A model generated the notes under the pieces. That model was given only the letters and a program-made list of their open reading frames with translations. It searched no databases and was not told where the DNA came from. Shown in pieces: positions 1 through 64,000 of a stretch of DNA of 64,000 nucleotides. Made by a program: the position numbers and the translations under genes. The DNA is taken from positions 1 to 64,000 of the forward strand of contig JACRQG010000032.1 of assembly GCA_016222805.1 (NCBI GenBank), in the 5' to 3' direction. The DNA comes from Verrucomicrobiota bacterium (GTDB taxonomy: Bacteria > Verrucomicrobiota > Verrucomicrobiia > Opitutales > Opitutaceae). How positions within the stretch are numbered: the stretch's first letter is position 1; every line of letters starts with the position of its first letter.

Positions 1-1
1 T

Positions 2-169
2 CAGCATTCCACGGAACGCCACGCGGCCTTGCCCACTTGGCTCCAGCGTTACAACTGGCGTCGCCCCCATCGATCGCTACAACGCAAACCACCCGTCTCC
101 AGACTCTACTTGGAGGACAACCTCCTGACGACTCACACCTACAGCCTCGTCTTCGCCAAGCCGGGCTGA
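2..169 (+). mobile_element. C-terminal end of an IS481-family transposase (5' part outside the window)
   Basis: Reading from base 2 gives 55 codons and a TGA stop. The peptide contains WLQRYNWRRPHRSLQRKPP followed by VSRL and DNLL. This matches the C-terminal end of the DDE domain in IS481-type transposases, where a YNxxRPHxxL block and a PxSRL block come just before the stop. Only the tail is present because the window starts inside the gene, so it cannot be said whether the element is intact. No terminal inverted repeat could be recognised between the stop and the next gene at 224. The frame is on plus, pointing towards the end of the SGNH hydrolase gene. Confidence 0.75.
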
Positions 170-223
170 AGCGAAACGGGCCGATGGCCCGGCCCCCCTC
201 CGCAGCGTCGCTGCGGGCGCGCC

Positions 224-1633
224 TCACTCCTTCTTCTTGCCGCGGGCGGGCGCCGGGGTCTCGACACGGACAATCTCGTAACGGCGCGCGACGGGCTGCG
301 CCGCGGCGTAGATGCGCTCCTCGTAGTCGCGCGCCAGTTTCTGCAGCCGTTCGAGCTCCGGCTGGGTCTTCCGCATGAACTCGGCGAATTGCTCCGGATT
401 GCCGGAGAATTTTCGCCGGGCTCCCTTGATGCCGGACCACACGTCGCGCAGCGGGCGGATGGCGAGGTCATTCCGCTCCCGGTTGAGCAGGGCAACCTGC
501 AGCGCCTGGCGGTATTGCGGGGTCTGTTCGTTGGACTGCAGCTCGATCTTCGCGCCGAGTTGCACGTGGCCCACCGGGCGGCCGATCGACTGACCGTCAA
601 TCCGCACGTCGTAGTTGCCCGGCGCCAGGCCGGTGACGCGCAGCATCTCGTTGCTCAGGCGGTGGCCGGCCTTGGTGAGGTCGACGCCGGTGCGCACGTC
701 CTCGTGCCATTCCCATTTGGACGTCTTGGCCGTCGACTCGGCGGGCACGACCCACGGCAGGGCGGGCGCCTTGAAGGAAAACGACACCCGCGTGGCATCA
801 CCGGCGAGTTCGGTGATTGGCTGGCGCGGCGGCGTGGTCCAGCGCTCGCCGGCCCGCGTCACCATGATGGCGCTGATCGCCCGGCGTTCCGGCCGCTGGT
901 CCTCGAGAATTGCGCTGGCCATGACGAACTGGCCGCCGGGTCCGGGATGGATCGCGTCGGGCACGAGGGTGAACTCCGGCTTACGCACGCGCTCCTCGGT
1001 GGTGAAGTCGTTGAGCGGTCCCCAGAGATTGACAAACGGCACGCCGCGGCGGGCCGCCTGATCCCGGCCCCAGGCGCCGTAGTAGGCCATGACGGCGTTG
1101 TAATTCGGGGCGAAGCTGCGCTCGCGAAAACGGAAGGTGGGATCGGTGCGGCGGCGTTCGACGACGGGATAGTCGAACATCGTCGGCGAAAGCAGAATCG
1201 GCGTGGCGCCGATCGCCTTGATGCGGTCGAGCACCTTGCCGAGCTCCGCGGCATAGGTCGCGAACACCTCGGCGCGGAAGTCCTCGTACTGGCCGTCGTT
1301 CATGCCGAGCAGGACGGTCACGTACTTCGGCTTGAAGGCGGCGACGTCGTCATCGAAGCGGGCGAGCACATCGGCGGCCTTGTCGCCGCTCACCCCCGCG
1401 TTGTGAAACCGGATCCTCCGCTCGGGATAGCGCGTGTAGAAGAAATCCTCCACGTACTGCGTGTACAGGCACTGGTGCGTGATCGAATCGCCGAGGAAAA
1501 CCAGCGTGTCGCCGTCCTGGAGATCGAGCGCGGCGAGCGGTGCCGGGGCCTGGGCCGAATCGAGGCGCGGAGCGAGCCAGACCAGCGCAAAGAGAGCGAA
1601 GACGGGGCGAAGGAGACGGAGCGTTCGGTGCAT
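224..1633 (-). CDS. Secreted SGNH/GDSL-family hydrolase, 469 aa
   Basis: Probable secreted esterase or carbohydrate deacetylase of the SGNH superfamily. The chosen ATG at 1633 starts MHRTLRLLRPVFALFALVWL, a signal peptide ending near DSAQA; an open frame continues upstream but encodes arginine-rich sequence with no secretion signal. Block I is FLGDSITH (nucleophile Ser), block II has Gly in GVSGDKAADV, block III is LLGMNDGQY, and block V is DAIHPGPGGQ with the catalytic His. After the fold, about 170 residues form a charged helical tail, typical of the longer planctomycete and verrucomicrobial members. It lies downstream of the PL6 lyase on the same strand, separated by a REP unit and a long hairpin. 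The substrate is not visible from sequence; acetylated polysaccharide is an inference from context. Confidence 0.85.
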   Translation of the reverse strand: MHRTLRLLRPVFALFALVWLAPRLDSAQAPAPLAALDLQDGDTLVFLGDSITHQCLYTQYVEDFFYTRYPERRIRFHNAGVSGDKAADVLARFDDDVAAFKPKYVTVLLGMNDGQYEDFRAEVFATYAAELGKVLDRIKAIGATPILLSPTMFDYPVVERRRTDPTFRFRERSFAPNYNAVMAYYGAWGRDQAARRGVPFVNLWGPLNDFTTEERVRKPEFTLVPDAIHPGPGGQFVMASAILEDQRPERRAISAIMVTRAGERWTTPPRQPITELAGDATRVSFSFKAPALPWVVPAESTAKTSKWEWHEDVRTGVDLTKAGHRLSNEMLRVTGLAPGNYDVRIDGQSIGRPVGHVQLGAKIELQSNEQTPQYRQALQVALLNRERNDLAIRPLRDVWSGIKGARRKFSGNPEQFAEFMRKTQPELERLQKLARDYEERIYAAAQPVARRYEIVRVETPAPARGKKKE

Positions 1634-1745
1634 CGGGGAAAGCCGCGACCTTGACCGGGTGGCCCGGCGAGCGCAGCGAAAAAGTGCCGCGGAAGCCCGC
1701 CCGCGACGTGGTCCTCGTGCAGCCACGCAACCCCAGAACCACTGC

Positions 1746-1808
1746 GCCCACGGAATACCCGGAACACGCGGAAAAAAAGCTTCCGGCTGTTCCGAGTGTT
1801 CCGTGGGC
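1746..1808. repeat. Long A-loop hairpin between the PL6 and SGNH genes
   Basis: The ends GCCCACGGAA and TTCCGTGGGC are perfect inverted arms. Pairing continues inward through GGAACA and GGAA blocks with only a few mismatches, closing on an A-rich loop. It lies 48 bases downstream of the PL6 stop and about 110 bases upstream of the SGNH start, so it could act as a terminator or RNA-processing structure. Confidence 0.6.
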
Positions 1809-1823
1809 AACACTGGCTCGGGG

Positions 1824-1859
1824 GCAGCCTTCGGCTGGGTTGCAGAAGGCCCGGGCTAC
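1824..1859 (-). repeat. REP-like unit overlapping the PL6 stop codon
   Basis: On the minus strand the unit reads GTAGCCCGGGCCTTC, followed after a 12-base loop by GAAGGC. The GTAG foot overlaps the end of the PL6 gene, and its TAG is that gene's stop codon. The layout, a GTAG foot then a palindrome, matches the REP definition. Confidence 0.6.
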
Positions 1860-3082
1860 GGCCGCTCCAGCAGCGTATTGCCCTCGATCGTGTTGTCGGG
1901 CGCGGCGTCGACCTTGATCAACCGGTCCTTCACCCCGGTGATGGAGTTCCTCGTGATGCGGTTGCGGTACGGTGCGACGGTGCACTCCATCACCGCATTC
2001 GCGAACCACGGCTTGCCGGCCCACTTCTGGTCGACGTGCCGGGCGTTCTTCGCATCGCCGACCAGAATCCCGGCCTTGCCGCAGTCGGTGACGGTGTTCT
2101 CCGCGATCACGCAGTCGTAAACCGGCAGGTACGAGGCGGGGTGCTTGAGGTCGGGCGTGCCAAAATAGAGCCGGATGCCGGTGCCGCGGCAGCGGACCAT
2201 GGTGTTGCCGGTGACAATGTGACCGTGGCCCGAGATCCGGATGCCGCCACTTCCACCCTCGAAGTGATTTCCGGTGAGGGTGTTCTCGTGTCCGTGGCGC
2301 ATCACCAACTCACCCTGGCAGTCCCGAAAGCGATTGTTGCGGATCGTGTTTCCAGAGGTCTTCACGCTGATGATCTCCGCCTCACCGTCGCAACGGATGA
2401 ACTCGTTGTCCTCCACGATCGTTTCCGGGCGCAGGTCGCTGTGGGGAATGGCGCGCTGGCCAATCTGGATCGTCTCGGCGCCGTTGGCCTTCAGGGGCGG
2501 CACGTCCTGGAAGAGGTTGTGATCGATCCGGTTGCGCCGCGGCGGCCCGGCCTTGAGCGCCTGGTCATCGACGACCACGACGACGCAGCGGTACCGGGTC
2601 TGCAGGAAGCGGCAGTGATCCACGCGATTGTCGCGGGCGCCATTGCGGAAGGAGACGACCGCCACGCCGCCGGGGAGGGTCGAACGTTCGAAGGTGCAGC
2701 CGGTCACCCGGCTGTGGGCGGCACCGTTGAAGTTCACCGCGCCCCGGGTGCCCGGCTTGAAGGTGCAACCGCGGAACGCCAGGTCCTGGATGACGATGTG
2801 CTCCCCGGTCACCTCAAGACCCGGTGAGCCCGTCACCACGGCGCCGCCCGGACGCTCGGCCCGCAGCGTGATCGGCTGGGCGGCGGTGCCTTTGCCCGCG
2901 AGCTTGAGGGTGAGGTCCGGGTATTCGCCGTCGGCCAGGACAACTTCATCGCCGGCGATGGCGCGCGCGGCCGCCGCGGTCGCCTCGGCGGGGTTCGCGA
3001 CCCGCAACGTGGCGGCGCCGGCGAGGGTGGCGGCGCAAGTGAAGGTGAAGCCCAGGCGGAAGTGGCGACACAGGGAGTTCAT
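1856..3082 (-). CDS. Polysaccharide lyase family 6 (alginate lyase / chondroitinase B type), 408 aa
   Basis: Secreted right-handed parallel beta-helix lyase, cleaving uronate-containing polysaccharide by beta-elimination. A signal peptide occupies about residues 1-24 (LGFTFTCAATLAGAATL). The PL6 catalytic pair is present: Lys241 in IISVKTSGNT and Arg262 in LVMRHGHENT. Their spacing of 21 equals the Lys250/Arg271 pair of chondroitinase B. Acidic residues in GAETIQIG and CDGEAEI are where the family binds calcium. Beta-helix rungs with N-ladder motifs (GNHFEGG, GNTMVRC, ENTVTDC, RNSITG) run to the C-terminus. Length is typical of a single-domain PL6. Alginate is the commonest PL6 substrate, but chondroitin or dermatan cannot be excluded. 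The TAG stop lies in a GTAG REP-like unit. Confidence 0.9.
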   Translation of the reverse strand: MNSLCRHFRLGFTFTCAATLAGAATLRVANPAEATAAAARAIAGDEVVLADGEYPDLTLKLAGKGTAAQPITLRAERPGGAVVTGSPGLEVTGEHIVIQDLAFRGCTFKPGTRGAVNFNGAAHSRVTGCTFERSTLPGGVAVVSFRNGARDNRVDHCRFLQTRYRCVVVVVDDQALKAGPPRRNRIDHNLFQDVPPLKANGAETIQIGQRAIPHSDLRPETIVEDNEFIRCDGEAEIISVKTSGNTIRNNRFRDCQGELVMRHGHENTLTGNHFEGGSGGIRISGHGHIVTGNTMVRCRGTGIRLYFGTPDLKHPASYLPVYDCVIAENTVTDCGKAGILVGDAKNARHVDQKWAGKPWFANAVMECTVAPYRNRITRNSITGVKDRLIKVDAAPDNTIEGNTLLERP

Positions 3083-3169
3083 CGGGAAAGGTTGTCAGCC
3101 GGTGGCGGCAAAATGCCAACCGGGGAAAACAAACGTGTCCTCATCGCTTCCTTTCGCGACGGCACTCTT

Positions 3170-3340
3170 GTCGCCGGGGTCGGTGACCCCGGCCGGCACG
3201 ATTGACCTCCTGATCGAGGCCGGCCTCATCGCGGCCGGCTACACCATGCCCGGTCTCGTCGATTCACGTCGTCCGGAGATGGCCTGTGTGCGGGGCGGGG
3301 TCGCCCCGCCTACACCGCCGGGCTCATCGCGCCCGGCTAC
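3170..3340. repeat. Cluster of four REP units in two pairs
   Basis: Four 24-base units occupy the gap. The unit at 3170-3193 (GTCGCCGGGGTCGGTGACCC...) is a one-base variant of the GTAGCCGGGG type; 3219-3242 is its inverted mate, reading GTAGCCGGCC on minus. Unit 3290-3313 is the second sequence type, reading GTAGGCGGGGCGACCCCGCC on minus. Unit 3317-3340, reading GTAGCCGGGC on minus, overlaps the end of the DUF1643 gene and supplies its TAG. Each is a GTAG-like foot plus a hairpin. Confidence 0.8.
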
Positions 3341-3855
3341 AGCGTGGCGTCCGCGTGCCCCTGGGCTTGGGGCGCCGCCGGCGTCCAGGGCACGAGCGGC
3401 TGCCGGGCGGCGACGTAGAGCGGGTGGCGCGGGTGCCCCTCCTGCGTCGTGCCCAGGCACCAGAGGGAACGGCCGGCGAAGAGGCGCACCACGGCGTCCG
3501 CCCGCGCCTGATACACTCCGCTGGCGCCCCAGGCGGCGACGATGCGCTCGCAACGCTCCGCGGCGGCGAGCAGCGCGGCGTCGTTCTCCGGTCCGACGGG
3601 ATCGGCGGCGGACCTCATCTCCTCCGGATACGGCGTGCGCAGCGCGAAGAGGTTGGCCATCCAGAAGCCGTCGAAACCCTCGCGTTTGGAGAACGCGGCG
3701 ATGCGCGTGAGCGTGGGGTCGAGCTGCGCCTCGTCGGCGGTGCTTGGGTTGAGCCCAATCCAGAGGATGAGCCGGTCGCCGAAGAGCGGGTTCCAGCGAT
3801 GGATGAGCGAGTACCGGTGCCGGCGATCCGGGGAAAAGTGGCAGGCGTTGTCCAT
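3337..3855 (-). CDS. DUF1643 domain-containing protein, 172 aa
   Basis: Small cytosolic protein of unknown biochemical role. The family signature is clear: an N-terminal RYSLIHRWNP, then ILWIGLNPSTADEAQLDPT, then WMANLFALRTPYPEEM, and a late segment with LGTTQEGHPRHPLYV. Length is normal for the family. The start is taken at ATG 3855; a GTG two codons upstream is also possible. It is 22 bases downstream of the SNF2 helicase stop on the same strand, so the two may share a transcript. Its TAG stop is the TAG of an overlapping GTAG REP unit. No enzyme activity should be assumed. Confidence 0.88.
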   Translation of the reverse strand: MDNACHFSPDRRHRYSLIHRWNPLFGDRLILWIGLNPSTADEAQLDPTLTRIAAFSKREGFDGFWMANLFALRTPYPEEMRSAADPVGPENDAALLAAAERCERIVAAWGASGVYQARADAVVRLFAGRSLWCLGTTQEGHPRHPLYVAARQPLVPWTPAAPQAQGHADATL

Positions 3856-3876
3856 CGGCACGGCGGATACTCTCGG

Positions 3877-6800
3877 CTAGGCAAGGATCGTCTGCAGGCT
3901 TTCGAGGTCGAGCACGCTGGCGAGCGACTCCTCCTGGACGACGGCGCCAGCGAGGGCGGCCTTTTCCCGCTGGAGGGTGCGGATCTTCTCCTCGACGGTC
4001 CCGCGGGCGATCAGGCGATAGGCCGTGACCGGAAGCGACTGCCCGATGCGGTGGGTGCGATCGATCGCCTGGGCCTCGACCGCGGGATTCCACCAGGGGT
4101 CGTAGAGAATCACATAGCTCGCGGCGGTGAGGTTGAGGCCAAAGCCCGCGGCCTTGAGGGAAAGCAGGAAGACCGTGTGGCGTTTCTCCGCCTGAAACTG
4201 CTGCACGAGCTGATCGCGATCCTCGGTCTGTCCGGTGATCATCAGGTGCTCGATACCGGCGGTCGCAAGGCGGTTCCGGATAATCTCCAGCATCGAGACG
4301 AACTGGCTGAAGACGAGGACCTGGTGGCCCTCGTCGCGCAGCTCCTCGAGGCGCTCCATCAGTTCGTCGAGCTTGGCGGAGGGGGCGCCTTCGTGGGCGG
4401 CGGCGATCAGGACGGGGTGGCAGCAGATCTGCCGGAGGCGCAGGAGGCTCGCCAGGAGGTTGAAACGCGCCTGGTCGAATTCGCGCGGGGTGGAAACCTG
4501 CAGCAGCATCGCCCGGGCGCGCTTGAGTTCGGCGTCGTAGAGCCTGCGCTGTTCGCCCTCGAGATCGACGACCACATCCTCCTCGGTGCGGGCCGGCAGG
4601 TCCGACGCCACCTGGGCCTTGGTGCGACGCAGGAGAAAGTGACGCACGCGAGCCCGCAGCCGGGGCAGGGCCAGGGGGTTGTCGTCGGCATAGTGCCGCT
4701 TGAAGGCGGTCTGGGTGCCGAGCAGGCCGGGGAGGGCGAAGGCAAACAGGCTCCAGAGGTCGAGCAGGCGGTTTTCGATTGGCGTGCCCGTGAGCACGAG
4801 CCGGTGCTCGCCCGGGAGGTCCCGGGCCACCTGCGCGACCCGGGCCGACGGGGTCTTGATGAACTGGCCTTCGTCGAGGATCACGGCCTGCCAGCGCTGC
4901 GCGGTGAAGAACTCGGCGTTGAGGCGGAGCTGCGCGTAGTTCGCGACGACCAGGGTCGGCGGCGGGGCGTCCGCGGTCTCCAGCGCGAGTCCCGGCGTGT
5001 AGCGCACGGTGGCGAGCGTGGGTGCGAAGCGTGCCGTCTCGGCGACCCAGTTGCCCATCACGGTCTTGGGGCAGACCACGAGGGCGCGAAACGCCTGATC
5101 GCGCGGCGCCTCCCCGGCGAGCCAGAGCAGCCAGGCGAGGGCCTGGACGGTTTTGCCGAGGCCCATGTCGTCGGCGAGGATGCCGCCGAGCCGATTGGCG
5201 GACAGAAAGGAGAGGAAGTGAAAGCCCTCGCGCTGGTAAGGGCGCAACTCGGCGCGCAGGTCCGCTGGCAGCGGCGGCGGCTCGGGACGGGTGAGTTCCC
5301 GGGCCCGGGCGCGCAGGGCGGCCGCGTGGCGCTCGGGCAGATGCGCGGCGATCGCACTCTGGGCGAGCTGCAGGGCATGCAGCCGGTGCTTTTCGCCCGC
5401 GAAGGCAGCCTCCGCGAGCGAGTCGGGATCGAAGCCTGCGGAGGCGAGCGCGGAGGCCGCCGCCTCGTCAAGTTGCACCGCGAGCCGGCGCCAGCCCTTG
5501 CCCGGCAGCCGCACGGGCCTGCCGCGGGCCTTGAGCAAGAGGGCGATCTCCTCCGCGGTCAGGGTCGAGTCCTCCGGCCGGAGCGCGAGGGCGAGGTCGA
5601 ACCAGTCGCGGTGGGCGTGGTTCTCCACCAGGGAAAAATCCACGCGGGCGTGCACCGGTGCGCCCAGGAGCGAGGCGAGTTCGCCCGAGGCAATCACCTC
5701 CACCTCCGCCGGCAGGGCCTCGCGCCAGGCGAGAAACTCCTCCGCGAAGGCGCGGGTGACCTTGCGGGTCCAGGCATCCTGGAAGGAATCGAACCGGAGT
5801 TTGAGGGCAGGCAGCCGCGCGGCGATCTCCGCGGGGAGACTGAAGGAGTAGTCGTACGTCTCCCCGCCGGGCGCGGACTCGGTCAGCCCGCGTCGCCCAA
5901 CGTCGCGCCAACCGCCGCTGGTCCATGTCTGCTGCGCCGGGGGTTGATCGGAAAAGGCGTGGAGGTGGGCCACGAAGTGCTCGCCGCCGTCGTCCGCCGG
6001 ATGGAGGGAGCACTCGAGGCGCGCGCGGAGGCGGACCGGGATCAATCGCGCGATGATCTCCGGAGGCAATTGCGTGCCGAATTGCCGCAGCGTCCGCAGC
6101 ACCGCGGGCTTGGTCACCACCTCGATCGGAAGGACCGCCCCCGCCGGCGAACTGCCATCCAGCGCCGGCGGACCGGCATAGACCACACTGCGGTGCAAGT
6201 AGAGTTCGGGTGTGCCGCCGAGCCGGAGGGCCGCTGGCGGCAGCGGGGTGCCGTCGGGCAGTTGCAGCGAGAGCTCGAAGTCGCCCGACCCGTCGGGACT
6301 GGGAACGAGCCGCCAGGTGATCGGACTCGAGGAGAAGGTAATCGGTCCGCCTCCGGCATCCACGATGGCGCCGCGGGCGCGTGGATGGGCCAGCAGTGTG
6401 GACAGGAAGCTCCGGGCCTCGGGATGGCCGGGATCGAAGGAGAGGTAATAGTGGCGTTTGTAGTGATCAGCGCAGAGGGCGAGCAGGGCGACCACTTCCG
6501 GCGACGCCACCAGATCCGCGAAGGCGGCGGGACCGTCCAGGATAAAGGCGTCCACCAGGCGCGAAGGCGCCTCCTTCCACGGCTGTTCGGGCGACGGCCT
6601 GGTTTCGAAAATCCACTTCTCGGCCGTCAGGCGAAGCCGGAGATCCAGCGGCGTGGCCGCGGCGGGCTCCGGGAGCGGGGTCGGCAGACGCGCCGGCGGT
6701 TGGGTGGCGATCCTGTCGAAGCGCTGGGTCCAGCGTTGTATTGCCTCGCGCCGCTGCCGCCCACGCAGCCACCTGGCGATCGACGTGGTGTCGGTGACCG

Positions 6801-7506
6801 GTTGGAGGAACTCGGGGACCGGCTGACCCGAAGACTCGAGGTCGTAGGCGAGGTACTGCCAGAGTTCGAGCGGGCTGGCGGGTGGTTTCTCCCACCAACC
6901 GGCGAAGGCGTGCTCCCAATGACCCAGGCGCGCTTCGTGGGTGTTGAAACCGAGGCGTGCCAACTCGTGCGCCGACACTCGGCCGTTTTGGCGGAAGTTG
7001 TGGTACAGCTCTGACAGCCGACCCAGGAACGCCCCTTCCTCGGCCGTCAGCGGCCGGCCGAGCTTCTCTTTCAGGATCTTCTGGTACTCCTGGCGAAACG
7101 TGACCTTGGGTGGCGCAGCGGGAGCAAATTCGCCGGCGAGGCGTTCGTCCTCGAGGCGCACGCGCTGCGAGTGGATCGCCGGCGGCCGCGGCGGGGCCCC
7201 GCGCTGCTGCCGCCGCCGCTCGATCCACTCGAACGCCAGGGCCGCGGAATGTTCGCAGCCGTCGGGCAATCCGCACGTACATTCGCCGATCCAGCCGGTG
7301 GACGTGCGTGTCAGGCGCACATCGAAGTCCCGCTGGTTGGCTAGCACCTGGCCAGCCAGGGTGCACTCATCGACCCGGCGGAAATCGCGCACCCGTCCGC
7401 CGAACTGGTGGGCGCGCCCGCGATCGCGGGCGTGACCCTCGACCTCGCCCAGGTAGAGGAGCAGCGTCCCGATCGAGTCGGGTGCGTCGAGGTTTGGCTG
7501 GCCCAT
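3877..7506 (-). CDS. SWIM zinc-finger SNF2-family DNA helicase/ATPase, 1209 aa
   Basis: Large SWI2/SNF2 ATPase that presumably moves along duplex DNA or remodels nucleoprotein, as in the bacterial RapA/HepA branch. A SWIM zinc finger lies near residues 72-86 (CTCGLPDGCEH). A long alpha/beta middle region without recognised motifs follows. The helicase core starts near residue 740: PYQREGFHFL (Q-like), DDMGLGKTVQALAW (motif I), a DEGQ box in VILDEGQFIK (motif II, DEAH-like), LTGTPIENRL (motif III), then the C-terminal RecA fold with VFSQFVSML, SLKAAGFGLNLTAA (motif V) and DRTHRIGQ (motif VI). All catalytic motifs look intact. Length is normal for bacterial SWIM-SNF2 proteins. It is probably co-transcribed with DUF1643. 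Confidence 0.93.
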   Translation of the reverse strand: MGQPNLDAPDSIGTLLLYLGEVEGHARDRGRAHQFGGRVRDFRRVDECTLAGQVLANQRDFDVRLTRTSTGWIGECTCGLPDGCEHSAALAFEWIERRRQQRGAPPRPPAIHSQRVRLEDERLAGEFAPAAPPKVTFRQEYQKILKEKLGRPLTAEEGAFLGRLSELYHNFRQNGRVSAHELARLGFNTHEARLGHWEHAFAGWWEKPPASPLELWQYLAYDLESSGQPVPEFLQPVTDTTSIARWLRGRQRREAIQRWTQRFDRIATQPPARLPTPLPEPAAATPLDLRLRLTAEKWIFETRPSPEQPWKEAPSRLVDAFILDGPAAFADLVASPEVVALLALCADHYKRHYYLSFDPGHPEARSFLSTLLAHPRARGAIVDAGGGPITFSSSPITWRLVPSPDGSGDFELSLQLPDGTPLPPAALRLGGTPELYLHRSVVYAGPPALDGSSPAGAVLPIEVVTKPAVLRTLRQFGTQLPPEIIARLIPVRLRARLECSLHPADDGGEHFVAHLHAFSDQPPAQQTWTSGGWRDVGRRGLTESAPGGETYDYSFSLPAEIAARLPALKLRFDSFQDAWTRKVTRAFAEEFLAWREALPAEVEVIASGELASLLGAPVHARVDFSLVENHAHRDWFDLALALRPEDSTLTAEEIALLLKARGRPVRLPGKGWRRLAVQLDEAAASALASAGFDPDSLAEAAFAGEKHRLHALQLAQSAIAAHLPERHAAALRARARELTRPEPPPLPADLRAELRPYQREGFHFLSFLSANRLGGILADDMGLGKTVQALAWLLWLAGEAPRDQAFRALVVCPKTVMGNWVAETARFAPTLATVRYTPGLALETADAPPPTLVVANYAQLRLNAEFFTAQRWQAVILDEGQFIKTPSARVAQVARDLPGEHRLVLTGTPIENRLLDLWSLFAFALPGLLGTQTAFKRHYADDNPLALPRLRARVRHFLLRRTKAQVASDLPARTEEDVVVDLEGEQRRLYDAELKRARAMLLQVSTPREFDQARFNLLASLLRLRQICCHPVLIAAAHEGAPSAKLDELMERLEELRDEGHQVLVFSQFVSMLEIIRNRLATAGIEHLMITGQTEDRDQLVQQFQAEKRHTVFLLSLKAAGFGLNLTAASYVILYDPWWNPAVEAQAIDRTHRIGQSLPVTAYRLIARGTVEEKIRTLQREKAALAGAVVQEESLASVLDLESLQTILA

Positions 7507-7605
7507 CGCGGCTACGGAAGCAGAGCAGTACCCGCGCGGTCAAACCGGCAGGCACGCACTGATGCCGAAGGAACGGGTGACTCCGATGCGAACCGCTTCG
7601 CCGGT

Positions 7606-9132
7606 TCAGTACACCTTCTCGTCGAGCAGGGCGAAGAGTTCGGCCTCGGTGATGCGCTTCTGCTGCATCGAGTCGCGTTCGCGCAGGGTGAAGGTGCCAT
7701 CCTTCTCGATCGTGTCGAAGTCGATGGTGACGCACCAGGGCGTGCCGATTTCATCCTGGCGGCGGTACCGGCGGCCGATCGCGCCACCCTCGTCGTAAAA
7801 CACCGCGTACTTGCGCTTGAGTTTCGCGTGGAGTTCCTTCGCGCGGGCGACGAGGGCTTCCTTGTTCTTCAGGAGCGGCAGCACGGCGACCTTGACGGGC
7901 GCGATGCGGGGCGAGAGCCGGAGCACGGTGCGCTTCTCGACGTTGCCCTTCTCGTCCTTCACGTCCTCCTCGGCATAACCGGCACAGAGGACGGCGAGCA
8001 GGATGCGATCGACGCCCACGGCGGGCTCGATCACGTGCGGCACCACCTTCTGCTTCGTCGCCTCGTCGAAGTAGACCTGCGGCACACCCGAGAACTGCTG
8101 GTGCTGCTTGAGATCGTAGTCGCTGCGCGCGGCGATTCCCCAGAGTTCCTGTACGCCGAACGGGTACTGGAACATGATGTCGACCGTGCGGCGCGAGTAG
8201 AACGCGAGCTTGGCCTTGGGATGCTCGTGGAGCGAAAGGTGCGACTCGGGCAGGCCGATCGAGATGAGCCACTGGCGGCACCAGGCCAGCCACTCCTCGT
8301 GGCACTTCAGCCAGTCGGCATCCGGGTGGATGAAGTACTCCATCTCCATCTGCTCGAATTCGCGCGAGCGGAAGATGAAGTTGCGCGGCGTGATCTCGTT
8401 GCGGAAGGACTTGCCGATTTGCGCGATGCCGAAGGGCAGCTTCACCCGGCCGGTGTCGACCACGTTTTTGAAGTCCACGAACATGCCCTGCGCCGTTTCC
8501 GGACGCAGGTAGGCCACGGCGGAGGCGTCGCGCATCGCCCCGACGTAGGTCTCGAACATCATGTTGAACGCCCGCGGCGGCGTCAGGCTGCCGGGCTCGC
8601 CGGTGGCGGGCGACGGGATCAGGGAAACCTCCTCGGGTGTCGCCTCGGTGAAGTCCTTGGGCGCGACCGGGGCGAGGGCGCCCTGGATGGCCTTCTTGCG
8701 CTTGAAGTTCTCGGCGGCGGCCTGGAGGTCGGCGGCGGTCTTCTCGCTCTCGAGCGCGCTCACGTAGCCGACGGTCTTGCCGTCCACCACCACCGCGGCG
8801 AAGTAGAGCTGGTCGGCGCGGTAGCGCTGCTTGCTCACCTTGCAGTCAACGAGCGGGTCGGTGAAGCCGGCGACGTGGCCCGACGCCTCCCAGACCTTGG
8901 GGTGCATGATGATCGACGTCTCGACGCCCACGATGTCCTCGCGGCGGCGCACCATGTCGTTCCACCAGCAGTCGCGGATGTTCTTCTTCAGCTCCGAACC
9001 GAGGGGGCCGTAATCAAAGAAGCCGTTGAGCCCGCCATAGATTTCGGACGACTGGAAGATGAAGCCCCGGCGCTTGGCGAGCGCGACGATGGCATCCATG
9101 GAGACGGCGGGAGCGGCGGGTTCGGCGGACAT
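7606..9132 (-). CDS. glyS: Glycyl-tRNA synthetase, alpha2 (single-chain) type
   Basis: Charges tRNA-Gly with glycine using ATP; class II synthetase of the homodimeric kind found in archaea, eukaryotes and some bacteria rather than the two-gene alpha2beta2 kind. Start [20 protein letters not shown] at 9132; an upstream ATG at 9171 adds 13 weak residues. The N-terminus has the family block [20 protein letters not shown]. Motif 2 is [19 protein letters not shown], motif 3 is in [18 protein letters not shown]-terminal anticodon-binding domain ([20 protein letters not shown]) and the terminal [20 protein letters not shown] block complete the protein, about 508 aa, the usual length. It is a housekeeping gene; the upstream divergent neighbour is the Do-family protease. 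Confidence 0.95.
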
Positions 9133-9279
9133 AAGGCGCGAGAGTAAGCCGGGTGGCGGTGGTGCGGTCAAGGGCGGGGGTTTCGCTCGCGCGATTTGCG
9201 GATTGCCCGAGACTCCCCCAGTTTTTCAACGTCAACTCCCACGCCGCCTCCGCGGCGTTCCCACGATCCTCGTTCCGAC

Positions 9280-10899
9280 ATGAAATCCTCCCTCCTCTCC
9301 CGCGCGATGGGCCCGGCAATGGCCTTCCTCGTCGCCTTCGCCGCCACGTCCGGACTCACCCTTTGGGCCGCCGAGTCGCGCGGCACCAGGGCCGAACGCA
9401 AGTCCCCGGGCACCAAGGCGGAAAAGCCGGCCGCGGCCGCCGAGAAGTCCGACGAGAAACGCGCGCCCCTCTCGCTCCAGATCGACACCAAGCCCATCAA
9501 CCGCGACGCCGCCGACCGCATCAGCTACGCGCCAATCGTGAAGCGCACGGCGGCCAGCGTGGTGTACGTCTTCTCCAGCAAGACCGTGCGGGCCCCGGAC
9601 ATGTCGCAGTTCTTCAACGACCCGCGGTTCCGTCGCTTCTTCGACCAGATCATCCCGCGCGGCGAGGAGGACGAGGGCCGCGGCAGCCCGCGCGGCAACA
9701 ACCGCAATCGCGAGGGCGCCACCCCGCGCCGCCGGCCGAACGATCAGGTGCAGCAGGGGCTGGGCTCCGGCGTGGTCATCACCGCCGACGGCTACATCCT
9801 CACCAACAACCACGTGGTCGACGGCGCCGATGACGTCCGCGTCTCGATCGGCGAGTCCAACAAGCGCTACGTGGCCAAGATCGTCGGCCGCGACCCCGGC
9901 AGCGACCTCGCCGTCCTGAAGATCGAGGCCGCCAACCTCTCCCCCGCCACCTTTGGCGACAGCGATCAGCTGCAGGTCGGCGACGTGGTGCTCGCGATCG
10001 GCAACCCCTTCGGCGTCGGTCAGTCGGTGAGCCGCGGCATCGTCAGCGCGCTCAGTCGCGGCGTGGGTTTCGGGCCGTTCGAGGATTTCATCCAGACCGA
10101 TGCTGCGATCAACCCCGGCAATTCCGGCGGCGCCTTGATGGACACCGACGGGCGCGTCGTCGGCATCAACAGCGCGATTCTCAGCCGGAGCGGCGGCTTC
10201 GCCGGCGTGGGCTTCGCCATCCCGGCCAACCTGGTGCGATCGATTGCCGAACAGCTGGTGAACCACGGCAAGGTCGAGCGCGGCTTCCTCGGCGTGCGCG
10301 TGCAGGAACTCGACGAGGAACTCACCGCCCAATTCGGCACCGAGAAGGGCGCCCTGATCAGCGAGATCACGGAAAACAGCCCGGCGGAGAAAGCCGGCAT
10401 CAAGTCCGGCGACGTGATCACGAAGGTGAACAGCACCGAGATCCGCGACGGTCGGCACCTCACCCTGACGGTGAGCCAGCTCCCGCCCGGCACCGAGGTT
10501 TCGGTCGAGCTGATGCGCGAGGGCAAGGCCCGGACGCTGCAGGTAAAGCTCGCGCGGCGCGACGACGAGGCGCTGGCCCGGGAGGATGGCCAGGCGACCG
10601 GCAAGGACGACGGCGTTCTCAATGGCGTGGGCGTGGGTGACATCACCCCGGAGGTCCGCTCCCAGATGCGGATCCCGGCGCAGATTCGCGGCGCCCTCAT
10701 CACCAGCATCGAACCCGACAGCCCGGCCGCCAAGCAGGGGCTGCGCGAAGGCGACGTGATCATGGAGCTCGACCGCCGTCCCTGCACCAATGCGGAGGAG
10801 GCGGTCAAACTGAGCGAGGAGATCAAGGGCCCGAAGGTGCTCGTCCGCATCTACCGCAACGGCAGCAAGATCTACCTCGGCATCGACGAGTCGAAGTAA
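9280..10899 (+). CDS. degP: Do/DegP-family periplasmic serine protease with two PDZ domains, 539 aa
   Basis: Envelope quality-control protease/chaperone of the trypsin-fold HtrA family. A signal peptide or anchor covers about residues 10-30. The catalytic triad is His178 (TNNHVVDGA), Asp209 (DPGSDLAVLKI) and Ser282 (NPGNSGGAL). A Gly/Arg/Asn-rich low-complexity insert precedes the protease core (around residues 125-155). Two PDZ domains follow: the first with GFLGVRVQELDEE and GDVITKVNSTEI, the second with ALITSIEPDSPA and GDVIMELDRRP. Domain order and length are those of DegP/DegQ; the symbol is at family level only. The ATG at 9280 is preferred over an upstream in-frame ATG because it starts directly with the signal segment. 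It is divergent from glyS across about 147 bases. Confidence 0.93.
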   Translation: MKSSLLSRAMGPAMAFLVAFAATSGLTLWAAESRGTRAERKSPGTKAEKPAAAAEKSDEKRAPLSLQIDTKPINRDAADRISYAPIVKRTAASVVYVFSSKTVRAPDMSQFFNDPRFRRFFDQIIPRGEEDEGRGSPRGNNRNREGATPRRRPNDQVQQGLGSGVVITADGYILTNNHVVDGADDVRVSIGESNKRYVAKIVGRDPGSDLAVLKIEAANLSPATFGDSDQLQVGDVVLAIGNPFGVGQSVSRGIVSALSRGVGFGPFEDFIQTDAAINPGNSGGALMDTDGRVVGINSAILSRSGGFAGVGFAIPANLVRSIAEQLVNHGKVERGFLGVRVQELDEELTAQFGTEKGALISEITENSPAEKAGIKSGDVITKVNSTEIRDGRHLTLTVSQLPPGTEVSVELMREGKARTLQVKLARRDDEALAREDGQATGKDDGVLNGVGVGDITPEVRSQMRIPAQIRGALITSIEPDSPAAKQGLREGDVIMELDRRPCTNAEEAVKLSEEIKGPKVLVRIYRNGSKIYLGIDESK

Positions 10900-11000
10900 C
10901 CGCCTCCGGCCCCGGCGGACAAGACGGGCCCCCCTCTGGAGCCGGAACCATGCAGTCGGGCTGACGCACCTGCGGGAGTCCACTGACGAAACGGTGACCT

Positions 11001-11049
11001 GTGGGCGGGGCGACCGCGCCCCGCTCCGCGACGAGGTCGTCGCGGCTAC
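11001..11049. repeat. REP pair of two different sequence types
   Basis: Left unit 11001-11024 reads GTGGGCGGGGCGACCGCGCC and continues to CCGC. The right unit, 11025-11049, is inverted and on minus reads GTAGCCGCGACGACCTCGTC, a hairpin with a nine-base stem. The two units abut. Confidence 0.7.
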
Positions 11050-11169
11050 ATTGCTGCGGTGCACGTCGACCGACTGCATCGTTCCGGCGGGAGAGGGGTG
11101 GCGCGTCAGCGCCGGGGGGTGCCGGCCCGGCCGATTCATCGTTGCCGGTTGCGGACTGTGTTGGCGCCT

Positions 11170-11241
11170 TTGGGGGCGACCCTGCCCCGTGACGCTTCGC
11201 TTCGGCGCTGATGCCTCGCGGGGCGTGGTCGCCCCGCCCAC
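11170..11241. repeat. REP pair with degenerate left unit
   Basis: Right unit 11218-11241 reads on minus GTGGGCGGGGCGACCACGCC. The left partner near 11170-11190 (GGGGGCGACCCTGCCCCG) has lost its foot. Confidence 0.6.
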
Positions 11242-11308
11242 AGTTTAGTGAGCCCAAGGGGTTTACTTTCCCGCAACAAGTCGTCCCAATCCGCGTCTGG
11301 TCCGCGCG

Positions 11309-13279
11309 GTGAACCCCCCTATCCCCAATTCCGACGCCCGGGCGGCGACAGCCGCTGAAGACCGGCGGTTTGGGCGCCCGCTCTCGCCGGCAGCCTGGCT
11401 GGGCCTCACCCTCGGCCTGGCGCTGATCCACCTCGCCTGGCTCGGGTGGCACCAGGCGCCGGCGATCATGAGCCCCGATGCCAACGGCTACGTCGTCCAG
11501 GCACGCCTGATCGCGCAGGAGGGGCGCACGTGGTTTTCGCCGAACTCGCCCCTGCAGTATGTCGGGATGCACTGGCTCGAGACCGCCGAGGGCGTGTTTC
11601 ACAGCCGGTATCCCGCCGGACTCCCCTTGCTGATGGCCGCCGCCTGGCGGATGGGTGGACTGGGGGCCGCCTTGTGGATCAACCCCCTGCTGGCCAGCGC
11701 GACGGTGCTGCTCGTCTTCCTGCTCGCCCGGCGACTGGTGCCCGCGGGTTACGCCCTGCTCGCGGCGGCGGTGGTGGCCACGGTGCCGGTCACAAACCAG
11801 CACGCCCTCGACGCGGATGCGCATGTGGCGGCGACGTTTCTCCTCACCGGCGGGGTGCTGGCGCTGCTGCGGTTCGCCGATACCGGGGTGTGGCGCACCG
11901 GCCTCCTGGCGGGGCTGGCGCTCGGGGCCATCCCCACCGTGCGCTATCCGGAGGCGATTGTCGGCCTCCCCCTCGCGATCTGGCTGCTGGGGCGGATGCG
12001 CCCGGCGACGCGGGCGTGGCCGGCGGTGGTTGGAGCGCTGATCCCCATCGTCGCCCTCGGGGTGCACAACACCGCGGCCTACGGCGCGTTCTGGCGGACC
12101 GGATACGCGCTCACCAACGAACAGACCGGCTTCGGCCTCCAGTACTTCACCGCCCACGCCATCCCCTACCTGCAGGCGCTCGGGGGGCAAGGGGCGGCGC
12201 TGATGTTTGCCTTCGGCCTCGCCGGACTGGCGGCACTGGCCGTGGACCCGCGCCAACGCTGGGTGGGGGCCCTTTTCGCCGGACTCACCGTGCCCCTCGT
12301 GTTGCTGTACATGGCCTACTATTTCGGCGGTGGCGGGCCCGGCGGGGCGATTGGGAACCTCCGCTTCCTGATCCCAACATTTCCGTTCTTCGCGGTCGCA
12401 GGCGTCTGGGTGCTGTCGCGCCTCACGGAGCAGCTCGGCCTGGCTGGACGGGCCGCGGTGGTGGCCGTGGCGGGAGTGCAACTCCTGGTTGGCCTGGTCT
12501 CCTCGGGCCAGACACTCGAGGCGGCCCGCGTGTCGCTCTCGGCGGCGGCCCGGGCGCGAAAAGTGGCGGAGAAGGAGGTTCCGGCCGGCAGCATCCTGAT
12601 CGCCGACCGGCAACTCGCGGAAAGTCTCGATGCGACCGGTCGCTGGCGATTGGTCGAGGAGGGCCTGGTCAACGGCCTGGGCGGACCCGGTCTCGCGGGA
12701 CCCGGCGGCCGCAGCGGGATGGCGCGGCCCGCGGGGCGGGGCGGTTTCCCGGGTGGCCCCGGTGGCGAACTGGCAGAGGACGATCCGAGCCCGATGCAGC
12801 GCGGCAAGAACCGCGCCCAGCAGGAGCGTTATGCGGGGTTGGCGCCCGACGAACGGCGCACCCGGGTCTGGCAGGACCTGCGGGCCTGGGCGGGCGAGCA
12901 GCCGGTCTTTCTGTATGCCCGTTCGCTCGAAGCCCTGGACAACACCTTGCCCGAGGAACTCGACTACCGGCGCGTCGCCGAGGTGGATGCGCCGAACATG
13001 ATGACCCCGGGGCTCGGCGGGGCCGGCGGAACAATGGGACGCGGCGGACCCGGGATGCCGGGGCGGAGCGCCAGCGCCGGGGCCGGTCGTGGCGGCCCCA
13101 TGGAGGGGGGAGCGGGGCGGGGCTTTGTACCTCCGGCCGGAACCGGGACCAAAGCCGGGGCCCGTGGATTCATGCCCGGGGCGGCCGGCAAGGCCGGGCT
13201 TCGCGGCGGCATGGGTCCCGGTGGCACCGGTGGAAAGCTCTACCTGGTGCGCCTGATGTGGCCGAAACCGGCCCCGTGA
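11309..13279 (+). CDS. Multi-pass GT-C-like membrane protein with glycine-rich inserts, 656 aa
   Basis: Polytopic membrane protein resembling glycosyltransferase family 39/ArnT-type enzymes, which transfer sugars from lipid-linked donors on the outer face of the cytoplasmic membrane. The first membrane span is WLGLTLGLALIHLAWLGW, followed by an extracytoplasmic loop with an acidic motif (MSPDANGYVVQARLIAQEG) where GT-C enzymes carry catalytic Asp/Glu, and then about ten further spans (LLASATVLLVFLLARRL, AVGLVAL-type stretches, VLLYMAYYFGGG). After the last span the protein is unusual: two Gly/Pro/Arg/Met-rich blocks near residues 452-500 and 562-645 interrupt an otherwise folded C-terminal domain that ends KLYLVRLMWPKPAP. 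Substrate and activity are not known; GT-C membership is inferred from topology and the first-loop motif. Confidence 0.7.
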   Translation: MNPPIPNSDARAATAAEDRRFGRPLSPAAWLGLTLGLALIHLAWLGWHQAPAIMSPDANGYVVQARLIAQEGRTWFSPNSPLQYVGMHWLETAEGVFHSRYPAGLPLLMAAAWRMGGLGAALWINPLLASATVLLVFLLARRLVPAGYALLAAAVVATVPVTNQHALDADAHVAATFLLTGGVLALLRFADTGVWRTGLLAGLALGAIPTVRYPEAIVGLPLAIWLLGRMRPATRAWPAVVGALIPIVALGVHNTAAYGAFWRTGYALTNEQTGFGLQYFTAHAIPYLQALGGQGAALMFAFGLAGLAALAVDPRQRWVGALFAGLTVPLVLLYMAYYFGGGGPGGAIGNLRFLIPTFPFFAVAGVWVLSRLTEQLGLAGRAAVVAVAGVQLLVGLVSSGQTLEAARVSLSAAARARKVAEKEVPAGSILIADRQLAESLDATGRWRLVEEGLVNGLGGPGLAGPGGRSGMARPAGRGGFPGGPGGELAEDDPSPMQRGKNRAQQERYAGLAPDERRTRVWQDLRAWAGEQPVFLYARSLEALDNTLPEELDYRRVAEVDAPNMMTPGLGGAGGTMGRGGPGMPGRSASAGAGRGGPMEGGAGRGFVPPAGTGTKAGARGFMPGAAGKAGLRGGMGPGGTGGKLYLVRLMWPKPAP

Positions 13280-13291
13280 ACGCGCAGGGCG

Positions 13292-13316
13292 GTGGGCGGG
13301 ACGACCCGTCCCGCGC
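13292..13316 (+). repeat. Single REP unit
   Basis: GTGGGCGGGACGACCCGTCC plus CGCGCC: a GTGG foot and a hairpin, lying 12 bases after the GT-C-like gene. A short GCGCGCCGG stretch follows but no clear inverted mate. Confidence 0.65.
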
Positions 13317-13429
13317 CTGACTCCCGCCGCGCGCCGGCCGATATTGCCTCGCCTGCCACCAGGCCGTGGGCCAAACCGAATGAGCCACCGCCCGTGCCCC
13401 CGCCGGGCGATGGAGAATCCATCCTCCCC

Positions 13430-14458
13430 ATGCCCTCCCTGCCGCCTTCCTTCCTTCGTCCCCTGATCGCGAGCCTCGGTCTCGCCCTCCTGGCCGCCGT
13501 TCCCGCGCGCGCCGCCGCCGGGTTCACGGCGGAAAAGACGTCCGCCGGTGTCACCATCAAGCACGACGGCCAGAAGTTTGCCGAGTATGTCATCAACGAG
13601 GCCAACAAACCGTACCTGTTTCCGGTTTTCGGCCCGACGGGCAAGGCGATGACCCGCGCCTATCCGATGCAACGCGTCGAGGGAGAGCAGTTCGATCACT
13701 ACCACCACCGCGGCGTGTGGTTCGGCCACGAGAGCATCAATGGCATCAATTCCTGGACGGAGCGCGGCACCGCCACCAACGGGCAACCTGACGACAAGTT
13801 GAACGAGAAGCAGCAGAAGGCGCTGGCCAAGACCCTGCTGCACCTCGGCTCGATCAAGCACCGCGCCTTCCGCGAGGTCTCCGCCGATGCCTCCCGCGCC
13901 GTGATTGTCAGCGAAAACGACTACCTCGATACCAAGGGGAAGAAGTACCTGACGGAAATCCGCCGCCTCACCTTCCGGGTCGAAGCCGGGGCCCGTCTAA
14001 TCGACTGGGACCAGGAGTTCATCGCCACGGAAGGCGACGCGGTCTTCGGTGATGCCAAGGACGCGGGGGTGAACATCCGCGTGCCGAGCTCGATGGCGGT
14101 GGACAGCAAAAAAGGCGGTCGTCTCGTGCTGAGCAACGGCGCGACTGATGCCGCCGCCTGGGGCAAGCGCGCCCCCTGGGCGGATTACTCCGGTCCGGTC
14201 GAGGGCGAGACCTTGGGCGTGGCCCTCTTCAACCACCCGTCGAGCTTCCGTCATCCGACGAGCTGGCACGCGCGCACCTACGGGCTGCTGACCGCGAATT
14301 GCTTCGGCACCCTGGACAAGGCGGACCCGAACGGCCCCCACACCTTGAAGAAAGGCGAGAAACTCGTCCTGCGGCACCGGTTCTATTTCCACCGCGGCGA
14401 CGAGAAGACCGGCCAGGTCGCCGCCGCCTACGAGCGGTACGCGAAGGAAAAGAAGTAG
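13430..14458 (+). CDS. DUF6807 (PmoA-family) secreted protein, 342 aa
   Basis: Secreted protein of the DUF6807 family, formerly labelled methane oxygenase PmoA in databases although it is not a methane monooxygenase. Signal peptide MPSLPPSFLRPLIASLGLAL through PARAAAG. Family blocks are visible: FAEYVINEANKPYLFPVFGP, RAYPMQRVEGEQFDHYHHRG, VWFGHESINGINSWTER, and the late segment RKGEKLVLRHRFYFHRG-like KKGEKLVLRHRFYFHRGD. The HYHHRG histidines could bind a metal. Start at 13430 is chosen for the signal peptide; the open frame upstream crosses a REP unit. The neighbours on both sides act on carbohydrates, so a role in polysaccharide use is plausible. The TAG stop belongs to a GTAG hairpin. Confidence 0.85.
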   Translation: MPSLPPSFLRPLIASLGLALLAAVPARAAAGFTAEKTSAGVTIKHDGQKFAEYVINEANKPYLFPVFGPTGKAMTRAYPMQRVEGEQFDHYHHRGVWFGHESINGINSWTERGTATNGQPDDKLNEKQQKALAKTLLHLGSIKHRAFREVSADASRAVIVSENDYLDTKGKKYLTEIRRLTFRVEAGARLIDWDQEFIATEGDAVFGDAKDAGVNIRVPSSMAVDSKKGGRLVLSNGATDAAAWGKRAPWADYSGPVEGETLGVALFNHPSSFRHPTSWHARTYGLLTANCFGTLDKADPNGPHTLKKGEKLVLRHRFYFHRGDEKTGQVAAAYERYAKEKK

Positions 14459-14476
14459 CCCCCCGGCCCTGGGGGC
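14455..14476 (+). repeat. GTAG hairpin carrying the DUF6807 stop codon
   Basis: GTAGCCCCCCGGCCCTGGGG plus GC forms a hairpin (GCCCCC against GGGGGC). Its TAG is the stop codon of the DUF6807 gene. This could be a small REP unit or simply a terminator-type stem. Confidence 0.5.
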
Positions 14477-14510
14477 GGCCAGAGGGCGCACAGGGTCCGG
14501 ACGACACCAG

Positions 14511-14584
14511 GTGGGCGGGGCGACCGCGCCCCGCACCTTTCGCGCCAGCGCTCGGTGCCCGCGGGGCGAGGTCGCCCCGCCCAC
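14511..14584. repeat. Head-to-head REP pair
   Basis: Unit 14511-14534 reads GTGGGCGGGGCGACCGCGCC plus CCGC; unit 14561-14584 is inverted and on minus reads GTGGGCGGGGCGACCTCGCC. A 26-base spacer separates them. It lies between the convergent DUF6807 and GH-A genes. Confidence 0.8.
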
Positions 14585-14615
14585 AAAAGACAGACGGTAG
14601 GTGATGATCTTCCGG

Positions 14616-15731
14616 CTACTCGAGTCCGCCCGTGATTTCCCGCAGCTTGGCGAAGAAGGCCTGCTTGCGCGGCGAAGCGATGCCCCAGTCGACCGGCACG
14701 CTCTGGTAGCCGTCGGTGAACCCCTCGCCTTTCATCCGAAAATCAAAGTAACCCCACGACGCGCCCGCGCGGACGGCGGCGACGAAGTTGTTGGACGGTT
14801 TCTCGAAATCGAAGTGGTCGTCCTCGTTGAACACGATCGGCATCGGGCGCCACGCCGGCAGGGCGCGGGTTTGCTGCACCATCTGCGTGATGCGCGCGGG
14901 GTCCTTCACGCCGTTGCCGTGGACGAGGAGGAAGTCGGAGGCGCGGACGACGTTGTCCTCGGGCACCTTTCCGCCGCCATAACTCGTGCCGACGAGGAGG
15001 CGATGGCCGGCGCGGGTGCTGCGTTCGCGCACCCGGAGGATAAGTTCGTGCACGCGGCCGGGCTGCAGAATCGCGTGGTCGTAGCGGACATTGCACTCGT
15101 TGTTTACCTCGACAAGCACGTGCCGGTCGCCGCGGGTGACGAGCCAGTCGACCGCGGCATCGACCGCGCGGATGACCGCGGCCTCGTCGGTGAGCCGTTC
15201 ATCCTGGCCGAAGTAGAAGAGGCCAAGGATGACGACCATCCCGAGCTCGTTGGCGCGATCGAGGATGCGGGCGGCGCGGGCGAGGTAGTCGGGGCGGAGC
15301 GAGCCATCGGCGCTGATCGCGCTGTTGTGCCACGGCTGGAGGCGCGAGTAGCCCTCGGGGCTGCCGCCCTGGAGGTTGAGGGTGAAGGCGAGGAGTCCGT
15401 GGCGCCGCCACTCGGGCATCGCGGCGATGAACTCGCGGGTGTTGCGGTCGGGATCCCATTTCCCGGTGTCGGGGTAGGCCCACCTGGCTCGGGTCTCGGG
15501 GTTGAGGTCGTCGAAGATGCCCTGCACCATCCGGGAATTCATCAGCCGGCCCTCGATGGAGACGCCCTCCCACGCGCGTCCGGCGTACGTGGGACGTCCA
15601 TTGAGCAGGAAGCTTTCGCCGTTGATGGCCACGGTGGTGCGGCGGCCAGGGCTGGTCGAGGTGCCGCAGCCTGCGAGGAAAAGGGCGGTGCCAGTGGCGA
15701 CTCCAAGCGAGACGAGAACGATGGAACGCAT
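14616..15731 (-). CDS. Glycoside hydrolase-like lipoprotein of the GH-A (TIM-barrel) clan, 371 aa
   Basis: Probable outer- or inner-membrane-anchored glycosidase. The N-terminus MRSIVLVSLGVATGTALFLA followed by GCGTS is a lipoprotein signal with lipobox FLAGC, which decides the start at 15731. The body reads as a (beta/alpha)8 barrel: WEGVSIEGRLMNSR, LLAFTLNLQGGSPEGYS, LGMVVILGLFYFGQDER. The acid/base candidate is the Glu in HVLVEVNNECNV (GH-A NE pair after strand 4) and the nucleophile candidate is the Glu in PIVFNEDDHFD (strand 7 position). Length fits a single catalytic domain. No specific GH family could be assigned, so substrate is unknown. It is convergent with DUF6807 and divergent from the Gfo/Idh/MocA gene. 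Confidence 0.7.
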   Translation of the reverse strand: MRSIVLVSLGVATGTALFLAGCGTSTSPGRRTTVAINGESFLLNGRPTYAGRAWEGVSIEGRLMNSRMVQGIFDDLNPETRARWAYPDTGKWDPDRNTREFIAAMPEWRRHGLLAFTLNLQGGSPEGYSRLQPWHNSAISADGSLRPDYLARAARILDRANELGMVVILGLFYFGQDERLTDEAAVIRAVDAAVDWLVTRGDRHVLVEVNNECNVRYDHAILQPGRVHELILRVRERSTRAGHRLLVGTSYGGGKVPEDNVVRASDFLLVHGNGVKDPARITQMVQQTRALPAWRPMPIVFNEDDHFDFEKPSNNFVAAVRAGASWGYFDFRMKGEGFTDGYQSVPVDWGIASPRKQAFFAKLREITGGLE

Positions 15732-15922
15732 GTCGGCCTCAGCGTGAACGCATGAAGCACCGGCGGCAATCCCGGCCGGACCGGACCGGTCGGCGATCTT
15801 CCCGCCTCCCGGCTTGCCGCAATGCACCATTTGGTTACTTTCCCGACCCGGCTCGCCGCACACCCGGAACACCGCCACGTTCTTCAACCGCAACGAATCG
15901 CTCCACGCCCCCTGTTTACGCC

Positions 15923-17392
15923 ATGTCCAGCCTCACCCGCCGCTCCTTCCTCCAGAAAACCACCGTCGCCACGGGCGCCACCTTGGCCGCCCGATTCACA
16001 CCTTCGACCCAGGCGGCCGCGACCGGTGCCAACGACGCGATCCGGCTCGGCGTGATCGGCCTCAACGGCAAGGGCTCCGCCCATCTCAAGAACCTGGTCA
16101 AGATGAAGGACGTCCGCATCGCCGGCCTGTGCGATGTGGATCCCGAGGTGCTCGCGCGCACGGCGAAGAACCTGCCCCAGGGCCAGCCGGCGCCCTTCCA
16201 GACGACTGACGCCCGGGAGTTGATCGCCCGCAAGGACATCGACGCCGTGATGATCGTCACCAGCAACCACTGGCATGCGCTCCTCACCGTCTGGGCCTGC
16301 CAGGCCGGCAAGGACGTCTACGTCGAGAAGCCGATGTCCCGGACCGTCTGGGAGGGCCGCAAGATGATCGAGGCCGCGACCAAGTACAACCGCATCGTCC
16401 AGGTCGGCACGCATTACCGCTCCGAGACCGGCCTCGCCGAGGCGATCAAGTACCTCCATTCGGGCGAGCTCGGAAAGGTCCACCACATCCGCGCCATCGT
16501 TTACAACCTGCGCCTTTCCATCGGCCGCAAGCTGCCGTGGTACCCCGAGGGCCTGAACTACGATCTCTTCTGCGGACCGACCCCGATGGTGCCGCTCACC
16601 CGGGGCAAGCTGCATTACGACTGGCACTGGGCCTGGGACACCGGCAACGGCGAACTCGGCAACAACGGCGTCCACGTGCTCGACATCGCCCTGCGCATCG
16701 CGAAGCACAACGGACCGCCGCGCCGGATCATGAGCTGCGGCGGCCGCTACGCGATCGAGGACGTCGCCGAGACGCCCAACAGCCATCTCGCGGTCTACGA
16801 CTATCCGTCGATCCCGCTGATCTTCGAACACCGCGCCCTGCCCGCGAAACCCGGAGTCTCCTACCTCGACCAGGTGGGCGGACTCCGCACCGGTGTCATC
16901 GCCTACTGCGAGGGCGGCACGGTCGCCGGCCTGATCGGCGCGACCGCGTTCGACAAGGCGGGCAAGCAGATCAAGAAGTTCGCCGGCGACGGCGGGGCGA
17001 CCCACGTGAAGAACTTCTTCGACGCGGTGCGCTCGCGCCGCAAGCAGGACCTCGCCGCGCCGGTCGAGACGGGGCACCTCTCCGCCTCGCTCTGCCACTT
17101 CGGGAACATCTCGTACCGCGCCGGCGAGACCTCGTCCGTGGCGAAGGTCGACGAGGCCATCGGTAACTTCCCTGCGGCGGTCGGCATCCACCGCGAACTT
17201 CAAACCCACCTCGGGGTCCACGGCATCGATCTGGCCAAGCAGCCCTTCCGCCTCGGTCCGTGGCTCACCCTCGATGCCATCGGCGATGGCATCACGGCGG
17301 TCTCCTCCCAGAAGGAGGGTACGCTCGAGTACGCCCGCTTCCTCCTCAAGGAAACCCAACGCCCGCCTTTTGTGATTCCCGAGGTCGTCTGA
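15923..17392 (+). CDS. Tat-exported Gfo/Idh/MocA-family oxidoreductase, 489 aa
   Basis: NAD(P)-dependent sugar or sugar-acid dehydrogenase-like protein exported folded with its cofactor. The Tat signal is SLTRRSFLQKTTVATGATLA. The Rossmann fold follows with IRLGVIGLNGKGSAH (Gly-rich loop), a DVDPEV acidic end of strand 2, and VEKPMSRTVWEG with the family EKP lysine. The C-terminal domain has the secreted-subfamily marks LPWYPEGLNYDLFCGPTP, HYDWHWAWDTGNGELGNNG and HLSASLCHFGNISYR. Start at 15923 is set by the Tat signal. It is the first of three members in this window; such proteins are strongly expanded in Planctomycetes and Verrucomicrobia. Actual substrate unknown. Confidence 0.9.
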   Translation: MSSLTRRSFLQKTTVATGATLAARFTPSTQAAATGANDAIRLGVIGLNGKGSAHLKNLVKMKDVRIAGLCDVDPEVLARTAKNLPQGQPAPFQTTDARELIARKDIDAVMIVTSNHWHALLTVWACQAGKDVYVEKPMSRTVWEGRKMIEAATKYNRIVQVGTHYRSETGLAEAIKYLHSGELGKVHHIRAIVYNLRLSIGRKLPWYPEGLNYDLFCGPTPMVPLTRGKLHYDWHWAWDTGNGELGNNGVHVLDIALRIAKHNGPPRRIMSCGGRYAIEDVAETPNSHLAVYDYPSIPLIFEHRALPAKPGVSYLDQVGGLRTGVIAYCEGGTVAGLIGATAFDKAGKQIKKFAGDGGATHVKNFFDAVRSRRKQDLAAPVETGHLSASLCHFGNISYRAGETSSVAKVDEAIGNFPAAVGIHRELQTHLGVHGIDLAKQPFRLGPWLTLDAIGDGITAVSSQKEGTLEYARFLLKETQRPPFVIPEVV

Positions 17393-17395
17393 CCG

Positions 17396-17419
17396 GGGAT
17401 CCCCTTCCGCCCGGGCTAC
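17396..17419 (-). repeat. GTAG unit at the convergent ends of two genes
   Basis: On minus it reads GTAGCCCGGGCGGAAGGGGA and ends in the palindrome GGGGATCCCC. Its TAG is the stop codon of the nucleotidyltransferase-kinase gene. The GTAGCCCGGG foot is the same as at 1859. Confidence 0.5.
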
Positions 17420-18519
17420 CGCGCCGCCACGTAAGGTTCGATCGGCCGGAAGCCGGGGAGACGGCAGGCCGCGTCCCGCGCGGCCGGGTCGTTGAACAGG
17501 TACACGGCGTAACCGCCGAAACCCCCGCCGCAGTATTTCCAGGCGAGGGCACCGGCCATGGTCTCTCCCGAAGCCGGGTCCCCGGGGAGTGGGCACATTC
17601 CCTCCGCCCGCTGCACGGCGTAGGACTGCCGCACCGCGTCCGCGAGACCGGAAACGTCGTTGTTCCAGACGGCGTTGCGCGCGGTCAGCCCGGCGCGCGC
17701 GATGGCCTCGTAGTCGCGGGCCCCGTCGACCATCGCCGGCGTGTCATGGGGCGCGCCCGTCCAAAGCAGGGCCATGCGCCCGCGCAGGAGTTGCCCGTCC
17801 GACTTCACTTCGAGGACCGGCCGCGGGCCGCTCCGCCAGGCACACAGCCCGGTCTCGGCCACGACCGCCGGATCCTGCCAGCCCACCCCGAGATCGAGTT
17901 CGGAGCCAATCCCGTCGCGGCCATTCAGCAGGGCCCAGGCGCCGGAGCCGCCCAGGCCGGCGTTGCGCTCGTAGGGCCAGTCGCGCAGCGACACGGTCGG
18001 GGAAATGGCGCAGTTGACGATGTACGCGCCGGCCCGGGCCAGCCGCGGGACGTCGAGCCAGCCGCCGCCAAAGTCCACCCTCAGAGGCGCCTCTTCCGGG
18101 GCGCGGATGAAGCGCACGATCTGCGTGGTCGACACCGGTGGAAACTGCGGGGGGGTCTTTGGCATCACGACGTATTTCGCCCCCACCTCCGCGCACAGCG
18201 CCCGCTTCAAGGGGCCGTACTTGTCGTCTTCCGTCACCGCCAGGATGTCCGGCCGCAGCCGCAGGAAGTGCTCCCGGAAGTCGATCCCCTCCTCCAGCCC
18301 CGTGCCAACCACCACGTCGTCCACCACCCGCAGGGCGGCGATCAGCGCGCGCTTGTGTTCATCCGGGAGTGAACTCCGCCGGTGCTTGTGGATCCAGAGG
18401 ACCTCCGCCGAGGCGAAACACACGGTCAGGTGGTCACCCAGGGCCCGCGCCTCCGTGAAGAACTGCACGTGGCCCGCGTGGAGGATGTCGTAGCACCCGG
18501 AGACAAAGACGCGAATCAT
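17416..18519 (-). CDS. Fused nucleotidyltransferase (HldE-C type) and GHMP sugar kinase (HddA-like), 367 aa
   Basis: Two domains in one chain. Residues 1-138 are a cytidylyltransferase-like fold: FVSGCYDILHAGHVQFFTEA contains the HxGH nucleotide-binding site (14-17), and VSTTQIV (129-135) is the STTxI-type second motif, closest in feel to the HldE C-terminal domain. Residues 140-367 are a compact GHMP kinase: APLRVDFGGGWLDVP resembles the APLRxSxxGGGTD start of HddA heptose-7-phosphate kinases, NAGLGGSGAW is the GHMP phosphate loop, and KYCGGGFGGYAVYLF is motif 3. The kinase half is shorter than free GHMP kinases. By analogy it would phosphorylate a sugar at C1 and then add a nucleotide, building an activated heptose or similar; this is inference. 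The gene ends at a GTAG unit and is divergent from the pseudopilin. Confidence 0.75.
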   Translation of the reverse strand: MIRVFVSGCYDILHAGHVQFFTEARALGDHLTVCFASAEVLWIHKHRRSSLPDEHKRALIAALRVVDDVVVGTGLEEGIDFREHFLRLRPDILAVTEDDKYGPLKRALCAEVGAKYVVMPKTPPQFPPVSTTQIVRFIRAPEEAPLRVDFGGGWLDVPRLARAGAYIVNCAISPTVSLRDWPYERNAGLGGSGAWALLNGRDGIGSELDLGVGWQDPAVVAETGLCAWRSGPRPVLEVKSDGQLLRGRMALLWTGAPHDTPAMVDGARDYEAIARAGLTARNAVWNNDVSGLADAVRQSYAVQRAEGMCPLPGDPASGETMAGALAWKYCGGGFGGYAVYLFNDPAARDAACRLPGFRPIEPYVAAR

Positions 18520-18753
18520 GGATCGGAGGAGGGAGGGCGATGGCAGGCTCGCGGCGGCGACGGCGGGGCGTCAACCCGGGAATCGAACGGCCGCGCCCCC
18601 CTCCCCCGACGCCCCGTGCGCAAACCGGCCCTCCCCATGACAAACTGTTCTGATTCCCCGCTTGCGGCCCTCGCAGAATTGGTGATGACTTTGCGCGCCC
18701 ATCGGGGACCGCCTTCCGCAGGCCCCGATCGCGGCTCCCAGCTCCCACCCGCC

Positions 18754-19290
18754 ATGCCCAGACGCCTGCACCGCCTCTCCGACGGTGGCATCCCCTCCCG
18801 CGGGGGAATCGCCTCCGGGCGAGGGTTTTCGATTGTCGAGATCATGGTGGCGCTGACGATCATCAGCCTGCTGGTGGCTGCGGCGATTCCGCAGGTGAAG
18901 AAGTATCAGGTGAACTCCCGCGCCGCCGTGGTCGCCTCCGACCTGCGCACGTTCGCCGCGGCCTTCGAGAGCTATTCGCAGGAGAAGGGGGCCTGGCCGG
19001 CCGAGACCGACGCCGGCGCGTTGCCGCCCGAGATGACAGAGCGGCTCGGGGCCAGCAGCTGGGGCCGGGTCACGCCGATGGGCGGCCGTTACAACTGGGA
19101 GAACAACCAGATGCACGGCGGCGTCCGCTACCGCGCTGCGCTCTCCATCAGCGAAGCCGAGGGAGCCCCGCTGGAGGTGAACGAGGATCTCCTGCGCGCC
19201 ATCGACCGCATCATTGACGACGGCAACCTTTCCACCGGGCTCTTCCGCACCGGGGTGAACAACGATCCGCTGTACATCCTTCTGCAATGA
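18754..19290 (+). CDS. Type II/IV pseudopilin-like protein, 178 aa
   Basis: Prepilin-like protein made with a leader cut by a prepilin peptidase. The cleavage context is ASGRG before FSIVEIMVALTIISLLVAAA: Gly at -1, Phe at +1 and the conserved Glu at +5, then the hydrophobic N-terminal helix. The mature part has GtGx-like pseudopilin features (SYSQEKGAWPAE, GRYNWENNQ, DRIIDDGNL). The start at 18754 gives a leader of about 28 residues; an in-frame ATG at 18637 would make an unlikely long one. The stop overlaps the next start by four bases (ATGA), so it is translationally coupled to the one-pass membrane protein. No secretin or ATPase gene lies nearby, so this is a dispersed pilin-type gene. 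Confidence 0.85.
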   Translation: MPRRLHRLSDGGIPSRGGIASGRGFSIVEIMVALTIISLLVAAAIPQVKKYQVNSRAAVVASDLRTFAAAFESYSQEKGAWPAETDAGALPPEMTERLGASSWGRVTPMGGRYNWENNQMHGGVRYRAALSISEAEGAPLEVNEDLLRAIDRIIDDGNLSTGLFRTGVNNDPLYILLQ

Positions 19291-20081
19291 GCCAGCCGGA
19301 ACCGACTTTCGTTGTCGTCTTCAAACAACTCGGCCCCGACGCCAAGTCGGCGGGGCTGGAGTTGGGAGAGACGGAGCGGGCGGATGTCTCCGGCCGGGAA
19401 CTTCGGAGCCTGCTGCGCAATGCCGGATCGCTGGCGCCGCGCGTGACCTACCCGCTCACCCCGGAGCTGCGCATCACCGCCGCCAGCGGGCGGTATGTCG
19501 TGCAACTCAAGGACGGGCGCCTGCACTTCATCTCGTGGTCTTCCGCCAAGTCCCGGGGCGGCAATCCCACGGCGGATCAGATTTTCGAGATCATCACCGG
19601 GGCGGAGACGCCGGAGGAAAAGGCGCCGGCCGCCGCCGCCACTCCGGCTTCCCGTCCGGGCACGTCCGGCAGCTCCAGTGGTTCCTGGCGCTGGGTCGTG
19701 GGGATCCTCCTCGCGATCGCGTTCGTCGGGATCAATTTCTACACCATCTGGAACTACCGGAAGCCGCCGGGGAAACTCCTGCCGCCTTTCCGCCTGCTGG
19801 AAGAGGGTCCGGACAAGCGCCTCCTGGAGAGCGTGGCCGGCCAGTACGAAACCGGCAATGCCGCCGGGGACCGCCGCCTGGAGATCTCCCGCGACGGCAA
19901 GATCGTGTGGATCAAATTCGGGCTCAACCGCCTGGCCGCCGAGCGTCGGGAGTTCACCGCCCAGGGTGCCGAAAGCGAAGGCCAGCCGGCGCTCTTCACC
20001 AGCCGAAGCAGTCTGATCAAGGTCAAGGACCAAGCGACGCTGGTGCTCTTCGGCGATACCTATCTGCGGGTCCTGCGATAG
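19287..20081 (+). CDS. Unrecognised one-pass membrane protein, 264 aa
   Basis: I do not recognise this family. Residues 1-105 look globular and cytosolic (ADVSGRELRSLLRNAG, GRYVVQLKDGRLHFISWSS). An Ala/Pro/Ser linker at 113-132 leads to one membrane span near 134-156 (WRWVVGILLAIAFVGINFYT), and about 100 residues follow outside (LEISRDGKIVWIKFGLNR, VKDQATLVLFGDTYLRVL), with repeated beta-strand character. It overlaps the pseudopilin by four bases and the ATP-grasp gene starts ten bases after its stop, so the three form one transcription unit. A role as an assembly or anchoring partner of the pseudopilin is possible but unsupported. Confidence 0.7.
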   Translation: MSQPEPTFVVVFKQLGPDAKSAGLELGETERADVSGRELRSLLRNAGSLAPRVTYPLTPELRITAASGRYVVQLKDGRLHFISWSSAKSRGGNPTADQIFEIITGAETPEEKAPAAAATPASRPGTSGSSSGSWRWVVGILLAIAFVGINFYTIWNYRKPPGKLLPPFRLLEEGPDKRLLESVAGQYETGNAAGDRRLEISRDGKIVWIKFGLNRLAAERREFTAQGAESEGQPALFTSRSSLIKVKDQATLVLFGDTYLRVLR

Positions 20082-20090
20082 CAGGCGCGC

Positions 20091-21104
20091 ATGAAGGTCG
20101 CCCTTCTGCACAATCTGCGGCCGGCCGAGGGCACGCGCCAACGGCCCGACGATTGGTACGAGGAGTACGACTGCGCAGAGACCTTGCAGGCCATCCAGGC
20201 CGCCCTGGCCCCGCTGGCTACGGAGGTCATCCCCGTGCCGGCCGACCGGGATTTGCCCGCCCGGCTGGCCGCGGGAAAGTTCGACTTCGCTTTCAACCTC
20301 GCGGAGGGGTGCGGACGCCGCTGTCGCGAAGCGGTCCCCGCCGCCGTCTGCGAACTGCTGGATCTACCCTACACCGGGTCCGATCCACTCACCTTGGCGG
20401 TGGCGCTGGACAAGGCCGTCGCCAAGCGAGTGGTTTCGCCCGAGGTGCCCGTGGCCCGCGGCCTCGTCCTCGAGGAGGGCGCGCTGCCCGAACCGGCGTT
20501 GCTCCCGGACTTCCCCGTCATCGTCAAACCCAACGATGAAGGCTCCAGCAAAGGCATCCGCGGCGAACCGGTGGTCCATGACCCGGCCGCCCTGGCCGCC
20601 ATCTGCCGGCACCTGCACGAGGACTACCGCTGTCCGGTGCTGATCGAGGAGTTCCTGCCCGGCGCCGAAGTCACGGTGGGGGTTCTCGGCCACGGCCGCA
20701 CCAGCCGCGTACTCGGCCAGATGGAGATCGCGCCGGTGGCGGGCCCGATCGAGACGTTCGCCTATACCCTCGAAGTGAAGCGCGACTGGCGGCGGCGGGT
20801 GCGCTACCACGTGCCGCCCCGGCTGCCCGAAGCCACCCGACAGCGCCTGGACGAGCTCGCGCTGACCGCCCACCGGTTGCTGGGCTGCCGCGATTGTGCG
20901 CGCCTGGACTTCCGCCTCGATGCCCGCGGCGAACCCCGCTTCCTCGAGTGCAACCCGCTGCCGGGCCTCAACCCGGAGAGCGGCGATCTCGTGCTCCTTG
21001 CGCGTCCCGGGCTCGACCATGCGCAATTGGTCCAGGCGATCTTTCGCGAGGCCCTCGCCCGCACCGGGGTGCGCCCGCCCACGCGCCTCGCGGCCGCGGG
21101 CTGA
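20091..21104 (+). CDS. ATP-grasp ligase, D-Ala-D-Ala ligase-like, copy 1, 337 aa
   Basis: Carboxylate-amine ligase fold: ATP activates a carboxylate as acyl-phosphate for attack by an amine. It starts MKVALLHNLRPAE, the same opening as the second copy at 22454. The N-domain has FDFAFNLAEGCGRR (Ddl N-domain EG), the central part has FPVIVKPNDEGSSKGI (ATP-binding Lys and small loop), VLIEEFLPGAEVTVGVL (hinge and omega region), and the metal site ARLDFRLDARGEPRFLECNP with LPGLNP. This is a D-Ala-D-Ala ligase relative, but the omega-loop and N-domain differ from a housekeeping Ddl and there are two copies beside a SET gene, so an unusual peptide-like product is more likely than cell-wall D-Ala-D-Ala. 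It is co-directional with the pseudopilin pair and ends six bases before the convergent SET gene. Confidence 0.8.
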   Translation: MKVALLHNLRPAEGTRQRPDDWYEEYDCAETLQAIQAALAPLATEVIPVPADRDLPARLAAGKFDFAFNLAEGCGRRCREAVPAAVCELLDLPYTGSDPLTLAVALDKAVAKRVVSPEVPVARGLVLEEGALPEPALLPDFPVIVKPNDEGSSKGIRGEPVVHDPAALAAICRHLHEDYRCPVLIEEFLPGAEVTVGVLGHGRTSRVLGQMEIAPVAGPIETFAYTLEVKRDWRRRVRYHVPPRLPEATRQRLDELALTAHRLLGCRDCARLDFRLDARGEPRFLECNPLPGLNPESGDLVLLARPGLDHAQLVQAIFREALARTGVRPPTRLAAAG

Positions 21105-21109
21105 AGGCC

Positions 21110-21505
21110 CTACACCCCGTCGCCATCGACGTGGAACCAGACCGGCGTGCGATCGTGGGGCGTTCCGTTGTAGTTAACCGTAATCTCCTCGCCCGCCGCG
21201 ATGTCGCGCAGGGCGACATACTCGATCGTCAGCTGGTCGTACCTTCGCACGTAACCGGCATTCGGCTGGTACGAGTGATTGTAGAACGAACCGTAGCCCA
21301 TCACGAGGGCCTCGCCTCCGTCGCCCCAGTTGTAGGGAAGATCACCGAGCACGGTCCCCGCGATCCGCTCGCACTGGTGGGCGGGAATCGGCACCACGGG
21401 GGCCGCTTCGATCCGCTCGCCTTTCGCCAGCGGCACCCGGGCAAACACTCCCCGGCCCCGGGCCCCGGCGGCGCGCACCTCGATCCGTAGCTCAGGCGGC
21501 GGCAT
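21110..21505 (-). CDS. Small SET-domain protein, 131 aa
   Basis: Minimal SET-domain protein, a fold that transfers a methyl group from S-adenosylmethionine, usually to lysine. The N-terminal AGARGRGVFARVPLAKGERI matches SET motif I (GxG and the following strand). Motif III is FYNHSYQPNAGY (NHSxxPN, residues 76-82). Motif IV is AGEEITVNYNG (GEEIxxxY, 104-113), carrying the catalytic Tyr. There is no pre-SET or cysteine-rich post-SET region. Its start overlaps the end of the ATP-grasp gene by 14 bases, a sign of translational coupling. A methylation target is not visible; a product of the neighbouring ligases is as plausible as a protein. The start is fixed by the overlap and by motif I lying close to it. 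Confidence 0.85.
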   Translation of the reverse strand: MPPPELRIEVRAAGARGRGVFARVPLAKGERIEAAPVVPIPAHQCERIAGTVLGDLPYNWGDGGEALVMGYGSFYNHSYQPNAGYVRRYDQLTIEYVALRDIAAGEEITVNYNGTPHDRTPVWFHVDGDGV

Positions 21506-22454
21506 GGGAAATCAGGTGGGCGATGACCTCGCCATAGCTCCGGCCGGCGACCCGCGCGGCGACGAAGATCGACGAGCCCGGCTCCAGGGAGGGCGTGGCA
21601 TTGGCTTCGACGAAAAACACCTCCCCGTCATCGCGCACCCGGAAATCCAGCCGGGCGAGCCCGCGCAGTCCCAGCGCCTTCACCGCGCTCTGCGCGTGCC
21701 GCGCCACCACCTGACGGATTTCCGGTGGCACCCGGGCCGGGCACACCGGCTGCACCACCTCGTCCGGGGCGACGTTCTTCAGCCGGTAGTCGTAGATGCG
21801 ATACCGGTTCATCCAGGCCGCCGCGATCTCGTAGCTGCACGGCGTGAGAATCTCCGGATCCTGCCCTTCCACGAATCCGATCGTGACATCCGTGCCGGGG
21901 ACGAACTGCTCGACCAGGATCCCCTCGGGGTAAAGGGCGAGCCCTGCGGCCAGGGCCGCCTCGAGGCCGACGCGTTCCGCGACCACCGACTGTTCGGAGA
22001 TTCCCTTCGAACTCCCCTCGAAGTTCGGCTTCACGAACCAGGGACCGGGAGGCAGGGCCGGGTCACCGTGGCCGGCGCGGACGAGGCCGCCCGGAATCAC
22101 CGGCACGCCGGCGGCGGCCACGCACAGCTTGGTGAGGTGCTTGTCCTGCGTGAGCACCTGCACGCGGGCCCCCGATCCCGTGAAACGCAGGCCCAGGGCC
22201 TCCAGCACCGCCGGCACGAGCGCTGTCCGGGCCTCGCCCCGGAGGCCTTCCGCGGAATTGAGCACCACGGCCGGCCGCAGTTCCCACAGGCGCGCCGTCC
22301 AGGTTTCAATTGAACCCGAAACCTCAACCGGCACGGCGTCGTGCCCCGCCTCGGCCACCGCCCGGCACAACGCGGCGATCGTCTCCGGCGTGTCGAACTC
22401 CGCCTCGGCCTCCTCGGCCGTGCGGCGCAGGTTGTGCGTCAGGGCCACCTTCAT
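21492..22454 (-). CDS. ATP-grasp ligase, D-Ala-D-Ala ligase-like, copy 2, 320 aa
   Basis: Paralogue of the plus-strand copy, also beginning MKVALTHNLRR. Ddl-like elements: AVVLNSAEGLRGEART (N-domain), PWFVKPNFEGSSKGIS (ATP-binding), GILVEQFVPGTDVTIGFVEG (hinge region) and LARLDFRVRDDGEVFFVEAN with ATPSLEPGSS (metal-binding Glu/Asn and C-terminal loop). The catalytic ATP-grasp set looks intact. Its ATG overlaps the ABC transporter stop by four bases (ATGA) and its own end overlaps the SET start by 14 bases, so ABC - ATP-grasp - SET is one coupled operon. Two different ligases in one locus suggest two successive couplings or two substrates. A role in making a small peptide exported by the ABC protein is inference. 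Confidence 0.82.
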   Translation of the reverse strand: MKVALTHNLRRTAEEAEAEFDTPETIAALCRAVAEAGHDAVPVEVSGSIETWTARLWELRPAVVLNSAEGLRGEARTALVPAVLEALGLRFTGSGARVQVLTQDKHLTKLCVAAAGVPVIPGGLVRAGHGDPALPPGPWFVKPNFEGSSKGISEQSVVAERVGLEAALAAGLALYPEGILVEQFVPGTDVTIGFVEGQDPEILTPCSYEIAAAWMNRYRIYDYRLKNVAPDEVVQPVCPARVPPEIRQVVARHAQSAVKALGLRGLARLDFRVRDDGEVFFVEANATPSLEPGSSIFVAARVAGRSYGEVIAHLISHAAA

Positions 22455-24658
22455 TCCCCACCTCCCGCCGCGTCTCGCCCGGATTCGCGCGGGGCCGTCA
22501 GGCGGGCGCGGATCTGCGGCACCCGCTGCAGGAGGCGGTCGAAGTGCCGCCGGCGCAGCGAGAGCAGGATCGCCGGCGTCACGGTGGTCACGGTGGCCGT
22601 GCGCGGCACCGCGCTGATCAAGGCGATCTCCCCGAAGTAGTCGCCGTCATCCAGCATCGCCACGGTCTCCTCGCCGCCGTCGGCGCGCCGCCGGCTCACC
22701 CGCACCTTGCCCCGCGCGATGATGTAGAAGCGATCGCCGGGTTCGCCCTCCTGCACCACTCCACGCCCGGCGGCGTAGACCTCCGTGACCAGCAGGCCGG
22801 CCAGATCGGCGAGAATGGCGTCGTCGAGTTCCTGCAGGATCGGAAAGCGGCGCAGGCGTTCCGGCTGGATTTCCGCCTGGTCGCCGGAATCGCTCAGCGA
22901 GAAGCCACTTTGCTTCTGCCAGAGTTCGGCATAGCGGCCACGACGCGCCAGGAGTTCGGCGTGGCGACCGCTCTCGATCACCCGGCCGCCCGCGAAGACA
23001 TGGATGCGATCCGCATGGACGATGGCCGCCAGGCGGTGCGTCACCGCCAGGACGGTGCGCCCGTGGGCGACGGTGCGGAGGGTGGCGTTCACCGACTCCT
23101 CCGTGGCCGGGTCGAGGGCGGACGTCGCCTCGTCGAGGACCAGGATGGCGGGATTCCGCAGCAGGGCCCGGGCGATGGCGATCCGCTGGCGCTGGCCGCC
23201 CGACAGGTGGGAGCCACGTTCCCCGGCCGGCGTGTCGTAGCCCTGCGGCAGGGCGGTGATCGCCTCATGGATCTCCGCCGCCCGCGCCGCGGACTCCACC
23301 TCGGCGTCGGTCGCCTCCGGCCGACCCAGGCGGATGTTCTCGCGGATGCTCACGTTGAACAGGAGGTTCTCCTGGAACACGACCCCCAGGCGCGCCCGCA
23401 GGGTCGGGCGTGGAATCTGGCGGATGTCGACCCCATCGAGGTGGACCGCGCCCTCGCGGATCTCGTAGAACCGCAGCAGCAGGTTGAGCGCCGTGCTTTT
23501 CCCCGATCCGCTGCCTCCCACCAGGGCGACATACGCCCCCGCCGGCACATCGAAGCTCACTTCCTCGAGGCTGGGCCGCGCACCGTCGTAGCTGAAGGTG
23601 ACCCGGTCGAACGTCACGGCCCCGCCACCCGCCGGAACCGTTCCCGCGCCGGCGGCTGGCTCTGGTGTCGGGGCCTCGTCCGCGGGTTCGGCGAGCAACT
23701 CCTCGATGCGCTGCACGCCTCCCATCGACTGCAGCAGGGCCGGCACCACGGTGGTCAGGCCCTCGATCGAGGAACTGAGGTTCAGGAACAACGCATGAAA
23801 GGCCACCACGGTGCCCAGCGTGAGGTCGCCGTAGAACACGAGCAGGATGCCGCCCCCCATCACGATCACCTCGGTGATCAGGATGACGACATTGGGGGTG
23901 CGCTCGGTGAGGTTCGACTGAAAGTAGAACTGCCGCGCCACGGTCGACCAGCGGAGCGACTCGCGGACAAACGTCGCGATGGAGCGCCCTTCGAGTCCAA
24001 ATGCCTTTACCGCCGGCTGCGCCGTCACGTTCTCCTGCAATCCGCTCGCGAGGTCCGCCTCGACCCGCTTCTTCTCGTAACCCACCTCGCCGGCCCGATC
24101 GGAAAAACGGCGGGGCGCCAGCACACATACCACCAGGCCGACGAGCGTCGCCAGGGCGAGCCGCCACTCGAGCGTGAAAAGCACGACCGCGCTGACCGCG
24201 ACATTCGTCGCATTCAACACCAGGCTCGCCATCACCCAGCTCAGCGAATTCTCCAGGGCCGCCAGATCCGTGGTGAACCGCCCCATGATATCGCCGGTGC
24301 GGGTGCGCGCAAAGAAGCCCACCGCGAGGCCCTGCAGGTGCGCGAAAGCGCGCGCGCGCACGTCGTGCATCACCCGGGCGCCCACATCCGCGTAGAAGTA
24401 GTCCCGCACCACCGCGCACGCCATCGCGAGGACCACCGCCACGAGGAGCGCGCCCAGGCTGGCGAACAGCACCGGCCCGTTGCGCTCGCCGACCGCATGA
24501 TCGATCAGGAACTTGAAGCTCAGCGGCCACGCCGTCTTGAACGCCACATCCACCCCGAGCAGCAGCAGAAGCACGAAGGCCTTGCCGCGATGGGGACGCA
24601 GGTAGCGGGCGAACGTTCGCAGGAACCCGCCGAATCCCATGACGTGCTGGTGCGGCAT
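22451..24658 (-). CDS. ABC exporter half-transporter with C-terminal cyclic-nucleotide-binding domain, 735 aa
   Basis: Type IV ABC exporter fused to a cNMP-binding domain. About residues 15-310 are a six-span ABC transmembrane domain (KAFVLLLLLGVDVAFKTAWP; ALLVAVVLAMACAVVRDYF; LEWRLALATLVGLVVCVLAP). The nucleotide-binding domain, about 335-575, has Walker A GGSGSGKST, Q-loop VVFQENLLFNVS, signature LSGGQRQRIAIARAL, Walker B ILVLDEATSALD and switch VTHRL. Residues about 600-715 form the cNMP domain with GDRFYIIARGKVRVS and the phosphate-binding cassette FGEIALISAVPRTATV. The start at 24658 (MPHQHVMG) precedes the first amphipathic segment; an ATG six codons later is an alternative. It is the first gene of the ABC / ATP-grasp / SET operon. 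The fusion suggests transport gated by cAMP, cGMP or a related nucleotide. Confidence 0.9.
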   Translation of the reverse strand: MPHQHVMGFGGFLRTFARYLRPHRGKAFVLLLLLGVDVAFKTAWPLSFKFLIDHAVGERNGPVLFASLGALLVAVVLAMACAVVRDYFYADVGARVMHDVRARAFAHLQGLAVGFFARTRTGDIMGRFTTDLAALENSLSWVMASLVLNATNVAVSAVVLFTLEWRLALATLVGLVVCVLAPRRFSDRAGEVGYEKKRVEADLASGLQENVTAQPAVKAFGLEGRSIATFVRESLRWSTVARQFYFQSNLTERTPNVVILITEVIVMGGGILLVFYGDLTLGTVVAFHALFLNLSSSIEGLTTVVPALLQSMGGVQRIEELLAEPADEAPTPEPAAGAGTVPAGGGAVTFDRVTFSYDGARPSLEEVSFDVPAGAYVALVGGSGSGKSTALNLLLRFYEIREGAVHLDGVDIRQIPRPTLRARLGVVFQENLLFNVSIRENIRLGRPEATDAEVESAARAAEIHEAITALPQGYDTPAGERGSHLSGGQRQRIAIARALLRNPAILVLDEATSALDPATEESVNATLRTVAHGRTVLAVTHRLAAIVHADRIHVFAGGRVIESGRHAELLARRGRYAELWQKQSGFSLSDSGDQAEIQPERLRRFPILQELDDAILADLAGLLVTEVYAAGRGVVQEGEPGDRFYIIARGKVRVSRRRADGGEETVAMLDDGDYFGEIALISAVPRTATVTTVTPAILLSLRRRHFDRLLQRVPQIRARLTAPRESGRDAAGGGE

Positions 24659-24809
24659 CAACAGCCGGAGGATTGTCCCCCGCCGCAGGCGGGCAACGCA
24701 TTTTCGTTTCCGCCACCACGCGCCAACGACGGAGCCAGACCCGGCCGACCACGGCGCCGACGGCCGGTTTGGCGTTGGCCACCCACCGGTGGCGTGCTTG
24801 CGTGAACCC

Positions 24810-26063
24810 ATGCACATCGACTCGTCCGACCTGCTCGATCGTTTCTGCCGCTACGTCCAGATCGACACCCGCAGTGATCCGCACTCGACGACCACGCCGA
24901 GCACGCCCGGCCAGTGGAACCTGCTGCGCCTGCTGGAACAGGAAGTGCGCGCCATCGGCGCCAGCGACGTGACGATCACCGAGCACGGATATGTGCTCGC
25001 GACGATTCCCGCCACCACGCGCCGCGCCGGCGTGCCCACCCTCGCCTGGTTCGCGCACGCCGACACCGCCACCGAACTGCCAGGGGACGCCCGGCCCATC
25101 GTCCACCGCGCCTACGACGGACGGCCGATCGTCCTGCCCGACGACCCGAGCCAGGTGCTCACGGTCGAAAACACCCCGCATCTCCGGGAGGCCATCGGCG
25201 AGGATGTCGTCACGGCCAGCGGCACGACGCTGCTGGGAGCCGACGACAAGGCCGGGGTCGCCATCGTGATGGCCGCCGCCCGTCACCTGCTGCGGCACCC
25301 GGAAATCCCCCATGGGAAGATCCGGCTTTGCTTCAATCCCGACGAGGAGATCGGCCGCGGCGTGATCAAACTCGATCTCGCCCAGCTCGGCGCGGACGTC
25401 GGTTACACCCTGGACAGCGGGACCCGGGGCGAGGTGGACTTTGAGACCTTTTCCGCCGACGGCGCGGTCGTGGAGATCCGGGGGGTGGCCGCGCATCCGG
25501 GCTGGGCGAAGGACGTCATGGTCAATGCGCTTCGCCTCGCGGGGCGCTTCGTCGCGGCGCTGCCCGCGGATGTTTCGCCGGAGGCCACCGCCGGACGCGA
25601 CGGCTTCGTGCATCCGACGGAGATCACCGGCAACAGCGAACGCGCGACGGTGCGGATGATCCTCCGCGATTTCGAACTCGACGGGCTCGCCGGGAAGCGC
25701 GCGATCGTCGAGCGGGTCGCGGCCGAACTGCGGGCGGCCGAACCCCGCGCACGCGTCACCGTCACCTTCAGCGAGCAGTACCGGAACATGCGCTACTGGC
25801 TGGAAAAAGACCTGCTACCGGTGGACTTCGCCCTCGAGGCGGTGCGCCGGGCCGGCGTGAAGCCGTTTACCGAGGCGGTGCGCGGCGGCACCGATGGTTC
25901 CCGCCTCACGGCGCGCGGGCTGCCCACGCCGAATCTCTTCACCGGCATGCACGAGGTGCACAGCCAGCGTGAATGGGTCACGGTGCAGGACATGACCCGC
26001 GCCACCGCCATGTTGCTGCATCTCGCCCAACTCTGGGAGGAACGCGGCGCCCCGCCGGCCTGA
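24810..26063 (+). CDS. pepT: Peptidase T (tripeptide aminopeptidase), M20 family, 417 aa
   Basis: Zinc aminopeptidase that removes the N-terminal residue from tripeptides in the cytosol. The M20 metal ligands and catalytic residues are in place: WFAHADTATE (His, Asp), LLGADDKAGVAIVM (Asp bridging metals), NPDEEIGRGV (catalytic Glu and metal Glu), YTLDSGTRGEVDFETFSAD (Asp) and FTGMHEVHSQREW (terminal His). The PepT-specific KPQIH-like and YDGG-like stretch appears as RPIVHRAYDGRPIVL. The dimerisation domain covers about 215-320. Length is normal. It starts about 150 bases from, and divergent to, the ABC exporter; the start at 24810 is the first ATG before the conserved LLDRFCRYVQIDTRSD. It may process peptides but nothing ties it firmly to the neighbouring operon. 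Confidence 0.92.
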   Translation: MHIDSSDLLDRFCRYVQIDTRSDPHSTTTPSTPGQWNLLRLLEQEVRAIGASDVTITEHGYVLATIPATTRRAGVPTLAWFAHADTATELPGDARPIVHRAYDGRPIVLPDDPSQVLTVENTPHLREAIGEDVVTASGTTLLGADDKAGVAIVMAAARHLLRHPEIPHGKIRLCFNPDEEIGRGVIKLDLAQLGADVGYTLDSGTRGEVDFETFSADGAVVEIRGVAAHPGWAKDVMVNALRLAGRFVAALPADVSPEATAGRDGFVHPTEITGNSERATVRMILRDFELDGLAGKRAIVERVAAELRAAEPRARVTVTFSEQYRNMRYWLEKDLLPVDFALEAVRRAGVKPFTEAVRGGTDGSRLTARGLPTPNLFTGMHEVHSQREWVTVQDMTRATAMLLHLAQLWEERGAPPA

Positions 26064-26081
26064 GCCCGGCCGGCGGCACGG

Positions 26082-27650
26082 TCATCGCATTTCCACCCCG
26101 CGCAGGGCAAAGCCCAGCGCCCGCGCCCCCGGAGTCGGGTTCTCCCGGACCGGCGGAGCCGGGGAAGCCAGTTCCAGGCGGAGCTCCCCGTTCGGACCGG
26201 TCGCGAGTGGCGGCAGGTCAATCCAGGCATAGTCGGTCGTGAGATTTCCCCGGAAGATGACCAACCCCGCCTGTCGCACCTCGAGCGGCCGCGGCGTGAT
26301 TCCCCGGACCCGCAGCCGCACGCGGCCGTCGGCCATTGCCCGGGGCTGGACCGCGATCACCAACTCACCCCGCTCCGCCGCCCACACCCAGGCGGCGCCC
26401 CGGCCGCGTTCAATCCCGAACCAGCCTTCCCCGACGGTGGCCACGAAAGCCCCGCCGTTTCCACGCCCGGCCGCCAGCTCCCGTGTTTGCTGCGGCACTT
26501 CCGCGAGCGCCATCACGCCGCTGCCCACCGAGAGGCCGCCCACGGCGAGCCACAGCCAGCCGGCCCGCTCCCGCGCCGCGAGCACGGCGAAGGCGACCGC
26601 CAGCGGCAGCAACACGCGCGTGGCCGCTCCGGGGTGCCCCTCCCACACGGCCGTGCCCAACAGCGCCATCAACGTGGTGCCCGCCGCGCCCAGCCGCCAC
26701 CAGGGATCGGCCCACCGGACGCGCCGCAGCACGTAGGCCGCCTGTCCCGTGAGGGCGATCGTCGCGAGCAGGGTCGTGAAAATCAGGAGGCGAAAATCCG
26801 GGTGGCGCACGAAGTCGGCCAGGGTGTCTCCCCACTTCTCCAGCCATCCGACCACGGGCCAGGTGAGGTTGCCGAGACCTTGGTCGGCGGGCCCGACACG
26901 CGCGCGGACATACGTCATCCAACCCACCAGTGGGAGCGCGGCGAGGGCGGCGCGGAGACCGTTTTCCAGCCACGCCCGCGGCGAGGACACGGGCCCGCGC
27001 CACAGCGCCACCACGGCCACCAGCGCAGTTTCCCGGGCCAGGCCGGCGACGGCGAGCGCCACCAGGGCGGTGCGGGATCGTCCCTTCTCCTGCAGGTGGA
27101 TCGCCGCGGTGGTCAAAGTCACGGCGAGCAGATCGGTGAGCGCCAGCCGCACCGAGTGCAGCGCGCCGGCGGAAAGCACCACTCCGGCCCAGGCGCACCA
27201 GCTCCGTGCATCGACCACCGGCAGCGCCCGCCACAGCAACGCGGCCAGGCACAACCAGACCCCGAGGTTCAACGCCGCATAGGTCGGCGCAATGTGCTCC
27301 GGCCGGCCCCCGGCAAGGAGCCACGCCAGGGCGCTGCCCAGGATCCGCCGCGCCCGGTAGGAGAGATTGTCGAGGGCGGGCTTCAGCTCGGCCGAGTCCA
27401 GCAGCGGGTGAAAGGCCAGCTGCAGGTAAGCGGCGCCATCGTAGCCATTGAAACCCCGGTACACGAAAACGGGGTGTTCCCGCACCTCGCGGATGCCGTT
27501 GCGGTGATCGGCTTCGTCGAGTTGGACGAAGCGCGTGAACCCGTAGTACGGATGCCAGAACCGCCCGGCGAGCACCGCCCAGAACGCGACGAGCGCCAGG
27601 CCAGCCGCCGGCAGCCGCCAGCGAAGGAGGCGGGGCCAGGGTGCGTTCAT
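26082..27650 (-). CDS. Multi-pass membrane protein, GT-C-like, 521 aa
   Basis: Integral membrane protein with about ten to twelve hydrophobic spans (AAGLALVAFWAVLAGRFW first; later LGVWLCLAALLWRALPV, LAVAFAVLAARERAGWLWLAV). The first outer loop contains FNGYDGAAYLQLAFHP followed by LSYRARRILGSALAWLLAGG, a pattern common to bacterial GT-C-type membrane proteins where a YDGxxY motif is followed by a YRxxRIL segment. A C-terminal soluble part of about 120 residues follows (RVRLRVRGITPRPLEVRQAG). The activity is unknown; a lipid-linked sugar transferase is a reasonable guess. The start at 27650 immediately precedes the first span. It is convergent with pepT and divergent from the methyltransferase. 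Confidence 0.65.
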   Translation of the reverse strand: MNAPWPRLLRWRLPAAGLALVAFWAVLAGRFWHPYYGFTRFVQLDEADHRNGIREVREHPVFVYRGFNGYDGAAYLQLAFHPLLDSAELKPALDNLSYRARRILGSALAWLLAGGRPEHIAPTYAALNLGVWLCLAALLWRALPVVDARSWCAWAGVVLSAGALHSVRLALTDLLAVTLTTAAIHLQEKGRSRTALVALAVAGLARETALVAVVALWRGPVSSPRAWLENGLRAALAALPLVGWMTYVRARVGPADQGLGNLTWPVVGWLEKWGDTLADFVRHPDFRLLIFTTLLATIALTGQAAYVLRRVRWADPWWRLGAAGTTLMALLGTAVWEGHPGAATRVLLPLAVAFAVLAARERAGWLWLAVGGLSVGSGVMALAEVPQQTRELAAGRGNGGAFVATVGEGWFGIERGRGAAWVWAAERGELVIAVQPRAMADGRVRLRVRGITPRPLEVRQAGLVIFRGNLTTDYAWIDLPPLATGPNGELRLELASPAPPVRENPTPGARALGFALRGVEMR

Positions 27651-27823
27651 GCCGGGTGCATCGGGTTCGGTCGCCGAGTGAGGTCCCTTCCCGCGGCGAA
27701 GGCAAACCCCCGCTGCGCGCGGGGGCGCGCATCCCGCGGGTGGGTCGGCCCCGCCGCCGTCCCGGGCTCGCCATCCGCCCGAAAACCCCGTTTCTCCTAC
27801 GCTTCCCGCCACGCTTCGCGCCC

Positions 27824-28555
27824 ATGAATCGACCCGACTACCTCGCCTCCTACCGCCAGACGCTCGCCCACCTCGTGGCGCAACACGGCGAGGACATCGC
27901 GATGGATCTCATCGTCGGCGGCCAGTCGGAGCAGATCGGCCAGCTCGAGTTCAGCACCCTGCGCACCCTGGGCCTGCAGCCGCAACATCACGTGATCGAC
28001 GTCGGCTGCGGCAGCGGCCGCCTGGCGGTGAAGCTCGCCCCCTTTCTCCAGGGCAAGTACTGGGGCACCGACATCCTCGCCGAACTGCCCGCCTACGCCC
28101 GGAAGGTCACCCGCCGGGAGGATTGGGAATTCCACACCACCTCCGGTCTCTCCATCCCCGCGCCGGATGGTTGCGCCGACTTCGTCTGCTTCTTCAGCGT
28201 CTTCACCCACCTGCTGCACGAGGACATCTACAAGTACCTCCGCGAGGCGAAACGCGTGCTGCGGCCGGGCGGGAAAATCGTGTTCAGTTATCTCGACTTT
28301 GCCGTGCCCTCCCACTGGACGATCTTCGAGCTGACCGTCGCCGATCCCAACCCGGATCGCGTGCTCAACATGTTCGTCTCCCGCGATGCCCTCCAGGCCT
28401 GGGCCCGCCACCTCGATCTCCAGGTGCTCGCCCTGCACGACGGCCACGAACGCTGGATCGATCTCGTCCAGAGCTTCCGCTACAGCGATGGTCGCGAGGC
28501 CGCCGGCACGGTGGAGTTCGGCCAGTCCATCGGGGTCCTCACCAAGCCCGCGTGA
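27824..28555 (+). CDS. Class I SAM-dependent methyltransferase, 243 aa
   Basis: Rossmann-fold methyltransferase in the cytosol. Motif I is HVIDVGCGSGRLAVKLAPF. Strand-2 acidic region TDILAELPAYARKV, motif II/III region CADFVCFFSVFTHLLHEDI, then post-core YLREAKRVLRPGGKIVFSYL, the usual Methyltransf_11/25 pattern. Length is normal for the superfamily. The substrate cannot be read from sequence. The start at 27824 fits the conserved N-terminal helix; the frame is open upstream but without features. The kinase-like gene follows 47 bases downstream on the same strand, so a shared transcript is possible. Confidence 0.85.
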   Translation: MNRPDYLASYRQTLAHLVAQHGEDIAMDLIVGGQSEQIGQLEFSTLRTLGLQPQHHVIDVGCGSGRLAVKLAPFLQGKYWGTDILAELPAYARKVTRREDWEFHTTSGLSIPAPDGCADFVCFFSVFTHLLHEDIYKYLREAKRVLRPGGKIVFSYLDFAVPSHWTIFELTVADPNPDRVLNMFVSRDALQAWARHLDLQVLALHDGHERWIDLVQSFRYSDGREAAGTVEFGQSIGVLTKPA

Positions 28556-28602
28556 TCGAATTCTGACGTGCGTCGCCGGGGGCGGCGCCCCACCCTCCTG
28601 CC

Positions 28603-29685
28603 ATGTCCGACCCGGGCAATCTCACGCCACAACCGACCAAGCGGAAACCGAGCTTTCCGATCCGGCCGGAGCTGCGTGGTTACCTGCGGCGCTACCGGCG
28701 CGAGCGCGAGCTGCCCGTCACCTACGAGCGCCTGCGCGCCTTCCATGAAGTCATCCCCCTGACCGACGAGACCGGCAAGCCCACGCTCTGGGACACCGTG
28801 ATCTACGACGCCACCGAGATGGCGGATCTGAACGAGGCCCTGAAGGAGGTCTATGCGTGGCTCAAGGTCGACGGCGACCTTTCGGTGGTCAGCCACCTCT
28901 ACGTGGATCGCGTCGATTTCTGCACCTTCGGCAACTCGACCCCGTTCCGCATCCGGATCGTCAACGCCTACAACGACAATCAGGACTATTTCTACGTGAA
29001 GAAGGCCGACGCCTCGCGCGTCTACGGCCTGGAGCTGGAGCACCTGCTATCCCCCAACCGCCTCAACTTCCTGACCTTTGGCGAGACCCTCGTCGAGGAG
29101 CACGTGGCCGGGATCCCGGGAGACATCTACATCCGCGACTGGCTGGGCCGCCGCGCCGAGATGAAGCCCATCCGCGTGGCCAAGGAACTCGTGAAGTTCA
29201 ACGAACGCTGCTTCGTGCGCCTCCTCGGCGACATGCGCTCCTACAATTTCGTCTTCGTCGTGACGCCGGACTTCGAGGAGGCGCAGCTGCGCATCCGCGC
29301 GATGGATTTCGACCAGCAGAGCTACGATGGACGGAAGAACTTCTACCTGCCGCAGTTCTTCAAGGACAACACTCCCCTCGTGCAGTACTGCATCAAGCAC
29401 CTGCGGGTGGAGACGGCCAACCAGTACCGGCGCGAGGAACAGACCCTGCTGCTCCAGCGGGCCACCCTGGCTTCGGAGCGCCTTGGCCTCCTGCTGCACG
29501 ACATGGCCCGCGATCCGATTGCCCCGACGGAGAAGGTGCACTCGTTGCGCGAATCCCTCGCGGAGCACTACCACCGCAGCGACTATCTGCGCTGTGAGTC
29601 GATGGGAGCCCTCATCCGGGAAAACCTCGAATCGATCCGCCGCGACATCGGTCGGCCTGTCGTGCCGGAACTGGCGCAGGAGTAG
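28603..29685 (+). CDS. Unrecognised family with a protein-kinase-like fold signature, 360 aa
   Basis: I do not know a name for this family, but the motif series fits a protein-kinase/APH fold. DYFYVKKADASRVYGLELEHLL (129-149, shown here in parts: DYFYVKKAD, then LELEHLL) looks like the ATP-binding Lys strand followed by the alpha-C Glu. ETLVEEHVAGIPG (161-173) looks like the hinge. LLGDMRSYNFVFV (207-219) gives a catalytic Asp210 and Asn215 with the canonical five-residue spacing, and RAMDFDQQS (232-240) gives a DFD metal-binding motif at 235-237. N- and C-terminal helical extensions complete the chain. No transmembrane segment or signal is seen. The substrate could be a protein, small molecule or tRNA. 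This assignment is inference from motif order; an active-site substitution pattern cannot be tested without alignment. Confidence 0.6.
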   Translation: MSDPGNLTPQPTKRKPSFPIRPELRGYLRRYRRERELPVTYERLRAFHEVIPLTDETGKPTLWDTVIYDATEMADLNEALKEVYAWLKVDGDLSVVSHLYVDRVDFCTFGNSTPFRIRIVNAYNDNQDYFYVKKADASRVYGLELEHLLSPNRLNFLTFGETLVEEHVAGIPGDIYIRDWLGRRAEMKPIRVAKELVKFNERCFVRLLGDMRSYNFVFVVTPDFEEAQLRIRAMDFDQQSYDGRKNFYLPQFFKDNTPLVQYCIKHLRVETANQYRREEQTLLLQRATLASERLGLLLHDMARDPIAPTEKVHSLRESLAEHYHRSDYLRCESMGALIRENLESIRRDIGRPVVPELAQE

Positions 29686-29790
29686 CGGGTGGAGGCCCGG
29701 CTCCGGGTCCGCGCACAGAATTTGGTCGATCCGTGGCCCGCTTCCTGCACGGTCGGAATCCCGCACTCCAGCGATTTCTTCCCACTCCCC

Positions 29791-30060
29791 ATGAAACACC
29801 GCATTGGTTTGGTCAGCTCGAAGGGTTTTGGCCGCAGCACCACGAAGTACGTCGAAGTTGCCGACGTCTCCGAACTGGCTGCTGAACTCGGCAAGGCCGG
29901 CGCCAAGCGCGCGATCCTCTATTACCGCGATCGCTTCGGCGATGGACACACCGAAGGCAAGGAGTTCTCCGCCGCCAGCGTGGGGGAAGCCCAGTTCAAG
30001 TGGCTGCTCGAGACACCGAAGGACGGAATGCGGGGCCTTTACTTCGATCAAGGGGCGTGA
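29791..30060 (+). CDS. Small unrecognised protein, 89 aa
   Basis: Short cytosolic protein, MKHRIGLVSSKGFG at the start, with the segments TKYVEVADVSELAAELGKAG and AKRAILYYRDRFGDG. The alternation of strands and one helix suggests a compact alpha/beta domain. I do not recognise the family. An upstream in-frame ATG at 29689 is rejected because the added sequence is not conserved in character. It lies 105 bases after the kinase-like gene. Confidence 0.55.
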   Translation: MKHRIGLVSSKGFGRSTTKYVEVADVSELAAELGKAGAKRAILYYRDRFGDGHTEGKEFSAASVGEAQFKWLLETPKDGMRGLYFDQGA

Positions 30061-30125
30061 GCCCGCTCCGGGCGGCGCGTCATCTTCGCGCTTTTGCCGG
30101 GAGCCCGAATCGCTATCTTGGCGGC

Positions 30126-30527
30126 ATGGTCGGACGCGCCCGGCTGAATGGCTGGCTCGCCGCCGGCGCTCTCGCGCTCGGCGGCTGCGAACATCCCGTT
30201 GAGACCTTCAAACCGGAGGGCAGCGCGGAGGTGGCGTTCGCCGCCACCGAACAGCGCCAGACGCTTCGCGCCAGCCTCGCCAATGTCGTTACCGTCACCC
30301 TGCCTCCGGCCGCACCGGCGACCGTTTGGCAAATCGCGTTGCACGACACGCGCTTCCTGAAACTGCACGCGGATCTGCAGCCCGGTCGGGCGCCCGGTGG
30401 CGGCACGGTCGTATCGTTCGTGGCCCTGACCCAGGGAACCACGCGCCTGCGTTTTGTGCTCGTACCCGCCCGGGCCGAGGCCGCCGCTCCGCTCGATCAC
30501 CGCGAACTTGTGGTGACGATCGAGTGA
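30126..30527 (+). CDS. Small lipoprotein with chagasin-like features, 133 aa
   Basis: Predicted lipoprotein: MVGRARLNGWLAAGALALGG followed by Cys, lipobox ALGGC, which sets the start at 30126. The remaining 110 residues are beta-rich: VVTVTLPPAAPATVWQIALH, a GGGTVVSFVALTQG turn, and TRLRFVLVPAR before HRELVVTIE. The Thr-Val-Trp loop, the Gly-rich turn and the final strand resemble I42 chagasin-type cysteine-protease inhibitors, but the exact NPTTGF motif is not present. It may be such an inhibitor or an unrelated beta-sandwich. It follows the 89-aa gene by 65 bases. Confidence 0.55.
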   Translation: MVGRARLNGWLAAGALALGGCEHPVETFKPEGSAEVAFAATEQRQTLRASLANVVTVTLPPAAPATVWQIALHDTRFLKLHADLQPGRAPGGGTVVSFVALTQGTTRLRFVLVPARAEAAAPLDHRELVVTIE

Positions 30528-30543
30528 CGCCGCCGCCGCGAGC

Positions 30544-30864
30544 TCAGACCGGCGCCCACGCGCCGACCCCCACCACTTCCTCCACCTCGGCCTTCTCGTC
30601 CGGCAGTTCGTTGAGCGGGGCGAAGCGTTCCGAGCTGAAGCCGAGTTCCTGTTCGCCCTGGTGAAACGGGTCGCGCGGGTTGACCAACTCCTCCAGCAGC
30701 AGGCCCACGGTCGCGGTGTCGCCGCCCTTCACGATCTTCTCCCGCCCCAGAAACACTTCGCGCACCGTGTAGATGTTGTCCTTCACCGGCAGTTGCTTGT
30801 ACAGCGCCCGAACCGCCGGGGAAAACGTATCGTTGATGCAGACGACTTTCTGGCCTTTGACCAT
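30544..30864 (-). CDS. Small unrecognised protein, 106 aa
   Basis: Cytosolic-looking protein starting MVKGQKVVCINDTFSPAVRA. Distinct stretches are LPVKDNIYTVREVFLGRE, TVGLLLEELVNPRDPF and FSSERFAPLNELPDEKAE. The shape, an initial SH3-like barrel followed by an acidic tail, is seen in many short uncharacterised bacterial and phage proteins, but I cannot assign a family. The start at 30864 is the ATG just before the conserved VVC; a longer frame upstream is low complexity. It is convergent with the lipoprotein gene across 16 bases. Confidence 0.6.
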   Translation of the reverse strand: MVKGQKVVCINDTFSPAVRALYKQLPVKDNIYTVREVFLGREKIVKGGDTATVGLLLEELVNPRDPFHQGEQELGFSSERFAPLNELPDEKAEVEEVVGVGAWAPV

Positions 30865-31112
30865 GTGCCCAGGACCGTAGCGGACCAACCGCGGACTGCA
30901 AAAGAAGATTTCTCCGGGGCCGCTCCGGCCGCCACGCCCCCCGCCCGGCGGGGCGCGATTGCACGGTAACCGAGAGCGTCGCGCCCGGTGCCGACCCAGG
31001 CGCGGCCGGCCACCCTCGCGTCCGCCCAAGCCGGCTCCCGATCTTAAACGGAGCGCGGGCTTGCGACCCCGCGCCGATTGCGCCATCGCTGGGCCCTGCC
31101 CTTGCCTTTATC

Positions 31113-31688
31113 ATGAGCGAGAAAAAACGCCCTGCCCTGGACCCGGCGGCCGAAGCCGCGCGCAACGCCGATCGCAAATCCAACGCCGGACCCACGCCCG
31201 ATCCGTGGGAGGCCTGCGCCACCCTCGAATACGGCGGAGATCGCAGCTTCGCCTGGTCCGTGCGCGAACAGGTCGTCCGCGCCCTGCCGGAGGAAAAGGC
31301 CCGCGCCGAACAAAGCCTGCTCAAGGCCCTCGGCCGCAAGGACTGCACCGAGGCCGGCCGCGCCTTCCTCTGCCAGATGCTGGCGCTGGTCGGCACCTCC
31401 AAGAGCGTCGCCGCGCTCGCGCCCCTGCTGAAGGATCCCAAGTCCGCCGACGCCGCTCGGTACGCACTCGAGGCGATTCCCGGACCGGAGGTCGACGCCG
31501 CCCTGCGCGACGCCCTCGGCTCCCTCTCCGGCAACCCCAAGGCCGGCCTCATCGGCAGCATCGCCAAGCGCCGCGACACCACGGCCCGCGCCGTGCTCGC
31601 CGGCATCCGCGAAAATCCCTCCGAGACGCCCATCGTTCGCGAAGCCGCCGCCCGCGCCCTCGATCACCTCACCACCGCGAAGTCCTGA
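31113..31688 (+). CDS. HEAT-repeat protein, 191 aa
   Basis: Cytosolic helical-repeat scaffold. From about residue 60 it shows stacked HEAT-type helix pairs: EQSLLKALGRKDCTEAGRAF, MLALVGTSKSVAALAPLLK, DPKSADAARYALEAIPGPEV, RAVLAGIRENPSETPIVREA. The order fits a PBS-lyase/HEAT solenoid with four to five repeats. The N-terminal 25 residues are charged and probably disordered. Its stop is seven bases before the next ATG, so it forms an operon with the Gfo/Idh/MocA gene. In Planctomycetes and Verrucomicrobia HEAT-repeat proteins often sit next to such oxidoreductases; the functional link is not known. Confidence 0.8.
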   Translation: MSEKKRPALDPAAEAARNADRKSNAGPTPDPWEACATLEYGGDRSFAWSVREQVVRALPEEKARAEQSLLKALGRKDCTEAGRAFLCQMLALVGTSKSVAALAPLLKDPKSADAARYALEAIPGPEVDAALRDALGSLSGNPKAGLIGSIAKRRDTTARAVLAGIRENPSETPIVREAAARALDHLTTAKS

Positions 31689-31694
31689 CGCGCC

Positions 31695-32996
31695 ATGAAC
31701 TCTCCCCTTTCCCTCAGCCGCCGCCAGTTCCTGCAAAAGTCGGGGCTCGCCGCCGCCGCGGCGACCGCCCCCCTGATCCTGCCCTCCGGGTTGCGCGCCC
31801 AGAAGGCCCCGAGCAAACAGATCACCGTCGGCATCGTCGGCTCCGGCAACATCGCCGACAGCCACTACGGCGCGCTTCTCGGTGACAAGGAAAACGTCCG
31901 CATCATCGCCGTGTGCGATGTCGATCGGGAGCGCCGCGACGAAGGCGCAGCCCGGGTGAACAAGACCTACGGCAACAAGGACTGCAAAGCCTACGCCGAC
32001 TTCCGCGAACTCAACCGCCGCGACGATGTCGACACCGTCTTTGTCTGCACGCCGGACCACTGGCATGCCCTCGTGGCGATCGACGCCTTGCGCAACGGCA
32101 AGGATGTCTACGTCGAGAAACCGATGACCCTCACGATTGAGGAGGGCCGGGCCCTGGTTGCCGCGGCGCGCAAATACAACCGGGTGGCCCAGCACGGCAC
32201 GCAGCACCGGTCGATGAAGCGTTTCCACGACGTGGCGGAGTTCATCCGCAATGACGGCCTCGGGAAGCTCCACCGCATCGAATGCTACATCCCGCCGAAC
32301 AACCGCCACGTCGGCGCCACCTGGAAGCCCGAGCCCGTGCCGGCGGGGCTCGATTGGGACATGTGGGTCGGTCCGGCGCCGTGGCGCCCGTACTCGTCGC
32401 TGGGCAGCCACTACAACTTCCGCTTCATCTCCGATTTCGCCTACGGCCAGGTGACCAACTGGGGCGCGCATTACCTCGACATCGGCCAGTGGGCGATGAA
32501 CGCCGACGCCGGCGGCCCGGTCGAAGTCGAGGGGCACGGCGAATTCCCGAGCTCCGGCCTCTTCACCAACGCCACCAACGTCGATTTCACCGTCCGCTAC
32601 GCCAACGGCACTCCGATGTTCTGCCGCACGCGGTATGAAGGCGGCGGAACCTCGCGGTTCGTGGGCGAGCGGGGCTGGCTCGACATCTCCCGCGGCCGGA
32701 TGAGCGCCTCGAATCCCGACCTACTCCGCGAGATGCAGGCCCCGGGAAAGAAGATCCAGCTCGAGCTGAGCAACAACCACCACGACAACTTCTTCTCCTG
32801 CGTGCGTTCGCGGAAGAAGCCGATCGCCGATGTCGAGATCGGCCACCGCACCACGACGGTCTGCAACCTCGGCCAGATCGCGATGGTGCTCGGCCGCAAG
32901 CTCAAGTGGGACCCGGTGAAGGAGGAGTTTGTCGGCGACGACATGGCCAACCGCCTCCGCGGGCGCGCCATGCGCTCCCCCTGGGCGCTGACCTGA
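31695..32996 (+). CDS. Tat-exported Gfo/Idh/MocA-family oxidoreductase, 433 aa
   Basis: Second secreted NAD(P)-dependent sugar dehydrogenase-like protein in the window. Tat signal SLSRRQFLQKSGLAAAAATA. The dinucleotide loop is ITVGIVGSGNIADSH, the acidic strand end is CDVDRERRD, and the catalytic-site EKP occurs in DVYVEKPMTLTIEEG. The C-terminal part has AGLDWDMWVGPAPW, NWGAHYLDIGQWAMNAD and IADVEIGHRTTTVCNLG, typical of the secreted Opitutaceae-Planctomycetes branch. It is operonic with the HEAT-repeat gene. A strong hairpin terminator follows 25 bases after the stop. Its substrate is unknown. Confidence 0.9.
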   Translation: MNSPLSLSRRQFLQKSGLAAAAATAPLILPSGLRAQKAPSKQITVGIVGSGNIADSHYGALLGDKENVRIIAVCDVDRERRDEGAARVNKTYGNKDCKAYADFRELNRRDDVDTVFVCTPDHWHALVAIDALRNGKDVYVEKPMTLTIEEGRALVAAARKYNRVAQHGTQHRSMKRFHDVAEFIRNDGLGKLHRIECYIPPNNRHVGATWKPEPVPAGLDWDMWVGPAPWRPYSSLGSHYNFRFISDFAYGQVTNWGAHYLDIGQWAMNADAGGPVEVEGHGEFPSSGLFTNATNVDFTVRYANGTPMFCRTRYEGGGTSRFVGERGWLDISRGRMSASNPDLLREMQAPGKKIQLELSNNHHDNFFSCVRSRKKPIADVEIGHRTTTVCNLGQIAMVLGRKLKWDPVKEEFVGDDMANRLRGRAMRSPWALT

Positions 32997-33021
32997 TTCG
33001 AGCTCGGACCGGTTCACCACA

Positions 33022-33068
33022 AAACCCACCCAAAGGGGCCCGCGGCGTCGGCCTCTTTTGGTGGGTTT
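33022..33068 (+). terminator. Strong hairpin after the Gfo/Idh/MocA gene
   Basis: Arms AAACCCACC and GGTGGGTTT pair perfectly, and inner AAAGGGGCC / GGCCTCTTT pair with small bulges. The right arm ends in TTT and the stretch after it is only moderately T-rich. It lies 25 bases after the stop codon at 32996. Confidence 0.7.
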
Positions 33069-33128
33069 GCTGTCTTGCGTGGTTCCCGCCGACGGGCGCA
33101 TCTGCCGCTTGGCGGTCATTTGTCTGGT

Positions 33129-33177
33129 GTAGCCGGGGGCGGTGACCCCGGCGGCCGGCCTCACCGCGGCCAGCTAC
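33129..33177. repeat. Head-to-head REP pair
   Basis: Unit 33129-33152 reads GTAGCCGGGGGCGGTGACCC plus CGGC; unit 33154-33177 is inverted and on minus reads GTAGCTGGCCGCGGTGAGGC plus CGGC. One base separates the two. The left arm shares its sequence with the pair at 3170-3242. Confidence 0.85.
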
Positions 33178-33212
33178 AACCGCCAACCGACAGATCCGCC
33201 CCCCGCCGGTGC

Positions 33213-33674
33213 CTATTCGATCCGTCGCTCGTCGAACTCCATCAGGTCGGGCACGCTCTTGATTTCCTCGATCCGGTCGGCGCAGCCCATCTTCGTCAGG
33301 GCCTCGGCGATGAATTCGCGGCCCGCCGTGGTCATGCCCATCTGGACGTAGCGGCGGTTCCACTGCGCCGCCCGCACGTCGGCCGGCAGCAGCCGGAGCA
33401 GGCGCGTCTCGATCGCGTCGTCGTCGACCGATTCCAGCACAATCCGCTCCACGTCCGCCGGATCGATGCCGAGGTGCTGGCAAAGGAACCGATCGCAGCC
33501 GCGCTTGTAGTTCTTCGCGTAGCTCGGCGGCAGCGACCCGTGCTCCTTCACGTAGCGGCATTTGGCCAGGAAGCGGGGCAGGTGCAGCAGCCCGGTGGCG
33601 CGATGCGGGACGTAGGCGGAGGGCAGGCAGGTCAGCACCTCGCCGCTGGAGCCGGGAATGGGTTGGGAAGGCAT
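33213..33674 (-). CDS. DUF5069 domain-containing protein, 153 aa
   Basis: Cytosolic protein of unknown function. The family pattern is a helical N-terminal half with LLHLPRFLAKCRYVKEHGSL, then YAKNYKRGCDRFLCQHLGID and DDAIETRLLRLLPADVRAAQ. The late segment QWNRRYVQMGMTTAGREFIA and a final RIEEIKSVPDLMEFDE complete the chain. Length is typical. It lies alone on minus between a Gfo/Idh/MocA gene and TrpB2. The family assignment comes from memory of the pattern and is fairly but not fully secure; no catalytic residues are known. Confidence 0.65.
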   Translation of the reverse strand: MPSQPIPGSSGEVLTCLPSAYVPHRATGLLHLPRFLAKCRYVKEHGSLPPSYAKNYKRGCDRFLCQHLGIDPADVERIVLESVDDDAIETRLLRLLPADVRAAQWNRRYVQMGMTTAGREFIAEALTKMGCADRIEEIKSVPDLMEFDERRIE

Positions 33675-33702
33675 GAGGAAAGGACCGCCGCCAGTGTTGC
33701 GT

Positions 33703-33802
33703 CCGCCGGTTGGCGGGCAAGCCCACCGGCGGCAAGAAATGCGCAGAGTTTTTCGGTGCCTGCGGCAACTCGGGTCGTGACGCCCCGCGGGAGGCCGGCT
33801 AC
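33703..33802. repeat. Hairpin plus single GTAG-foot remnant upstream of trpB2
   Basis: CCGCCGGTTGGC at 33703 pairs with the stretch ending CACCGGCGG at 33732. A second element at 33781-33802, read on minus, begins GTAGCCGGCCTCCCGCGGGG and looks like half of a REP pair. Both lie in the 158-base gap containing the trpB2 promoter region. Confidence 0.45.
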
Positions 33803-33832
33803 AGCATCACGCGCTTTTTTGCCCCCCACCAC

Positions 33833-35152
33833 ATGAGCCAGCCACTTCAATTCCTGCTGCGGGCCGAGGAGATGCCCACGCATTGGTACAACCTGCTCGC
33901 CGACTTCCCGGAACCCCTGCCGCCCCCGCTGCATCCGGGCACCCGGCAGCCCGTGACGCCGGATCTGATGACGGCGATCTTCCCCGAGAACCTCGTGATG
34001 CAGGAGATGAGCCCGGAGCGGCACATCGAGATCCCGCGCGAGGTGCGCGACGTGTACGCCCTGTACCGGCCCACGCCGCTGCTGCGGGCGGCGCGCCTGG
34101 AGAAGGCGCTGCAGACCCCGGCGCACATCTACTACAAGTACGAGGGCGTGAGCCCGGCGGGCAGCCACAAGCCCAACACCGCCATCCCCCAGGCCTATTA
34201 CAACAAGGTCGCCGGCACCAAGCGCCTCGCGACCGAGACCGGCGCGGGCCAGTGGGGCTCCTCGCTCGCCTTTGCGTGCAGCGTCTTCGGCCTGGAGTGC
34301 AACATCTACATGGTGAAGGTCAGCTTCCACCAGAAGCCCTACCGGAAGCTTTTGATGCAGACCTACGGTGCCACGGTGAACGCCAGCCCGAGCAACCTGA
34401 CCGACTTCGGCCGCAAGGTCCTCGCCGAGGATCCCTCCAGCAACGGCAGCCTCGGGATCGCGATCAGCGAGGCGATTGAGGACACGGTGAAGCACCCCGG
34501 CACGAAGTACTCGCTCGGCAGCGTGCTGAACCACGTCTGCCTGCACCAGTCGGTCATCGGACAGGAAGCCATCCGCCAGATGGAGCTCGCCGGGGAGGAG
34601 CCCGACGTGATCTTCGGCTGCGCGGGCGGCGGCAGCAACTTCGCGGGACTCGCCTTCCCCTTCGTGCAACGGAAGCTCTCCGCCGGGAAGAAGACCCGGA
34701 TCGTCGCCGTCGAACCCGCGTCCTGCCCGTCGCTCACGCAGGGCGAACTGCGGTACGATTTCGGCGACACCGCCGAGACCACGCCGCTGATGATGATGCA
34801 CACGCTCGGCCACAACTTCATGCCGCCGAGCATCCATGCCGGCGGCCTGCGCTACCACGGCATGGCGCCGATGGTGAGCCACTGCCTCAAGCTCGGGCTG
34901 ATCGAGGCGATGGCCGTGCCGCAGTTGAAGGTGTTCGGCGCGGCGGTGCAGTTCGCCCGCGCCGAGGGCATCGTGCCGGCTCCGGAATCCTCCCACGCCA
35001 TTGCCGCCGCGGTCGACGAGGCGGTGAAGTGCCGCGAAGAAGGAAAAAAGCGCGTGATCGTGATCGGGCTCAGCGGCAACGGCCTGCTCGATCTCGCCGC
35101 CTACGATTCCTACCTCGGCGGCCACATGCACGACACCGGGGCCGACGACTAA
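33833..35152 (+). CDS. trpB2: Tryptophan synthase beta-like PLP enzyme, TrpB2 type, 439 aa
   Basis: PLP-dependent enzyme that would make L-tryptophan from indole and serine. The PLP Lys is K113 in [11 protein letters not shown]. The cofactor phosphate loop is [25 protein letters not shown] near the end and [19 protein letters not shown] are TrpB2 hallmarks. The length of 439 is that of TrpB2, longer than the about 400 of classical TrpB, and the N-terminal [20 protein letters not shown] is TrpB2-specific. Start at 33833 is the ATG just before it. No trpA or other trp gene lies nearby, as is usual for TrpB2, so it may act alone in indole salvage rather than in an alpha2beta2 complex. A pyrimidine-rich leader lies upstream and the GTAG remnant is 31 bases away. 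Confidence 0.93.
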
Positions 35153-35179
35153 GGTCGCCGTCACCGGCTGCGACCGGTC

Positions 35180-35353
35180 GTAGCCGGCCTCGTTGAGGCC
35201 GGCACCGACCGATCAATCGCCCGCCCCGATCGCGGCGATCGTGGATCCACCTCGCAGCGTTTGGCGACGACTTCTGCGGTCGCCGAGGGCGCCGACCCCG
35301 CCCGGAACGGGGACAGTCTCCCGATCGAGGCCGGCCTCAGCGCGGCCGGCTAC
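35180..35353. repeat. Widely spaced REP pair
   Basis: Unit 35180-35203 reads GTAGCCGGCCTCGTTGAGGC plus CGGC. Unit 35330-35353 is inverted and on minus reads GTAGCCGGCCGCGCTGAGGC plus CGGC. The 126-base spacer includes a degenerate GTCGCCGAGGGC-type unit near 35279-35302. Confidence 0.75.
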
Positions 35354-35390
35354 CTCAGGCAAGGGCTCGTCCGTTGGGGGCGGCCCGGCG

Positions 35391-35415
35391 CCGCGCGGTG
35401 AAACGCGCGGGCTAC
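35391..35415 (-). repeat. GTAG hairpin carrying the DUF4197 stop codon
   Basis: On minus: GTAG then CCCGCGCG, loop TTTCA, then CGCGCGG. The TAG is the stop codon of the DUF4197 gene. Stem of seven to eight bases. Confidence 0.6.
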
Positions 35416-36122
35416 TTCTTTCCCAGCGAAAACACCTTCGCGGCGAGCGCGTTCTTGAACTGCGCCGGGTTGGCGCGGAAGGCGGCCTCCTGCTTCGCCA
35501 GGTAGCCGAAACTGACATCGAGCACCTGGCTGTAGAGATGGGTCTCGAGATCGGCGGCGCTCGGCACGCCCATCATCGCGGCCATCGGCCCCGCCTTGGC
35601 GGCCATCTCCTTGGCCTTGGCGGCGGTGCCGTTGGCGGCAATCGCCTGCGCCACGAGCGGCATCAGCTTCGTGCGCAGCGCCGCGTCGGCCGACTTGCGC
35701 AGCAACCGCGTCGCCGCATCCGGAGGGCCGCCCACCAGCGACTGGGCGTCGGCGAGGGTCAACGGGCCCACCGCGGCCTTGAGCACCTCCGTTGTCTGCG
35801 GCGCGACGCTGGCCGCCGCCGCGTTGAGCGAGGCCTTGAAGGTGTCGAACGCGCCCGACTGGTTCAGCCGGCGCAACGTCGATTCGAGCTTTGCCACCGA
35901 CGATGGCGCCGCCACCTGGACGGCACCGGGTTTGGCGAGCTCTGTCCCGGCGACCTGGACCAGCGTGCCGAGGCCAGACTTGAGACCCTCGAGCAATTGG
36001 GCGGAGGTGAGTCCCGCGGAACTCAATGCCGCGTCGATGGCGGCGGGCTTGGGTGCATCGGCAGCGGAGAGGGCGGCCGGTAAAGTCAGGAGGGACGGGA
36101 GGAGGAGGAATCGCAGCTTCAT
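35412..36122 (-). CDS. DUF4197 family exported protein, 236 aa
   Basis: Exported helical protein with unknown role. Signal peptide MKLRFLLLPSLLTLPAALSA ending before ADAPKP. The family repeats short helices with AIDAALSSAGLTSAQLLEGL, SSVAKLESTLRRLNQSGAFD, LVGGPPDAATRLLRKSADAA and DVSFGYLAKQEAAFRANPAQ, where the last block (YLAKQEAAFRANPAQFKNAL) is the most typical DUF4197 signature. Length is normal. It lies on minus downstream of the SGNH hydrolase gene with a 95-base gap. The stop is in a GTAG hairpin. Confidence 0.85.
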   Translation of the reverse strand: MKLRFLLLPSLLTLPAALSAADAPKPAAIDAALSSAGLTSAQLLEGLKSGLGTLVQVAGTELAKPGAVQVAAPSSVAKLESTLRRLNQSGAFDTFKASLNAAAASVAPQTTEVLKAAVGPLTLADAQSLVGGPPDAATRLLRKSADAALRTKLMPLVAQAIAANGTAAKAKEMAAKAGPMAAMMGVPSAADLETHLYSQVLDVSFGYLAKQEAAFRANPAQFKNALAAKVFSLGKK

Positions 36123-36217
36123 GATCAGGGAGGGAGGAACGGAGTGGGTGGAAAAGAAGGCGCAATCGCCGCGTGGGGAACCATCATCGCCCGGCGTGGT
36201 GGAACAAGAGGCTGGGT

Positions 36218-36943
36218 TTAGCCCCTGGCCGGGGCAAGGGCCCGCGAGATCGCGGCGTCGACGACCTCGGCGAGCCGCGCGCTGCCGGCATCGGAGAAGT
36301 GCACGTTGGCCGGGCGCTGGAGTTCCGTGATCCGCGGGACAACGAAGGCATGGAGGTCGTTGATCGCCACCCCCATTTCCCGCATGACGCGGAGGGCGAC
36401 GGCGTTGTACTTCACGGCGTCGTCGGCCACGCGGCCCACGGTGCCCGGCGGCACCGGCGTGGTGGTGGCAAAGATGAGTTTCGCGCCGGTCTGTTGCAGG
36501 CGCGTCACGATGGCGCGGAGGTTGGCTTCGTATTCGGCCAGGGTGTGGACCTGTTTACCCTGGTCCGGCGCAGCGAGCTGGCCGGCGCTATTGAGGTACT
36601 TGAGATCGTGCAGGCCAAAATTGAAGTGGATGACGTCCCACTTCCCGGAACCGAGCCACTTGTCGAGGGAGGTCACCCCGCGCTGGGTGTCACCGCAATT
36701 CTCCGGCGGACGGTGCACATTGGCCCGGCCCGCCAGCCGGGCCCGCACCGGCAGGGTGTAGCCCATCGAGATCGAGTCGCCGACGAGGAGGACGCGCGGC
36801 AGGCCGGCGACATCGGTGATCGGAGCCAGCACGGGATTGGGAGCCTTGGCTTTCGGACCGGTGGCCTTCTTCGGTTCGGCCGCCAGGACCAGCAGGCCGG
36901 CGACGCAGGGAAAGGAAACCAAGAGCACGCGGAGCAGTTTCAT
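36218..36943 (-). CDS. Secreted SGNH/GDSL hydrolase, 241 aa
   Basis: Secreted esterase-like protein. Signal peptide MKLLRVLLVSFPCVAGLLVL followed by AAEPKKATG; this fixes the start at 36943 over an ATG five codons upstream. Block I is RVLLVGDSISMGYTLPVRARL with the nucleophile Ser. An ENCGDTQRG block carries the oxyanion Gly. Block III is HFNFGLHDLKYL, with His in place of the usual GxND Asn, and the distal His is in NVHFSDAGSARLAEVV. This variant with GLHD is common in plant-polysaccharide degraders and may act on acetyl groups. It shares a 140-base divergent promoter region with the GH144 gene. Substrate not established. Confidence 0.82.
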   Translation of the reverse strand: MKLLRVLLVSFPCVAGLLVLAAEPKKATGPKAKAPNPVLAPITDVAGLPRVLLVGDSISMGYTLPVRARLAGRANVHRPPENCGDTQRGVTSLDKWLGSGKWDVIHFNFGLHDLKYLNSAGQLAAPDQGKQVHTLAEYEANLRAIVTRLQQTGAKLIFATTTPVPPGTVGRVADDAVKYNAVALRVMREMGVAINDLHAFVVPRITELQRPANVHFSDAGSARLAEVVDAAISRALAPARG

Positions 36944-37083
36944 GGGGTGACGCACCACCAGTGAGGCAACGGCCGGTCGGGGGCAATGCTGCGAAGGCGA
37001 CAGCGGCGCTTTTGCCGGAACGGAGCCGTGGATTTGGAGTTGCGGCCGGGTGCAGGATGGGAGTGGTCTTGGGGCAGACCCCG

Positions 37084-38532
37084 ATGTTCGTGCGTGCCCC
37101 CGCCCTGCTCTGTTTCAGCCTGGCCCTCCTGGCCGGCGGCGTAGTTCGACCGCTGGCGGCGGCACCGCTGGCGGTCGCTGACGAAAGCTTTCTCGACGAC
37201 GTGCAGGAGCGCACCTTCCGGTGGTTTTGGGAGCAGACCAATGCCGCCAACGGACTGGTGCCGGACCGCGCTCCCCACCCGCCGTTTTCCAGCATCGCGG
37301 CGGTGGGTTTCGGCCTGACGGCCTACGGCGTGGGGGTCGAACGCGGCTGGGTCTCGCGCCCGGAGGCGGCGGCCCGCGTGCGGACCACGTTGCGGTTCCT
37401 CGCGCAGGCTCCGATGGGGGACCGGCCTGCCGGGGTCAGCGGGCACCGCGGTTTCTTCTACCACTTCCTGACGATGGAGGCGGGGCACCGCTACCGGACC
37501 AACGAGCTCTCGTCCATCGACACGGCGCTGATGATGATGGGGGTGCTGTTCTGCCGGGAGTATTTCGATCAGCCGGTCGCCGAAGAGGCCGAGATCCGGA
37601 ATCTGGCGGACCACCTGTACCGTCGCGTGGAGTGGGACTGGATGGCGACGCGCTCCTTCTGGTCCCGCCGCCAGTTGATGCGGATGGCGTGGCGCCCGGA
37701 AGCCGGCTTCAGCCGCGCCGCTTACGAGGGGATGGATGAGGCGATGTTCCTCTATCTCCTGGCGATCGGTTCGCCCACGCACCCGATTGATCCCTCGGCG
37801 TGGGAGAACTTCACCAGCACGTACCAGTGGGGCACCTTTCATGGGCAGCACTACGTGCAGTTCGGGCCGCTGTTCGGCTACCAGTATGCGCACGTCTGGA
37901 TTGATCCCCGCGGGCTGCAGGACGCCGCCCTGCGTCCCCGGGGGATCGACTACTTTGAAAACTCGCGCCGGGCCACCCTCGCCAACCGGACCCACTGCCT
38001 GGCCAACCCGGGGAACTTCCGCGACTACAGCGGTGACATCTGGGGCCTGTCGGCCTGCGACGGGCCGGCCAACATCAAGCGCCAGGTGGGCGCCCAGGTC
38101 GTGCGGTTCTCCACGTACGCCGCCCGGGGGGCGAGCCTGCGCGGCGTGCGGGATGACGGCACCCTCACCCCGACCGCCGCGGGCGGCTCGGTGCCGTTCG
38201 CCCCGGAGATCGCCATTCCGGCGCTGCGGGCCATGCAGGCGCGCTATGGCGCGCTCTTGTACAACGAGTACGGCTTTCTCGATGCCTTCAATCCCACCTA
38301 CCGCGCCGAATTCGGTCCGGTGCAGCGGGGGGTGGTGCATCCCGTGCACGGCTGGTTCGATGCCAGCCAGCTCGGGATCGACCAGGGACCAATCCTGCTG
38401 ATGATCGAGAACCACCGCAGCGGCCTGATCTGGCAGGTGATGCGCCGGAATCCGTACCTCACGCGCGCCCTGGCGCTGGCCGGCTTCACCGCCGGGTGGC
38501 TCGAAGGCGCCGTCGCCGCCGGCGGGGAATAG
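37084..38532 (+). CDS. Glucoamylase-like glycoside hydrolase (GH144-type), 482 aa
   Basis: Secreted (alpha/alpha)6-barrel hydrolase; the GH144 family cleaves beta-1,2-glucan (sophorose chains). Signal peptide MFVRAPALLCFSLALLAGGV through AAPLA. Family segments: FLDDVQERTFRWFWEQTN, GLVPDRAPHPPFSSIAAVGF, SGHRGFFYHFLTMEAGHRY, ELSSIDTALMMMGVLFCREYF, and the late FSRAAYEGMDEAMFLYLLAI and YHRGGLIWQ-like RSGLIWQVMRRNPYL. The glycoamylase domain (PF10091) covers residues 200-470. Length and motifs fit GH144; the exact catalytic Asp could not be placed. Start at 37084 is chosen for the signal peptide, though an ATG at 37057 is in frame. It converges on the TonB-dependent receptor. Confidence 0.85.
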   Translation: MFVRAPALLCFSLALLAGGVVRPLAAAPLAVADESFLDDVQERTFRWFWEQTNAANGLVPDRAPHPPFSSIAAVGFGLTAYGVGVERGWVSRPEAAARVRTTLRFLAQAPMGDRPAGVSGHRGFFYHFLTMEAGHRYRTNELSSIDTALMMMGVLFCREYFDQPVAEEAEIRNLADHLYRRVEWDWMATRSFWSRRQLMRMAWRPEAGFSRAAYEGMDEAMFLYLLAIGSPTHPIDPSAWENFTSTYQWGTFHGQHYVQFGPLFGYQYAHVWIDPRGLQDAALRPRGIDYFENSRRATLANRTHCLANPGNFRDYSGDIWGLSACDGPANIKRQVGAQVVRFSTYAARGASLRGVRDDGTLTPTAAGGSVPFAPEIAIPALRAMQARYGALLYNEYGFLDAFNPTYRAEFGPVQRGVVHPVHGWFDASQLGIDQGPILLMIENHRSGLIWQVMRRNPYLTRALALAGFTAGWLEGAVAAGGE

Positions 38533-38539
38533 CCCCGCC
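38521..38539. terminator. Stop-loop hairpin between GH144 and the TonB receptor
   Basis: GGCGGGG - AATAG - CCCCGCC: the GH144 stop codon sits in the loop of a seven-base perfect stem. It lies between two convergent genes and could terminate both; no T-run follows, so rho independence is doubtful. Confidence 0.4.
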
Positions 38540-38571
38540 GCCGGCACCGGGAGATCGGCGCGCGCCCGCGC

Positions 38572-41388
38572 CTAGAAGCTGACCGTTGCCGTGAAGGTGA
38601 ACTTCCGCGGGCTCGGGTAGTTGAAGAACCCGGGCAGCAGCGTGAGCGGGTTGGTGGAGATGCCGCCCGGCCGGTAGGTGCCAAGCGAGTAGAAGCGCGG
38701 GTCGTCGTCGTCGAAGAGATTGTCGACATTCAGCTGCAGCTTGGTCCGGAAGCGCAGGATCTTCGTCTCATAGGCGACGTGGGCGGTGGCGTTGTAGTAC
38801 GACGGCGCATACGTGTAGGCGAAGGCGGAATCGGCGCGCTGCTGCGGCGTCGGCGCACTGGTGTTGAAGAGGATCTGCGGGTCCAGGTTGCCGATCTTCT
38901 GCCGGCCGCGGAAATACGCGCCGCCACCCACCGCCAGCTCCTTCAGCAGGCCCTCGGTGAACCGGTAGGTGCCATAGACGTTGGCGGTGTGGGTCAGGGT
39001 GCCGCTCAACCGCGCCCCCGCCACCGTCGTGAGCAGGGTCTGGTCGAGCGAGTCGAGATTGGCGCGCAGGGAGTTCACCTCCGCCTGGCTGAGGGCGACG
39101 CCGTTGACGCCGCGGGCGGTGGCGATCGCGTTTTCCCAGGTGGCGCGGTGCATGGCATTGTAGCGCTTGGTGTCGGCCAGGCGATCGATGATCGCGGTGT
39201 CCGGCAGGCTGTAGCCGGCGGTGAACCGGAGGTTCTTCGTGGGGTTGGCGGTGATCTCGAATTCGTAGCCGTCCGCCTCGAGCGACTCGGTGTCGCGGAA
39301 GTCGATGTTGTATTTCGCCTCGTCGATCGCGGTGGTGTAGCCCATCGCGCGCCAGATGCCGCGCAGTGCGCCGGCATTGGTGCCGGTGATGCGATCGACC
39401 TGCTTGGAGTAATACTGGCTCGCGGTCAGGTAAAAGCGGCCGTCGGGCACGCTGAGGCGGATGCCCCAGTCGCGGCCCCAGCCGCTGGTCGGGCCGAACG
39501 GGGTGCGATCGAAGCGCGGCAGGCCGGGAGTCGCGGGCGTGAAGTTCTGCGAGTAGTTCCAGAACATCCCAAACCAGCGCTGCCGCGGCAGCGGGTACAC
39601 CACGGCGCCACCCGAGTACGTCGTGGCGTGGCCGGTCTGCTCGGTCGGCGCCAGCAGGATCGCCCCCGTCGGCGTCTGCGCGGAGGTGCGCTGGCTGCGG
39701 TCGAAGGTGTCGTAGCGGATGCCGCCGAGCAGCGAGACGCGGTCGCCCCAGAGGGTCGTGTTCGACACGAGCTGGCCGTAATCCAGCACGTCGTCCGTGT
39801 GGGTCTGGAAGAAGACCTTTCGGTACTGGATGTCGACGCCGGGCAGGCTGGGGAGGCCCATCACCGGGTAGCGCCGCGGCTCATCCCAGTAGAGCCGGTA
39901 CCGCACGATGTTCTCCTCCAGCGTCAGGTCGGGGTTCGGGCCGTTGACGCGGCGCTGGAAATAGGACTCGAGGTCGTAGTTGAACCAGCGCCGCCCCCCG
40001 GCGACGGTGAAGCGTTGCCGGAGATCGAGGCCGCGCCAGTTGGTGGCGAAGCGGTACGAACCGAGGGCGCGGAGTTCGTTGACGGTGCGGGCCTGGGGCT
40101 GGCGGCCCACGGCGGCGTCCGAGTAGGCCTGGAGAAACTTGGGGTTGGCGCGGCCGTCGGGCAGGAGGCGGTTGATGTCGACGCGACGCGTGCTGAAAAG
40201 CTCGGTCGTGCTGGCGATGCGATCGTCATCGAAATAATAATACGACAGCTGGGCCTCGAAATCGCGGGTGAAGCGGTGATCGAGCCAGAGGGTGGTGGCG
40301 TTGAACTTCTCCGCCGCCGTGCCATCCGGCGGCTGGACCGTGAAGCCCCGGCTCGGCAGGGTCGGCGAGTTCGGGATGTCGGCGCGCGGCGTGTCCATCA
40401 GGGAGGCGCCGGTGCCCTGGGTGATGTACTGGTTCTGCCAGTTCTGGAAGCCGGCGCCCGGCGCGGCGGGAATGACGAGGAAATAGGGCTGGGTGGCCTG
40501 CAGGGCCACGCCGGCGGCCGCCCGTTCGGCGGCGGGAATGGAATTCGGCCCGGGGGTGTCAGCCGTCCGGCCCCGCCAGTAGGAGGAACCGTCCCCATGG
40601 TTGATCGAATAGGTGAGCCGCTCCTCGTGGCTCCATTCGGTTTCGCCGCGGAGTTCGGTCTTCTCGGAGAGCCGGTAGCGGCCGGCGAGATGCACCGCCT
40701 CCTTGTCGAGGTCGATGCCGTCGCGCCAGTCCTTCCCGCGCTGGTAGAGGCCGTTGACCCGGACGGCGGCGCGGGCGCCGAGCCGCTGGTTGACGTCAAT
40801 CGTGCCGCGCCAGCCGCCGTAGCTGTCGGCCTGCATCCGCAACGAGCGGGCGTCCCGGTCGACGCGCGGCATCTTGGTCCAGGTGGTTGGCTGGCCCCCG
40901 AGTTGGGCGTCGCCGTAGACGATGGAGTTGGGTCCGCGGGCGAATTCGAAGCGCTCGGTGTTGTAGGTGTCGGTGTTGGCGTAAAAGTGGAAGTAGTTGC
41001 GCGTGGGGACGGTGCTGCCCGAGCCGACGCCGCGGAAGTTGTACTCGTATTCTCCGAAGATGGTCTCCTGGGCGCGGAGGTTTCCGGGGGCGGCGTTGAC
41101 GGTCCAGAAGTAGGCGTCGCGGATGTTGGTGAGCACGAGATCCTCGATGAACTCGGCGGTGATGGCGGAGATGGCGGAGGGGATCAGGCGCAGCGGCGTG
41201 TTGGTGCGACCGCCGGCGAGGGAGTTGACGGCCTGGTAGCCGCGGTCCTCGGACACGGAGACCTCGAAGGCCGGCAGCTCGACGATGTCACGCGCGGGGG
41301 CGGTGGCGGGAGCCGGGGCGATCTGGGCCGGGGCGGCGGCGGTGAAGGCGACGAAAAGGGCCGCCAGGGAAGGACCGGGTAGTTTCAT
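38572..41388 (-). CDS. TonB-dependent receptor, 938 aa
   Basis: Outer-membrane beta-barrel importer powered by TonB. Signal peptide MKLPGPSLAALFVAFTAAAPA. The mature start IVELPAFEVSVSEDRGYQAV (32-51) is the verrucomicrobial pattern with a TonB-box-like ELPAFEV. The plug domain follows (LRLIPSAISAITAEFIEDLV, IFGEYEYNFRGVGSG, RFEFARGPNSIVYGDAQLGG), then a 22-strand-type barrel whose last segment ends FNYPSPRKFTFTATVSF, with the terminal Phe needed for insertion by the BAM complex. No carboxypeptidase-regulatory (SusC) domain is present, so this is the SusC-lacking type. Gene position next to GH144 hints at uptake of an oligosaccharide, but no SusD is seen. Start at 41388; the gap upstream carries a RAYT remnant. 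Confidence 0.93.
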   Translation of the reverse strand: MKLPGPSLAALFVAFTAAAPAQIAPAPATAPARDIVELPAFEVSVSEDRGYQAVNSLAGGRTNTPLRLIPSAISAITAEFIEDLVLTNIRDAYFWTVNAAPGNLRAQETIFGEYEYNFRGVGSGSTVPTRNYFHFYANTDTYNTERFEFARGPNSIVYGDAQLGGQPTTWTKMPRVDRDARSLRMQADSYGGWRGTIDVNQRLGARAAVRVNGLYQRGKDWRDGIDLDKEAVHLAGRYRLSEKTELRGETEWSHEERLTYSINHGDGSSYWRGRTADTPGPNSIPAAERAAAGVALQATQPYFLVIPAAPGAGFQNWQNQYITQGTGASLMDTPRADIPNSPTLPSRGFTVQPPDGTAAEKFNATTLWLDHRFTRDFEAQLSYYYFDDDRIASTTELFSTRRVDINRLLPDGRANPKFLQAYSDAAVGRQPQARTVNELRALGSYRFATNWRGLDLRQRFTVAGGRRWFNYDLESYFQRRVNGPNPDLTLEENIVRYRLYWDEPRRYPVMGLPSLPGVDIQYRKVFFQTHTDDVLDYGQLVSNTTLWGDRVSLLGGIRYDTFDRSQRTSAQTPTGAILLAPTEQTGHATTYSGGAVVYPLPRQRWFGMFWNYSQNFTPATPGLPRFDRTPFGPTSGWGRDWGIRLSVPDGRFYLTASQYYSKQVDRITGTNAGALRGIWRAMGYTTAIDEAKYNIDFRDTESLEADGYEFEITANPTKNLRFTAGYSLPDTAIIDRLADTKRYNAMHRATWENAIATARGVNGVALSQAEVNSLRANLDSLDQTLLTTVAGARLSGTLTHTANVYGTYRFTEGLLKELAVGGGAYFRGRQKIGNLDPQILFNTSAPTPQQRADSAFAYTYAPSYYNATAHVAYETKILRFRTKLQLNVDNLFDDDDPRFYSLGTYRPGGISTNPLTLLPGFFNYPSPRKFTFTATVSF

Positions 41389-41721
41389 GGGCAGGGAGTA
41401 GCGCCGGCCAAGGGAGGCCCGCGCGGCGAGGTAAATGGCAGAAATTCCGGCTGCCGCACAAGCCGGCAGACGGCACGATCAAAGGGGTCTATGCCCGAGC
41501 CTTGCGAAAGGTGGCCAGAAACGCCTGGGCTTATCCAGGGAAGGTGAAGAGATCGCGCCGGTAGTTACCGCAGATGATCACGCGGTAGATCGCACCGCGA
41601 ACCTGGGTCCGAAGTGTGCGCGCCATGCCGGCCGAAGTTGCCGCGAACGGAGTGCCGCGTCGGACCCATCAACAAACAACGGCCTGGGCCCTTAGGTGGA
41701 GGCCGCTTTAGCTCAAGGCGT
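41389..41721. other. 333-base intergenic region with a RAYT remnant
   Basis: Between the receptor start and the 98-aa gene on minus. It holds the RAYT fragment (41489-41626) and the promoter region of the receptor; no clear -35/-10, riboswitch or tRNA was recognised. A TAG-free stretch after 41630 has no gene-like character. Confidence 0.5.
41489..41626 (-). pseudogene. N-terminal remnant of a REP-associated tyrosine transposase (RAYT, Y1_Tnp type)
   Basis: From ATG 41626 the minus strand reads MARTLRTQVRGAIYRVIICG, then NYRRDLFTFPG, a TAA stop, then AQAFLATFRKARA and a TAG. The pattern MARxLRxxxxGAxYxVxxxGNYRRDLF is the start of RAYT/IS200-type transposases (PF01797, Transposase_17), where the YHV and RGN of living copies appear here as YRV and CGN. 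Two in-frame stops and the lack of the rest of the gene (no HUH, no catalytic Tyr region) make it dead. RAYTs mobilise REP elements; the window is full of REP units, so this is probably the trace of their mobiliser. It lies between the receptor and RHS operons. Confidence 0.7.
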
Positions 41722-42006
41722 TTAGCTCACTCGGTCGGCCTTTTCTGACATATGTCGAATTTCGGCAGGCCGATACTCGGCTACCCATCGACCATTTGCG
41801 GGGTCAAACTTCACTACACCCTCAACTTCAATGTCATCAGGTCTGCCCTTCTCGTCCGTGTCGTCAGAATACAACAGCACCTTTAACCCCTCGCTCAATG
41901 TGAGTCCAATCTGCTGCAAATCGCGTCGTGTTCCTGCGCACGTCAGCACGAGGCGACCTTTAGTATCCTGTTTGTTGAAGTCTGCGTAGATGCGCGGAAG
42001 TTTCAT
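41722..42006 (-). CDS. Small protein downstream of the RHS gene, candidate immunity protein, 94 aa
   Basis: Starts MKLPRIYADFNKQDTKGRLV at 42006, one base after the RHS stop codon; an ATG four codons upstream would overlap RHS. The chain continues LTCAGTRRDLQQIGLTLSEG and LKVLLYSDDTDEKGRPDDIE, ending AEIRHMSEKADRVS. It looks like a small alpha/beta domain; I have a memory of short PRIYADFN proteins but no named family. Base composition is visibly more AT-rich than neighbours, like the RHS 3' end, which argues that the tip and this gene were acquired together. An immunity role is the usual one for a gene just 3' of an RHS toxin; here it is inference only. Confidence 0.6.
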   Translation of the reverse strand: MKLPRIYADFNKQDTKGRLVLTCAGTRRDLQQIGLTLSEGLKVLLYSDDTDEKGRPDDIEVEGVVKFDPANGRWVAEYRPAEIRHMSEKADRVS

Positions 42007-42007
42007 T

Positions 42008-45000
42008 TTAGCGACCAACGGATGACTTTGGATTTGGATTCGGCTGAATACTAAGAAGCTGGCTCATCTTCTCCGGAGTCAATCCTTGTACCTCGGCATG
42101 AAACCCCCTGCCAGGCGTGACAACTACGTCTCCTCCGGCTGCGCGGATTGCGCCGACCGTGGTAACACCGATCTGGTTGTGAGGCACATGAACGCGATTG
42201 GCCAAAACCTGCAGAGACTCTCCCGGTGCACTCTGCACCGAAAGGCCTACGATTCTCCCGTCAGCGCCAACCACGACGCCGGCGCCATTGGCAATCGACT
42301 GCGGTGAGTTTATTCCTCCTCGTACCACAATTGCACTATCCGGTAGCCGTGCGGCTCCCGGAAGCAATGACCCTGCCTGCGGTGATGCCATTCTGATTCT
42401 TCCGTCACCGCTTGGTACAATGCGGATGTTCAATGGCTCACCCAGAGCCGCTTTTGATCGCCCTCGCGTTGTTAGTAGAATTAGCAACTCGACCTTCTCC
42501 ATCGCGGAGGAAATCTCCCACCAAGCAGACAGGTCGGCAGCGACCCACTCGGGCCAATATCCAACGTAATCTAGCGGGTTAATTTCGGTGCCGAACGTCA
42601 CTCCGCTCGTCTTCAGCACCAATCGCCGAAACTCCTGATCCCGAATTCGCGCATGCGCGGTCCCCTCCCCCACCCCGTCGATGCCGGCTCGGCGGCTGCG
42701 ATCGTGGAGGTCCCGGGCCTCGGCAGCAGCGGCTTCGCCGGTGATGCCACGGCGCCAGATGAAGGGGAGGTTCACCCCGCTCGACCCGAGGGTCGTCGGC
42801 GGCGGTTCACGGGGCTTGGGCGGATCTTCGCTGGGGTGGGTGGCACACAGACCGAGGACGTCGAGGCGATTGATCGGGTCGTTGCCCACGAAGCCATAGA
42901 GGTTGCTGCCGCCCGCCTCGCCCAAGGGATCGCGGCTCAGGAATCGGCCGAGGCCCGGATCGTAGTATCGAAACCCATAGTAAACGAGGCCGCTCTCCAC
43001 GTCCGTGAACTTGGTCGCGTGGCGGAAGGGGCGGCTCGCCAGGGCCTCCCGAATCGTCAACGGCAACGAAGGATCCACCCAGGCGCGGACATTTTCCCCG
43101 AACGGCCCGTACTCGTAACTCGCGGCGACTTTTCCGTCGGCAACATCGCCCGGCTTGCGCTGGAGCAACGCGGCCACGTTCCCTGAACCATCGTACGCCA
43201 CGTGGTAGCTGGTCAGGGTGGTATCGCTGTGCATCGTTTCCAGCACCAGCGCCCCCACCCCGCCCGTCGCCGTCAGGCTGCTACTGACATCGAGACCCCA
43301 GGCGTAGCTGCGGACCACCTTGTTCGTGGCCGAGTCGAGTTCCGCAATCAGGTTCCAGCCTTCGTAGATGAACTTCCGGTCGGACTTCTTGACGCCGTTC
43401 TCCCACGACTCCTTTCGAATCCGGCGCCCCACGTAGTCGTAGGTGAAAACCAGATCCCGGTTGGGCGCGCCCCAACCGTTCGCCGGCTGCGTGTACATCC
43501 GCTTCAGCCGATTCTCGGCGTCCCATTGATACACCCATTGGGAGTCGCCGATGAGATTGCCATCAAGGTCGTACTCCAGCGCTTCCTGCGCGGGTCGCGT
43601 CACCACCCGAACCTCCGCCGTCTCCGTCTGGCCACTCAACGAGGCCGACACCGTCAGTGCTGCGTGTTGCGGGCGCTGCGGCAGTTCAACGTCCCAAAAC
43701 CGCCCGGCCGGGCTAGTTCGGGTTGCCGTGACACCTCCCACGGTGACCGTTGCCCCGGGGGCTGAGGTACCCGAGACCCGGGTCTTGAGCGTGTCGCGAC
43801 TACGAACCTGGTTCAGCGAGTTGCCGCCCGCGGAATCACTCGCTGCCGGGCCTCCGCGATACGCCGCGGCCGTACCGCTCAGGCTCGCGCCGCTGCGGTT
43901 GCCAGCCGTGTCGTAGGTGTAGCCGAAACCGCGGCCCGGAATGGGAACCGAGGTCTGTTCCGGATTCGTGCCGCGGTACGCCTGGGCCGCCAGGCGTCCG
44001 TTGATCTCGTCGTTGGCGAGTTGGCCGAGCGAATCGTAATGGTAGCGATAGTAGGTCGCGTCTGAGGCACTGCCGATCAGGTCGGCGAAGGCCAGTCCCG
44101 TCTGGGTCGCCCAGGTCCGCCGCCCGGCGTCATCGGTCCCGTAGCCATAGCGTGTCACAGGAGCCTGTGCCGCCGGTCCAACAGCCGCGTGGGCGGCAGT
44201 GATGCTCAGCAGTAGATCGCGTTGGTTTTCGAAATCGCGTTCGAGCGTGTACCCGCCCTGGGTGAGAAGGTCCCACATGGCGGAGCCGCCCCGGTAGCGG
44301 TAGGTGGCCGGCACGTTGAGCGCCGGACGCGATCCCTGCGCGGCATAGGCGGTCGTGACGGTCTCGATGCGCCCCAGCGCGTCGTAGCCGTAGGTGACCG
44401 CCATTTCGCGGTCGAGGTTGGCAATGCCGTTCTCGGGGTTGGTGTCGTTGTCGGATCCGAGGCGGAAACCGGCGTAGCGACCGGTGATGGCATTGGTCGT
44501 CGTTCCGGCCTGGTAGTGGGGGCTCAGGACGAGGTTGTTGAAGTACGGCGGCAGGTACTCGGCGGAAACCTGTTCGCGCTGGTAGTGAAACTGGCGCAGG
44601 CCGGAGGCGTCGGAGACCGACTTCACCTGGCCGGTGCGCGTGTAAGTGTAGGCGACATCCGGAGTGTCGTCATTGTAGTCGACGTCCATCAGGTCGCTGG
44701 TCGCCACCGCATAGCGATAGCGGGTTTCGACGTGACCCGTGCCACCGGCCCGAGCCCAGGTCCGGATGACGTTCCGATAGCCCGGTTCAAACGCATAGTC
44801 GTACGTCACGAGCCGGGTGGCAGGGTCGCTTTTGGCGGAGAGCCAACCGGTGTTGTCGTCGTAGCTCCAGGTCGTGATGTCGGCCGCCCCCGCCAGGCCG
44901 CCGCGGTAGGTCTTCAGCGTCTCAAGTTCCCCGAACGCCGTGTAGGTGCGCCGCGTCGGGACGATGCCCGGCCCGGAGGTTTCCACGAGTTGCGAGCGGG

Positions 45001-48000
45001 GATCGTATTTGTAGGAGTTTGTCCCGGCCGGGCTGACCGTCGTCTGCAGGCGCCCCGCAGGGTCATAGGTGTGCGTGGCCACGATGACGCCGCGGGCGTC
45101 CCGGATCTGGTGCGGTCGATTCGTGCCCGGATGGTAGGTGATGCCGGGCGTCCCCTGCTTGCGACCATCCACCGCCTTTTCCAGGCGTCCGTGGGCGTCG
45201 TAGGTGTACGTGGTGCTCAGGGCCGGGCTCGTCAGGGTCGGGTTCAGGGCGTCGTACCACTTCTCGGCCGTGACGAGTCCATGGACAAAGGTGCGCTCCA
45301 GGGTCGTGCCATTGGGTGCCTGCGCGAGCAGACGGCGGTGGCCCGAAGCGTAACGGAGGGTCTCCCACGAAGTGTTGCCATGGAAGTCGGCGGACTTGGC
45401 TTGGGCGAGAACTCCCGACTCCAGGTTCCCGAGGCGGGAGCGTCGCGTGCTCACGTGGGCAGCGGCGCTGCCGTTCGTGTGGTAGGCGCTCCGCGATTCC
45501 AGCGCCCACCACGCGGACGCGGCGGCGTCCCGTTCAAAGGAGAACGCAAAGCTTTCGTAGCGATCGGTGCCGCCCGGTTGGAGGCCGGCCACCCCGTCGA
45601 GGTTGAGGCCCGCGGCGGTGAGCCGGCCGAACTGGTCGTATTCCCGAACGAAGTCGCCGCTGATTGGCGTGGTGGAGGTGGCCCCCTGCTCGACAGCATA
45701 CGACTTGGAGAGCAGGCCGCGGTCGTTGTATTGGTGAAACGTGACCATGGGCTTGCCGGTCCCGGAAACCCCGGCACCGACAAAACCGTCGCTCGACTCC
45801 TCCGCCACCCGGCCGGCGAGGTCGAACACCGTCACCTGGGGACGTTTGCCCAGGGGGCCCAGCCGGCGGGTGACGCGAAATCGGTTCGAGGCATCGAAGT
45901 CATAGGTATAACGCTCCTCGACGACCGCGGAACCATCGATCCGCTGGGTCCGCCCGTCGGCATGCCGCGTGATGGTCGCGGTGGCGGCCTCGCTGGTGCC
46001 GTAGTGATAGGTGATGGCGAGGTCGCGGGCTTGGTTCGGGTAGCTGTAGCGGGTGGTGACGCCTCCCGGGGCGATCTCATACTCAAGCAGGCCGGCGGTG
46101 TTGTACTGCCGCTCCGTGACGACCGGACTGGCCGCGTCCGGGCCCTGCTTGATGCGTCGCACCCGGTGATCGCCGTCGTATTCGAAGGTCGTCACCAAGC
46201 CATTCGGAATTTGCGCGCTGGCCGCCCGGGTGACGCCCGCGACGCGGCCGGCGGCATCGAAGGTCAGCGTGGTGGTCAGCCCGGTCTCGTCCGCGAGGGT
46301 CTGCGTGGAACGGTCGGGTGCCCAGGTGGCGGAAAAACTTTCGTTGGTGCTGGACTGTCGCGAAACCAGCTCGCCCTGCGGAGAGTAGGCGAGGTTCTCC
46401 CAGGCAATCAGCTCCGAGGACTGGGGCAGCGCGCTGGCGCCGGTGTAGACATAGGTCTCGCGGCGGATCGGCAGGCCACGGCGGAAGACGGTGAGGGTTC
46501 GCGTCGACTGGTTGGCCACGAGTCCGACCGGATCGAGATCCAGCGTCGATCCGCCGGAGGGGATGGACGTGACCGTAACCCCACCACTCGCCACGCCGTG
46601 GAAGGCGAGCACGCGCAGATCGGTGCCCGCCGGCGTGGTGAAGGAGGCCGGGTTGGCGCCGGGCACGAAGGTGCCGGTCTCGTACGCGTAGCTCGTCTTG
46701 GTGAAATCGGGGTGTTCCACCGAGTGCAGACGGTTCACGAGGATGGGATTGGCGGTATCCGTGCGGTACCATTTCGTCACGGTGCGCAACGACGGGCCGT
46801 CGCCCGCGGCCCGGGGGACGCCGCTGTAGGCGAGGGCACTGGCGGCGGTGAAATCGTAGCGGGAGGCGGAGAGAACGGGGTATTCGACCCGTGTGCCCGC
46901 CGCACTGGTGATTCCGGTGGTGCCGTTGGCATAGACGATGGAGGTCTCACCAACGAGGGTACCGGCCCGCCGGCGGCGGATCGACTTTGGCAGCACCGGA
47001 GCGCGGTTCCAATCCTCCTCGTAGAGGTACTCGGTGGTTTCGCTGCCCCCAGGAAAGATCGTGCCGGTGATCGGACTGTAGAGGGGTGAGGTATCGAGCC
47101 AGGTGCGATGAAGCTTCAACGGACGCAGCGTCGCCCCGCTGCCGGCGTACTCGCCGATGGCCGTGGCGCCTGAGGGCTGGACGGATCCGATGGGGCGGTT
47201 GCGCGGATCGAGATGAATCTGCGTCTCGTAGGCATCCCCGTCGCGGAAGAGCGCGGCGGTTTGGGTTCGCTGCGAGTAGGGCGTCCCGTTCTCCGTGTAA
47301 TCGTGCTTCACGCGCCGGTAGGTGATCCGCCGCGTCCGAGCGACCACTCCCTCCGCGTCGAGAACATTGAGGACATCGGTGTAATCGAAATCGAGCGACG
47401 TAATGGCAGTCCGCTGGCGGGTAACGGTGGTCCGCTGTGGTGGCGTGCCGCCCCGGTGCCAGTCGCTAAGGGTCCAGGAACCCAAGATGTCCGCGGATTG
47501 CCAGGAGTTGCCGGAACCGGTGGCACACTCGATCCTGGTGATGAACTGGGCCGCACCGATGGTTTTCGTGACGGTGGCGCTCTTGTAGTAATAGGCGATG
47601 CCGACCGGCTCGACCGTGTAGGTGATGTCGTAGGAGAGGAACTCGGTCGTGCTCTGGGCGTTCTCGTAGAAACGCAGCCGGAAGTTGCGTGGCAGCGGTC
47701 TGGGATCGGCTGGCAGGGCGGAAATCGGTGTGGCGTTGCCCGTCCACTCGAACACGACCGACACCTGCGGTGCGACCAGCCGAAAGCTCTCCGCCGAGAC
47801 CTGGACGAGATCCACATCCGGATGGACGTAGCGTTCGAAACACCCCTGGGGTCCCCAATACGGGGAGTCGTTGAGGAGGAGATTGAGTGGGGGCAGCGGA
47901 TCGCCGTTGAAGGCGTAACCGAGATTGAACTCGATCTCCGGCACGCTGGGCTGGCCAAACGTGGATTTCGGTGCGGCCACGAACACGGGGCTGGCGTCGC

Positions 48001-48514
48001 CCAGTTCCCCGGCGGAACTGCGTGTGGCCACCTGATAGCTGCGGGCCGACCGCGCCAACACCACTTCGATCGTGTCGAGGCCGCTGCCCTGAATCTCCCG
48101 GAAGTACGCTTCCCGCTCCACTCCGTCGACGAACACGCGATAACCGTTCGGCACCGCAAAGGTCACGAGGTAATTCGAGAGGTTGGTCGCCTCCACGTGA
48201 AACTCGGTCGCGACGCCGACGGGCAGGACGAAGTGCCGTTCCTCCGTTGCACCGGCGCCGGCGGTACTGGCCGAGAGCGATACCTCCGGCACGGCCGAAT
48301 CATCGGCGGCGGTGCCCGCGGTGAACAGGGAGAGCCGAAGGGCCGGATTGGGAAGGGTCGAGGTGTAGGAGCCACGGACCTTTACCACGACTCCGCCCCG
48401 ATCCACCACGCCATCCGCCCAGGCTGGGACGCCGCTGGCGAACGGGAGCAGCGAACCGAGCAGAACGAGGAGCCGCCGGCTGCGGATGAACCAATGGAGG
48501 CCACGTGGGATCAT
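42008..48514 (-). CDS. RHS/YD-repeat giant protein with a distinct C-terminal tip, 2168 aa
   Basis: Secreted polymorphic-toxin-type protein. Signal peptide MIPRGLHWFIRSRRLLVLLG to about residue 33 (PAWADG). Dozens of YD repeats run from residue about 700 to 1880 (EYDGDHRVRRIKQ, YDAHGRLEKAV, YDPAGRLQTTV, YDYVGRRIRKES). An Ig-like insert occupies about 1575-1641 (SAPGATVTVGGV, SLSGQTETAEV). The RHS core is YGFRYYDPGLGRFLSRDPLG with NDPINRLDVLGL, where the second DPxG has become DVLG. From LGLC on, about 280 residues form the variable tip; its last 90 (IVVRGGINSPQSIANGAGVV, GVTTVGAIRAAGGDVV, FHAEVQGLTPEKM) resemble RHS C-termini seen elsewhere, activity unknown. The gene overlaps the upstream helical-repeat gene by four bases. 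Confidence 0.9.
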   Translation of the reverse strand: MIPRGLHWFIRSRRLLVLLGSLLPFASGVPAWADGVVDRGGVVVKVRGSYTSTLPNPALRLSLFTAGTAADDSAVPEVSLSASTAGAGATEERHFVLPVGVATEFHVEATNLSNYLVTFAVPNGYRVFVDGVEREAYFREIQGSGLDTIEVVLARSARSYQVATRSSAGELGDASPVFVAAPKSTFGQPSVPEIEFNLGYAFNGDPLPPLNLLLNDSPYWGPQGCFERYVHPDVDLVQVSAESFRLVAPQVSVVFEWTGNATPISALPADPRPLPRNFRLRFYENAQSTTEFLSYDITYTVEPVGIAYYYKSATVTKTIGAAQFITRIECATGSGNSWQSADILGSWTLSDWHRGGTPPQRTTVTRQRTAITSLDFDYTDVLNVLDAEGVVARTRRITYRRVKHDYTENGTPYSQRTQTAALFRDGDAYETQIHLDPRNRPIGSVQPSGATAIGEYAGSGATLRPLKLHRTWLDTSPLYSPITGTIFPGGSETTEYLYEEDWNRAPVLPKSIRRRRAGTLVGETSIVYANGTTGITSAAGTRVEYPVLSASRYDFTAASALAYSGVPRAAGDGPSLRTVTKWYRTDTANPILVNRLHSVEHPDFTKTSYAYETGTFVPGANPASFTTPAGTDLRVLAFHGVASGGVTVTSIPSGGSTLDLDPVGLVANQSTRTLTVFRRGLPIRRETYVYTGASALPQSSELIAWENLAYSPQGELVSRQSSTNESFSATWAPDRSTQTLADETGLTTTLTFDAAGRVAGVTRAASAQIPNGLVTTFEYDGDHRVRRIKQGPDAASPVVTERQYNTAGLLEYEIAPGGVTTRYSYPNQARDLAITYHYGTSEAATATITRHADGRTQRIDGSAVVEERYTYDFDASNRFRVTRRLGPLGKRPQVTVFDLAGRVAEESSDGFVGAGVSGTGKPMVTFHQYNDRGLLSKSYAVEQGATSTTPISGDFVREYDQFGRLTAAGLNLDGVAGLQPGGTDRYESFAFSFERDAAASAWWALESRSAYHTNGSAAAHVSTRRSRLGNLESGVLAQAKSADFHGNTSWETLRYASGHRRLLAQAPNGTTLERTFVHGLVTAEKWYDALNPTLTSPALSTTYTYDAHGRLEKAVDGRKQGTPGITYHPGTNRPHQIRDARGVIVATHTYDPAGRLQTTVSPAGTNSYKYDPRSQLVETSGPGIVPTRRTYTAFGELETLKTYRGGLAGAADITTWSYDDNTGWLSAKSDPATRLVTYDYAFEPGYRNVIRTWARAGGTGHVETRYRYAVATSDLMDVDYNDDTPDVAYTYTRTGQVKSVSDASGLRQFHYQREQVSAEYLPPYFNNLVLSPHYQAGTTTNAITGRYAGFRLGSDNDTNPENGIANLDREMAVTYGYDALGRIETVTTAYAAQGSRPALNVPATYRYRGGSAMWDLLTQGGYTLERDFENQRDLLLSITAAHAAVGPAAQAPVTRYGYGTDDAGRRTWATQTGLAFADLIGSASDATYYRYHYDSLGQLANDEINGRLAAQAYRGTNPEQTSVPIPGRGFGYTYDTAGNRSGASLSGTAAAYRGGPAASDSAGGNSLNQVRSRDTLKTRVSGTSAPGATVTVGGVTATRTSPAGRFWDVELPQRPQHAALTVSASLSGQTETAEVRVVTRPAQEALEYDLDGNLIGDSQWVYQWDAENRLKRMYTQPANGWGAPNRDLVFTYDYVGRRIRKESWENGVKKSDRKFIYEGWNLIAELDSATNKVVRSYAWGLDVSSSLTATGGVGALVLETMHSDTTLTSYHVAYDGSGNVAALLQRKPGDVADGKVAASYEYGPFGENVRAWVDPSLPLTIREALASRPFRHATKFTDVESGLVYYGFRYYDPGLGRFLSRDPLGEAGGSNLYGFVGNDPINRLDVLGLCATHPSEDPPKPREPPPTTLGSSGVNLPFIWRRGITGEAAAAEARDLHDRSRRAGIDGVGEGTAHARIRDQEFRRLVLKTSGVTFGTEINPLDYVGYWPEWVAADLSAWWEISSAMEKVELLILLTTRGRSKAALGEPLNIRIVPSGDGRIRMASPQAGSLLPGAARLPDSAIVVRGGINSPQSIANGAGVVVGADGRIVGLSVQSAPGESLQVLANRVHVPHNQIGVTTVGAIRAAGGDVVVTPGRGFHAEVQGLTPEKMSQLLSIQPNPNPKSSVGR

Positions 48515-49029
48515 GGCTTACCGGGTGCCGGGCGGGCGCGCTGGCTAATCCTGGAATCGGCCACCTGCTGGCGCCTTCGGGCCGCGTGGTTGGCCGCATG
48601 GGCCGCGACCGAGGCGTCGTAGAGGGCTTTCGCCTGCGGGAGGTCAAAGAGGATCCGCTCACTGAGCAGCCCGGCGTTGGCCAGGAACGAGGACCGTTCC
48701 GAAGCCGAGCCAGCCGAGGCAGGCAAGGTGCGCGCAATCGCGACCGCCTCCCGGGCCGCCTGGCGGGCGAGCGCCGGATCTCCCGAACGACGGAAGAAGT
48801 ACGCCAGCAGCGTCCATTGCTGCCCGGCATCGACGGCCGAGGTGGCGCCGCGTCCCGGCACCGCCGGGAGCGACTCCAACTTCTGCCGGGCGGCGGCAAG
48901 ATCCCCGCGCCGCAGCAGGACCGCGGCCTCGTTGCGCAGTTGACGGTGGGCATCCCCGGGTGGCGCGGCGGCCGCATGCCCGTAAGGCGCCAGCAACAGA
49001 ACAAGAAGGCTGACAAGGAGGGTCTTCAT
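48511..49029 (-). CDS. Secreted helical-repeat (TPR-like) protein, 172 aa
   Basis: Signal peptide MKTLLVSLLVLLLAPYGHAA before AAPPGDAHRQ, which decides the start at 49029. The mature chain is all helix with TPR-like turns: AVLLRRGDLAAARQKLESLP, YFFRRSGDPALARQAAREAV, ERSSFLANAGLLSERILFDL and PQAKALYDASVAAHAANHAA. The tail is basic (ARRRQQVADSRISQ). It could be a periplasmic adaptor or chaperone for the RHS protein, since its TGA overlaps the RHS ATG (ATGA) and the two are translationally coupled. Family not named. It is 110 bases from the Fn3/PA14 gene upstream. Confidence 0.7.
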   Translation of the reverse strand: MKTLLVSLLVLLLAPYGHAAAAPPGDAHRQLRNEAAVLLRRGDLAAARQKLESLPAVPGRGATSAVDAGQQWTLLAYFFRRSGDPALARQAAREAVAIARTLPASAGSASERSSFLANAGLLSERILFDLPQAKALYDASVAAHAANHAARRRQQVADSRISQRARPAPGKP

Positions 49030-49139
49030 GGTTGGGAAAGCGGATCCAGGAAGGCGCAGCGATGCCGGGAAGGAGCCGCGCCGGTGGAGGAGGAAGTACG
49101 AGGGCAAACCGGAGGCAGATCCTGGGCGGGATGGCGGCG

Positions 49140-52100
49140 CTACGGTCGGTGAATCACCAACTCGATTCGTTCGGCGACTCCGATGGTGACGGTCAGGGTG
49201 GCCGAAGCCGTGCCACCGGCATTCGTGGCGGAGAGGGTCACCGCGAACGTCCCGGTCGTGGTGGGCGTCCCGGAAATGACACCCGACGTTGCCTGCAACG
49301 TGAGCCCCGGTGGCAGACCGGTCGCGGCGAAACTCACGGGCTGGTTGGACGCCACAATCTGATAGGTGAACGGCGATCCCACCGTGCCGTTCTGCGGCGT
49401 GACATTCGCGAGCACCGGGGCTGCGACGGTCCCGGTGGTCACGGTGATCACATTGGAATTCGGACTGGCGGCCGAACCGATCGCGCGAACGCGGTAGGAG
49501 TAGCTCGTCGCGGCCGCCAAGCCGCTGACGGCGTGGGTGAGCGAGGTTCCGACATCGCGATCCGAGTATCCGGTGACGAACGACGTGAAGCCGGCCGAGG
49601 TCGAGACATCCAGGCGGTAACCGGTCGCACCACCGACGGCCGTCCAGTTGGCGGTGAATCCGCTCGGCGTGAGGTTGGTGGCGGCGGTGGCGATCGGAGC
49701 CAGGAGAGGCTGAATCACCGTGAGCGAGTACGTTGGAGAGATTGCCTCCTGGTACGTGACGTCGCCGCGCTTGAGGACCCGGAACTGGTAGGTGCCGGCC
49801 GCGGACGGGAGCCATGTGGCTGTGCCGAAGCCGGTCTGGCCCACCACCTGGAATTCCCACTGGCCGCTTCCGGCTCCTCCGAGATATCCGCCGGAAACCG
49901 CAGGAGACCAAGCCTGGCCGATCGGCACCGTGGCGTTCGTGCTGGAAACGGGCGGTTGGGCATACAATGCCGGCTCGTAGAGCTGGGAGACCGGGATGAC
50001 CTCGCGAGCCTGGGCCGGACTCTGCCAGGAGAGGCTGGCGACGGCGTCACCGCCGCTTTCGTAGTAATCCATCCGCAGGTTGTAGAGCTGCCCGGCGGTC
50101 AGAAGGATTGGCGGCGACGCGTGGTCCGTCGCGCCCATATCACGCCACTGATCCACCACGAGTTCATCGTTCACCCAGAGGCGCACGCCATCGTCGGTCG
50201 TGGTGATGAATGTGTAGGCACCGGTGAAGCGCGGCATGACCCGGCCGGTCCAGCGGACCGAGAAGTTGTCCTCGCCGCTCTCGCCGGTCTCGGTGTCCTC
50301 CCAGAAGTCGCCGGCGCCAGGGCCACCTCTGCCCCAGGAGAAATCGATATTCTCGGTGCGGCTGAACTGGAGGCTGGAGGAAACGGAATGAAAATACTCC
50401 CCGAGCAGTCCGGAACCCGTCCCCTGGGAGGGAGCGGCGACCGTGGTGGCGCTGGCCGTGCCGGAGTTGCCGCTGGAGCCGGCGCTGTTCACCGCCCGGA
50501 CCCGGTAGTAGTAGGTGGTGTTGACGGAGAGACCCGTGATGCCGACCGAGGTGGAGGCACCGACGTCCCGGTCCTGCCAGGAGGGCAAGAAGGTCGTGAA
50601 CGCCGGGGTTGTCGCCACGTCGAGGCGGTAGCCAGCCGCACCGGCGACCGGTGACCAGTTGGCGAGGAAAGACGACGCGGTCACTCCCGTGGCTGAACCG
50701 ACCATCGGTGCCGCCGGCACGGTGGCCGAAGTGGCAACCTGAATCGTGTTGGAGCTGACACTGGATCCGCCGGCGCCGACGGCCCGCACGCGGTAGAAGT
50801 ACCCCGTGCCCATGGCCAGGCCGGACACGGTGGCGGACGTCACATTGCCAATCTCCCGATCCTGAAAGCCGGAGACGAAGCTGGTGAAACCGCTGTTGGT
50901 GGAAACATCGAGCCGGTACGCGGTCGCACCGCTGACCGCGCTCCAGTTGGCGGTGAATCCGTTCGGGCCAACGCCGCCCGCCGCCGTGGCGACAGGAGCG
51001 GGCGGCGGCGGTTGTCCCGGAAGGAAATCGACGCAGACGGTATAGTCTCCCGACGTGTCGCCGTGCTGGCCGCTGACGATGATCACGTGCTGCCCGGTGG
51101 TGACCTGCGGGATGGTGATCAGGAAGTTCGGATACTCGCCACTGTCGTAGTCGTTGGCGAGATACGCCCAGTTCTGGTTGTAGAGATCTCCGACGGTGTT
51201 GGTCCATCCGGTCGTGTAGACCCGGAGGGCGCCGCTGCCCGGGACCTGGAAGTAATGGTAGTTCGAGGAACTCGAATACTCGCCGGTGCCGTTGCCGTCG
51301 TCGTCCGTGTTCTCCCAACTGGAGATGGAGTCGGTAGCGGAGAAGATCCGCTGCCACTGCGGCTGGCTGCCGGCGGTCACCGTGACGGTCGTCTCCGCGC
51401 TGTAATACCAACCGGATCCATCGTAGGCGGCGGTGCGAAACCGGTACGTGCCGGGGTTCTGGAGTGTCAGCGCGAGCGTGCGCGTGTGACTCGGGACGTT
51501 GGTGCCGATGTCGTAATGGGCACCGCTCGGAGGCGTCTGGGTACCGGTGCTCCCGGGGCCATAGTATCCGGGGTAAGGCGCCACCTGATCGATGTTGAGC
51601 AGGCGGAGATTTCCATCGACGTCGCTGGCGGCGGCCGTGAGCACCACGGTACCACCGGCCGTGAGGCTGGCGGGGCTGGCGCTGATGGTGGGGACGGGCG
51701 GCGAATTCGCGCCGGTGACAATCAGATCGGATTCCGTGGTCCACACCCACCCGGCGGAGTCGTGGGCCGCCCAGCGGATGCGAAACGTCCCGGTGCGGGT
51801 GGGGGTGACCTGAATCGAGCGTGTGCTGGAGGCGGAGTTGCCGAGGTAAGCCTCCCGCATCGCACTCAAGGTGATCCCGGTGCCTCCCTCCCACGCCCAG
51901 AGACCATTGGGATCCCGCCAGTCGAAATTGTGGTAGTCCATGTTGCCATTCGGATCCGAGGCGGAGGACGAATAGACGATCGACTGGCCGAGCGTGAGGG
52001 TCTGGGCCCCAGCCGGCACGTGCGAGACCGACGGCGGCGTGTTGGTGGCGGAGACGACGGTGACGCTGATTGTCCCGGCACTGTACGACCAACCGGATCC

Positions 52101-52874
52101 GTCGTTGACGGCTCCCCGGAACACGTAGGTACCCGCGGCATTGAACGTCAGGGTGAGGGCGCGGGTGAAGTAGCTTTGGTTTGATCCGATGTCCCAGGCC
52201 CCGTTGTTGGGCGGCACCTGGGTCCACGCGTTGCCCGGACCGTAGTAGCCGTTGGACGGCGAAGTCTGGTCCACGTTGATGTACCGGAGATTTCCGTCGG
52301 CGTCGGATCCGCTCACGTAGATGACGACGGAGCCGCCGACGCTCACGTTGGACGCGCTGGCCCAGATCCCGGTGCAGACCGGCGGGGTGTTCGCCGCGTT
52401 GGCCACGGTCACGGTCTTGCGCTCGCCGGGGAGGTTGTGGGCCCAGGGATCGCGAACCTCTCCCATCTCGTCCCGAGCGTTGGCCCAGAGTTCGTACGTG
52501 CCCGGACCCTGGTTGAACATCAGGGTGCGCGTCACCGTCGCCATCCACTGCGGACCGTCGATCGAGAACCACGGATGGGGCGCCCACACCGCCCCGGAGG
52601 GCGTCCGCCAGGCGATCTCCATTTCGGTGAGATCCCCATCGGGATCCGTCGCCGTGAAGTCATAGGACACCGCCTGGTTCACGTTGGTGGAAGCCGGGCC
52701 GGTGACGGCCGTGCTATTGGGAGAATCCGAACGCACGAGCGAGACGGTTCCAGCCAGCCACCACGCGACCAAGCCGGCCCGCAGAGCGAGCGCGGGTCGA
52801 CCGGTGCGGCGGGCGCCGACGCCCGCCGCGGGGCAAGTTGGAGACGTCGGGGAAGGAGCGGCGAAGGTCCTCAT
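49140..52874 (-). CDS. Secreted Fn3/PA14/Ig-like multi-domain protein, 1244 aa
   Basis: Large extracellular modular protein. A signal segment lies near residues 29-49 (LALRAGLVAWWLAGTVSLVR). Four related beta-domains come next (about 50-165, 166-277, 278-388, 389-497), two with DGNLRYINVDQTSP / DGNLRLLNIDQVAP and GYYGPG loops. A beta domain with YFQVPGSGALRVYTTGW (about 500-620) follows, then two fibronectin III domains (about 625-810), a PA14 domain (about 820-960: GEYFHSVSSS, FITTTDDGVRLWVNDELVVD), an Ig-like and third Fn3 domain, and a He_PIG-type Ig domain at the end (SATGLPPGLTLQATSGVISG). PA14 and Fn3 bind sugars or surfaces in many enzymes; no catalytic domain is seen. Part of the RHS operon. 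Confidence 0.88.
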   Translation of the reverse strand: MRTFAAPSPTSPTCPAAGVGARRTGRPALALRAGLVAWWLAGTVSLVRSDSPNSTAVTGPASTNVNQAVSYDFTATDPDGDLTEMEIAWRTPSGAVWAPHPWFSIDGPQWMATVTRTLMFNQGPGTYELWANARDEMGEVRDPWAHNLPGERKTVTVANAANTPPVCTGIWASASNVSVGGSVVIYVSGSDADGNLRYINVDQTSPSNGYYGPGNAWTQVPPNNGAWDIGSNQSYFTRALTLTFNAAGTYVFRGAVNDGSGWSYSAGTISVTVVSATNTPPSVSHVPAGAQTLTLGQSIVYSSSASDPNGNMDYHNFDWRDPNGLWAWEGGTGITLSAMREAYLGNSASSTRSIQVTPTRTGTFRIRWAAHDSAGWVWTTESDLIVTGANSPPVPTISASPASLTAGGTVVLTAAASDVDGNLRLLNIDQVAPYPGYYGPGSTGTQTPPSGAHYDIGTNVPSHTRTLALTLQNPGTYRFRTAAYDGSGWYYSAETTVTVTAGSQPQWQRIFSATDSISSWENTDDDGNGTGEYSSSSNYHYFQVPGSGALRVYTTGWTNTVGDLYNQNWAYLANDYDSGEYPNFLITIPQVTTGQHVIIVSGQHGDTSGDYTVCVDFLPGQPPPPAPVATAAGGVGPNGFTANWSAVSGATAYRLDVSTNSGFTSFVSGFQDREIGNVTSATVSGLAMGTGYFYRVRAVGAGGSSVSSNTIQVATSATVPAAPMVGSATGVTASSFLANWSPVAGAAGYRLDVATTPAFTTFLPSWQDRDVGASTSVGITGLSVNTTYYYRVRAVNSAGSSGNSGTASATTVAAPSQGTGSGLLGEYFHSVSSSLQFSRTENIDFSWGRGGPGAGDFWEDTETGESGEDNFSVRWTGRVMPRFTGAYTFITTTDDGVRLWVNDELVVDQWRDMGATDHASPPILLTAGQLYNLRMDYYESGGDAVASLSWQSPAQAREVIPVSQLYEPALYAQPPVSSTNATVPIGQAWSPAVSGGYLGGAGSGQWEFQVVGQTGFGTATWLPSAAGTYQFRVLKRGDVTYQEAISPTYSLTVIQPLLAPIATAATNLTPSGFTANWTAVGGATGYRLDVSTSAGFTSFVTGYSDRDVGTSLTHAVSGLAAATSYSYRVRAIGSAASPNSNVITVTTGTVAAPVLANVTPQNGTVGSPFTYQIVASNQPVSFAATGLPPGLTLQATSGVISGTPTTTGTFAVTLSATNAGGTASATLTVTIGVAERIELVIHRP

Positions 52875-52882
52875 GGGGTGGG

Positions 52883-53926
52883 TCAGTTTCGGGCGAGCGC
52901 GAGCAACGCCGGGATCTCCGCCGGCCGCCCATAGCCCTGGAGGACTCCCTGACGGTTCAGGACGAACACCAGGGGGTTCGACCGAACCCGAAGCGTCTCA
53001 CCGAACTTTCCCCGGAGATTCAGGGGATCGGTGCAGAACTTGCCGGGCACCGGAGCGGAGGTGCGGGCGGCGGCGAGGTTTGCCCGCGTGGAATGCGGCG
53101 CGTAATACAGTATGGTGACCCCCTGCAGCGCGCGTCGCCAGGGGCGCAGGCTGCCAAAGTTCACGTGGCTGCCATCCCAGGCGCAGATTAGCGTCGGGCC
53201 GCCGCGCGGCTGCGCGAGGTCGACGGCCTCACCTTCGGTGGAGATGATCTTCGTGTTCAGCGGCTGGCCGATGAGCGCGAGGCGCTGCTGGATTGCCTGG
53301 GCTTCGGCCTTCGCGGCGGGTGATGCCGGACCCTGGAGAATGCGCCGGGCGATTCGCCGGCCCGTTTCCATGCCGGCAGCGCGGCCGATGGCGGCGTAAA
53401 AGTCGTAGAACTCGGTGAGATGGCCGAACTCACCTGCCAGTTTCTCGGCGATGCGCTCAAGCTCCTCCGGATCGTCGGCGAAGAGCTCGACCCGCTTGCG
53501 CCGGGCGAGGTCAAAGCGCTCGGCCAAGACCGCCACTTCGAAGCGACGGGGCGGGGTGTGCCTGCGATCCTCCGCAAAGGCCCGCGCGACCTGCGCCGCG
53601 GCATTCTGCCGGGCCGGCGGGTGGTCGACCGCCCCATGGAGCGATGCGATCGCCTCCACCTGACGGGCTTCCTCGGCGGCCGGGTGGGTGGGAAACCGCG
53701 TGTGAAAGTCCCGCGCGGACTGGGCCGTCTGCCATGCGAGATCCGCCCGGCTGGCCCGGGCCTGCGCCAGTTGCGCACGGTTCTTGGGACCCGGCGGCAG
53801 CCGGGAGGAGAGGTTCGCGTGCGCCGATTGCCGGAGCGCCTGCCACTGGCGATCCGCGTCGGACGACTGCGCCGAGGCCGAAGCCACGAGGCTCAGGAGA
53901 AAACCAATCGGGATCAGACGTTTCAT
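52883..53926 (-). CDS. Secreted TlpA-like thioredoxin-fold protein lacking the CxxC motif, 347 aa
   Basis: Signal peptide MKRLIPIGFLLSLVASASAQ gives the start at 53926. Residues 21-215 are helical with alanine-rich heptads (ARASRADLAWQTAQSARDFH, EELERIAEKLAGEFGHLTEF), then the thioredoxin-like fold: LNTKIISTEGEAVDLAQPRG, PTLICAWDGSHVNFGSLRPW, VTILYYAPHSTR, NPLVFVLNRQGVLQGYG. Where TlpA and ResA have WCxxC after the first strand this has WDGSHVNF, so no disulfide chemistry is expected. It is the first gene of the RHS operon, eight bases before Fn3/PA14. It may be a scaffold; the family name is by fold only. Confidence 0.7.
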   Translation of the reverse strand: MKRLIPIGFLLSLVASASAQSSDADRQWQALRQSAHANLSSRLPPGPKNRAQLAQARASRADLAWQTAQSARDFHTRFPTHPAAEEARQVEAIASLHGAVDHPPARQNAAAQVARAFAEDRRHTPPRRFEVAVLAERFDLARRKRVELFADDPEELERIAEKLAGEFGHLTEFYDFYAAIGRAAGMETGRRIARRILQGPASPAAKAEAQAIQQRLALIGQPLNTKIISTEGEAVDLAQPRGGPTLICAWDGSHVNFGSLRPWRRALQGVTILYYAPHSTRANLAAARTSAPVPGKFCTDPLNLRGKFGETLRVRSNPLVFVLNRQGVLQGYGRPAEIPALLALARN

Positions 53927-54253
53927 CGCGGGGGAGGGTGGAGACGAGCGGGATCCGGCGTGACCGGCGCGAAGGACCGTGGGGCGGGCGGGTTCATCCG
54001 GGGTGTTGGCGGCATGCTCGACCCATCGGCGGCCCCAGGGGAAACCGACAGCATACCCAATCTTGGGTACAGGTGCGCGTTGACCTTGCGCGTCGCCGCA
54101 GAGACCGGACGACAGGAGTCGCCGCGGGAGCGATTGGTCCGCCGTCAATTCAGCGAAGGCGGATGCGCAGCGACACCATGGTCGCGCGCCCGGCCGCGCC
54201 TTCCCTTTGTCTTCGCTTTCGCTCAGCCTGCGGCGGGCGGCCGCACTTCCCGA
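53927..54253. other. 327-base intergenic region upstream of the RHS operon
   Basis: Promoter region of the five-gene operon on minus, also 3' flank of GH53. It contains the palindrome at 54054-54069. No ORF or REP unit of note. Confidence 0.5.
54054..54069. promoter_or_regulatory. Candidate operator upstream of the RHS operon
   Basis: TACCCAA-TC-TTGGGTA, a 7-base perfect inverted repeat with a 2-base spacer, sits 128 bases upstream of the first start codon (53926). Size and symmetry suit a dimeric repressor or activator; the sequence is AT-rich compared with its surroundings. Confidence 0.45.
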
Positions 54254-55414
54254 TCAGCGCCGCGGCACTTTGCCGCGCGTGTATTTCTCGAAGACGCCGA
54301 TCACCGGCAGGGCCCGGCCGTCGTCGTCGAACATGCCGCGCGACCGCAGCCGGCCCGGAGCCACCGCAGGCTCCCACCAGAACACGCCCTTGCCGAGACC
54401 GTGGGGCGTGGCGAGCACCGCCCGTTGCACTTCCTCGAGAAACTCCCGCTGCCCCTCCGGCGTTTCCGGGAAGGGCGCCGGATGGTTGCGGTATTCGGTT
54501 GGGCGCCAGTTGTAGGCGACTTCCACCAGAATGATGTCCTTGCGGTAGGTTTCGGCCATGAAGGCGAGATTGTCGCGCAGTTCGAGCAATGAACCGTGCC
54601 ACCAGGGGTAGTAGGATTGCCCGATCACATCAAACGCCACGCCGCGGCGGAGCAGTTCATCGAAAAACCAACGCGTGCGCGCCCGATCACCGCCCTTGTC
54701 GACATGGATCATGATTCGCGGCGCCGGCGCGTTGCCACGACCGGCCTCGACGCCGCGGATGCCGGCCTGGAGGAGCGCGGCAAAGGTGTCCCAGTGCTCC
54801 GGTAGCTTGCCGTGGGGCCAGAGCATGCCCGGAGTGATCTCGTTGCCGATCTGCACCATGTCGGGCATCGCGCCGCCCTCGCGGAGCGCCGCCACCGTGT
54901 CGCGCGTGTAGTCGCGCACGGCGGTGAGGAGCTCGGGCACGGAGAGTTTTTCCCACGCCTTCGGCAGCGTCTGTTTGCCGGGATCGGCCCAGGTGTCGGA
55001 GTAGTGGTAGTTGAGGAGAAACTTGTAGCCGAGATCCTTGGCCCGCTTCGCCAGCGCCAGCGTGTAGGCGAGGTCGTTGGGCAGCGGTCGGGACTGCGTC
55101 GAGGGCGTGTGAAAGAGGCGCAAGCGGATCCAGTTGTAACCGTGGTCGCGGAAGAGCTGCAGGCCCGGCTTGGGAGAGTCGCCGTCGCGGAAAACCGTGC
55201 CGCCGGCCTCGGCCTGCGCGAGGAACGAAAGATCCGCGCCGATCGCGAAGGCCAGCGGCGGGCGGCTCTTTTCCGGTGCGACCGGACCGGCGTGTGGCGC
55301 TACGGAGGCAGGCGCACCCGCGGAAGGACGCGGGCCGGGGAGCGAGGATGGGGAATTGCACGCGCCGAGCAGGAGGAGTCCGGCGGGCAGGAGAAAGGTC
55401 AGCGGGGAGTTCAT
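54254..55414 (-). CDS. GH53 endo-beta-1,4-galactanase lipoprotein, 386 aa
   Basis: Arabinogalactan endo-beta-1,4-galactanase, cutting the galactan side chains of pectin. Lipoprotein signal MNSPLTFLLPAGLLLLG with lipobox LLGAC, so it is membrane-anchored. After a Pro/Ala linker the TIM barrel starts with AFAIGADLSFLAQAEAGGT and DHGYNWIRLRLFHTPST. The acid/base Glu is E192 in MVQIGNEITPGMLWPHG and the nucleophile is the Glu around residue 298 in ILVEVAYNWRPTEYR. KFLLNYHYSDTWADPGKQ is the GH53 hallmark. It is the 3'-most glycosidase of the minus-strand pectin side-chain cluster. Start 55414 is fixed by the lipobox. Confidence 0.95.
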   Translation of the reverse strand: MNSPLTFLLPAGLLLLGACNSPSSLPGPRPSAGAPASVAPHAGPVAPEKSRPPLAFAIGADLSFLAQAEAGGTVFRDGDSPKPGLQLFRDHGYNWIRLRLFHTPSTQSRPLPNDLAYTLALAKRAKDLGYKFLLNYHYSDTWADPGKQTLPKAWEKLSVPELLTAVRDYTRDTVAALREGGAMPDMVQIGNEITPGMLWPHGKLPEHWDTFAALLQAGIRGVEAGRGNAPAPRIMIHVDKGGDRARTRWFFDELLRRGVAFDVIGQSYYPWWHGSLLELRDNLAFMAETYRKDIILVEVAYNWRPTEYRNHPAPFPETPEGQREFLEEVQRAVLATPHGLGKGVFWWEPAVAPGRLRSRGMFDDDGRALPVIGVFEKYTRGKVPRR

Positions 55415-55457
55415 GCCGGGAGAAAATGGGGCGGCGCGAGAGCGGAGAAGGAGCTTT

Positions 55458-55481
55458 GCGGGGCGGGGTCGCCCCGCCTAC
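55458..55481 (-). repeat. Single REP unit 5' of GH53
   Basis: On minus: GTAGGCGGGGCGACCCCGCC plus CCGC, identical to the unit at 3290-3313. Located in the 241-base gap between the SGNH-GH43 stop and the GH53 start; a weak inverted repeat CCACGGAT/ATCCGTGG (55598-55637) also lies there. Confidence 0.8.
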
Positions 55482-55655
55482 AGGAGCGGATTAGTGGTGG
55501 AGGCCTGGCGGAGCATCACGATGGGACCCGAATCCACACGAAGGACCACCCGACAAACGGAGCCACGTTCGCTGCGACGGGAAGAGGGCGGTGTTACCAC
55601 GGATTTTCATTCTGGCGGGTATGGGACCATCCGTGGCTCCAGCGCAGGAATCGAC

Positions 55656-57332
55656 CTACGGCGACGTTTCCGGCGCGGGCAGGCCGAAGTCAGGCGTGCC
55701 GTCGGGGCGCCAGTGGACGGGCTGCACGCGGGTGTGGCGGTTAGGATCGTGCAGGGGATCGCCCGGGATGTCGCGGTAACTGCGGGCATGATACACCAGC
55801 AGATCCATCCGGCCGTCGGGCGTGACGGTAAAGCTGTTGTGGCCCGGCCCGAAGATCCCCCTCGCCTCCTCGGTGCGGAAGACGGGCTCGGGCGACTTGG
55901 TCCACGACTTGGGGTCGAGCAGGTTGGCGTCCTCCGGCGCGGTGAGCAGGCCGAGGCAGTATTCCGCGCCGGTCCCCGCGGCGGAATAGGTGAGGAAGAC
56001 GCGGCCATGGCGGATGAGAACCGCCGGGCCCTCGTTGACCCAGTAACGGATCTGCTCCCACGGAAACTCCGGGCGCGAGAGCAGCACCTGCGTGCCGGTG
56101 ATGGAGACCGGCGTGTCCATCTTGGCGAGATAGAGGTTGGTGTTGCCGCGAATCTTCGGGTCCTTCTGCGCCCAGCAGAGAAAGCGGGTGCCGCGATGCA
56201 CGAAAGTCGTGGCGTCGAGGGCGAAGGACTCCCAGTTGGTTTTCAACTGGCCGCGCTCGACCCACTCGCCCTCCAGGGGGTTGGCGGCGGCGTTTTCGAG
56301 GACGTAGATGCGGATGTTCCAGACCTGGTCCTTCTCCGCCCCGCCGGCGGCGAAATAGAGGTACCACTTGCGATCGATGTGGTGGAGTTCCGGCGCCCAG
56401 ATGTGCGAACCCATCGGGCCGCTCGCGTGCTTGCGCCAGATCACCTTCGGCTCGACGGCCGAAAGTTGGTCGAGGTGCCGCGCGCGGCGGAGTTCGAGGC
56501 GGTCGTACTCCGGCACGGTGGCGGTGAAGTAATACCAGCCGTCGCGATGGTAGGTGACGTGCGGGTCGGCGCGCTGGCGGACGAGGGGGTTGGGGAGCGC
56601 GACGGCCCCGGGCGCCGGGGTGGGAAACCACTCCTGCAGCGCCGCAGCCACGAGGCCATGACCGGCCGCATTGGGATGGTTAATCTGGGAGAGCAGGGAC
56701 TCCAGCAGCGTGCCCCGCGCAATCTCCGCCCGAAACCGGGCCAGCGAGTCCACCAGACCGGTGCCGTGCTCCACCGCCAGCTGTCGCACCTGCGCGGCGT
56801 GTTGCACGAGCACATCGGCGGGGTCATCGAGCTTGGCCCGCGTGTCGGGCGTGGGCGTGAGCAGGATCACCTTGGCTCCGGCGGTGCGGGCCTGCTCGAT
56901 CATGGTGACCCAGGCCTGGCGCGCGATGTCCAGGCCGAGGCGCCGATCGTTGAGCGAGTAATCGAGGCAGACCACGTCGGGGCGGTGCGAGAGCACGTCG
57001 CGCGCAAAGCGGGCGGCCCCGGCGGCGGCGTCCTCTCCGCCGATGGCGGTGACGATGACGTTGATCACCGCGTGCGGGAAGCGCGCCTTCAGCGCGCGAT
57101 GGAGCAGCGCGGGGTAGGCGTTGAAGGAATCGACGACCGGCGTTTTGAAGTAGCCCGCGGGCACGCTGTGGCCGTGGCAGACGATGTTGATCGTCCGGTT
57201 GCGCGGCCATTCGCGGACCAGTTCGCTCACCTCGTGCGCGAGATAGGTTGCGGGATCGGCGACCGCGGCGCGGGCGGAGAGGCACCAACCGAAGAAGGCG
57301 CAGCCAAGGAGGAGGGTTCGCAGGGGAGGCAT
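55656..57332 (-). CDS. Fused SGNH esterase and GH43 glycosidase, 558 aa
   Basis: Two secreted catalytic domains in one chain. Signal peptide MPPLRTLLLGCAFFGWCLSA. Residues about 25-230 are an SGNH hydrolase: NIVCHGHSVPAGYFKTP (block I with GHS instead of GDS), LDYSLNDRRLGLDI (block III) and INHPNAAGHGLVAAA (block V His). Residues 240-558 are a GH43 five-bladed propeller: QRADPHVTYHRDGWYYFTAT (base Asp), SHIWAPELHHIDRKWYLYFA, FALDATTFVHRGTRFLCWAQ and WVNEGPAVLIRHG (acid Glu). The shape suits deacetylation together with removal of alpha-L-arabinofuranosyl or similar residues. It lies eight bases before the tandem GH43 gene's stop. Start 57332 chosen from the signal peptide. Confidence 0.9.
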   Translation of the reverse strand: MPPLRTLLLGCAFFGWCLSARAAVADPATYLAHEVSELVREWPRNRTINIVCHGHSVPAGYFKTPVVDSFNAYPALLHRALKARFPHAVINVIVTAIGGEDAAAGAARFARDVLSHRPDVVCLDYSLNDRRLGLDIARQAWVTMIEQARTAGAKVILLTPTPDTRAKLDDPADVLVQHAAQVRQLAVEHGTGLVDSLARFRAEIARGTLLESLLSQINHPNAAGHGLVAAALQEWFPTPAPGAVALPNPLVRQRADPHVTYHRDGWYYFTATVPEYDRLELRRARHLDQLSAVEPKVIWRKHASGPMGSHIWAPELHHIDRKWYLYFAAGGAEKDQVWNIRIYVLENAAANPLEGEWVERGQLKTNWESFALDATTFVHRGTRFLCWAQKDPKIRGNTNLYLAKMDTPVSITGTQVLLSRPEFPWEQIRYWVNEGPAVLIRHGRVFLTYSAAGTGAEYCLGLLTAPEDANLLDPKSWTKSPEPVFRTEEARGIFGPGHNSFTVTPDGRMDLLVYHARSYRDIPGDPLHDPNRHTRVQPVHWRPDGTPDFGLPAPETSP

Positions 57333-57340
57333 GGGATCGA

Positions 57341-59449
57341 TCAAGGAACCTGGGAGGGGGCCTCGACCTTGCCAATCACGGGCCAGCCCCCGGCGTCCCA
57401 CGCCAGCGGGCGCAGGGCGTAGGCCGGCCGGCCGCGCTGGGTGGCGTCGTAGAAGTGGCAGCCAAACCACTCGCGGCCACCGATGGTCATGATACTGGCG
57501 TGGCCCGGCCCGATGAAGGGACCCTCGCTGCCGAGCACGAGCGTGCCTCCGCCCTCGAGCATCGGGCGGCCCTCGCGGTCCAGGTAGGGGCCGGTGATGG
57601 CGGTGCTCCGCCCGACGCGGATGTGATAGGTGCTGTTGATGCCGCGGCAGCACCAGCCGTAGCTGCCGAAGAGGTAGAACTGCCCTTCGCGCTCATAAAT
57701 GAACACCGCCTCGATCGAGCGCGCGTGCGCGAGGGCGTGCGGCTTGGCGTCGGGCGCCAGCGCCCGTCCGGTGCGCGGATCGAGTTCAATCAGCTTCAGG
57801 CCGCTCCAATATGAACCAAACGACATCCACAGCCGCCCGTCGCGGGTGCGCAGCACGGCGGGATCGATGGCGTTGTAATTGGTGGCGGGGCCGGAGCGGA
57901 CGACGATGCCCTCGTCGACCCATTTGAACTTCGGGCTGGCCGGGTCGAGCGTGGCGTTGGACGCCAGCGCAATCGCCGAGGTCTTCTTGCCGAAGGAAGA
58001 GACCGAGTAGTACAGCAGGAAGCGATCGCCGGCCTGGATGAGATCCGGTGCCCAGAACTGGGCGTTGCGATTTTCCGGGACCGCCTCCGCGACCCAGGCC
58101 GGCGGTTGTTCAAACACGCGCGGCCCCTCCTGCCAGTGGAGCAAGTCCCGCGAGCGCCACGACGGCACGCCGCGCCCGGTGTGGAAGATCCAGAATTCGC
58201 CGTCGCACGCGACCAGGGTGGAAGGATCGTGGGCGCGGATGTCGCGACTGCCCAGTGCACGCAGCTGCGCCTCCTCGGCGCGGCTGCGGGGCAGGGCCGA
58301 CTGGGGCTCGCGTGGTCGCGGGGCGTCGGGCGGGATCAGCGCGACCGAGGTGGGGGCGTCGCGGTCGCAGGTGAGCCAGCCGTCCTTTTCGAAGAGTTCG
58401 ACGACCTGGATGGAACTGCGGCGCAGTTCGAGCGAATCCTTGTCCTGGGGCGTGATGGTGCCGGCGCGGCCGGGATGCGTGAAATAGAAGCAATAGACCC
58501 GCCCGCCGCTGACCACGACGCCGGGATGACCCCCGTTCACGCCGTCGTCGGCGCCGCGGCCGGGCCGGTCGAGGAGGAGCGTGGGCTGCTGTTCCCAGCG
58601 ATCGAGGTCGAGGGAGCGGTAGACGCCGAGGCCCTTCCAGGTGTCGACCAGCATCCAGTGCCAGCCGCGCCAGGTGAAGATGAAGGGCCCCTCGCCGCGG
58701 GCGCGCATCGAGGCGACCTTGCCGCGATCGGTCCAGGTCTTCAGGTCGCGGCTGTCGGCGTAGTAGATCGATTTGCCGTCGCGCTCGTTGTTGTACCACA
58801 TCCGCCAGCCGCCGCCGGGCATCTCGGCGACGCAGGCGTCGATCACGCGATCCGCGGAGAGTTTCAGGGTGGAGACGTATTCCCACTTGCGCAGGTCGGT
58901 GCTCGTGAGGTGCACGAGATCGCGCGGGTGCTGCCAGTTTTCGAAGATCCCGGGCACCACCGTCAGGTACATGTGGTGCGTGCCGTCGGGACCGCGGATG
59001 ATGTCGGGCGCCCAGTGCGTGGGCTCCTTGCCGCCGACGTTCTCGGGCAGCGTGATGTCGGCGTCGCCGACGCGGGACCAGGTGACGCCGCCATCGGTCG
59101 ACTCGGCGATGCCGATGCGCGTGCCGTGCACCCAGGCGACGCCGGAGAGGCCCGGCACGTTGGCGCGGCGGTTGGTGTAGAACATCCACCACGCCTTCTT
59201 CCCGGCATTCCAGACCACCACCGGATCCGCCGCGCCGTCGAAGACGGGATCCCGGTAGAGCGGCTTCGCGGCAGGCTGGCCGGATTCGGCGGCCAGCGCG
59301 AAGGAGGCCAATCCAAGCGCGAAGAGGAGGCAGCCCGCCAGCCTCAGATTCTGTGGGCGGGACGACCTCGTCCCGCGATCCCGGAAGCGGGGCGGGGTCG
59401 CCCCGCCCACAGGGAGGATGCAGTGATGCGCGCCCATCAGGGTCGTCAT
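57341..59449 (-). CDS. Tandem GH43-like protein (N-terminal propeller plus arabinanase-type GH43), 702 aa
   Basis: Secreted enzyme with two beta-propellers. The first (about 60-385) has [32 protein letters not shown] and [12 protein letters not shown]. The second (about 400-700) has [20 protein letters not shown] (base Asp), [20 protein letters not shown] (modulating Asp), [20 protein letters not shown] (acid Glu) and [19 protein letters not shown], the endo-1,5-alpha-L-arabinanase signature. The signal peptide ([20 protein letters not shown]) begins only about residue 37; before it the frame reads a REP pair. The ATG at 59449 overlaps the GH51 stop (ATGA) and is taken as start; a GTG at the REP edge, or CTG just before the signal, are alternatives. 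Confidence 0.85.
59353..59410. repeat. REP pair inside the 5' end of the GH43 frame
   Basis: Unit 59353-59376 reads GTGGGCGGGACGACCTCGTC plus CCGC; unit 59387-59410 is inverted, on minus GTGGGCGGGGCGACCCCGCC plus CCGC. Ten bases separate them. On minus the pair is open in the GH43 frame and encodes [19 protein letters not shown]. Confidence 0.85.
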
Positions 59450-61005
59450 TCCAGCGCGAGGATGACCACGGACTTCGCAGGCAGGTCCACCTGCAATGAA
59501 CCCACGGCGAGGGTCGCACCGGTGAAGGGTACCGGCTGGATCGCCGTGGGCGCGGCGAAGGTGTTGTGCGTGTTGATCGCCGGGGCGGTGAGCACGCGGC
59601 CGCGGACGGCCTTGGGCGTCACACCGGTGAGGGTGCAGGTAACGGTGGCGGCGGTGTTGGGGTCGCAGTTGGCGAAGCTCAGGTGGATCTTCCCGGCCTT
59701 GTCGCGGGAGGCCGACACACTGACCGCCGGGATCTTCTTTCCGCCGAACTCGTAGTCGGGCGACTGCACCTCCAGCGGCAGCGCCGTGGCGTCCTGGTGG
59801 ACGTTGAACATCTCGAAGACATGGTACGTCGGGGTGACGATCATCTTCTCCTTGTCGGTGAGGATGACGGACTGGAGCACGTTGATGATCTGGGCGATGT
59901 TGGCCATGGTCACGCGGTCGGCGTGGGCGTGGAAGATGTGGAGGTTGAGGGCGGCGACGAGGGCGTCGCGCAGCGTGCTCTGCTGGTAGAGGAAGCCGGG
60001 GTTGGTGCCGGCCTCGACGTCGTACCAGGTGCCCCACTCGTCGACGACCAGGCCGATCCGCTTCTGGGGATCGTACTTGTCCATGATCGCGGAGTGCCTG
60101 GTGACGAGTTCCTCCATGTGGAGCGTGCGCTGGAGGGTGGCGAACCACATGTCCTCGCCGAACTGGGTGGCGTGGCCCTTGCTGCCGCGCCAGTTGCCGG
60201 TCGGCAGCGTGTAATAATGGAGGGCGAGGCCGTGCATGCGGTTGCCGACGTTCTTCATCAGGACCTCGGTCCACTCGTAGTTGCCCTCGTTGGGTCCGCA
60301 GGCGATGCGCTGGATGCGCAGGTCGCGGCGGTAGTTTTTCACGAAGGTGTTATAGCGCTTGTAATTGTCGGCGTAGTACGCGGGCGTCATGTTGCCGCCG
60401 CAGCCCCAGCTTTCGTTGCCGATGGCGAGGTAGCGGACGTTCCAGGGCTTGTCGCGGCCGTGGGCGCGGCGGAGGTTGGCCATGGGGGAGCTGGCGTCGG
60501 AGGTCATGTACTCGACCCACTCCATCGCCTCCTGCACGGAGCCGCTGCCGACGTTCAGGCAGACGTAGGGTTCGATGCCGAGCAGCTCGCAGAAATCGAG
60601 AAACTCATGCGTCCCGAAGTGGTTGTTCTCCACGACGCCGCCCCAGTGGGTGTTGATCATGGAGGGGCGCTTCTCGCGGGGGCCGATGCCGTCCTTCCAG
60701 TGATATTCGTCGGCGAAGCAACCGCCCGGCCAGCGGAGTTGCGGCACCTTGAGCGTGCGCAGGGCGGCGAGGACATCGTTGCGGTAGCCCTTGGTGTTGG
60801 GGATGGGGGAATTCTCGCCGACCCAGATCCCCTCGTAGATGCAGCGGCCGAGATGCTCGGAGAAATGGCCGTAGATGTGCTTGTTGATCACCGGTCCGGG
60901 CTTGGTGGCGTCGAGGGTGAGCGACACCGGGCGCGCCGGGGCGGCGGTGGCGGCGCCGGCCAACGCGGCGGACAAGAGAAGCATCAGGGGGAGTTTCGAG
61001 GTCAT
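59446..61005 (-). CDS. GH51 alpha-L-arabinofuranosidase, 519 aa
   Basis: Removes terminal alpha-L-arabinofuranose from arabinan or arabinoxylan oligosaccharides. Signal peptide [20 protein letters not shown]. The GH51 core starts [20 protein letters not shown], then [18 protein letters not shown]. The acid/base is E198 in [18 protein letters not shown] and the nucleophile is E323 in [20 protein letters not shown]. The late [20 protein letters not shown] block is also diagnostic. A C-terminal beta-sandwich follows ([20 protein letters not shown]). It is bracketed by REP pairs on both sides. It overlaps the GH43 ATG by four bases and sits in the pectin side-chain cluster. Start 61005 is the first ATG before the signal peptide. 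Confidence 0.95.
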
Positions 61006-61063
61006 GAGGCGGAGGGCGGGGAACGGCCGGAGGTTTCCGAACGTACGGAAGATCGAATTTCCT

Positions 61064-61138
61064 GTAGGCGGGGCGACCCCGCCCCGCGGGGATCGGGCGG
61101 CCACGCCGACAGACGCGGGACGGGGTCGTCCCGCCTAC
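61064..61138. repeat. Head-to-head REP pair upstream of GH51
   Basis: Unit 61064-61087 reads GTAGGCGGGGCGACCCCGCC plus CCGC; unit 61115-61138 is inverted, on minus GTAGGCGGGACGACCCCGTC plus CCGC. A 27-base spacer separates them. It lies 59-133 bases upstream of the GH51 start codon. Confidence 0.85.
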
Positions 61139-61213
61139 AGGACGAAAAGAACGGGAGAGGATAGGTGGAACCGGGGGGCATGGCGGTGTTATTCCGCGCC
61201 AGACAGTCCGCGG

Positions 61214-62935
61214 TCAGCGCGGCTTTTCGAGTTCCGCCCGGAGGCCGGCAAACACCTCGCGGGTGGCGTCGTCCGGGGCCACGCGTTGCCCCAACTCGAT
61301 CAAGGCGGCGGCCTCCTCGCGGAAGCCGTGCTGCAGGAACAACTCGGCCGCGCGCCGGACCAGCAGCGGCCGGCGCGGGAACAGGCGGATGCCCTCGTCG
61401 AGTACGGCGAGGTGGCCGCGGGTGGGTTTCACCGCGCACTGCTGCCAGGTCTCGGCGATGAGTTCGTAGACCTCCGGGAGGGGGGGAAGGGCCTCCCGGG
61501 CGGCAAAAAGCGGCTGCAGCACGGTGGCGGTCTGGGTCGCGTCGAGCGGTGCGGACGCGCGGAGGGCGGCAAAGCGCAGGCGGGCGAGTTCGTAGTTGGC
61601 CCGGGGGCGGAGGGAGCCGAGGCGCGCGGCCGCCTCGAGCAGGTCGCGCGCCGCGGCCTCGTCACCGGCATCGACCTCGCAAAGACCCATGACGGCCAGG
61701 AGGCGCGGGTCGCGATGATCGCGGTCGTAGGCGCGTCGGAAGGTGCGCCGGGCCAGCTCGAGGTACTTGGGAGCCAGACCGGGCGAAAGGTTCCGCACGT
61801 AGGGAACCTCGAGCCGTTCCCAGTCCCCTTTGATGCGCGCGATTTGATCCTCGGTGGCGTTGAGGAGGGAAAACGCCGGGAACTTCAACTCCCGGGGCAG
61901 CCGGAAGGTGGCGTCCTTGTTCGTGGCCTGGGGCAGGTAGGCGTTGAGGCGACGGCGGGCCTCGGCGTAATCGAACCCGAAGCACTCGAGAAAAGTCGCT
62001 TCGCTGGTCATCCCGGCGGCGCACTTTTCCACGAAGCGCCAGAGGGCGGCCCGGTGGGCCTGCCTGTCGGCATCGAGTCCCCAGCGGACGAGGAGCGCGG
62101 CGTGGGCCTGCCATTTCCGCGTGGCTTCCGCGAGCGGAGCCGGTCCCGACGGCAGCACGGGAGGCTGGAACAACTGCGCCAGCGGACCGACCGGAGGCTC
62201 GACGCCGGGCGGGAGTTTCGCGGGATCCGCCGGCACCGGGCCGGGCCACTCCATCGCCTCGAGCGAAATCCGGTCGCCGTCATAATGGACCTTCTGATAC
62301 AAGCCGAGGAAGCCGGTGACGAACCAGAGCGGCAGGGCGGGCACGCGGCCGACCAGGAGGTACTTGATGTAGTCGTGCGTGAGGCTCAGCCGGTCGGCGT
62401 CGAAATCATCCCGCCGGACGATCATGAAGACGGCCATGGCATCCCGGTCCCAGAGGCGGAGGTTGGGCAGGAAGCTGTAGCGGCGCTGCGGCGTCGGGAG
62501 GCGGAACCCCCGCGAGCCGGGCCCCGGCGGAGGCTCCCCGGCGGAGTCGGGCTCGGTCGTCTGCAGCATCTTTCGGATGACTTCCTGCGAGGACGCCGGC
62601 TGCAGTTCCTCGTCGTAGAGGATGAGCGTGCGGGGGACCGTGAACTGCAGGCGCAGTTCGGGCGGCAGGAGTTCGCCGAGCAATTCGTGGAGCCGGTGAT
62701 GCACCTCAACCACGCGCCGGGTGGTGGCATCGCGGGAGCGCGACAGGATCTCGAAACCCAGCACCTCGCCATGGCGCCACGGCGGACCCTTGGTGGCTTC
62801 CTCGACGAGGAAAGGCGGGAGCGCGACGGCGATGTCCTCGCCGATCTCGGCGGCGGAGGCGGGGTCCGTGAGCGACGCGAGGATCGCCGCGAGGGCGAGG
62901 AGTCCCCGACCGATCTCGCAACCGCGCTTCAACAA
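61214..62935 (-). CDS. Degenerate peptidase-MA/TPR protein, about 573 aa
   Basis: No Met lies near the exported N-terminus, so the start is taken as TTG at 62935 (adjacent TTG 62932 equally good), directly before LLKRGCEIGRGLLALAAILA, a signal segment. The first third has FEILSRSRDATTRRVVEVHH and TVPRTLILYDEE, then SLTHDYIKYLLVGRVPALPL with WFVTGFLGLYQ. That layout matches DUF1570-type gluzincin peptidases (HExxH, then PxWxxEGxAxY), but here HExxH is HDYIK and the downstream Glu is Thr, so catalysis is very probably lost. The second half is TPR-like (YLELARRTFRRAYDRDHRDP, ALIELGQRVAPDDATREVF). It lies upstream of GH51 with a 208-base gap. Confidence 0.6.
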   Translation of the reverse strand: MLKRGCEIGRGLLALAAILASLTDPASAAEIGEDIAVALPPFLVEEATKGPPWRHGEVLGFEILSRSRDATTRRVVEVHHRLHELLGELLPPELRLQFTVPRTLILYDEELQPASSQEVIRKMLQTTEPDSAGEPPPGPGSRGFRLPTPQRRYSFLPNLRLWDRDAMAVFMIVRRDDFDADRLSLTHDYIKYLLVGRVPALPLWFVTGFLGLYQKVHYDGDRISLEAMEWPGPVPADPAKLPPGVEPPVGPLAQLFQPPVLPSGPAPLAEATRKWQAHAALLVRWGLDADRQAHRAALWRFVEKCAAGMTSEATFLECFGFDYAEARRRLNAYLPQATNKDATFRLPRELKFPAFSLLNATEDQIARIKGDWERLEVPYVRNLSPGLAPKYLELARRTFRRAYDRDHRDPRLLAVMGLCEVDAGDEAAARDLLEAAARLGSLRPRANYELARLRFAALRASAPLDATQTATVLQPLFAAREALPPLPEVYELIAETWQQCAVKPTRGHLAVLDEGIRLFPRRPLLVRRAAELFLQHGFREEAAALIELGQRVAPDDATREVFAGLRAELEKPR

Positions 62936-63101
62936 AGTGAGAGCGCGGCCCGGGGAGGTGCCACGTGGTCGCGACGCAGTGCGCGGTGGAGGACGCGCGC
63001 CCCAACGTCGCAGCGAAACCGGACCCACCCCGGCGCGGGCGGTCTCCTGCCTCGCGACGTAGTTCGTCGGAATCACCGGCCGGCGTGACAGGGGCGGCGA
63101 T

Positions 63102-64000
63102 CTACCCCTTCCGCGACAGATCCGGCACCACGAACGGCGCGCGGTAGTTGCGGGTGAGGAGCGGATTGGCCTGGGCGGCGAACTCGCCGGTGAAGCGCTC
63201 GTTCTTCGCGTCGACCGCGAGCAGCACACCGAGGGTGAGCGGGGTGGCCTTGACGTCGACCTGGTTGGCGGCGAGGTGCTCGAACATCCGGCCGCAAGCC
63301 TCGGCGAGGCCGGCGTTGCCCTTGATCCGCTCGCGCAACGCGTCCGGCGCGGCGGTGCGGCCGAGCAGATGCGAGATGTTGCCGAGATGGCAGAGGGCGC
63401 TGGACACGTGGCCTTCCTCGATCGGGCCGTAGAGGTCCGCCGTCTTCCGGCTGCGCACGACGTCGATGAAGTTCTGCATGTGGCGATCGACGCCCTTGAA
63501 TTCCTTCAGCGTCTTGCCGGCCTTGTCGTAGGCGGTCGCGGTGAAGTAGTTGGTCGTGACAAGGCTGCCGCCCTCGCAGTCGATCACGTTGCCCACGCCG
63601 ACGCCGCGGTAGTTGTCCATGGCGTCGCGCCGGCCGCCCTTGTCGCCGCCGCCGGCGGCTCCCGCCTTGGCGGGCAGGCCGCGCACCTCAAAGATGAGCG
63701 GGGCGCTGGCGTAGTCATGAATCACCACCTGGGTGTTGGGGGTGTCGCCGTCGTCGACGTAGCCGAGTCGACCGCCGACACTGAGCGTGGTGCGCGGCAG
63801 GCCGGTCTCGCCGAGGAACCAGCGGGCGACGTCCATCTGGTGAATGCCCTGGTTGCCGACGTCGCCATTGCCGGTGACGTGGACCCAGTGCCAGTCGTAA
63901 TGCAGGCGCTTGCGCTTGGGTGGGACGAGCGGGGCGGGACCGCACCAGAGATCGAAGTTGATGTTGGCCGGAATCTGCAGGGGCGCGTCGGCGCGGCCGA
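63102..64000 (-). CDS. Gfo/Idh/MocA-family oxidoreductase, C-terminal part (5' end outside window)
   Basis: Third secreted-type sugar dehydrogenase-like protein; the N-terminal half with Tat signal and nucleotide loop is beyond the right edge. The visible part opens with INFDLWCGPAPLVPPKRKRL, then HYDWHWVHVTGNGDVGNQGI and HQMDVARWFLGETGLPRTTL, all diagnostic of the family. It goes on with VGNVIDCEGGSLVTTNYFTA, HMQNFIDVVRSRKTADLYGP, HVSSALCHLGNISHLLGRTA and ends NYRAPFVVPDLSRKG, stop TGA-free TAG-free at 63102. The same branch as the copy at 15923, with HYDWHW and LCHxGNIS in common. It is the upstream gene of the arabinan cluster; role in that pathway not known. Confidence 0.9.
   Translation of the reverse strand, partial: GRADAPLQIPANINFDLWCGPAPLVPPKRKRLHYDWHWVHVTGNGDVGNQGIHQMDVARWFLGETGLPRTTLSVGGRLGYVDDGDTPNTQVVIHDYASAPLIFEVRGLPAKAGAAGGGDKGGRRDAMDNYRGVGVGNVIDCEGGSLVTTNYFTATAYDKAGKTLKEFKGVDRHMQNFIDVVRSRKTADLYGPIEEGHVSSALCHLGNISHLLGRTAAPDALRERIKGNAGLAEACGRMFEHLAANQVDVKATPLTLGVLLAVDAKNERFTGEFAAQANPLLTRNYRAPFVVPDLSRKG

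Follow-up and report, generated by a model that had tools for sequence, protein, structure and literature searches.

The best PDB and NCBIfam relatives of the two ATP-grasp ligases described here, A1 and A2, are D-Ala-D-Ala ligases (Ddl) and Van ligases. Both genes lie in one window (the whole stretch of DNA analysed, 64,000 nucleotides) from a Verrucomicrobiota bacterium. Iyer and others, in 2009, are said to have predicted ATP-grasp amidoligase operons in which ligases stand with modifying enzymes and transporters, and by that description the locus is alike in combining a ligase, a modifying enzyme and a transporter. The AblA/AblB system, which makes the osmolyte N-epsilon-acetyl-beta-lysine, has an aminomutase and a GNAT-type acetyltransferase (presumably AblB) in common with gene cassettes around relatives of A1 and A2. 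The AblA/AblB system (PMC9337991) is not known to use ATP-grasp ligases. Among titles and abstract openings, a set to which the Iyer work did not belong, no published description of these aminomutase cassettes was recognised, nor of loci joining A2-type and A1-type ligases to a peptidase of family S58 (the beta-aminopeptidase family). No biochemistry of any family member was found. The features of the locus are as follows.

19287..20081, plus strand: left-hand neighbour (264 aa), a genus-level accessory gene adjoining a prepilin-like gene; outside the system
20091..21104, plus strand: A1, ATP-grasp ligase of the Ddl superfamily (337 aa; N terminus MKVALLHNLR; PF07478 Dala_Dala_lig_C, 93.5 bits)
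21110..21505, minus strand: SET, small lysine methyltransferase-like SET-domain protein (131 aa; PF00856, 56.7 bits)
21492..22454, minus strand: A2, ATP-grasp ligase of the Ddl superfamily (320 aa; N terminus MKVALTHNLR; PF07478, 94.3 bits)
22451..24658, minus strand: ABC, MsbA-like exporter half-transporter with a C-terminal cyclic-nucleotide-binding (cNMP) domain (PF00664, PF00005, PF00027)
24659..24815, no strand: intergenic gap between the diverging ABC and pepT genes; the ABC-A2-SET operon probably has its promoter here
24816..26063, plus strand: peptidase T (pepT), genus-native right-hand neighbour; outside the system

All Pfam matches of A1, A2, SET and ABC exceed the curated cut-offs (22.4 bits for the SET domain). 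ABC contains exporter transmembrane (ABC_membrane, 112 bits), ATPase (ABC_tran, 119 bits) and cNMP_binding (80 bits) domains, and its best NCBIfam model, MsbA_rel, scores 407 bits, below the cut-off of 780. Gene starts were judged from the open frames, Pfam, NCBIfam and direct reading of the DNA. The longest open frame of ABC spans 22451-24817 on the minus strand (788 aa); the ATG at 24658, read from the DNA and also the start used in the original prediction, is the more likely start. As that prediction had stated, ABC overlaps A2 by 4 bases and A2 overlaps SET by 14 bases in the open frames, and both ligases begin MKVALxHNLR and are Ddl relatives by PF07478. A1, a separate gene on the strand opposite to A2, does converge on SET, with 5 bases between the stops rather than the six given earlier. 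Gene content and placement lie far beyond chance. Transcription of A1 may come from the gene 10 bases upstream; this and the opposite strands weigh against the explanation favoured below. No sigma-70-like site was found in 24659..24815, and no known RNA family matched the window or 10 cassette loci.

A1 and A2 are probably not D-Ala-D-Ala enzymes, because the position of Tyr216 is changed in both and their scores fall below the Ddl cut-off (142 and 129 bits with the best Ddl model, PRK01372, against 243). The active-site comparison with D-Ala-D-Ala enzymes that had been proposed came out divided. In Ddl numbering, with the residue roles usual for that enzyme (ATP, metal, the Tyr216 omega loop), positions K97, K144, E180, K215, R255, D257, E270 and N272 are kept in A1 and A2, which have the ATP-grasp fold, the ATP and Mg residues and the Arg255 and Ser150 positions in common with Ddl. 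By contrast, the Tyr216 position holds Asn in A2 and Arg in A1, and the MKVALxHNLR N terminus is a further difference. The Tyr216 and Leu282 positions are changed in both window enzymes and throughout the halves of the fused relatives introduced below (26/26 A2 halves and 23/23 A1 halves), none of which has Tyr at position 216. In the first tree the Ddl rows form a separate group (support 100/99) with A1 and A2 outside, and the likely housekeeping Ddl of the genome is encoded on another contig; the possibility, raised with the original prediction, that one of the two ligases is the only housekeeping Ddl is therefore rejected. The same data weigh on a reading in which A2 or A1 is a variant, Van-like cell-wall precursor ligase making a D-Ala-D-X depsipeptide or dipeptide for self-protection beside the exporter. 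Its kinship with Ddl and Van ligases is real, and UppP (BacA) follows S58 in a few Bdellovibrionota-type loci, but the scores far below family cut-offs, the altered Tyr216 and Leu282 positions, the place outside the housekeeping group and the lack of a racemase, VanX- or VanY-like protein among the seven window proteins scanned make it highly improbable.

The relationship that best accounts for the two genes is that A1 and A2 would each be one half of an ATP-grasp amide ligase with two domains, split into two genes here; in most relatives it is one protein of ~650-760 aa. Relative loci were the best 80 of at least 539 confirmed A2 relatives, mostly from Myxococcota and Bdellovibrionota; their genes were picked as simple longest frames, and contig ends cut off the flanks of many. 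Within these best 80 (of at least 539), A2-type and A1-type ATP-grasp domains lie in one reading frame in 72, a rate that is biased, since the ranking favoured loci resembling A2 and related Myxococcota contribute many of them. Across the fused proteins compared, A2 was the top match on the N-half in 26/26 (36-46% identity) and A1 on the C-half in 26/26 (34-45%, with 45% to that of L120). Fusions and half matches together reject a chance neighbourhood of A1 and A2, and the earlier view that the two ligases belong together holds. One fused protein, L168, passes the NCBIfam D-Ala-D-Ala ligase models PRK01372 and TIGR01205 by summing both halves. Unlike the fused loci, the window has the halves as separate convergent genes, no S58 neighbour, and SET and ABC in addition.

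Residue comparisons and the tree position of A2 point the same way. Asp replaces E187 in window A2 and in 23/26 A2 halves, and E15 in window A1 and in 19/23 A1 halves; we count such shared derived residues as suggestive of split halves. A second tree took in 26 of the 80 loci, giving 26 A2 and 23 A1 halves, together with 15 ligase rows from the same phylum; nine of the latter are counted as aminomutase-linked first ligases, two of which (L096 and L102) have no aminomutase match in the fetched DNA. A2 clusters with 23 A2 halves at 99/97. A1 groups at 94/74 with mostly aminomutase-linked ligases and takes no well-supported place, a point against the split-ligase reading; by path its nearest rows are A1 halves. 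The A1-A2 pairing as such is well supported.

The original prediction had inferred a small amide or peptide built by two ligations, perhaps methylated and exported under cyclic-nucleotide control, and had made this depend on the genes being neighbours in relatives. The ligases bear that comparison out, SET and ABC do not, and a conserved four-gene system is not supported: SET matched in 0/80 A2-relative loci (best 80 of at least 539) and 0/39 same-phylum loci, and no comparable ABC-cNMP gene was found in the fetched DNA of the 80. The conserved partner is instead S58, present in 48 of the best 80 (of at least 539) loci, no more than 700 bases downstream of the A2-A1 domains in 37 of them and fused to an A2 domain in five. 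Thirty of the 72 in-frame loci showed no S58, seven of these for want of downstream DNA. S58 had no match in this genome (95.6% complete) or beside the window genes. An additional ATP-grasp gene with GNAT stands beside A2-A1 in two of the best 80 (of at least 539).

Besides these S58 and GNAT neighbours, substrate hints come from a second set: 35 genomes of the same phylum gave 39 loci with relatives of A1 or A2, 23 with a lysine 2,3-aminomutase and 20 with a GNAT. Both lysine-binding Asp residues are retained in 23/23 of these aminomutases. In cassettes of an aminomutase, two ATP-grasp genes and a GNAT, the first ligase is close to window A1 (22 rows of the first tree, 98/89), whereas the window is without aminomutase, GNAT or tandem second ligase and its A2 belongs to another subgroup. 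Because no aminomutase match was found in the 80 A2-A1 loci (best 80 of at least 539), beta-lysine is a hint from a sister group. None stands beside the window genes either, and the sole aminomutase of the genome, on contig C13, is of a type carried by 49/57 genomes of the order; being so common it shows no special link and was rejected as a dedicated partner. On a Thioflavicoccus plasmid, 2,3-diaminopropionate genes and KamA adjoin a relative that is 30% identical, a likeness judged by pairwise identity. From these neighbours we infer that the substrate is most likely a diamino or beta-amino acid (lysine, beta-lysine, 2,3-diaminopropionate or ornithine), not D-Ala-D-Ala. By analogy with the family mechanism, each half would convert a carboxylate into an acyl phosphate and join it to an amine, so that the pair would make two amide bonds and yield a small peptide-like product.

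SET has its best PDB relatives in 5h6z (SET domain-containing protein 7) and 1n3j (PBCV-1 viral methyltransferase), and its translation contains NHSYQPN and GEEITVNY, which we take to be SET motifs. Most SET proteins whose function is known methylate lysines in proteins. It is conceivable, then, that the two ligases attach amino acids to the end or a side chain of a protein, with SET methylating a lysine in that protein and the exporter being unrelated. Modification of proteins by ATP-grasp enzymes has been proposed (PMC4431377), and the closest PDB relatives of SET are protein lysine methyltransferases by name. The partners of the relatives, however, are metabolite enzymes (aminomutase, GNAT, S58 and arginase family), clustering of their neighbours revealed no conserved target protein, and SET is found in 0/119 relative loci (80 of them the best of at least 539), so we judge this reading rather improbable. 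Within the split-ligase explanation, SET may methylate a lysine-type side-chain amine of the product. A more specific form is speculative and decidedly doubtful: SET would methylate the side-chain amine of a lysine- or beta-lysine-type peptide from A2 and A1, masking that amine as the GNAT (with an HDAC-like deacetylase) would do in aminomutase cassettes, and an exporter under cyclic-nucleotide control would then release the peptide as signal or toxin.

The exporter is likewise particular to this locus. Its ATPase part only was matched in 17 of the best 80 (of at least 539) loci, and the one such match scanned, in L166, belongs to an importer. Three class III cyclase matches in the genome would allow a putative cyclic-nucleotide control of ABC. 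PADLOC gave seven matches on ABC, of ATPase type (such as mad3, 108 bits) and cNMP type (TIR and Pycsar effectors, none above 35 bits); we read these as shared domains. PADLOC returned no match for A1, A2 or SET and no system, and an anti-phage defence role was rejected.

The absence of SET from those 119 loci marks SET and the exporter as a local addition, and the A1-SET-A2-ABC stretch is probably an acquired island, given that, among the candidates scored, no A1-type ligase, A2-type ligase or exporter was found in 26 same-genus genomes and no A2 in any of 383 other class genomes sampled. These whole-genome searches scored part of the first-look candidates (up to 18 per genome for the exporter, five for A2 in the class and six in the phylum), and the SET search scored up to 12 in part of the 26 genomes. 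Copies of pepT 73-80% identical occur in six same-genus genomes (29 searched) with no match to A1, SET, A2 or full ABC around them; pepT was thus rejected as part of the system. Relatives of the left-hand gene (67% in G003, 51% in G025) adjoin the same prepilin-like gene, with no A1 within about 1.5 kb. In relatives pepT is paired with an oxidoreductase gene, but that gene is inverted in the window, so the pair offers no clean empty site, and the repeats held nothing readable as an insertion site. The island GC3 of 0.83-0.88 resembles that of the flanks (0.85-0.89), which counts against the island reading. A mis-binned contig is unlikely, since same-genus genomes contain matches (49-85%) to three of the neighbour genes. 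A reading in which the ligase pair is a real unit, while SET and ABC lie beside it by chance and serve separate roles, would suit the absence of these two from relatives' loci and an arrangement seen in one genome only. Yet the 4- and 14-base overlaps on one strand resemble a translationally coupled operon, and A2 and ABC are both absent from the same-genus genomes searched; we hold this reading to be unlikely but deserving of weight.

On balance we lean, with somewhat better than even confidence, towards a two-step amide ligase acting on diamino or beta-amino acids, with its split halves on what is probably an acquired island that has gained methylation and export locally: SET and the cNMP-domain exporter would share an operon with A2, and the product may be methylated and then exported. 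Automatic annotation scores such proteins as D-Ala-D-Ala ligases; the finding ties them to an uncharacterised and probably widespread family of two-step amide ligases that is linked to beta-aminopeptidases and, in a sister group, to lysine 2,3-aminomutase. Should this be right, a likely mis-annotation would be corrected, and Myxococcota, Bdellovibrionota and Verrucomicrobiota would be predicted to make metabolites of beta-peptide or diamino-acid type. The copy in the window would be a natural split of the fused enzyme, in which each ligation step could be assayed alone.

The locus comprises A1, SET, A2 and an exporter, flanked by pepT and a left-hand neighbour:

19287..20081 (+), left-hand neighbour gene
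20091..21104 (+), A1, ATP-grasp ligase of the Ddl superfamily
21110..21505 (-), SET protein
21492..22454 (-), A2, ATP-grasp ligase of the Ddl superfamily
22451..24658 (-), ABC exporter with a C-terminal cNMP domain
24816..26063 (+), pepT, peptidase T

The four central genes and their overlaps, as placed by the original prediction, were recovered as open frames, although the stops of A1 and SET lie 5 bases apart and not 6. All domains of the four proteins scored above the Pfam cut-offs. The longest exporter frame starts at 24817, but an ATG at 24658, together with the membrane domain, makes the originally predicted shorter form more likely, which leaves ~157 bases before pepT. No known defence system was detected among the window genes by PADLOC, and no RNA family was found with Rfam. 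A separate frame at 17416-18519 begins with a nucleotidyltransferase-like HAGH stretch, followed by a second part.

An A2-led alignment was used to scan for relatives, and the best 80 of 539 confirmed loci were analyzed. In 72 of these 80, A2-type and A1-type domains stand in that order in a single frame with no stop between; in one (L179) the A1-type domain lies in a different frame, and in seven it was not found, five of which encode A2 and peptidase S58 in one frame. Against 26 fused proteins, window A2 preferred the N-terminal half in every case (mean 222 versus 153 bits) and window A1 the C-terminal half in every case (mean 205 versus 139 bits). In a 69-row tree, window A2 clustered with 23 A2 halves (support 99/97), the nearest three of which (98/94) include a Planctomycetaceae and a Bdellovibrionota sequence. 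The placement of window A1, among mostly aminomutase-linked ligases, is not well supported (94/74), and the rows nearest to it by path are A1 halves; a first tree built without the fused proteins had put it in a 22-row set with the no. 1 ligases of the lysine 2,3-aminomutase type (98/89). From these sequence relationships we infer that A1 and A2 are two halves of one enzyme.

Neither ligase is the likely housekeeping Ddl: the strongest of six Dala_Dala_lig_C matches in the genome lies on another contig and clusters with the Ddl of relatives, separate from A1 and A2 (100/99). A1 and A2 are 34% identical. Active-site positions were mapped through the genome's own Ddl and are given in E. coli DdlB numbering. 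In the suggested comparison with D-Ala-D-Ala ligase residues, K97, K144, E180, K215, R255, D257, E270 and N272 are retained in both proteins, but Tyr216 is replaced, by Asn in A2 and by Arg in A1; Tyr occurs there in none of 26 A2 halves and none of 23 A1 halves. Asp replaces E187 in window A2 and 23/26 A2 halves, and E15 in window A1 and 19/23 A1 halves. These shared changes support the kinship of the window ligases with the fused halves and argue against a D-Ala-D-Ala product. Because the Ser281 position disagrees (Ser in both window ligases, aromatic in 23/23 A1 halves and Ala in 24/26 A2 halves), the specificity of the two window ligases may not be that of the fused enzymes.

Peptidase S58 was found in 48 of the best 80 of 539 loci, and 43 of these 48 also have an A1-type domain; in 37 of them S58 follows on the same strand, at most 700 bases downstream. 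Among the 72 in-frame loci it is present in 42 and was not found in 23 with the DNA present, while seven end too early. Four loci (L132, L156, L166 and L168, two named as Bdellovibrio kin) share the row arginase family, A2-A1, S58 and UppP with an adjoining divergent ABC importer, as assigned by Pfam on a single member per cluster; in L144 and L150, GNAT and an additional ATP-grasp gene adjoin A2-A1. Downstream of S58 in L122 (10269-11360), L114, L125 and L179 lies a glutathione-synthetase-like ATP-grasp gene, assigned by Pfam on L122 and by shared cluster in the others, which possibly provides a third ligation step.

The same-phylum set, fetched for relatives of A1 or A2, comprised 39 loci from 35 genomes: aminomutase occurs in 23, GNAT in 20, an HDAC-like protein in 8 and S58 in 6, with none of these in six loci and SET in 0/39. 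The two aspartates that bind the lysine amine are retained in the aminomutases of all 23 loci, as well as in the enzyme that this genome encodes. A conserved cassette of aminomutase, two ATP-grasp ligases and GNAT (L074, L075, L076, L082, L083, L085, L087, L088, L098, L103, L104 and others) is likely an acylated beta-lysine peptide system; GNAT and the second ligase are fused in some cases, and some cassettes include a TetR regulator. In L078, one open frame (2588-4846, minus strand) joins an HDAC-like part to a GNAT part beside a ligase pair and an aminomutase. Loci L066, L067, L069-L072, L182, L185 and L187, from PVC bacteria and Marinilabilia, carry an ATP-grasp ligase and S58, then an HDAC-like amidohydrolase; in most, ligase and S58 share one frame and thus form one protein. 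The Thioflavicoccus mobilis conjugative plasmid pTHIMO01 (L191) encodes an ATP-grasp ligase 30% identical to A2 within a row (2656-8137) of diaminobutyrate transaminase, SbnA, ornithine cyclodeaminase-like protein, the ligase and KamA, which includes 2,3-diaminopropionate genes and is a candidate cluster for a peptide built from diamino acids.

Both SET and the exporter have been added locally to the ligase pair, and their overlaps with A2 suggest that exporter, A2 and SET form one operon. Given its cNMP domain, the exporter may be under the predicted cyclic-nucleotide control; the genome has three class III cyclase matches. The A1-SET-A2-exporter stretch is a probable acquired island. In searches that scored part of the candidates, across genomes many of which are incomplete, A2 gave only weak, Ddl-level matches in 24 of 26 same-genus genomes (best E 3e-20; four fell with Ddl in the tree) and none in the other two; of 384 genomes of the class, this one alone gave an A2 match at 1e-40. 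In searches of the same scope the exporter had no match at 1e-100 among 56 relatives, and SET matched in one of 336 other genomes of the phylum (37% identity), where no other tested gene of the window lay close by. pepT is native to the genus, with copies 73-80% identical in six same-genus genomes, in four of which it is divergent to an oxidoreductase gene. That gene, at 15752 in the window, has the opposite orientation here, so this is a rearranged locus rather than a clean empty site. The left-hand neighbour is a genus-level accessory gene with relatives in two genomes (G003 and G025) beside the same prepilin-like gene as here; A1 was not found in the next 1.5 kb there. Base composition of the island is similar to that of its flanks.

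Within the titles and abstract openings searched, no recognizable description of the A2-A1-S58 or aminomutase cassettes was found. Iyer and others (2009) is the likeliest paper to have listed some of these neighborhoods, which limits any claim of novelty. Papers drawn on are PMC2922099, PMC4431377 and PMC9337991.

The A2-A1 pair would most likely make two amide bonds in succession, and window A1 and A2, as separate proteins, could pair like Ddl subunits. Taken together, the partners of the relatives point to diamino or beta-amino acids as putative substrates; as aminomutase had no match in any of the best 80 of 539 A2-A1 loci, the hint it provides belongs to the sister group.
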